Part shown: in pieces, positions 1 through 21,337 of the stretch
How the letters are laid out: each line of letters begins with the position of its first letter
Numbering within the stretch: the first letter of the stretch is position 1
Virus record (IMG/VR): IMGVR_UViG_3300025881_000099
Span: 1-21,337 of that record
Source of the DNA: a virus
Direction: 5' to 3' (one strand)
DNA length: 21,337 nt
The notes under the pieces: model-generated
What the model was told of the DNA's origin: nothing
What the model saw: only the letters and a program-made list of their open reading frames with translations
Databases searched by the model: none
Made by a program: the position numbers and the translations under genes

Positions 1-1
1 A

Positions 2-2335
2 TTTTTGGCAGACGGCGCTGTTATTAATCTCGGTGATGACCAAGATACAACACTAACTCATGTTGCAGATACAGGTATTCTTTTAAACAGTACAAGACAA
101 TTACAGTTTGGTGATTCAGGAACATACATTCATCAAAGTGCTGATGGCGTTTTAGACCTAGTATCAGACACAGAAATCGAAATTAATGCCACAACTATCG
201 ACATCAATGGTAATGTTGATATATCAGGTACAATCACTATTGGTTCTGCTGGAATATCAGAGGCAGAATTAGAGATTTTAGATGGTGCAAATGTTACAAC
301 TGCTGAACTAAACATAATAGATGGTGATACAAGTGCAACATCCACAACAGTTGCTGATGCTGATAGAGTTGTAATGAATGACAACGGAACTATGGTTCAA
401 GTTGCCGTTACAGACCTCGCCGCTTATTTTGATGACGAGATTACTGCTATGCCAAATCTTGTTACAACAGCTGCAACTACTGTCGGTGCATTAGACTCTG
501 GTTCAATTACTTCAGGCTTTGGTTCAATCGACAACGGCTCTTCTGCAATTACAACAACTGGTGCAATTACTGGTGGCGCATTAACTGTAGATGATGTTGC
601 TGTAAATGGTAAAGTTATTACAATGACTGGTTCTACTAGTGATACTGCAACATTAACAGTAGGTACTAACGGAACACTAGACATTGTAACTACTGACGAT
701 AACGCCGCAGCTGCAAATATTCAGATTACTGCTGACGGCACTGCTGAGATGGCAGGTACTACAGTTACTTTAGATTCATCTGGTGGTATTACTTTAGATG
801 CAGATGGCGGTACAATCACATTCGCTGATGGCGGTTCTTCACTTGGTACTATTACTTCAAGTGGTTACTCTGGAACGGCTGCTGTTGCAACGACTGTTAC
901 TGTTACGGACAACGAATCGACTAACGAAAATAATGTTATTACATTCGTTGCTGGTGCAGATGCAGATGGTGGTAATGTTGGACTTGAATCTGATGGCAAC
1001 TTAACATATAACCCAAGTACAGGAACACTATCGGCCACAAACCTTGTTGTTACTGGAACTCAAACTATTACCAATTCAGTAACAATGAACGCCAACAACG
1101 CTGTTGTGTTTGAAGGCGCAACTGCTGATGCACATGAAACAACTCTGACATCTGTTGATGCGACTGGCGATAGAACAATATCACTACCGAATGTATCAGG
1201 CACTTTACCTGTTCTTGCGGCTGCTTCTGCTACTGCAATTACTGCTACACCAGCAGAATTAAATTATGTGGATGGTGTTACAAGTGCAATTCAAACACAG
1301 TTAGATGCAAAACTAGCATTAGCTGGTGGCACTATGACAGGTAATATTGTAAGTGGAGATAATGTTAAAGCTACATATGGCGCAAGTGCTGACTTAGAGA
1401 TTTATCACGATGGTAGTGATAGTAAAATAGTCGATAAAGGTACAGGAAATCTGCTCCTTTTGACGAATGGTAATTTTTATGTACAGAATGAAGGTGGTAG
1501 TGAAACTATTATTAGAGGAGATGTTGATGGTTCAGTAGATTTATACTACAATAACTCTAAGAAATTTGAAACAACTAATACTGGTGCAACAGTAACAGGA
1601 ACACTTATAGCTGATTTAGCAGATGACTCAATTGATTCAGAACATTATGTGGATGGTTCTATTGACACAGCTCACCTATCTGCCGATTGTATTACAAATG
1701 CTAAGATTGCTAATGATGCTATTGACTCAGAACATTACACAGATGGTAGTATTGATGCCCAACATATAGCTAGTGAAGCAGTTACTACAGCTAAAATTGC
1801 TGGTGGTAATGTAACAACAGCCAAAATAGCAGATGATGCAGTAACTAATGATAAATTGTCTAATTCACTAGGTGATTTAAGTGGACACGGAGTCTCAGCA
1901 ATTGGTTTAGATGGTGGCGATTACATTGGTTGGAGTAATAATGCTCATGTGGGATTTGTAGTCAACGGTAACGAAGAAATGCGACTTGAGGCAGATGGTG
2001 ACTTACATGTTGACAATGATGTTATTGCTTTCTCAGGAACTATTTCAGATGAAAGACTAAAAGAAAACATACAACCTATTGAAGATGCACTATCTAAAGT
2101 CGGACAACTGCGTGGTATGACATTTACATATACACCAGATGGTAAAGAGTCTGCTGGACTTATTGCACAAGATGTCGAAAAAGTATTACCTTCGGCAGTA
2201 TCAGAAAAACAATTACCACTTAAACAAGATGACGGTCAAGAATACAAAGTTCTACAATACGACCAAACAATCGGTCTATTAGTAGAGGCAATCAAGGAGT
2301 TGACTGCAAAAGTCGAAAAACTGGAGAATAAATAA
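2..2335 (+). CDS. Tail fibre protein with C-terminal S74 chaperone domain (5' partial)
   Basis: This is the C-terminal part of a long trimeric tail fibre. The reading frame is open to the left edge, so the true start is outside the window; the in-frame TTG at 5 is probably internal. At least 777 codons are present. The body is low-complexity beta-rich repeat sequence (Thr, Ala, Gly, Asp) with ELN-type motifs, an EIYHDG module and an NSKKFETT module. About residues 539-620 hold tandem IDSEHY/AKIA repeats. The last ~95 residues are a peptidase S74 (endosialidase-type) intramolecular chaperone, with the conserved SDERLKENI motif; Ser681 (counting from position 5) is the expected self-cleavage site. 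It ends in a LxEAIKELTAKVEKLE coiled coil. In known fibres this domain trimerises the shaft and is then released. The stop overlaps the next start (TAATG). A central 703-base segment is shared with the second fibre. The family is clear; the receptor is unknown. Confidence 0.88.
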   Translation, partial: FLADGAVINLGDDQDTTLTHVADTGILLNSTRQLQFGDSGTYIHQSADGVLDLVSDTEIEINATTIDINGNVDISGTITIGSAGISEAELEILDGANVTTAELNIIDGDTSATSTTVADADRVVMNDNGTMVQVAVTDLAAYFDDEITAMPNLVTTAATTVGALDSGSITSGFGSIDNGSSAITTTGAITGGALTVDDVAVNGKVITMTGSTSDTATLTVGTNGTLDIVTTDDNAAAANIQITADGTAEMAGTTVTLDSSGGITLDADGGTITFADGGSSLGTITSSGYSGTAAVATTVTVTDNESTNENNVITFVAGADADGGNVGLESDGNLTYNPSTGTLSATNLVVTGTQTITNSVTMNANNAVVFEGATADAHETTLTSVDATGDRTISLPNVSGTLPVLAAASATAITATPAELNYVDGVTSAIQTQLDAKLALAGGTMTGNIVSGDNVKATYGASADLEIYHDGSDSKIVDKGTGNLLLLTNGNFYVQNEGGSETIIRGDVDGSVDLYYNNSKKFETTNTGATVTGTLIADLADDSIDSEHYVDGSIDTAHLSADCITNAKIANDAIDSEHYTDGSIDAQHIASEAVTTAKIAGGNVTTAKIADDAVTNDKLSNSLGDLSGHGVSAIGLDGGDYIGWSNNAHVGFVVNGNEEMRLEADGDLHVDNDVIAFSGTISDERLKENIQPIEDALSKVGQLRGMTFTYTPDGKESAGLIAQDVEKVLPSAVSEKQLPLKQDDGQEYKVLQYDQTIGLLVEAIKELTAKVEKLENK
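578..1280 (+). repeat. Long diverged repeat, copy A (in fibre 1)
   Basis: This segment aligns without an apparent length change to 7792-8494 in the second fibre gene. It runs from an ALTVDDVAVNGK motif to an ELNYVDG motif. Protein identity is very high: one 39-residue stretch is identical. About 22 of those 39 codons nevertheless differ synonymously, so this is an old or selectively maintained module rather than a fresh duplication. Confidence 0.85.
1619..1864 (+). repeat. Tandem imperfect IDSEHY/TAKIA repeats in fibre 1
   Basis: The encoded protein repeats a short theme: (S/A)IDSEHY-x-DGSID-x-x-H, followed by T-x-AKIA-x-D-A. IDSEHY occurs twice and AKIA-type units occur three times. These look like shaft units of a beta-structured fibre. 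The unit boundaries are my reading, not a computed alignment. Confidence 0.7.
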
Positions 2336-3321
2336 TGGCATTAGCAAACTCAGGACAACTATCTATAAAAGATATATCAGATGAGTTCGGCGGAGATGAA
2401 CCTGATGCGTTAAGTGAATACTATGATGCGGCTTCTGGAGTTCCATCTTCTGGAGAACTAACAGTATCAGACTTTTATGGCACATCAGCTGCAATCAGTT
2501 TAACAATTTCAAGCTCACAATTAAACTTCGACCTGTATGACGCTTTAGATTCCGCAGGCCACAGTAGTTCTGAGATTGCAGGCAATACTGTCTTTAATAT
2601 TACCATCAATAGTGGCGTAACTATGAAAGGTTCTAGTACGGCAGGCAACAATACTCGATTAGGAAATTATAACTATCAATCTAGTAGTATTGGTTCAGAC
2701 CATGGCGATTCAGGTAATGGTGGTTCAGGAAGTCCAGAAAGAGTGCCTTGGGGTGGACAAAGTCAAAGAGCGGGAACATCTCGTGGTTGTCTAACTATTG
2801 AAGGCTTACCAAATAGTGCAACATTTAATATTGTAAATAACGGAACATTTGAGGGCGGTTCAGGAATGGGCGGACACGGACCTCACAATAATCACGGACC
2901 TTGGCACGGACATTATCAACATGTAAGTGGGGGTACTGGAGGAGCTGGTGTTGTGGCAATCGACCAAGACAGTTGTACTATAAACATCACTAACAACGCA
3001 ACCATGAAAGGTGGTGGCGGGGGTGGTGCTGGTGGCGGCTGGGGTGCAGGACATAACAATTGTTGTCCTAAATGGGGTGGCGATGGTGCAGGACACAATC
3101 GTAGTGCTCAAGGTGGCGATGGTTCTTCTCACGGCGGTAACGCTGGTGGTTCTGGGGGCGGTTTTGGAAGTAACGGAAGTGATGTTGGTGGTAATTCAGT
3201 AAATGGTCTAGGCGGACCGTTAGTAGAACTTCGCTCATGTTCTAGTACATCTGTGAATGCCTCTGGTGGAACTAATACTGTAAATACTACTACAAGAAGC
3301 ACTAGTAGCTGGAGAAGTTAA
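2335..3321 (+). CDS. Glycine-rich gp38-like tail-fibre adhesin candidate
   Basis: A 328-aa protein probably sits at the tip of the preceding fibre. Residues 1-52 form a small N-terminal domain (SGQLSIKDI, FGG, LSEYYDA, SSGELTVSDFYG) that recurs in the other glycine-rich protein here at 9499. Residues ~60-130 are Ser/Thr/Asn-rich. From ~130 to ~295 the chain is dominated by Gly, with NNGTFEGGSG and NNATMKGGGG blocks. This resembles the polyglycine loops of T2/S16-type gp38 adhesins, which cap gp37. A His-rich patch (GGHGPHNNHGPWHGHYQH, ~residues 180-197) and a Cys pair (NNCCPKWGG) are unusual. The gene follows an S74 fibre in TAATG overlap, as gp38 follows gp37. The adhesin role is inferred from composition and position. 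There is no signal peptide or membrane segment. Confidence 0.6.
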   Translation: MALANSGQLSIKDISDEFGGDEPDALSEYYDAASGVPSSGELTVSDFYGTSAAISLTISSSQLNFDLYDALDSAGHSSSEIAGNTVFNITINSGVTMKGSSTAGNNTRLGNYNYQSSSIGSDHGDSGNGGSGSPERVPWGGQSQRAGTSRGCLTIEGLPNSATFNIVNNGTFEGGSGMGGHGPHNNHGPWHGHYQHVSGGTGGAGVVAIDQDSCTINITNNATMKGGGGGGAGGGWGAGHNNCCPKWGGDGAGHNRSAQGGDGSSHGGNAGGSGGGFGSNGSDVGGNSVNGLGGPLVELRSCSSTSVNASGGTNTVNTTTRSTSSWRS

Positions 3322-3325
3322 ATCT

Positions 3326-3344
3326 TGTCATCATTTGGATGACA
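3326..3344 (+). other. Short stem-loop after adhesin 1
   Basis: TGTCATC (3326-3332) pairs with GATGACA (3338-3344) around a five-base loop, five bases after the adhesin stop codon. No T-run follows, so it is not a classic intrinsic terminator. It directly abuts a late-promoter-like box, so it may be a weak terminator or a transcript-processing structure. Confidence 0.4.
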
Positions 3345-3350
3345 TAAATA
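3343..3350 (+). promoter_or_regulatory. T4-type late promoter (CATAAATA)
   Basis: CATAAATA matches the T4 late consensus TATAAATA at seven of eight positions. It lies in the 57-base gap before the halogenase. Exactly 28 bases separate it from the ATG at 3379, the same distance seen for the boxes before 6316 and 13456. The repeated spacing makes chance less likely in this AT-rich DNA. Confidence 0.6.
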
Positions 3351-3378
3351 TAAACATAAATTAACAATTGATTATATA

Positions 3379-4863
3379 ATGAAAGTAGACAAAATCACAA
3401 TAATAGGTGGTGGTAGTGCAGGTTGGATGTCTGCCGCTTCGCTAATAAACGCATTCCCCGATAAAGAAATAATTGTAGTAGAATCTCCTGATTTTCCTAC
3501 AATTGGTGTTGGTGAAAGCACACTACAATACATTCGACCATGGATGTATAGTCTTGGAATAAAAGACGAAGATTGGATGGACGCCTGTAATGCAACTCAC
3601 AAGATATCAATAAGATTTGAAAACTGGGATGGCAAAGGCGGACACTTTCACTATCCATTTGGTATGCCTCAATATGCAGATGATACTGATTTTGATTATT
3701 ATAATTTCAGTAGATTAGCAGAAGATGTGCCAGACAACGAATGGGCAGAAGTTTTCTTTCCGGCCGCACTTATGGCAGAGAACAATCTTTTAGTTGAAAG
3801 AATGGAAGGTTGGGATTTAAAACAAAACTCTGCTTATCATTTTGATGCGGTCAAGTTTGCACAATGGTTAAAAAATGAATACTGCCTTCCTAGAGGCGTA
3901 AAAATTATTAGTCAAACTGTATATGCGATTGATACTAATAATCAAGGTATCGAAAGAATTCATTGTGATGTTGCTTCTCCTGGTGTGCCTTTTAGAGCTG
4001 ATAATGCACTCACATCTGATTTGTGGATAGATTGTACAGGATTTAAAGCACTATTAATGAATGCTATTGGTAGTAAATTTAGAGATTATGGTGGTGGGTT
4101 AGTAAACGATAGTGCTTGGGTAACACAACTTCCTGAAAGTTATCCAAATCAGTATCATACAAACTGCACTACATTAAACAACGGTTGGGTTTGGAATACA
4201 CCAACTGCAAATAGAACAGGAACAGGATATGTTTTTTCTAGTAGATATGTTGATAATGACCAGGCACTAGAAGAATTTAAAGAACATCTGAATAGAGATG
4301 ATGAGTTACAGTTTAGATTATTAACTTGGAAACATGGCAGACAAGAAAGAATGGCAAAACAAAATGTTGTTGCAATAGGGTTGGCTGCAGGGTTTATAGA
4401 ACCATTAGAGTCTGGTGGGTTATTAACTACACACGAATCACTTAATACGCTTGTCAAGTGCTTACAACGAGGTGTGTTTAATGGTGGTGAGAAGGCTGCA
4501 TTTAATTACGCCATGGGAAATAGATTTGATGATTTTGCAGACTTTGTAGTAATGCACTATCAGTATGCTACAAGAGATGATACACCATATTGGAAAGATG
4601 CACACCTTCATAAACTAAAGAACAATAATGCGGCCGATGAGTTTTATACATCTACACACAAAGAGAGTAGAGTTATTCCGTTCAATGCACACTATAACGC
4701 AATTGCATTTGGACAAGGATTAAATACTGTATCTAATTATGATGTTAAGTTTGAAGAACTGTTTGGTAATCCAGGTATGCTTGAAGATGGTAAAAAGTTT
4801 AGAGAATGGATATTAAAACGACAAGAAGGGTGGTTAAAATATATTAAAGAAAACGCTATATGA
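3379..4863 (+). CDS. Flavin-dependent tryptophan halogenase-like protein
   Basis: A 494-aa homologue of PrnA/RebH-type halogenases, which use FADH2, oxygen and halide to chlorinate or brominate tryptophan or other indoles. Residues 8-20 are the FAD-binding GGGSAGWMSA motif, and GVGEST follows at 43-48. Lys75 in the NATHKISIRF context aligns with the catalytic lysine (PrnA Lys79). GFIEPLES at 338-345 supplies Glu344-Ser345, matching the PrnA Glu346 region. The halogenase-specific WxWxIP motif is WVWNTP at 270-275, with Ile replaced by Thr. Length is close to that of the family (about 500-540 aa). The substrate cannot be told. No good Shine-Dalgarno precedes the ATG. The gene overlaps the next by four bases (ATGA), so a linked function with that oxygenase is likely. 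Related halogenase-like genes are known in marine T4-like phages. Confidence 0.85.
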   Translation: MKVDKITIIGGGSAGWMSAASLINAFPDKEIIVVESPDFPTIGVGESTLQYIRPWMYSLGIKDEDWMDACNATHKISIRFENWDGKGGHFHYPFGMPQYADDTDFDYYNFSRLAEDVPDNEWAEVFFPAALMAENNLLVERMEGWDLKQNSAYHFDAVKFAQWLKNEYCLPRGVKIISQTVYAIDTNNQGIERIHCDVASPGVPFRADNALTSDLWIDCTGFKALLMNAIGSKFRDYGGGLVNDSAWVTQLPESYPNQYHTNCTTLNNGWVWNTPTANRTGTGYVFSSRYVDNDQALEEFKEHLNRDDELQFRLLTWKHGRQERMAKQNVVAIGLAAGFIEPLESGGLLTTHESLNTLVKCLQRGVFNGGEKAAFNYAMGNRFDDFADFVVMHYQYATRDDTPYWKDAHLHKLKNNNAADEFYTSTHKESRVIPFNAHYNAIAFGQGLNTVSNYDVKFEELFGNPGMLEDGKKFREWILKRQEGWLKYIKENAI

Positions 4864-5468
4864 TAGTAGAAAGTAACTTTTTAAGTGGCGATGAACAAGA
4901 CAAAATTGACAATCAAATAATAAACGGCCAGTTTTTTCCCTGGTATAGAATGCCATATTCTAGTTCTATGGACTACCCATTCTACGGACATGTATTAGCA
5001 ACTAGACAAGACAAAAATGAGAATATTATTTCTGACCCCATTATGTCAGATTGGTACTGGTTCTTTAAACCTATATTTGAAAGGTTTATAAATAAGCATG
5101 AGATATTTAAAGGTAAGTACACAGTATTAAGGGCATGTCTAAACGATTCACTATCTTTTGAAGATGAATTTTGTGACCCACATGTTGACTATGATGAGCC
5201 ACACACAGTACTGATACTATATTTAACAGACAGCAGTGGCGCAACAATCATATATGATAAGAAGTTGCAAGAAGGCGAGTCTACTGTGTATTTAAATAAA
5301 GATGGTGATTCTGGTTTAAAAGTAGAACATGAAGTAGAGCCTGAAAGGGGCAAGATGATGTGTTTTGATGGATTAAAATTTCATTCAGTTCGTTTTAAAC
5401 AAGATGATGAAAGACGAATAATATGTATTTTTGCAGTTAAAGGAGAATTAAATGGCATGGTTTTATAA
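4860..5468 (+). CDS. 2OG-Fe(II) oxygenase family protein
   Basis: A 202-aa protein with the double-stranded beta-helix signature of 2-oxoglutarate/Fe(II) dioxygenases. His108-x-Asp110 (PHVDYDEPH) forms the first part of the metal triad, and His175 (GLKFHSVRF) completes it. Arg185 or Arg186 in the following ERRIICIF strand is a good candidate for 2-oxoglutarate binding. This family usually hydroxylates or demethylates amino-acid side chains, small molecules or nucleic acids; the target here is unknown. The start overlaps the halogenase stop (ATGA), so the two are probably translated together. Its 3' end carries the AAAGGAG ribosome site of the next gene. It is not closely similar to the second oxygenase at 18271 outside the metal motifs. 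Confidence 0.72.
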   Translation: MIVESNFLSGDEQDKIDNQIINGQFFPWYRMPYSSSMDYPFYGHVLATRQDKNENIISDPIMSDWYWFFKPIFERFINKHEIFKGKYTVLRACLNDSLSFEDEFCDPHVDYDEPHTVLILYLTDSSGATIIYDKKLQEGESTVYLNKDGDSGLKVEHEVEPERGKMMCFDGLKFHSVRFKQDDERRIICIFAVKGELNGMVL

Positions 5469-5994
5469 CGGTAAACAAATTTATGGTGCTTGGACAGATG
5501 GATATGGTGTTGAACATCCTGCCGACTGGGAAACAGCATGGTCTGATGCAGAAAAAAAGAAAGTTGGCCTTATAAGCAGAGGAACACTTAACGACAGATT
5601 TTTTGACGAAGATGGAGAAAAACATTCTGTAGATTACATTCAGGCTCACGAAGAAGTCAGGATGCAAGGACTATTAGCAATGATTTTAGGACAAACAATG
5701 TCTGATACTATTAGTGAGTCCGATGGTGAAACATTAGTACAGATACCGGCAGAGATTGTTGCCAAAAGAGAACAAGCACAAGAATCATGTGCTGAAGCAA
5801 TAAGGTTAATTAAAGCAACTGGTTCTTTTGATGGGTTGTGGGATTTATTTATGAATAGTGATGTATTAGTATATGGGGTTCATGTACCTAAAGACTCTGG
5901 TTTATGGGGTGTTAAGGGAGATAGAACTAATGAAGCTAAAGGCGTAGGGTACACAGGATATACATCAAGAAGGACAAGAGTTAAAGGTTTTTAG
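5452..5994 (+). CDS. Unrecognised 180-aa phage protein
   Basis: I do not recognise this protein. It is 180 aa, acidic in the middle and basic at the end (SRRTRVKGF). It has an aromatic N-terminus (MAWFYNGKQIYGAWTDGYG) and a central helical part around residues 65-125 (QAHEEVRMQGLL, AEIVAKREQAQESCAEAIRLI). The C-terminal GLWGVKGDRTNEAKGVGYTGYTSRR region is Gly/Tyr rich. There is no signal peptide or transmembrane segment. A strong AAAGGAG six bases before the ATG and a 17-base overlap with the oxygenase gene support the start and indicate co-expression. It could be a small virion protein or an accessory factor for the enzymes upstream; nothing in the sequence decides between them. Confidence 0.7.
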   Translation: MAWFYNGKQIYGAWTDGYGVEHPADWETAWSDAEKKKVGLISRGTLNDRFFDEDGEKHSVDYIQAHEEVRMQGLLAMILGQTMSDTISESDGETLVQIPAEIVAKREQAQESCAEAIRLIKATGSFDGLWDLFMNSDVLVYGVHVPKDSGLWGVKGDRTNEAKGVGYTGYTSRRTRVKGF

Positions 5995-6000
5995 TAATAC

Positions 6001-6264
6001 ATGCACAATTATAATGACCTACCTCAGGGTAGGATAGAAACAAGTACTAAAGAACAAAGAACTCGCAATATAAAAAAGTGGAAAACTATTGCAAGTTTAG
6101 AGTTAAGAAAACAGAGAACTGATATTTGTAAGAAGTGTGATAAGTACTCAGTAATGGAACGAAGTCCCTCACTAGAGAAACTGAGTAGATGTTCAGAGTG
6201 TGGTTGTTTTTTGAAACCAAAGATAGCACTTGAAGGACAAGAATGCCCAATAGGTAAGTGGTAA
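6001..6264 (+). CDS. Small zinc-ribbon protein
   Basis: An 87-aa basic protein with six cysteines arranged as C43-x2-C46, C64-x2-C67-x-C69 and C82. This is a treble-clef/zinc-ribbon-like layout expected to hold one or two zinc ions. The ending, CGCF...K...ECPIGKW, matches a small protein type I recall from marine T4-like phages of unknown function. Residues 10-40 are Lys/Arg-rich and probably helical, so nucleic-acid or protein contact is possible. It begins six bases after the previous stop and has no obvious Shine-Dalgarno, suggesting coupled translation. It is the last gene of the accessory block, followed by two late promoters. Confidence 0.7.
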   Translation: MHNYNDLPQGRIETSTKEQRTRNIKKWKTIASLELRKQRTDICKKCDKYSVMERSPSLEKLSRCSECGCFLKPKIALEGQECPIGKW

Positions 6265-6267
6265 TCT

Positions 6268-6275
6268 TATAAATA
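6268..6275 (+). promoter_or_regulatory. T4-type late promoter, upstream copy (TATAAATA)
   Basis: A perfect TATAAATA box starts four bases after the zinc-ribbon stop codon and 40 bases before the second fibre gene. A second perfect box follows with its start 12 bases downstream. Either or both could be read by the gp55/gp33-type late sigma system if the phage has one. Confidence 0.6.
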
Positions 6276-6279
6276 TGAG

Positions 6280-6287
6280 TATAAATA
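6280..6287 (+). promoter_or_regulatory. T4-type late promoter, downstream copy (TATAAATA)
   Basis: A perfect TATAAATA match lies 28 bases before the ATG of the second fibre gene. That spacing is identical to the boxes before 3379 and 13456, so this copy is the better candidate for the functional one. An AAAAGGA ribosome site lies between it and the ATG. Confidence 0.7.
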
Positions 6288-6315
6288 TAAAGATATACAA
6301 TAAAAGGAATAGCAC

Positions 6316-9300
6316 ATGCCATATTTAGGAAAAGCTCCAGCTAACGGATTTCATGCGAAACAACAGATTTCGGGTGATGGAAGCACAACTACCTTTGCAC
6401 TGGACTATACGGTTTCCCATGATACCGCCATAATAGTTTCAGTCGACGGAACGATTTTAGAACCTGCTCACGGATTCAGTCTTGCTGGCGGCGGAACTAA
6501 CATAGTTTTTACAACTGCACCTGCAAGTAATGTAAGAACTTATATTCAATTTTTAGGAACGGCCGTTTCGACAAATTTTTCAGATGTAAATGGGGCGTCA
6601 TTTATTTTAGATGCTGATGGAGATACATCTTTTACTGCTGATACTGATGATGAGATTGATATTGAAGTTGGTGGTGCAGATAGAATTACAATTAAGACAG
6701 ATGGTTCTCACCATGTTGATAGTGTAAAAACAGTCTACGGCACTGGTGATGATATGTCAATATATCACGATGGCACAAACTCCTTTATAACAAACACAAA
6801 CGGTGCATTAAAGCTTGCAACAGAAACATCAGGTATTGCAGTTAGTATTGGCCACACAACTTCTGAAGTTACAGTCAACGACAATCTAACTGTTACAGGT
6901 ACACTAACAGTTGGCGGCACAGTTAATTTTGGCGACTTCGATATTACAAATGTTGGTTCAATCGCACTAGACACAATCACAAATGATGGTACAGACATCA
7001 CTTTAGATTCTAGTGGTGATATTATATTAGACTCTGATGGTGCAGATGTTATCTTTAAAGATGCTGGTACCGAAATTAGTAGATTTACAAACTCAAGTAG
7101 TGATTTCATTATTAAGAGTGCCGTATCTAACAAAGATATGGTATTCAAAGGTAATGATGGTGGTGCGGAAGTTACTGCACTTACATTAGATATGTCTGCT
7201 GCTGGTGCGGCTACATTTAATGATAAGATTGTTGCTACAGAATTAGACATTTCGGGTGATATAGATGTAGATGGAACTGCAAACTTAGATGTTGTAGATA
7301 TTGACGGCGCTGTAAATATTGCAGCTGCAACAACAATGTTGGGAACTCTAACAGTTGGCGCTGATGACTCTGGTCATGATGTAATCTTCTATGGTGCTAC
7401 TGCAAGTGCTAACATGACTTGGGATGAGTCAGTAGACGACTTAATTTTAAATGGTGCCGCTAGAATAGTAGTACCAGACGGGCAACTAGTTCTTGGTTCA
7501 ACTGCTGTTACTTCAACGGCTGCAGAATTAAATTTATTAGATGGAGTTTCTGGACTGGTTCAGGGAGATTTCACTAAACTTGCGGCTCTTGATGCTACTG
7601 CGGCTGAACTAAATCTAATGGATGGCGGTTCTACTGTTGGAACAACTGCGTTTGCTGATGGCGATGGAATTGTTACTAATGATGGCGGTACAATGCGACA
7701 GACAAGTGCAACGACACTTAAAACTTATATGTCTGATTTGACATTAACAACAGCTGCTCAAACAAATATTACAAGTGTTGGCACATTGACGGCACTAACT
7801 GTTGATGATGTTGCTGTAAATGGTAAAGTCATTACAATGACTGGCTCATCTTCTGATACTGCGACATTAACTGCTGGCACAAACGGAACACTAGACATTG
7901 TTACTACAGATGATGCTGGTGCGGCTGCGAATATACAAATTACTGCTGATGGTACGGCAGAACTTGCTGGTACTACAGTTACTTTAGATTCATCTGGCGG
8001 AATCACACTTGATGCAGATGGTGGCACAATCACATTTGCAGATGGTGGTTCTTCATTAGGCACAATAACTTCATCTGGATATAGTGGTACAGCTGCTGTT
8101 GCAACAACAGTTACTATTACAGACAATGAATCAACTAACGAAAACAATGCAATCATCTTTACTGCTGGTGGTGATTTAGATGGCGGTAACTTAGGGTTAG
8201 AATCAGATGGCACATTAAATTATAATCCAAGTACAGGTACACTAACTTGTACAAACCTCGTTACTTCTGGAACACATACTGTTACTAACTCTGTAACAAT
8301 GAACGCAAGTAATGCCGTTGTCTTTGAGGGTTCTACTGCTGATGCAAACGAAACAACTTTAACGAGTGTAGATGCAACGGCTGACCATACGATATCATTA
8401 CCAAATCAATCAGGAACACTTCCTGTTCTTGCAGCTGCTTCAACAACACAAATTACTTCGACACCTGAAGAAATCAATCTAATAGATGGCGGTACTGCAA
8501 GAGGTACAACTGCACTTGCTTCTGGTGATGGTATTCTAATTAATGATGGTGGTACAATGCGTATGACCAATGTTGATACTGTAAGAACATATATGGAAGC
8601 TGATTCTTTACAGAAGGCCGGTGGCACTATGACAGGTGATTTAATACTTGGTGATAATGTCAAGTTAGAAGTTGGTTCTGCCAGTGGTGGTGATTTACAA
8701 ATTTATCACGATGGCGGTGAAAGTTATGTTTCTGACCAAGGCACTGGTGCATTATATGTTGCAACTAATGAATTAAAAGTTACTAACGCAGCCATCTCTG
8801 AAAATATGATAACCGCTGCTGAAAATGGTGCAGTAAGTCTTTTTTACGATAACTCTAAGAAATTTGAAACCACTTCTGCTGGTGCAACTGTAACGGGTGT
8901 CTTAACAGCAGACGGCGGTATTGATGTTGATAACATCCATATTGATGGTCAAGAAATAGATGTAAGTTCAGGCGATTTAACAATTGATGTTGCTTCAGAT
9001 ATTGTTCTTGATGCAGATGGTGGTAAGATAAAATTATCAGACGCTGGAACTCAATGGGGTGAACTTTTCAACAATAGTGGATTTCATCTTATTTCTAAAG
9101 TATCTGACCAAGATGTCGTAGTCAAAGGTAACGATGGTGGTTCAGAGATAACTGCACTTACGATAGATATGTCTGCTGCTGGTGCGGCCACATTTAACAA
9201 TGATGTAACTGCTTTCTCTGATGCTAGACTGAAAGAGAATGTAGAAACAATCGATAATGCATTAGATAAAGTTTGTGCAATGCGTGGTGTTACATTTGAT

Positions 9301-9495
9301 AGAATTGACAGTACAGAAAGTGGAAGGCAAATGGGTGTTATTGCACAAGAAATACAAGACATTGTGCCTGAAGTTGTTAAAGTTAATGGTGACGAAGATA
9401 AGACACTTTCAGTATCGTATGGTAATATGGTTGGTGTTTTAATCGAAGCAATAAAAGAATTAAAAGAAGAAATAAAAGAATTAAAAGGAGAGTAA
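6316..9495 (+). CDS. Long tail fibre protein with S74 chaperone domain
   Basis: A complete 1059-aa tail fibre. The N-terminus (residues 1-90: GKAPANGF, SGDGSTTTFALDY, VDGTILEP, YIQFLG) is a small beta domain that I take to be the virion-attachment end; it is common in marine phage fibres. Residues ~95-960 are repetitive beta-rich shaft with ELNLLDG and QIYHDG modules and an NSKKFETT module. A ~56-residue unit is repeated within it, near residues 247-303 and 907-962. Residues ~966-1059 form the S74 chaperone. FSDARLKENVETI places the self-cleavage serine at Ser968, and the end is a Lys/Glu coiled coil. The central 703 bases match fibre 1. An AAAAGGA ribosome site and two late promoters precede it. 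It is followed after three bases by a glycine-rich protein, mirroring fibre 1. The receptor is unknown. Confidence 0.9.
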   Translation: MPYLGKAPANGFHAKQQISGDGSTTTFALDYTVSHDTAIIVSVDGTILEPAHGFSLAGGGTNIVFTTAPASNVRTYIQFLGTAVSTNFSDVNGASFILDADGDTSFTADTDDEIDIEVGGADRITIKTDGSHHVDSVKTVYGTGDDMSIYHDGTNSFITNTNGALKLATETSGIAVSIGHTTSEVTVNDNLTVTGTLTVGGTVNFGDFDITNVGSIALDTITNDGTDITLDSSGDIILDSDGADVIFKDAGTEISRFTNSSSDFIIKSAVSNKDMVFKGNDGGAEVTALTLDMSAAGAATFNDKIVATELDISGDIDVDGTANLDVVDIDGAVNIAAATTMLGTLTVGADDSGHDVIFYGATASANMTWDESVDDLILNGAARIVVPDGQLVLGSTAVTSTAAELNLLDGVSGLVQGDFTKLAALDATAAELNLMDGGSTVGTTAFADGDGIVTNDGGTMRQTSATTLKTYMSDLTLTTAAQTNITSVGTLTALTVDDVAVNGKVITMTGSSSDTATLTAGTNGTLDIVTTDDAGAAANIQITADGTAELAGTTVTLDSSGGITLDADGGTITFADGGSSLGTITSSGYSGTAAVATTVTITDNESTNENNAIIFTAGGDLDGGNLGLESDGTLNYNPSTGTLTCTNLVTSGTHTVTNSVTMNASNAVVFEGSTADANETTLTSVDATADHTISLPNQSGTLPVLAAASTTQITSTPEEINLIDGGTARGTTALASGDGILINDGGTMRMTNVDTVRTYMEADSLQKAGGTMTGDLILGDNVKLEVGSASGGDLQIYHDGGESYVSDQGTGALYVATNELKVTNAAISENMITAAENGAVSLFYDNSKKFETTSAGATVTGVLTADGGIDVDNIHIDGQEIDVSSGDLTIDVASDIVLDADGGKIKLSDAGTQWGELFNNSGFHLISKVSDQDVVVKGNDGGSEITALTIDMSAAGAATFNNDVTAFSDARLKENVETIDNALDKVCAMRGVTFDRIDSTESGRQMGVIAQEIQDIVPEVVKVNGDEDKTLSVSYGNMVGVLIEAIKELKEEIKELKGE
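7054..7224 (+). repeat. Internal fibre repeat, unit 1
   Basis: Encodes a unit running from FKDAGTEISRF to KGNDGGAEVTALTLDMSAAG-type sequence. It recurs near the end of the same protein at 9034-9201. The last ~24 residues of the two units differ at only about three positions. This suggests duplication of a shaft module. Confidence 0.75.
7792..8494 (+). repeat. Long diverged repeat, copy B (in fibre 2)
   Basis: This is the counterpart of 578-1280 and has the same length by my end points. The protein is nearly the same while synonymous positions are heavily changed. After the shared segment the two fibres diverge (IQTQLDAK in fibre 1, GTTALASGDG in fibre 2), then partly rejoin at AGGTMTG. Confidence 0.85.
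9034..9201 (+). repeat. Internal fibre repeat, unit 2
   Basis: Second copy of the shaft unit found at 7054-7224. It lies directly before the S74 domain and contains GNDGGSEITALTIDMSAAG. It is one codon shorter than unit 1 by my end points. Confidence 0.75.
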
Positions 9496-9498
9496 TAT

Positions 9499-10419
9499 AT
9501 GGCAATACCTAGTTCAGGTTCTTTAGCATTATCTGCCATTCAAACAGAATGGGGAGGCTCAAATCCAATTGGAATGAGTGAGTACTATGGTGATGGAGAT
9601 TATCTTCCAGACGGTGCCGCTGATGGCGATGGCAATGCTGTACCAGAAAGTGGTGCGATAGATATGTCTGATTGGTATGATACGGCGAACGCAACTTATA
9701 CAGGGGCAACTGGTGGAAGTGTATCAACTTCAGGCGACTATAAGATTCATACATTTAACTCATCTGGAACATTTGCTGTTTCTAGTGTGGGTAATGATGC
9801 TGGAAGTGGTAGTAGTGTAGAATATGTAATTGTTGCTGGTGGAGGCGGGGGCGGCGGCTCTGGTTCTTCTGGTGGCGGTTCAGGTGGCGGCGGTGGTGGA
9901 GGCTACGGCTCAGGTAACTACACAGTTTCAGCAGGAAACTATAGTATAGGTATTGGTTCTGGTGGTGCTGGTCATAACGGTTCAAGAGGCTCGAATGGTG
10001 GTAACACGACTGGATTTGGAATAACAAGAAATGGCGGCGGCGGTGGTGGTAAACGCTACTCAAACTGTACTTCTGGTGGTTCAGGTGGTGGTGCTGGATT
10101 CGATTATACATCTGGTTGTTCTGGAATTAGTGGACAAGGAAACCCTGGAGGCCCTGCAAATGTATGGACACAATCTCCTTGGAGAGGTGGTGGAGGCGGA
10201 GGCGCTGGTGGTTCTGGTGCACTTCATACAGGCGGTAACGGAACTGCAAGTTCTATAACAGGAAGTTCAATCACTAGAGCATCTGGTGGCGGAGTTGATG
10301 GTGGTTCAAGTCAATCTGCAAATACTGGACATGGTGGTCGTGGTTCATCTAATGACGCCTGTTGTGGCGGAACTGGTGGTTCGGGCATTATGCTTATCAG
10401 ATATAAATATCAAAACTAA
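9499..10419 (+). CDS. Glycine-rich tail-fibre adhesin candidate 2
   Basis: A 306-aa protein that shares its N-terminal domain style with the protein at 2335: SSGSLALSAIQTEWGG, MSEYYGDG, SGAIDMSDWYDT (residues 1-70). Next comes a short beta segment (YKIHTFNSSGTFAVSS, ~85-100) and YVIVAGGGGGGG at ~109. From there to ~295 it is a glycine-rich domain with GGGG runs separated by AGHNGSRGSNGG-type loops and two Cys pairs or singles. The end, GGSGIMLIRYKYQ, is a closing motif I recognise from marine phage glycine-rich proteins. It follows the second S74 fibre after three bases with an AAAAGGAG ribosome site, so it is placed like gp38 after gp37. The role as receptor-binding tip is inferred from this parallel. 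Confidence 0.65.
   Translation: MAIPSSGSLALSAIQTEWGGSNPIGMSEYYGDGDYLPDGAADGDGNAVPESGAIDMSDWYDTANATYTGATGGSVSTSGDYKIHTFNSSGTFAVSSVGNDAGSGSSVEYVIVAGGGGGGGSGSSGGGSGGGGGGGYGSGNYTVSAGNYSIGIGSGGAGHNGSRGSNGGNTTGFGITRNGGGGGGKRYSNCTSGGSGGGAGFDYTSGCSGISGQGNPGGPANVWTQSPWRGGGGGGAGGSGALHTGGNGTASSITGSSITRASGGGVDGGSSQSANTGHGGRGSSNDACCGGTGGSGIMLIRYKYQN
10402..10409 (+). promoter_or_regulatory. Possible late promoter inside the end of adhesin 2 (TATAAATA)
   Basis: A perfect TATAAATA lies in the last codons of the glycine-rich gene, 22 bases before the ATG at 10432. It also encodes part of the conserved RYKYQN ending, so it could be coincidental coding sequence. The spacing differs from the 28 bases seen elsewhere. 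Confidence 0.4.
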
Positions 10420-10431
10420 AGGAAGTAGAAT

Positions 10432-10776
10432 ATGGCATATTGGGCAGTAGTAGATTCAGACAACGAAGTACTTAATGTACTTGTTGCTGACCAAACTTAT
10501 GTAGACACTTATGGCGCCGGTGAAGGATGTCGATGGATAGAAACATATACAGACGGCCGCAGAGGTAACTTTGCGGGCAGAGGAGATATTTGGCATCCAG
10601 ACTTAGAGATATTTACAAAACCTAAACCTTTCCCTTCTTGGATATTAGACGGCAATTCAGACTGGCAAGCTCCAGTTGCGCCTCCAGTAAATGCTACTGG
10701 TAAGTTTCAGATGAGAGATTGGAGTGAAGTAGACCAAGATTGGATTATCTATCAAGGTACAGGCGACCTAGAATAA
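10432..10776 (+). CDS. Small 114-aa fibre-associated protein
   Basis: A 114-aa acidic, Trp-rich protein. The first ~30 residues (YWAVVDSDNEVLNVLVADQ) look like a small beta unit. The middle carries DIWHPDLEIFTKPKPFPSW, followed by WILDGNSDWQAPVAPP. The end has W-x-E-x-D-x-DWI. Proteins of this size with the pattern PxPFPSWxL...W-x-P-x-x-P are frequent beside fibre genes in marine phages, and their layout recalls small fibre-assembly or tip-associated proteins. I do not assign a precise function. A TAAAGGAAG ribosome site precedes the ATG. It is followed by a 28-base gap and then the U32-like gene. Confidence 0.65.
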   Translation: MAYWAVVDSDNEVLNVLVADQTYVDTYGAGEGCRWIETYTDGRRGNFAGRGDIWHPDLEIFTKPKPFPSWILDGNSDWQAPVAPPVNATGKFQMRDWSEVDQDWIIYQGTGDLE

Positions 10777-10804
10777 GTAAAATTTAAATTATGAAGGAGT
10801 GTAT

Positions 10805-11749
10805 ATGTGGAATGAAGCTAGTTATTCATTACCAATTCTATTCGGTACTGAGCAATCATTAAATCATTTAAAATCACTAAAAGAAATATCCCGACTTAAA
10901 TTTCAACACAATCTTCCTATACAAAATCTATATGGTTCACCGTCAGATGCTGTTTGGAATGGTGGTAGAAATTTAGAAAATGCTGAAATTTGGAGATTTT
11001 TTGAAGGCGATATTGAAAGATATTTTCGATATGCATCCGAACTGTTAGACACCAATTTATTCTTAACTTTCTCAAATCATTTAGCAGGCGACTATTTGAA
11101 TGACGAAGTTTCAAATCTTGTCTTAAATAATCTTATTGCATTAAAAGACAAAAACAACGGGGTTATTATTTCTGATGATAGACTATTAGACTACATAAAA
11201 GGAATAACAGACAACATAACCACGAAAGCATCCATACTTAAAAGCACAGTAGAGAAGCCTCTAAGGAGAAGTGTTGAGTATTACAATGAGTTACTTGCTA
11301 GATATGATATATTGTGTTTACATCCTGATGATAATCAGAATTTAGAATTAATTAGTAAGCTAGATGATGTGTCAAGGGTAGAAATTTTAGTTGATGAAAG
11401 ATGTACTGCTGATTGTAGAGTAAGAGATAAACACTACATATATTTGAATGAATCAAATGTTCCTCATATGAAAGGTGAGGCTATGGAAAAAGAATCAAAC
11501 CTATTAAAGAAGCAATGTTTGAAAAATAGGTATGTCAACGACCCTGTAAAGAATTTTAAGTCGACACTTGCAGTCTTAAAACACGGAGAAATAGAACAAC
11601 TATATAATATAGGGATTCGTAAATTTAAGGCTTCTGGAAGAGGCGATTATATAATGGAAACTATGGCGATTAATAAGTTCTTAGATATGGCAGTTGTAGA
11701 TGAAGATGAGAGAATAGAATTGACATATTCAGGATTTGGTATGGGTTAA
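10805..11749 (+). CDS. U32-peptidase-like (UbiU/V-type) TIM-barrel protein
   Basis: A 314-aa protein. I chose the ATG at 10805 because AAGGAG (10793-10798) is six bases upstream; a GTG at 10799 would touch that site. Features of the peptidase U32 family are visible: YGSPSDAVWNGGR near residue 40, a VLNNLI...GVIISDDRLLDYI segment near 110-135, EILVDERC-x3-C-x2-R-x2-HY with Cys200, Cys204 and His210-Tyr211, a further Cys238, and GIRKFKASGR near residue 275. In bacterial relatives such as UbiU/UbiV, conserved cysteines hold a 4Fe-4S cluster, and the proteins act in O2-independent hydroxylation or RNA modification rather than proteolysis. Whether a cluster forms here is unknown. It lies directly before the carbamoyltransferase, suggesting a joint pathway. 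The family call is from memory of motifs and needs a profile search. Confidence 0.55.
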   Translation: MWNEASYSLPILFGTEQSLNHLKSLKEISRLKFQHNLPIQNLYGSPSDAVWNGGRNLENAEIWRFFEGDIERYFRYASELLDTNLFLTFSNHLAGDYLNDEVSNLVLNNLIALKDKNNGVIISDDRLLDYIKGITDNITTKASILKSTVEKPLRRSVEYYNELLARYDILCLHPDDNQNLELISKLDDVSRVEILVDERCTADCRVRDKHYIYLNESNVPHMKGEAMEKESNLLKKQCLKNRYVNDPVKNFKSTLAVLKHGEIEQLYNIGIRKFKASGRGDYIMETMAINKFLDMAVVDEDERIELTYSGFGMG

Positions 11750-11765
11750 TAATGGAGAATTTGTA

Positions 11766-13409
11766 ATGAGAGTTTTAGGTGTAGCGCCGTTTCATGACAG
11801 CTCAGTTGCTGTGATTGATAATGGTGTATTAGAATATTTTTGTAAAGAAGAAAGACTATCGAGAGTTAAAAGAGATAAGATGCCTTTTAAGGCGATAGCA
11901 GAAGCAGTAAAACACGCTAAAGGTCCTATTGATATGTGTGTTATAGCATCGCCCACAGGGTATGATGGCTCAAATAATGACTTGCAAATGTATCTGGAAA
12001 AAATAACCGATTGTCAAATATTCAAAAGAATGTGTGATAATCATCATAAGGTGCATGCCGCTAACGCTTTTTATAATTCTGGATTTGATAAGGCAATGGT
12101 TTTGATTGCTGACAGAACAGGGTCATATATAGAGAGATTTAGAGAAGCAGAAAGTGTTTATACAGCAGAATATCCTGCTAAGTTTACACCATTATATAAG
12201 AGTTATTTTTTATTGCATAAGGGTATAGACCATGACATAGAGAATGATATATTAGCAGAGTATCTAAAAGAAAAACACAATTGTGATATATCGGCATCTT
12301 CAACAATGGGACTAGTTCAGGCATATGAAAGTGCGACAACTCTAATAGGCCAAGACCCTTTAGAGAATGGTAAGACAATGGGGTTATCTGCTTATGGTGA
12401 TAAAGAAAATATAACACCAGACTTATTTTATGAAAATGTAGTTAATGATTCAAAATTTCTCTTTTGTGGTAGAGGAGAAACCGTTTTAAATGTTAATAAC
12501 AAACATCAATTTGTTAATGAAGTAACACGAGAAAATCATAAACTATATGCTGATTACGCCCTTAGTGTTCAACTACAAACACAAGAAGTTGTTGGCAACT
12601 TAATAGAAAAGTATATTAAAAGAACTGACACTAAGAATGTTTGTATAACAGGGGGATATGGTTTCAATGTAGTTTGTAATCAATATCTGACAGATAGATT
12701 TCCTGATTTAGAGTTTTATTTTGAGCCTTTGGCTGATGATTCTGGAAATTCTATAGGGGCCGCAAATTATGTTTGTAGAAAGGCCACAGAAATATCAGAT
12801 ATAATACCTTTAACACATACATTTTTTAATCATGTTGAACCGACTATACCTTCTGATATAGGAGAACATGTTACAGTAGAACAGATTGCTGAATACTTAA
12901 AAGAAGGTAAGATTATTGCAATGTTTAATGGTCAGGCAGAAGCAGGCCCTCGTTCATTAGGCAATCGTTCTATATTGTTTGATGCAAGAATTAAAAACGG
13001 TAAAGGCATTATTAATAATATAAAACGGAGAGAGTGGTATAGGCCTTTTGCCTGTTCAGTATTAGAAGAAGATGCGAATGAATATTTTGATATGGGAAGA
13101 ACAATGAAATCCCCATTTATGACATCATCTTTTAATATAAGACCAGAATATAAAGATTCTTTCCCAGCAATAACACATGTTGATGGCACTTGTAGAATAC
13201 AGACAGTAGATGAAAGTGTGCCACATTTTAAAGAAATACTTGAAAAATTTAAAGATATTACAGGAACAGGCATGTTGTTAAACACCAGCTTCAACCTGGC
13301 AGGCGAACCTTTAGTAGATTCGTTTGAAGATGCAATAAGAACTTGTAATAGTACAGAGATAGATTTTCTGTGGTTACCAGATAAAGGGGTGATTTTGAAG
13401 TTTTCATAA
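11766..13409 (+). CDS. NodU/CmcH-family carbamoyltransferase
   Basis: A 547-aa O-carbamoyltransferase-like protein. The ATG at 11766 has GGAG eight bases upstream and yields the family's typical start, MRVLGVAPFHDSSVAVIDNG; an in-frame TTG at 11736 is less likely. The N-terminal Kae1-like domain shows FHDSS, EERLSRVKRD, NHHKVHAANAFY (the iron/ATP-site histidines), GKTMGLSAYG, ITGGYGFNVVCNQ and DDSGNSIGAAN. The C-terminal YrdC-like domain shows GPRSLGNRS at 394-402, KRREWYRPFACSVL and LLNTSFNLAGEPLVDS. Known members move a carbamoyl group from carbamoyl phosphate, via carbamoyl-AMP, onto hydroxyls of Nod factors, antibiotics or sugars. The substrate here is unknown; a surface glycan or small molecule is plausible. 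The usual DGxGE after the histidine motif appears as ADRTGS. Similar genes occur in marine T4-like phages. Confidence 0.88.
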   Translation: MRVLGVAPFHDSSVAVIDNGVLEYFCKEERLSRVKRDKMPFKAIAEAVKHAKGPIDMCVIASPTGYDGSNNDLQMYLEKITDCQIFKRMCDNHHKVHAANAFYNSGFDKAMVLIADRTGSYIERFREAESVYTAEYPAKFTPLYKSYFLLHKGIDHDIENDILAEYLKEKHNCDISASSTMGLVQAYESATTLIGQDPLENGKTMGLSAYGDKENITPDLFYENVVNDSKFLFCGRGETVLNVNNKHQFVNEVTRENHKLYADYALSVQLQTQEVVGNLIEKYIKRTDTKNVCITGGYGFNVVCNQYLTDRFPDLEFYFEPLADDSGNSIGAANYVCRKATEISDIIPLTHTFFNHVEPTIPSDIGEHVTVEQIAEYLKEGKIIAMFNGQAEAGPRSLGNRSILFDARIKNGKGIINNIKRREWYRPFACSVLEEDANEYFDMGRTMKSPFMTSSFNIRPEYKDSFPAITHVDGTCRIQTVDESVPHFKEILEKFKDITGTGMLLNTSFNLAGEPLVDSFEDAIRTCNSTEIDFLWLPDKGVILKFS

Positions 13410-13419
13410 ATTGGTTGTT

Positions 13420-13427
13420 TATAAATA
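13420..13427 (+). promoter_or_regulatory. T4-type late promoter (TATAAATA)
   Basis: A perfect late-promoter box lies in the 46-base gap after the carbamoyltransferase. It is again exactly 28 bases before the next ATG (13456). It would drive the run of structural genes leading into gp13. Confidence 0.7.
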
Positions 13428-13455
13428 GTACTATAATCTAAGGAATTTAAGAGAA

Positions 13456-13788
13456 ATGGCAACAATACAAAATCTGACAATCGACCAAGACGCCGATTTT
13501 ACGCAGACATTAACCATTAAAGATTCTACTGGAACTGTTGTTGATATATCAGGACAAACAGTTACAAGTAAGATGAGAAAGACTCACCTATCATCAAGTT
13601 CAACAGCATTTACTACTGCAATTGTAAGTGGCGCTGATGGCACATGTTCAATTACACTAACAGACACAGTAACCTCAGGACTTACTGAAGGTAGATATGT
13701 GTGGGATTTAACAACAACGACTAGTGGTGGATTAGTTACTAGACGATTAGAGGGAAGAGTTACGGTTACACCTAGTGTAACTAGATAA
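13456..13788 (+). CDS. Small beta-rich virion protein (BppU-N-like candidate)
   Basis: A 110-aa protein made almost wholly of predicted beta strands. ATIQNLTIDQDADFTQTLTIKDSTGTVVDISG at the start is followed by SKMRKTHLSS, a GTCSITLTDTVTSGL turn, GRYVWDLTTTTSGG and RRLEGRVTVTPSVTR at the end. The order 'dataset of a linear input, a polarisation-type strand, then a YVWDL strand and a final GxVTVTP strand' is like the small immunoglobulin-like N-domain of baseplate upper proteins and similar marine phage proteins. It is preceded by a late promoter and AAGGA. Expressed just ahead of neck proteins, it is probably a minor virion component. The exact position in the particle cannot be read. Confidence 0.65.
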   Translation: MATIQNLTIDQDADFTQTLTIKDSTGTVVDISGQTVTSKMRKTHLSSSSTAFTTAIVSGADGTCSITLTDTVTSGLTEGRYVWDLTTTTSGGLVTRRLEGRVTVTPSVTR

Positions 13789-13792
13789 ATAT

Positions 13793-14884
13793 ATGAGTAT
13801 GAAGAACAAAGGTTGGGCTCCACATCTTATATCCAGAGTTGAAGAAATAGATATAGACCCGGATATAGAGAGAGAAATTGCTCAATTACAAGAGGCAAAG
13901 TTCTCTGAAAAAATTAAAGAAATAAAACTTGTTGAAGAACCACAAGAACACAAAACAGAACTTGCAGATGAACTTGGAAGTTTTTTCGGTGCCATTAGTA
14001 AGGCAAAGACAGATTTAAACGAAAAAATTAAGAAAGAGGAAGTCAAAATTGAAGGGTTAGAAGAACTATTCAATGAAATGGCGGCTGCAAAGAAAAAGAA
14101 AGTAGAAAAAAGAAAGAAAGTATTATTAGTAGAACCAGAGAAAACTCCTACAAGGTCTCCTGAAGAAGATGAGGGCTATGTAGAAGAATATAAGGCAGAA
14201 CAGCTCGTTTCTGAATTAGAAGAACTGGCAGTAGCAGAAGAAACAATCGAAGAAGCAGTCGAAGATAAGACTGTAGATAAAATGATTGAGAAAGTGAAGA
14301 AGCAAATTTCTAGTATGAAAAATGCTAATGAGCTTGATAAAGAAAGAGTTAGGCAATTATCAGACCTTGACACATGGGAGAAACTTAAAGAAGAATTTTT
14401 AAATTTCAAACATACAGTCAATGTTCAGTTAGGAACAGTAGGTGGTGGCGGTTTAGACCCACACAATATTGATTCAGACTTCTTGCCAGGAAAAACGAAT
14501 ACTTACAATTTAGGTAGTGAAAGTAGACGATGGAAAGATATATTTCTTTCCTCTAACTCTATTAACTTGGATGGTGCGACAATTTCTTCTGATGGCACAG
14601 GCGCAATTGCGATTGCAGCTTCTGGTGCTACATTACCAACAGGTTCTAAGACTGAAGATGGTAATGCCCTTGCAGTTATGAGTGTTGACTCGACTGGTGC
14701 GATTTCTAAACCAATTCGTAGAGTTGACTTCTTTAGTGCGGCTGACGGTTTAAGTACTAAAAATGCTACATTTGAATTTAGTGCTGAAGTGGCAGATAGA
14801 TATGCGTTTACTGATAGTAATACTTTTACTTTAGCAAACGGAAGTGCTTTAACGGACGCAGGAATAACACTATTCCAATTATAG
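13793..14884 (+). CDS. Coiled-coil structural protein with fibre-like C-terminus
   Basis: A 363-aa two-part protein. Residues ~15-205 are extremely rich in Lys and Glu with heptad-like spacing, including a KKKKVEKRKKV patch near 95-108 and an acidic EEDEGYVEEYKAEQ stretch. This should form long helices or coiled coil. After a short GGGGLDPHN hinge (~218-226), the C-terminal part is beta-rich: DFLPGKTNTYNLGS-x-x-RRWKDIFLSSNSINLDGATI, a motif set typical of marine T4-like structural proteins. It starts four bases after the previous stop. In T4 the whisker gene wac lies just before gp13, so by position this or the next gene may do a whisker/collar job; that is inference only. There is no similarity to fibritin that I can see. 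Confidence 0.7.
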   Translation: MSMKNKGWAPHLISRVEEIDIDPDIEREIAQLQEAKFSEKIKEIKLVEEPQEHKTELADELGSFFGAISKAKTDLNEKIKKEEVKIEGLEELFNEMAAAKKKKVEKRKKVLLVEPEKTPTRSPEEDEGYVEEYKAEQLVSELEELAVAEETIEEAVEDKTVDKMIEKVKKQISSMKNANELDKERVRQLSDLDTWEKLKEEFLNFKHTVNVQLGTVGGGGLDPHNIDSDFLPGKTNTYNLGSESRRWKDIFLSSNSINLDGATISSDGTGAIAIAASGATLPTGSKTEDGNALAVMSVDSTGAISKPIRRVDFFSAADGLSTKNATFEFSAEVADRYAFTDSNTFTLANGSALTDAGITLFQL

Positions 14885-14891
14885 GAAAATT

Positions 14892-15833
14892 ATGTCAGCA
14901 AAAACACCAATAAGAACAGTTTTTAATGCAAGTAATGTTGCAACAGGATTAGCAGAATATCAATCAGGCGAATTCATACCTCTATCACATGGTGGTATTG
15001 GAGCTGCACTTTCAATAGGTAGTGCAGGCCAAGTATTAAAAGTAAATTCAGGCGCAAGTGCATTAGAATTTGGAGATGTTACGGCAGTCTTTAATATTGA
15101 TGGCATGACTGATGGTTCTTCAGTATCTATCGCTGCTACTGATAAATTCGCAATATCAGATGGTGGTACAGAGAAATATGTATTAGCATCACAAATAGAT
15201 ACATACATCTCTGGTACAACACAAACACTTACAAACAAAACACTAACAACGCCTGTTATCGCAGAAATAGATGCGACTGGCGATTTCACAGTTGATGCCG
15301 CTACTGATATAATATTAGATGCAGATGGTGGTGACATATTCGTTAAAGATGGCGGTACAACATTCGGTAGTTTAACAAATTCGAGTGGCGACTTAGTTAT
15401 TAAATCAGGTACCACTACTGCAATATCAATGAGTGGTGCAAATGTTACTGTTGCTGGTAACTTAACTGTCGAAGGTTCAACAACTACAGTTGATTCAACT
15501 ACTATTAGTATTCAAAATGCTTTTGTATTTGAAGGTGCGACTGCTGATGCTTACGAAACAACTCTAACAACAATTGACCCAACGGCAGATAGAACAATAT
15601 CATTACCGAATGTATCAGGTACTTTGCCTGTATTAGCAGCCGCAAGTGCAACACAGATTACCTCAACGCCTGAAGAATTAAACTTACTAGATGGCGTAAC
15701 TGCAACAACGGCTGAATTAAACTATGTTGACGGCGTTACATCAAACATTCAAACACAACTAGATACAAAAATCTCTAGTCTAACTGGTGCAACAACAGCT
15801 TTTGCAATCGCTCAGGCCATCGCTTTAGGGTAA
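14892..15833 (+). CDS. Short fibre-like structural protein
   Basis: A 313-aa beta-rich protein. Its N-terminus (NVATGLAEYQSGEFIPLSHGGIG followed by SIGSAGQVLKVNS-type sequence) is a widely seen marine T4-like virion motif. The middle has TLTNKTLTTPVI, an ILDADGGDIFVKDGG module and a NLTVEGSTTTVDS strand. The end shares the VFEGATADA...RTISLPN...ELNLLDG block with the two S74 fibres. It lacks an S74 domain, and ends after ELNYVDGVTSNIQTQLDTK with a hydrophobic FAIAQAIALG tail. It could be a collar or short fibre, or a fibre adaptor. An AGGAA ribosome site precedes the ATG. It lies directly upstream of gp13. Confidence 0.7.
   Translation: MSAKTPIRTVFNASNVATGLAEYQSGEFIPLSHGGIGAALSIGSAGQVLKVNSGASALEFGDVTAVFNIDGMTDGSSVSIAATDKFAISDGGTEKYVLASQIDTYISGTTQTLTNKTLTTPVIAEIDATGDFTVDAATDIILDADGGDIFVKDGGTTFGSLTNSSGDLVIKSGTTTAISMSGANVTVAGNLTVEGSTTTVDSTTISIQNAFVFEGATADAYETTLTTIDPTADRTISLPNVSGTLPVLAAASATQITSTPEELNLLDGVTATTAELNYVDGVTSNIQTQLDTKISSLTGATTAFAIAQAIALG
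15525..15740 (+). repeat. Partial third copy of the fibre repeat
   Basis: This stretch encodes the same block seen at about 1106-1280 in fibre 1 and in the matching part of fibre 2: VFEGATADA, ETTLT, RTISLPNVSGTLPVLAAASAT, ELN-x-DG. It extends with a second ELNYVDG unit. It shows that modules are shared by at least three structural genes. Confidence 0.8.
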
Positions 15834-15834
15834 G

Positions 15835-15842
15835 ACTAAATA
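15835..15842 (+). promoter_or_regulatory. Weak late-promoter-like box before gp13
   Basis: ACTAAATA sits between the fibre-like gene and gp13, matching the late consensus at six of eight positions. It is 18 bases from the ATG, not 28. An AAAGGA ribosome site follows at 15847-15852. Offered only as a candidate. Confidence 0.25.
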
Positions 15843-15860
15843 GTATAAAGGATAATAAAT

Positions 15861-16667
15861 ATGGCAACCCCAAGTACAAGAGAAACATTAAAACAATACT
15901 GTCTTAGAAACTTAGGTAAACCTGTTATCGACATAAATGTTGATGACGACCAAGTAGAAGATAGAATTGACGAAGCACTACAGTATTTCGCACAGTATCA
16001 TGTTGATGGTGTTGAGAGAATGTATCTAAAGTATCTAGTAACGGCAGACGATATTACTCGTATGACGACTGACGCTTCTGAATCAGTAACAGAAAATTCT
16101 ATAACAACCACATACAAAAGAGCTGATAACTATCTTGTTGTTCCTTCTTCAGTTGTTTCTGTTGTTAATGTGTTTCCATTATCAGACAGAGCAAATCTAA
16201 ACATGTTTGATGTAAGATATCAGTTAAGACTAAATGACTTGTACGATTTCTCATCAACAAGTATTGTTCACTATGAAATGACAATGCGACACTTAGACTT
16301 TCTTGACCACATATTAGTGGGTGAGAAGCCAATGAGATTTAATCAACTCTCAAACAGATTATATATTGATATGGATTGGGGAACTGATATTACTGCTGGC
16401 GAATACTTAATCTTTGAAGTTTATCGCAAAGTAGACCCAGACACATACACAGACCTTTATGATGACATCTATCTAAAAAGATATCTGACTGCACTTATCA
16501 AAAGACAATGGGGTCAAAACTTATCTAAATTCTCAGGCACAGCGATGCTCGGTGGCGTAACGCTTAACGGACCTGAATTGTTTTCTTCTGCGATTGATGA
16601 ACAACAAAGACTTGAAGAAGAAATCAGACTCAATTATGAAGAACCACCACACATGCAACAGGGATAA
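15861..16667 (+). CDS. gp13: gp13 neck (head completion) protein
   Basis: A 268-aa homologue of T4 gp13, which joins gp14 to build the neck connecting the filled head to the tail. The diagnostic N-terminus is visible: TRETLKQYCLRNLGKPVIDINVDDDQVEDRIDEAL, then QYFAQYHVDGVERMY. Further on are FPLSDRANLNMFDVRYQLRLNDLYD and the conserved end region LKRYLTALIKRQWGQNLSKFSG-x-x-x-GGVTLNG. It is somewhat shorter than T4 gp13 (309 aa). It is followed by gp14 and gp15 exactly as in T4, which makes the assignment strong. An AAAGGA ribosome site lies eight bases before the ATG. Confidence 0.9.
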   Translation: MATPSTRETLKQYCLRNLGKPVIDINVDDDQVEDRIDEALQYFAQYHVDGVERMYLKYLVTADDITRMTTDASESVTENSITTTYKRADNYLVVPSSVVSVVNVFPLSDRANLNMFDVRYQLRLNDLYDFSSTSIVHYEMTMRHLDFLDHILVGEKPMRFNQLSNRLYIDMDWGTDITAGEYLIFEVYRKVDPDTYTDLYDDIYLKRYLTALIKRQWGQNLSKFSGTAMLGGVTLNGPELFSSAIDEQQRLEEEIRLNYEEPPHMQQG

Positions 16668-16671
16668 CTAA

Positions 16672-17439
16672 ATGCCAACTAATGTCTATTTCGACACCGG
16701 CACCACTTCAGAACAAAGATTATACGAAGATTTAATAATCGAACAACTGAAGATATATGGTCAGGATGTCTATTATCTACCAAGAAAAATAGCGAACAAA
16801 GACACAATCTTTGGTGAGGACCCTGCGAGCTCGTTTGACGATTCATACATCATTGAAATGTATGTCGATAACTCTGATGGTTACATGGGCGAACAAGAGA
16901 TTATTAAGAAGTTTGGCCTAGAACTCAGAGATGACATTCAGTTTACAGTATCTAAGTTAAGATGGGAAACTCTAGTAGGCAACAATTCAGACTTAGTTAC
17001 AGAACGCCCTCAAGAAGGCGACTTAGTTTACTTCCCGACTACGAAGAAATTCTTTGAGATTCAATTCGTAGAACACGAAGCGCCATTCTATCAACAGAGT
17101 GCGTTGCCAGTTTACAAACTATCTTGTACTACATTTGAGTATAGTTCTGAAAGACTCGATACTGGTATTGCTTCTATTGACCAGACAGAAGATGACTTAT
17201 CAACTGACACAATGCAGTTTCAGTTCTCACTAGAAAACGAAACTGGTTCATTCGTATTAGAATCAAGTATTGGTGCGATTGACTACTTTGTCAATGAGGA
17301 CTTCACTATGGCGACTCAACAACCTGTTGACATGGGACAAATCTTTGAAACACAGGCAGGCACGAATACGGCATCAACGACTGATGACATACTCGACTTT
17401 AGTGAAAGAAATCCATTTGGGGAGGTTGACGACTACTAA
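16672..17439 (+). CDS. gp14: gp14 neck protein
   Basis: A 255-aa protein, nearly the length of T4 gp14 (256 aa). Conserved marks are YGQDVYYLPRKIANKDTIFGEDPASSF (residues 31-56), MYVDNSDGYMGEQEIIKKFGLELRD, EGDLVYFPTTKKFFEIQFVE followed by APFYQQ, and a C-terminal ERNPFGEVDDY. All line up in order with T4 gp14. gp14 and gp13 close the head portal after packaging and form the tail docking surface. It starts four bases after gp13 and its stop overlaps gp15 (TAATG), so the two are coupled. Confidence 0.92.
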   Translation: MPTNVYFDTGTTSEQRLYEDLIIEQLKIYGQDVYYLPRKIANKDTIFGEDPASSFDDSYIIEMYVDNSDGYMGEQEIIKKFGLELRDDIQFTVSKLRWETLVGNNSDLVTERPQEGDLVYFPTTKKFFEIQFVEHEAPFYQQSALPVYKLSCTTFEYSSERLDTGIASIDQTEDDLSTDTMQFQFSLENETGSFVLESSIGAIDYFVNEDFTMATQQPVDMGQIFETQAGTNTASTTDDILDFSERNPFGEVDDY

Positions 17440-18251
17440 TGTTTGGAGAACACTTTTACCACAAACAAATTCGCAATACTGTAATTGCGTTCGGTACGAT
17501 ATTTAATAATATTCATATCAAACGCTTAGATTCTAGCGGGAATCCTTTACAGAATATTAAAGTACCTTTGTCTTACTCGCCAAGGGAAAAGTTTATTGCA
17601 CGACTAGAACAACAAGCGAGTTTAACTGGAACAGATTCAAGTGTGGCTATTACTCTACCTCGTATGTCATTTGAAATCAATGGTTACAGTTATGATGCTT
17701 CTCGAAAGTTAAACAAGAATCAAAAGAGAGGCGTTGTTACAACAAATGCAGACACAACAAAACTAAACACACAATACTCGCCTGTGCCTTATGATGTGAG
17801 TTTTTCGTTAAGTGTGTTTACATCTAATTCAGATGACGGCCTACAGATTGTTGAACAAATACTGCCATATTTTCAACCAGATTACACAGTAACAATGATT
17901 GAAAATTCTACAATGGATACAAAGAGAGATATACCTTTCATATTAGAAAATGTAGGTTATGACGATTCGTATGCAGGTGACTTGACAACGACAAGACGAA
18001 TTGAGTATACTCTAAACTTTACTGCAAAGATATATCTGTATGGTCCAATCAGTACATCTGCTGTTATCAAAACAGTATCAGCAGACTTATATGCTGACTC
18101 ATCTGACCAAAGTCCATCTCGAAGTGAAAGAGTTACAGTTACTCCTAATCCAACAAGTGCTGATAAAGATGACACATACACATATACTACAACATTAGAT
18201 TTCTTTAATGATGGTTTAAACTATGATGAAGAAACGGGTAATGATGTTTAA
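17439..18251 (+). CDS. gp15: gp15 proximal tail sheath stabilisation protein
   Basis: A 270-aa protein matching T4 gp15 (272 aa) in length and place. It begins MFGEHFYHKQIRNTVIAFGTIFNNIHI and has KVPLSYSPREKFIAR (the conserved block near residues 41-55), ITLPRMSFEI and a PYDVSFSLSVFTSNSDDGLQIVEQILPYFQPDYTV segment. gp15 forms a hexameric ring at the head-proximal end of the tail that locks the sheath and tube and binds gp14. The start overlaps the gp14 stop. The next genes in T4 are gp16 and gp17; here a foreign oxygenase gene intervenes. Confidence 0.93.
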   Translation: MFGEHFYHKQIRNTVIAFGTIFNNIHIKRLDSSGNPLQNIKVPLSYSPREKFIARLEQQASLTGTDSSVAITLPRMSFEINGYSYDASRKLNKNQKRGVVTTNADTTKLNTQYSPVPYDVSFSLSVFTSNSDDGLQIVEQILPYFQPDYTVTMIENSTMDTKRDIPFILENVGYDDSYAGDLTTTRRIEYTLNFTAKIYLYGPISTSAVIKTVSADLYADSSDQSPSRSERVTVTPNPTSADKDDTYTYTTTLDFFNDGLNYDEETGNDV

Positions 18252-18270
18252 ATAAAAAGGAATTTATATT

Positions 18271-18885
18271 ATGATTGATTATAAAATTATTGACAATGTA
18301 TTAGACCCTGAAATATACTATGATTTAAAAGCATGGATTGAATCAAATACATTTCACTGGTATCATTATGGCGCTGTAACATATCGTGGCGATAGTTCTA
18401 AAAATGTGATAGATTCTAAGTATGGTGTTAGAAAACCTGAAGATTTTAAAGACGAGCGTAAGCATTTAAATTTACCACCAGAATGGCCAATTGAAGATTT
18501 AACAGAAGAAGAATCAGATTATGATTTTATGTTAGGTCATAGAGTCTATGCAGATAATGTAATTCTCACAAACGAGATGACATGGAATAAAATTAGGCCT
18601 ATTATGAATATGCTTAAAATGAAGTCATTAATAAGATGTGGTGTTAATTATTATCCAAAAACACACAAAATACTTAATCATTCATATCATACTGATTTCC
18701 CATTTGAACATAAAGGTGCTTTATTTTACATAAATGATAATGATGGATTAACTATACTAGAAGATGGTACTGAAATTGAGGGTGTTGGAAATAGACTTTT
18801 ATTATTTGATGCAAGTAGACCTCATCATAGTACAACATGCACAAACGCAACAAGAAGATTGAATATTAATTTTAATTATTTTTAA
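18271..18885 (+). CDS. 2OG-Fe(II) oxygenase family protein (second)
   Basis: A 204-aa protein with a clear dioxygenase metal motif. His140-Thr-Asp142 (NHSYHTDFPFEH) and His185 or His186 (SRPHHSTTCT) form the Fe(II) triad. Arg195/Arg196 in ATRRLNINFNYF is the likely 2-oxoglutarate contact. Strands such as GALFYINDNDGLTILEDGTEI and NRLLLFDAS complete the double-stranded beta-helix. Proteins of this type with a terminal RLNINFN motif are common in marine T4-like phages; their targets are mostly unknown. It has an AAAAAGGA ribosome site, and a TTTAAATA late-box-like string lies 16 bases upstream of its ATG. It is an insertion between gp15 and gp16. It is not a copy of the oxygenase at 4860. Confidence 0.78.
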   Translation: MIDYKIIDNVLDPEIYYDLKAWIESNTFHWYHYGAVTYRGDSSKNVIDSKYGVRKPEDFKDERKHLNLPPEWPIEDLTEEESDYDFMLGHRVYADNVILTNEMTWNKIRPIMNMLKMKSLIRCGVNYYPKTHKILNHSYHTDFPFEHKGALFYINDNDGLTILEDGTEIEGVGNRLLLFDASRPHHSTTCTNATRRLNINFNYF

Positions 18886-18888
18886 GAT

Positions 18889-19296
18889 ATGAGTGATATA
18901 GACGATAAACTAAATGAAGTTTTAAATATTGTACCAGAGGTTATAGAACCGACTGAAGTTGCAACAGTAGAAACACAGATTGCAGTTCCTGTAGATAAAG
19001 ATGCAGAGGTCGATTTCGATACAGGCCGTGAGAATCTATATAAGATGCTAGAAAAAGGAAATGATGCAATAGACGGTATACTAGCATTAGCGAAAGAAGG
19101 AGAACATCCTCGTGCGTATGAGGTTGCAGGACAGTTGATAAAAACGGTTGCAGATGTTTCTAAAGATTTGATGGCAATGCAAGAAAAACTCAAGAAACTT
19201 AAAGAAGTGCCCAATACGGGCCCCAAAAGTGTTACTAACGCTTTGTTTGTGGGCTCTACAACCGAATTAACGAAACTATTAAAGGAGAAGAAATAA
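18889..19296 (+). CDS. gp16: gp16 small terminase subunit
   Basis: A 135-aa protein in the position of T4 gp16 and slightly shorter than it (164 aa). Residues 40-85 hold the conserved core seen in marine T4-like relatives: DFDTGRENLYKMLEKGNDAIDGILALAKEGEHPRAYEVAGQLIKTVADVSKDL. A helical linker follows, then the C-terminal VTNALFVGSTTELTKLLKEKK signature. The small subunit forms a ring that recruits DNA and stimulates the gp17 motor. The acidic, low-complexity N-terminus is as expected. Its stop overlaps the formate dehydrogenase start (TAATG), and its last codons carry that gene's AAAGGAG. It is separated from gp17 by two genes, unlike in T4. Confidence 0.9.
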   Translation: MSDIDDKLNEVLNIVPEVIEPTEVATVETQIAVPVDKDAEVDFDTGRENLYKMLEKGNDAIDGILALAKEGEHPRAYEVAGQLIKTVADVSKDLMAMQEKLKKLKEVPNTGPKSVTNALFVGSTTELTKLLKEKK

Positions 19297-20492
19297 TGAA
19301 AGTATTATGCGTTCTATATGATGACCCTAAAGGCGGAATGCCAGAGAGTTATCCTCTAAGTGATTTGCCTAAAATAGACAAATATCCTGACGGCATGACA
19401 TTACCTAGTCCTCAAGGCAGAGATTTTACACCTGGTGAACTATTGGGTTGCGTGTCTGGTGAACTAGGACTTAGAAAGTTTTTAGAAGAAAGAGGTCATT
19501 CATTAGTCGTTACATCTGACAAAGACGGCGAAGGCTGTACGGCAGATAAAGAATTAGTTGATTCAGATATTGTTATCTCTCAACCATTCTTTCCTTACTA
19601 TGTAACGAGAGAGAAAATGGAAAGTGCGCCTCTTTTAAAGATGGCGATTACTGCTGGTATCGGTTCTGACCATGTTGATTTACAGGCTGCTATGGACCAC
19701 AACATTGATGTTGTTGAAGTAACTTATTGTAATTCAAGGTCTGTTGCAGAACATATTGTTATGCAGATTCTAGTCTTAGTAAGAGATTTTACTACTCAAC
19801 ATAATATTGTAAATGAAGGTGGTTGGCATATTGCTGATGCAGTTTCAAGGTCATATGATGTTGAAGGTATGCATGTTGGTACAATTGCGGCTGGCCGTAT
19901 TGGTATTGATATGTTAAGAAAGATGAAACCATTTGATGTACATCTTCACTATTTCGATAAACACAGACTAGGCAATGAAGTAGAAAGAGAATTAGGTTTA
20001 ATCTACCATGATTCAGTAGAATCTTTAGTCGCAGCTTGTGATGTTATTAATATTAGTTGCCCACTACACCCCGAAACAGAACACTTGTTTGATGACGAGA
20101 TGATTGCGAAGTGTAAGAAAGGTGCATACATTATTAATACTGCAAGAGGTAAAATCTGTGATAAAGATGCTATTGCTCGTGCATGTGAGTCGGGTCAACT
20201 AAGTGGATATGCTGGTGATGTCTGGTTCCCACAACCTGCCCCTAATGACCATGTCTGGAGAACAATGCCTCATCACGGAATGACACCACACACATCTGGA
20301 ACTTCATTATCTGCACAGACAAGATATGCAGACGGCGTTAGAGAAATACTAGAATGCTACTTTGCTGGTTTTGATATCAGAGATGAATATCTAATTGTTA
20401 AAGACGGAGACCTTGCTGGTATGGGAGCTCATTCATATACTAAAGGAACTGCAACAGGCGGTTCTGAAGAAGCTGCGGAGTTCAAAAAGTAA
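19296..20492 (+). CDS. fdh: NAD-dependent formate dehydrogenase (full length)
   Basis: A 398-aa D-2-hydroxyacid-dehydrogenase-fold enzyme that oxidises formate to CO2 with NAD+, very like methylotroph FDH (Pseudomonas sp. 101, ~400 aa). It shares its start (KVLCVLYDDP), SGELGLRK, TSDKDG, AITAGIGSDHVDLQ and VTYCNS-x-SVAEH. Residues fall at the same numbers as in the Pseudomonas enzyme: Pro97-Phe98, Ile122, Asn146, Asp221 (NAD preference), Arg284, Asp308, Gln313 and His332. The Rossmann motif is AAGRIG at 198-203. The C-terminal ATGGSEEAAEFKK tail is also kept. I see no truncation or missing residue. It is metal-free, soluble and cytoplasmic. The start overlaps gp16 (TAATG) with AAAGGAG eight bases upstream, and the next gene starts right after its stop. 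It sits in a terminase operon, so expression is probably late. An auxiliary metabolic gene role is inferred. Confidence 0.95.
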   Translation: MKVLCVLYDDPKGGMPESYPLSDLPKIDKYPDGMTLPSPQGRDFTPGELLGCVSGELGLRKFLEERGHSLVVTSDKDGEGCTADKELVDSDIVISQPFFPYYVTREKMESAPLLKMAITAGIGSDHVDLQAAMDHNIDVVEVTYCNSRSVAEHIVMQILVLVRDFTTQHNIVNEGGWHIADAVSRSYDVEGMHVGTIAAGRIGIDMLRKMKPFDVHLHYFDKHRLGNEVERELGLIYHDSVESLVAACDVINISCPLHPETEHLFDDEMIAKCKKGAYIINTARGKICDKDAIARACESGQLSGYAGDVWFPQPAPNDHVWRTMPHHGMTPHTSGTSLSAQTRYADGVREILECYFAGFDIRDEYLIVKDGDLAGMGAHSYTKGTATGGSEEAAEFKK

Positions 20493-21038
20493 ATGCAATA
20501 TTTTAGACCAGGCTTAGAAGAAAGTATTACACTACCGCCTCATCCAGAAAACTCATCTGAGATTGGTGAGGTGGTAAATGCTGTAACAACAAGAACGGCA
20601 GAAGATGTTACATCTATTAGAAATCATGACCATGAACCTTTCTATGCAGTTGAACAGTATTGCAAATCAAAGAATGTTGAGTTTGACCGTAAAGAGATGA
20701 GAGAATTAATTAAACAGGCAACTGACATTATTGGTTACTTCAAAGGTAGTTTTAATCGTGATAGACCAGCTGAAGTTAATTCTTCTATTAATACTTTGCC
20801 GAGCGAAACAAACAAATCAAGGTCTTATCCGAGTGGTCACGCTACTCAGTCAAGATTAGTTGCACGATATATGGCAGATAAGAATCCTGTACATGCAGAA
20901 GAAATATTAAGAGCAGGCAACGAATGTGGTCTAGGAAGAGTCAAGGCAGGATTTCATTATATGTCTGACTATCATGTGGGCAATTTATTAGGTGAGAAGT
21001 TATTTATATTTATGAATCGAGAGAGTGATGGCAGCTAA
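20493..21038 (+). CDS. PAP2-superfamily phosphatase-like protein
   Basis: A 181-aa protein with all three PAP2 acid-phosphatase motifs: Lys84-x6-Arg91-Pro92 (KGSFNRDRP), Pro113-Ser-Gly-His116 (YPSGHATQS) and Arg149-x5-His155-x3-Asp159 (GRVKAGFHYMSD). His155 is the expected nucleophile and His116 the acid. Relatives remove phosphate from lipids, nucleotides or small organic phosphates. It has neither a signal peptide nor transmembrane helices, so it looks like a soluble class-A-like phosphatase rather than a lipid phosphatase. The ATG begins directly after the formate dehydrogenase stop, and its end overlaps the start of gp17 by 11 bases, so it belongs to the same transcript. Substrate and role are unknown; phosphate scavenging or nucleotide handling is possible. 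Confidence 0.82.
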   Translation: MQYFRPGLEESITLPPHPENSSEIGEVVNAVTTRTAEDVTSIRNHDHEPFYAVEQYCKSKNVEFDRKEMRELIKQATDIIGYFKGSFNRDRPAEVNSSINTLPSETNKSRSYPSGHATQSRLVARYMADKNPVHAEEILRAGNECGLGRVKAGFHYMSDYHVGNLLGEKLFIFMNRESDGS

Positions 21039-21337
21039 CCCTAAAGACCAATATCTAGGTAACCCCAATTTAAAAAAAGGTAATACAAAATCAAGGTTTA
21101 CAAAAAAACAAGTTGAAGAAGTTATCGCTTGTTTAGATGACCCAAAATACTTTATTAAAAAATATCTAAAGATTGTAACAATTGATAAAGGTCTTGTGCC
21201 TTTTGATATGTACAATTTTCAAGAAAAAATGGTTGATACATTTCACGAGAATCGTTTTACGATTTGCAAGTTGCCAAGACAGAGTGGAAAATCAACTATC
21301 ATAGTTTCATACCTCTTACATTATGTGTTATTTAATG
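21028..21337 (+). CDS. gp17: gp17 large terminase subunit (3' partial)
   Basis: The first 103 codons of the packaging motor run off the right edge. The translated start MAANPKDQYLGNPNLKKGNTK is typical of marine T4-like gp17. It continues with a DPKYFIKKYLKIV block, then KGLVPFDMYNFQEKMV, FHENRFTICKLPRQSGKST and IVSYLLHYVLFN. PRQSGKST, at about residues 84-91, is the Walker A/P-loop of the ATPase domain; the rest, including Walker B and the nuclease domain, lies outside the window. It starts inside the phosphatase gene, overlapping it by 11 bases, with a weak purine-rich GAGAGAG upstream. gp17 cuts concatemeric DNA and pumps it into the head. Confidence 0.93.
   Translation, partial: MAANPKDQYLGNPNLKKGNTKSRFTKKQVEEVIACLDDPKYFIKKYLKIVTIDKGLVPFDMYNFQEKMVDTFHENRFTICKLPRQSGKSTIIVSYLLHYVLFN

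Follow-up and report, generated by a model that had tools for sequence, protein, structure and literature searches.

Characterised flavin-dependent halogenases (FDHs) have mostly small molecules as substrates. The active site of the cyanophage enzyme VirX1, the iodinating halogenase of Syn10 (PDB 6QGM), is described as large and accessible, and the enzyme accepts bulky substrates (PMC8407142); a natural substrate for it did not turn up in the literature searched. So far the explanations offered for halogenases and 2OG oxygenases of cyanophages have been speculative: the halogenases were connected with antibiotic protection (PMC2984593, on PrnA; PMC9964418, on S-CREM1) or with metabolite halogenation (PMC10452541), and the oxygenases with nitrogen sensing or DNA repair (PMC3037559). 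In jumbo cyanophages such as S-SSM6a, a halogenase, 2OG oxygenases and a carbamoyltransferase lie in one region, as in the locus described here; that cluster was published as a secondary-metabolite or capsule system, and the accessible portion of the paper does not discuss linkage to a fibre tip (Iyer et al. 2021, PMC7824862).

QhpG is a halogenase-like flavoprotein that acts on protein-bound Trp (PMC7876137). QhpG and LodB, both FDH-like flavoproteins acting on protein Trp, gave weak profile matches to the halogenase of this locus, but these fall far below the family cut-offs, and both proteins serve cofactor formation without halide chemistry and with other partners. Pam3 gp24 and T-even gp38 are small Gly-rich proteins that end a series of fibre genes, as the tip protein does here, and the Gly-rich domain of the Pam3 cyanophage fibre has been assigned to receptor recognition (PMC9608196). 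The available parts of these sources mention no halogenase or oxygenase partner, and they describe the distal loops of gp38 (PMC12892980) and Pam3 gp24 as hypervariable, whereas the His/aromatic loops of the tip studied here are conserved. A link between halogenase and fibre tip was not found in the literature searched, outside which most subscription journals lie, so that the linkage described below is unreported as far as could be searched.

The halogenase-oxygenase pair in its fibre module

The window, meaning the whole stretch of 21,337 nucleotides that was analysed, is a 21-kb IMG/VR contig of a marine phage, in which all main genes lie on the plus strand between 5 and 21038 (Table 1). 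A 47-kb contig (G002) is 99.5% identical to it over 18 kb. The closest isolates by gp15 are the Pelagibacter phages Mosig (56%) and HTVC008M (50%), and for this reason the host may be SAR11-like. The sequence-only reading had placed the halogenase and oxygenase between two fibre modules. Fibre genes do flank the pair, but it is better regarded as part of module 1, which comprises the fibre gene, a Gly-rich tip, the halogenase, the oxygenase and a gene of 180 codons; that reading had noted neither the separate tip gene ahead of the halogenase nor the third, overlapping gene behind the oxygenase.

Table 1. Features of the window, with coordinates along the whole stretch
Feature	Position	Strand	Basis or remark
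Tail fibre protein, module 1	5..2335	+	Start cut by window edge; PHROG tail fibre families, up to 4e-32
Gly-rich fibre-tip protein, 328 aa (proposed adhesin, proposed substrate)	2335..3321	+	Directly upstream of halogenase
Flavin-dependent halogenase, VirX1-like, 494 aa	3379..4863	+	Pfam, PHROG, VirX1 match, tree, predicted structure
FAD-binding GGGSAG, residues 10-15	3406..3423	+	Motif
Catalytic Lys75 (predicted)	3601..3603	+	Kept in 68/68 phage relatives
Catalytic Glu344 (predicted)	4408..4410	+	Kept in 68/68 phage relatives
ATGA stop/start overlap, halogenase/oxygenase	4860..4863	+	ATG at 4860, TGA at 4861-4863
2OG-Fe(II) oxygenase, 202 aa, PHROG 274 family	4860..5468	+	H108, D110, H175, R186
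180-aa protein, no assigned function	5452..5994	+	17-nt overlap with oxygenase gene; same position in relatives
Tail fibre protein, module 2 (paralogue of 5-2335)	6316..9495	+	Family f31
Second Gly-rich tip protein, His-poor, no halogenase directly after	9499..10419	+	PHROG 2295; composition
NodU-type carbamoyltransferase	11736-13409	+	Profile match
Homologues of T4 neck proteins gp13, gp14, gp15	15861-18251	+	
Second PHROG 274 2OG-Fe(II) oxygenase (H140-x-D142)	18271..18885	+	Between gp15 and terS homologues

The halogenase was recognized by Pfam PF04820 (338.7 bits, cut-off 21) and PHROG 2928 (450 bits), and it matches VirX1 with an E value of 3.5e-93; in the profile comparison VirX1 scored 730 bits and the next chain 414. 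An AlphaFold2 model (pLDDT 80.5, pTM 0.84) has a confident core and is weak around 201-205 and 418-463, and the top six Foldseek matches to it are all VirX1 chains. The window enzyme and VirX1 belong to one clade, together with the syn9 genes, and share one fold at 34-36% structural identity (TM 0.82-0.85). The FAD motif, Lys and Glu, which had been described as intact from the sequence, are all in place, and the syn9/Syn10-type halogenase gene likewise follows Gly-rich tips. The enzyme of the window, a predicted halogenase, differs from VirX1 in its length (494 versus 531 aa), in the WxWxIP motif, which at 270-275 reads WVWNTP with one deviating position instead of WVWNIP, and in its partner, a single oxygenase rather than a large array. 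The C-terminal region, where free-Trp enzymes carry their Trp-binding residues, aligns poorly and was modelled with low confidence. A free-tryptophan, pyrrolnitrin-type halogenase was considered and dropped because no pathway gene was found, the neighbours being virion and tailoring genes. No match to a defence-system model was found for the halogenase.

The ATGA coupling of the two genes that had been proposed is literal, and the HxD...H triad of the second enzyme is complete: H108-x-D110 and H175, the metal triad, and R186, the 2OG-binding residue, are 99-100% conserved among 94 homologues. The oxygenase matches PHROG 274 (1.4e-24) and PHROG 61 (2OG; 2.4e-4), and Pfam 2OG-FeII_Oxy_3 (PF13640) at 22.1 bits, under the cut-off of 27. 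Used as an IMG/VR query it returned the window's own phage only, and in the defence-system search a generic CRISPR-associated '2OG' model was the sole match. The label of PHROG 274, 'DNA endonuclease V', was rejected for this protein, which has no such Pfam domain and carries the HxD...H...R oxygenase motif instead. Related PHROGs are labelled 'minor coat protein' and 'ferrochelatase', yet the members encountered here either resemble 2OG-Fe(II) oxygenases or have them as neighbours, and much cyanophage annotation may therefore be misleading. Neither the 180-aa protein nor f6, a small protein encoded between tip and halogenase in other phages, was given a function by Pfam, PHROG, NCBIfam and PDB searches, and a comparison of the two found no relation.

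The tip protein has 71 Gly among its 328 residues, and its Gly-rich repeats follow the fibre gene, as in fibre adhesins of the PGII type. Invariant His/Trp/Cys loops (GGHGPxNNHGPWHG and GGGWGAGHNNCCPKWGGDGxGHNRS), shared with relatives, are among its best conserved parts. An AF2 model of a syn9-type Gly-rich tip (pLDDT 80, pTM 0.69) found its best structural match in the Pam3 fibre (7YPX), followed by the Bxb1 tail tip and the ALK/LTK Gly-rich domains.

Furthermore, the module is conserved where its surroundings are not. Between the window and G003, a 69%-identical relative, tip, halogenase and oxygenase align at 67-69% at the DNA level; beyond these three genes the match is limited to 63 bp of the following gene and a single stretch of 95 bp at another place, and the flanking fibre genes do not align. 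A dN/dS of ~0.12 for the halogenase and of ~0.18 for its partner in this comparison suggests that both enzymes are under purifying selection. For the tip dN/dS is likewise ~0.18; dS is close to saturation. The order tip-halogenase-oxygenase recurs in three further loci (L005, L095, L096). When the window-type tip alone was searched against IMG/VR, six loci were found, and all five with downstream DNA carry halogenase and 2OG genes. The pair is thus part of a fibre-tip gene module, and the sequence-only reading, which had staked its idea on co-occurrence of the pair in relatives, withstands this check.

Linkage of tip and halogenase genes in marine T4-like phages

Genetic linkage of tip, halogenase and oxygenase is near-invariant in marine T4-like phages, and the evidence for it is strong. 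Usually a long fibre gene comes first, and after it one to three Gly-rich tips (PHROG 863, Pfam Gly_rich_2), the small protein f6, one or two VirX1-type halogenases and an array of 2OG and JmjC oxygenases, followed in many by neck genes; some contigs have up to three more halogenases in convergent orientation. Cyanophage tip proteins alone retrieved 75 IMG/VR loci, some of them redundant contigs, and a halogenase lies downstream in the same orientation in 74, the remaining locus being cut off at the tip. Each of the 20 named phage records that have a syn9-type tip, from about nine lineages, also carries a VirX1-type halogenase. The converse search by halogenase alone, counted over loci with at least 3.5 kb upstream, gave a tip with 32 of 46 halogenases, or 32 of 36 without ten class II genes; the four tip-less class I halogenases among these 36 come from one lineage. 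In four whole genomes (syn9, S-CREM1, P-TIM40, S-RIM44), a tip lies at most four genes upstream of 7/7 VirX1-type (class I) halogenases and of 0/2 others, while 3.0-3.8% of all genes have one at that distance; 30 of the 52 2OG-type genes are within 10 kb of a tip-linked halogenase, with 5.6 expected. In the halogenase tree, tips accompany 71/81 rows of the VirX1-type clade, a share that is not unbiased because part of the rows came from tip searches. Exceptions to the linkage are S-B64, S-MbCM6 and S-SSM7 (the latter two on long branches) and the L018/L040/G006/G010 lineage. Class II halogenases of several cyanophages lie in metabolic-gene regions.

The linkage might also arise by hitchhiking, in which case the enzymes would act elsewhere and only share with the tip the variable region that lies between the fibre genes and the neck genes. 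That this region is variable is seen in S-RIM44, where a segment of ~10.7 kb in NC_047734, comprising the oxygenase array, two halogenases and three tips, has as its counterpart in KX349297 one oxygenase, a 121-aa gene and a protein of 294 aa that is not Gly-rich, adjoining neck-gene sequence of 95.3% identity. Tips, halogenases and 2OG array were thus swapped as one block between two isolates. Four S-RIM44 records without a tip, of which KX349297 was compared directly, have only a distant (27.5%) halogenase located elsewhere; other halogenases and many 2OG genes also occur elsewhere in these genomes. Linkage is not proof of substrate, because one recombination swaps adjacent genes together anyway. 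Against hitchhiking, the order tip-f6-halogenase persists even where tip identity falls to 43-50%, and tips of two distinct families (f42 of the window and f0 of syn9) precede the VirX1-type clade while other regional gene content turns over; class II shows no such arrangement (0/16). Hitchhiking is considered unlikely.

Several clusters depart in size or content from that of the window. In the virus contigs L062-L064 (G017), L059-L061 (G022) and L065-L066 (G014), a ~20-kb island located between the giant fibre and neck genes contains 4-5 halogenases together with 2OG/JmjC oxygenases, about a dozen of them. In S-SSM7 (L070:667-4009), the carbamoyltransferase/2OG/halogenase cluster, which also has a gene annotated as cysteine dioxygenase, is preceded by small tip-like paralogues with a very high content of Cys, Trp and His. 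The L018:321-16721 lineage combines a VirX1-type halogenase with a luciferase-like monooxygenase, a carbamoyltransferase and 2OG genes in place of a Gly-rich tip.

Proposed modification of the fibre tip

Such a tip gene almost never occurs without a halogenase, which hints at a chemical decoration by these phages of the very part with which they grip the host. The most economical explanation, to which we assign a probability of roughly 0.55, is that halogenase and oxygenase modify the fibre tip encoded directly upstream. In the proposed mechanism, the tip would be made late in the infected cell alongside other virion proteins, and the halogenase, using reduced FAD supplied by the host, would generate hypohalous acid, which Lys75 would deliver, assisted by Glu344, to aromatic or His residues exposed on the tip. 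The 2OG-Fe(II) oxygenase would hydroxylate the same tip, and the outcome would be a receptor-binding surface with chemistry beyond the 20 amino acids. The substrate, its residues, the halogen, late expression and a benefit in adsorption are what we infer.

The composition of the tips points to His. His makes up 5.2% of the Gly-rich regions of halogenase-linked tips and 1.9% of those of unlinked tips (p 2e-5; 60 versus 17 dereplicated tips, not independent). The test had been run first with 4 control tips and was repeated with 17, and it is conservative because three of these controls (two from L143, one from L041) probably come from halogenase loci that were truncated. Tyr differs little between the two groups, and Trp is weakly enriched (1.04 versus 0.47%, p 0.06). 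A Trp-specific target, the residue named by the sequence-only reading, is thus not supported by tip composition; the idea of modified virion tips fared better, with a linkage to fibre tips far stronger than could be told from the window. In larger clusters, the array includes a JmjC member (PF08007) nearest to the histidyl-hydroxylases NO66/MINA53. QhpG sets a precedent for a flavoprotein of this kind working on a protein, and the accessible active site of VirX1 and the resemblance of the syn9-type tip model to the Pam3 fibre also fit the proposal.

A different possibility is that the pair serves to synthesize or tailor a small molecule, or a component of the capsule or LPS, during infection, for example an antibiotic, a toxin or a superinfection shield. 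Proposals of this kind are in print (PMC2984593; the S-CREM1 paper PMC9964418; PMC7824862, in the part available), the window has a NodU-like carbamoyltransferase, and sugar enzymes are added in S-SSM7. However, a scan of the window genes showed none for an assembly line, a glycosyltransferase or a transporter, the gene with the tightest linkage encodes an adhesin-like tip and not a biosynthetic enzyme, and in S-SSM7 the cluster is itself bordered by gp13-15 and several small tip-like proteins. This possibility is considered rather unlikely. The targets might instead be molecules of the host surface, as had been raised from the sequence, or the receptor of the phage, their modification serving, e.g., to block superinfection or to stop progeny from binding debris. 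Such a role would explain the linkage to an adhesin too, because receptor and adhesin co-vary; a set of up to five halogenases and about a dozen oxygenases is at least as readily explained by a protein substrate with numerous sites, and modification of the host surface is deemed quite improbable.

Tip modification may extend beyond the window. The tip-linked enzyme sets range from one halogenase with one oxygenase to five halogenases with about a dozen oxygenases, and it is proposed tentatively, at somewhat less than even odds, that marine T4-like phages use them to halogenate and hydroxylate side chains of the receptor-binding tip, a non-genetic expansion of adhesin chemistry that would also be the native role of VirX1. 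The near-invariant linkage names one specific protein substrate, which makes the proposal testable on existing isolates (syn9, Syn10, S-CREM1). If true, a virus would post-translationally halogenate its own adhesin, with bearing on host range, adsorption and marine halogen chemistry.

Other features of the window

The fibre genes are repeated paralogues: 239-1281 and 7792-8478 are 78-81% identical between copies at the DNA level, and a third copy is present in G002. The second tip is followed by a 114-aa gene and then by one for 316 aa, which matches no family and overlaps the gene of the NodU-like carbamoyltransferase (10799-13409 together); this tip may have its own tailoring enzyme there. 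An NAD-dependent formate dehydrogenase at 19296-20492 (NCBIfam NF005750, 642 bits, cut-off 329) sits amid phage structural genes, followed directly by a PAP2-type phosphatase at 20493-21038. The T4 late-promoter core, TATAAATA, occurs 6 times in the window, where 2.4 occurrences would be expected, and those at 6268-6287, 10402-10409 and 13420-13427 fall within ~50 nt upstream of three gene starts. The sequence CATAAATA lies ~30 nt upstream of the halogenase start.

Follow-up and report, generated by a model that had tools for sequence, protein, structure and literature searches.

Why should a complete gene for a metabolic enzyme lie between the two terminase genes of a T4-like phage, and what might the virus gain from carrying it? 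This question is raised by a locus in the IMG/VR virus record IMGVR_UViG_3300025881_000099, of which positions 1 to 21,337, the whole stretch of 21,337 nucleotides analysed here, are referred to as the window. An open reading frame on the plus strand (19296-20492), running from ATG to TAA with its frame open throughout, encodes a protein of 398 amino acids that, by family, is a full-length metal-independent, NAD-dependent formate dehydrogenase (FDH) with predicted activity. Against the NCBIfam equivalog NF005750, this protein scores 642.3 bits where the cut-off is 329, which places it in the PRK07574 family, while the next-best family, PGDH, reaches 146.4 bits, below its own cut-off of 454, leaving the FDH equivalog as the only one to pass. 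The score against 2gsd is 641 bits, the solved enzymes align without gaps, residues 2-393 of the protein fall on residues 2-393 of 2nac, and the alignment to FDH as a whole spans residues 2-398. At the superfamily level, the protein matches PF02826 and PF00389 (D-2-hydroxyacid dehydrogenases), its only match in PHROGs is phrog_26092 (2.5e-26), a family of unknown function, and its AlphaFold model is poor, with a mean pLDDT of 65.6 from an input of 28 close sequences.

An earlier note on this DNA had described the enzyme as full-length and named nine residues in it, namely Pro97, Phe98, Ile122, Asn146, Asp221, Arg284, Asp308, Gln313, and His332, a description that both the family score and the alignment bear out. 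All nine are invariant when 17 viral copies are aligned with 2gsd and 2go1, and each of the 80 full-length viral copies other than that of the window has all nine, ten partial copies having been left out of both this count and the tree discussed below. Among 90 cellular copies, position 122 is Val in one, position 313 is Glu in one, and Asp221 is retained in 88. Asp221 is taken here to be the residue specifying NAD rather than NADP, the remaining eight residues count as catalytic, and Pro97-Phe98, Asn146, and the pair Gln313-His332 are regarded as typical of FDH.

The gene is embedded in a series that runs gp13, gp14, gp15, then a phrog_274-matching gene, followed by gp16, FDH, PAP2, and gp17. 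The upstream part comprises, on the plus strand, a T4 gp13-like head-tail adaptor of the neck (15861-16667; phrog_211, 1.4e-43), a gp14-like neck or head closure protein (16672-17439; PF11649, 2.2e-31; phrog_460, 2.9e-76), a gp15-like tail sheath stabiliser (17439-18251; PF16724, 1.3e-81), and the gp16 terminase small subunit (18889-19296; phrog_445, 1.3e-41), for which the Pfam match is slightly under the cut-off (23.4 against 25). Downstream, on the plus strand too, are a PAP2-superfamily phosphatase (20493-21038; PF01569, 2.2e-7) and the N-terminal part of the gp17 terminase large subunit (21025-21337; phrog_5989, 9.4e-28), which continues past the end of the window. The gp16 stop codon (19294-19296) and the ATG of FDH at 19296 overlap as TAATG, the ATG of PAP2 at 20493 directly follows the TAA of FDH, and the end of PAP2, at 21038, falls within gp17, for which the earliest start listed is a GTG at 21025; the overlaps described in the earlier note are thus confirmed in their coordinates. 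With the window counted, all 19 contigs examined at the gp16/FDH junction have it in identical form, as do all 16 examined at the FDH/PAP2 junction. The phrog_274-matching gene (18271-18885) carries the PHROG label 'DNA endonuclease V', has no match in Pfam, and by eye seems closer to a 2OG-Fe(II) oxygenase.

Within gp16, 8 nt upstream of the ATG of FDH, lies the motif AAGGAG (19282-19287, plus strand), a putative Shine-Dalgarno-like element found at 19 of 19 gp16-FDH junctions. The idea that it was made for FDH alone is weakened by its occurrence before PAP2 in contigs devoid of FDH: it is absent there from the four nearest, present in three of the eight farther ones listed, and replaced by AAGGA in three more of those eight. 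The GC content of FDH (0.395) and its GC3 (0.246) fall within the range of its neighbours (0.29-0.40 and 0.17-0.38, respectively), and therefore the gene is not a compositional outlier. Searches of the window for Rfam families at the gathering threshold and for tRNAs gave no match. Elsewhere in the window, a gene of the tryptophan halogenase family is found at 3379-4863 (PF04820, 338.7 bits), a family also present in the gp16-gp17 gap of HTVC008M, and a carbamoyltransferase gene at 11736-13409 (PF16861, PF02543) adjoins that of a 316-residue protein without a family match (10799-11749). Contig L005 is 100% identical to the window in gp13, gp15, the carbamoyltransferase, and the 316-residue protein, 99% in FDH, and 96% in gp14, with lower values in gp16 (87%), PAP2 (86%), and gp17 (92%), a contrast that hints at recombination at the packaging genes.

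Judged from its genes, the virus is a T4-like, pelagimyophage-like phage near the Kyanoviridae, as that family is named in the taxonomy of the records. The nearest relatives of gp17, taken from contig L001, and of gp15 are those of Pelagibacter phages, with 68% identity between the gp17 of L001 and that of HTVC008M and 56% between the gp15 of the window and that of Mosig, and for gp17 the phages of OM43 come next. From these relatives, the phage is probably marine.

The gap between gp16 and gp17 was compared in 69 rows possessing both genes, which were drawn from the best 80 of 595 gp16 relatives together with the FDH loci; it contains PAP2 alone in 46 rows, FDH and PAP2 in 15, a short ORF in seven, and nothing in one. 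Because the scan covers the best 80 of 595 relatives, these shares lean towards close kin. The 15 rows with FDH and PAP2, among which are repeat windows of L005, L009, and L015, represent 12 distinct contigs besides the window, and the gp16-FDH-PAP2-gp17 order that the earlier note had proposed to look for is accordingly a recurrent one. In the FDH-less contigs L227-L230, gp16 is 93-94% identical to that of the window and directly joins PAP2; for L229 and L230, which lie outside the 69-row table, the gap was inspected by eye, and an HNH-like open frame was also seen after PAP2. A gp16 tree built from the DNA of 32 rows places contigs that lack FDH in among contigs that carry it and requires three changes in the presence of FDH; two are forced by well-supported branches, and all are compatible with either gain or loss. 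Among cultured phages, HTVC008M has a dioxygenase and a tryptophan halogenase in the gap, Mosig a short ORF, and Melnitz an F5/8C protein. These varied contents imply that the site between the terminase subunits is a cargo site of which FDH is one visitor; on the evidence of gene content, it is usually occupied by PAP2 alone, with FDH gained or lost. PAP2 is the commonest gene of this gap in related contigs (best 80 of 595 gp16 relatives), its motifs KX6RP, PSGH, and RX5HX3D are complete in 15 of the 16 copies from FDH contigs, the sixteenth being truncated, and among 50,697 phage records it has two weak matches only.

The enzyme is not confined to this site. The IMG/VR search for FDH yielded 73 loci, 20 of which have neck, terminase, or PAP2 genes of the window lineage beside the match, and a relative is encoded in 112 of 175 candidate stretches, of which 80 were kept. 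In total, 91 viral contigs, the window included, carry this FDH, a count from which L073 (a 46-residue match) was dropped and in which repeat windows of one contig were merged and some near-copies remain. A T4-type hallmark cluster is present in the same locus in 73 of the 91, the other 18, several of them short, being without one. At least six neighbourhoods can be distinguished, each neighbour cluster being named from one tested member: gp16/PAP2/gp17; UvdE with a clamp loader; a DnaB helicase with dCMP deaminase; gp32; an Rz-like spanin; and IscU-FDH-NrdB, with NrdA and often ThyX upstream. An IscU/SufU scaffold gene occurs within 3 kb of FDH in 16 of the 91 loci (L192-L204 except L201; L023, L025, L027, L071), a proximity seen even though FDH presumably needs no iron-sulphur cluster. 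Among the 50,697 phage records, no match to FDH reaches 60% identity; 33 records match below that level, the best at 44%, and were excluded by judgement as likely bacterial DNA. With its gp13-gp17 flanks and its recurrence, the gene lies in genuine phage DNA and is a candidate auxiliary metabolic gene.

Its sequences also bear on how the gene has been maintained and where it came from. In the window lineage, the median dN/dS of FDH is 0.053 (16 sequences; 114 of 120 pairs, dS > 0.05), compared with 0.108 for PAP2 (40 of 45 pairs) and 0.099 for gp15 (35 of 36 pairs); on the contigs used for PAP2 and gp15, the values for FDH are 0.034 and 0.060. These ratios indicate that FDH, a host-type metabolic gene, is under purifying selection in this lineage. 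The protein search and tree with bacterial enzymes that the earlier note had called for place the viral copies in a clade shared with SAR86 and SAR11. In a tree of 71 representatives, whose bootstrap is not fully settled, the FDHs of phages, SAR86, Pelagibacteraceae, and one other gammaproteobacterial source (UBA6724) form a single clade (100/100), which a long branch separates from the rest of the sample, nine further cellular rows and two outgroup enzymes. The clade of the window (100/99) is made up of 29 viral rows and four from SAR86. Of the remaining viral rows, four group with Pelagibacteraceae (100/98) and ten constitute a viral clade of their own (100/99). On this tree the viral label changes four times, three of the changes being forced, and these may represent entries into phages or returns to cells; a single clade of all 43 viral rows is rejected (p-AU 0.00015) by a test chosen after the tree had been seen, with the viral/cellular label fixed beforehand. 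Since the branching inside the window's clade is poorly resolved, transfer between SAR86 and phages may have run either way.

The nearest cellular FDHs are those of SAR86, with up to 88% identity to the window, followed by those of Pelagibacteraceae, with up to 82%. At E <= 1e-120, FDH is found in 66 of 107 SAR86-family genomes and 162 of 397 Pelagibacteraceae genomes, and at E <= 1e-100 in 6 of 274 and 6 of 289 genomes of the wider classes, two centre genomes counted in. Six of the 24 gammaproteobacterial loci (L075-L078, L081, L082) have a formate-tetrahydrofolate ligase gene, complete in length, that ends 16-35 bp upstream of FDH, and a relative of the dimethylsulphoniopropionate (DMSP) demethylase at most about 4.4 kb downstream (410.5 bits against a cut-off of 410 in L075); the tree rows representing these six loci fall inside the window's clade (100/99). 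Within this SAR86 one-carbon cluster, an S-(hydroxymethyl)glutathione dehydrogenase (FrmA) gene adjoins FDH at full length in L075 and L076 and as a 54-residue piece in L081, and an MTHFR-like gene appears as a weak match far under its cut-off in L075 and at half length in L081. One-carbon neighbours are absent from the stretch examined at the other 18 of the 24 gammaproteobacterial loci and at all 56 Pelagibacteraceae loci. Around FDH in the latter, 49 of 56 loci have an HPP-like gene no more than 1.5 kb away and 49 have an MsrA-like gene, both recognised by eye, and 44 have a SufU-like gene about 0.55 kb upstream, SufU scoring 53.6 bits, below the cut-off of 92.5. The SAR11 strains considered in the relevant part of a 2011 study carry fdhF/fdsB/fdhD and molybdenum-cofactor genes; there, strain HTCC1062 gained ATP from methanol and TMAO, for which tetrahydrofolate-linked oxidation was the proposed route, and added formate gave no rise in ATP, a result that the authors attribute to uptake (PMC3160333).

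FDH is nearest to that of SAR86 and points to it as a possible host; gp17 and gp15 are nearest to those of Pelagibacter phages. The gp17 of the window lineage has no match in 107 SAR86-family genomes and no close match in 397 Pelagibacteraceae genomes, where a single hit shows 31% identity. SAR86 has previously been proposed, from an IscU gene, as the host of a T4-like phage, in a paper stating, in the part concerned, that no SAR86 virus had been isolated as of 2017 (PMC5332604).

Taken together, the gene is probably an auxiliary metabolic gene that finishes the one-carbon oxidation of the host and supplies NADH during infection, with the activity of its product predicted from family and active site. 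FDH of the metal-independent kind is not known to require molybdenum, an iron-sulphur cluster, or a partner subunit, making it a portable one-gene upgrade. The phage would produce a working single-polypeptide NAD+-dependent enzyme, translated with the packaging genes through coupling to gp16, which during infection would convert formate to CO2 and NADH. In hosts of the SAR86 or SAR11 kind, the formate would come, via formate-tetrahydrofolate ligase, from tetrahydrofolate-linked oxidation of methyl groups supplied by DMSP, similar osmolytes, or formaldehyde, and its removal could pull the pathway forward, free tetrahydrofolate, and provide NADH for respiration while phage particles are assembled. 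The host with one-carbon metabolism suggested in the earlier note agrees with the SAR86 and Pelagibacteraceae kinship and the SAR86 one-carbon cluster, consistency that falls short of proof. Counted against the one-carbon reading are the SAR86-family and Pelagibacteraceae genomes that already have an NAD FDH (66 of 107 and 162 of 397), the lack of a match of at least 60% in the phage records, the lack of a close terminase match in the genomes of these two families, the formate result with HTCC1062, and the loci without one-carbon neighbours. A bolder version, offered tentatively and regarded as doubtful, would have T4-like phages keeping FDH in movement between SAR86 (Gammaproteobacteria) and SAR11 (Alphaproteobacteria), two abundant but unrelated groups of ocean bacteria, the FDH of the SAR86 cluster derived from phages, and phages running the methyl oxidation of their hosts as an energy supply for infection.

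An assembly chimera of a bacterial FDH and a phage contig might be suspected from bacterial copies up to 88% identical, but contigs from separate metagenome records share identical junctions, and gp16 and PAP2 are cleanly joined in the nearest FDH-less contigs; since both junctions are identical in every contig examined, the locus is no chimera, the chance of one being negligible, and the earlier note was right to see real phage DNA rather than assembly noise. The prospect that the protein acts on another 2-hydroxyacid instead of formate is very slim: its superfamily (PF02826, PF00389) would allow it, whereas the FDH equivalog alone is above its cut-off, the FDH alignment covers residues 2-398, and the presumed FDH-typical residues Pro97-Phe98, Asn146, and Gln313-His332 are invariant in viral copies. 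It is improbable, too, that an intact host gene is carried by chance, with little benefit, and kept only briefly at the cargo site. The differing cargo of relatives (PAP2 alone, the halogenase and dioxygenase of HTVC008M, the F5/8C protein of Melnitz) and the nesting of FDH-less contigs among FDH-bearing ones fit such a passenger, but purifying selection, an active site kept in 80 of 80 copies, the occurrence in at least six neighbourhoods, and at least three forced viral/cellular changes on the tree do not.

Two further proposals accept an active enzyme and assign it another purpose. The idea in the earlier note that FDH disposes of formate set free by peptide deformylase, at a late stage when protein synthesis is heavy, gained nothing from the comparison and is decidedly improbable: 12 of 20 large FDH contigs encode the deformylase, and two of three FDH-less phages (Mosig and Melnitz, not HTVC008M) have it as well, so its presence does not discriminate, and one formate per peptide is judged small relative to one-carbon oxidation. 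Another unlikely proposal is that FDH serves mainly dNTP synthesis, in a module of redox and one-carbon functions that also includes ribonucleotide reductase (RNR), ThyX, and an iron-sulphur scaffold, where it would provide reducing power or tune the folate one-carbon pool used for thymidylate. Among the 13 loci L192-L204, IscU and NrdB enclose FDH in 12, and NrdA is found upstream in 11 (families tested on L203), and within 3 kb of FDH in the 91 loci there are 14 NrdB, 16 IscU/SufU, 12 NrdA, and five ThyX genes (clusters named from one tested member); NrdB is also three genes upstream of FDH in L025, and L042, elsewhere in the FDH tree, has RNR genes nearby by eye. Most of the RNR-adjacent loci, however, belong to one clade and hence represent few independent events, the product of FDH is NADH whereas RNR recycling presumably uses NADPH, FDH in the window lineage is located among packaging genes, and NrdB was found in only four of 12 FDH contigs searched, all possible fragments. 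If the enzyme is active, the final step of one-carbon oxidation, an energy route of cells like SAR11, is one that marine phages seize with a single enzyme needing only NAD+, and infection becomes linked to the fate as CO2 of DMSP and other methylated compounds. The gene also lends itself to testing, as its cargo site is defined and siblings without it occur naturally.

In comparison with systems already described, the earlier note overstated the novelty of the gene, which occurs in at least six phage neighbourhoods; a formate dehydrogenase was moreover reported in 2020, in the passage concerned, from a deep-water group of pelagimyophages (PMC7029224), and the novelty of a phage FDH is therefore moderate. 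Those viruses are HTVC008M-like myophages with a formate dehydrogenase, as here, but the passage refers to FDH-H, a molybdenum enzyme, and raises the idea of a proton gradient, in contrast to the metal-independent FDH of the window, and the enzyme class, site, recurrence, and host kinship given here are not part of it. The relevant parts of two other papers concern subunits of other formate dehydrogenases (PMC8953757, PMC4022391), and none of the open-literature matches listed describes a phage FDH of the metal-independent type, the recurrence of such a gene, or its kinship to SAR86 and SAR11. The viral 'formate dehydrogenase' fwdH of an anaerobic digester involves a similar idea of NADH and one-carbon benefit, with another gene (K00204) and another habitat (PMC13394424). 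Phages of Lake Baikal methylotrophs likewise carry a gene of one-carbon oxidation, a methanol dehydrogenase, which is a different enzyme catalysing the first oxidation step in freshwater, and FDH is not mentioned in the portion concerned (PMC7678222). The Pelagibacter phage HTVC008M and other Kyanoviridae have in common with the window the gp13-gp14-gp15-gp16 order and cargo between gp16 and gp17, the cargo of HTVC008M being a dioxygenase and a tryptophan halogenase, with no FDH match in its record. The SAR86 FTHFS-FDH-DmdA cluster (L075, L076, L078, L081) encodes FDHs 85-87% identical to that of the window and in the same clade (100/99), but there the gene belongs to a chromosomal one-carbon cluster, whereas the phage FDH stands alone between gp16 and PAP2. 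The bacterial enzymes of the Moraxella type (2gsd) and Pseudomonas type (2go1/2nac) match the window FDH in length, in gap-free alignment, and in catalytic and NAD-site residues, with 68% (2gsd) and 66% (2go1) identity, and, unlike them, the viral gene sits in a T4-like packaging cluster.
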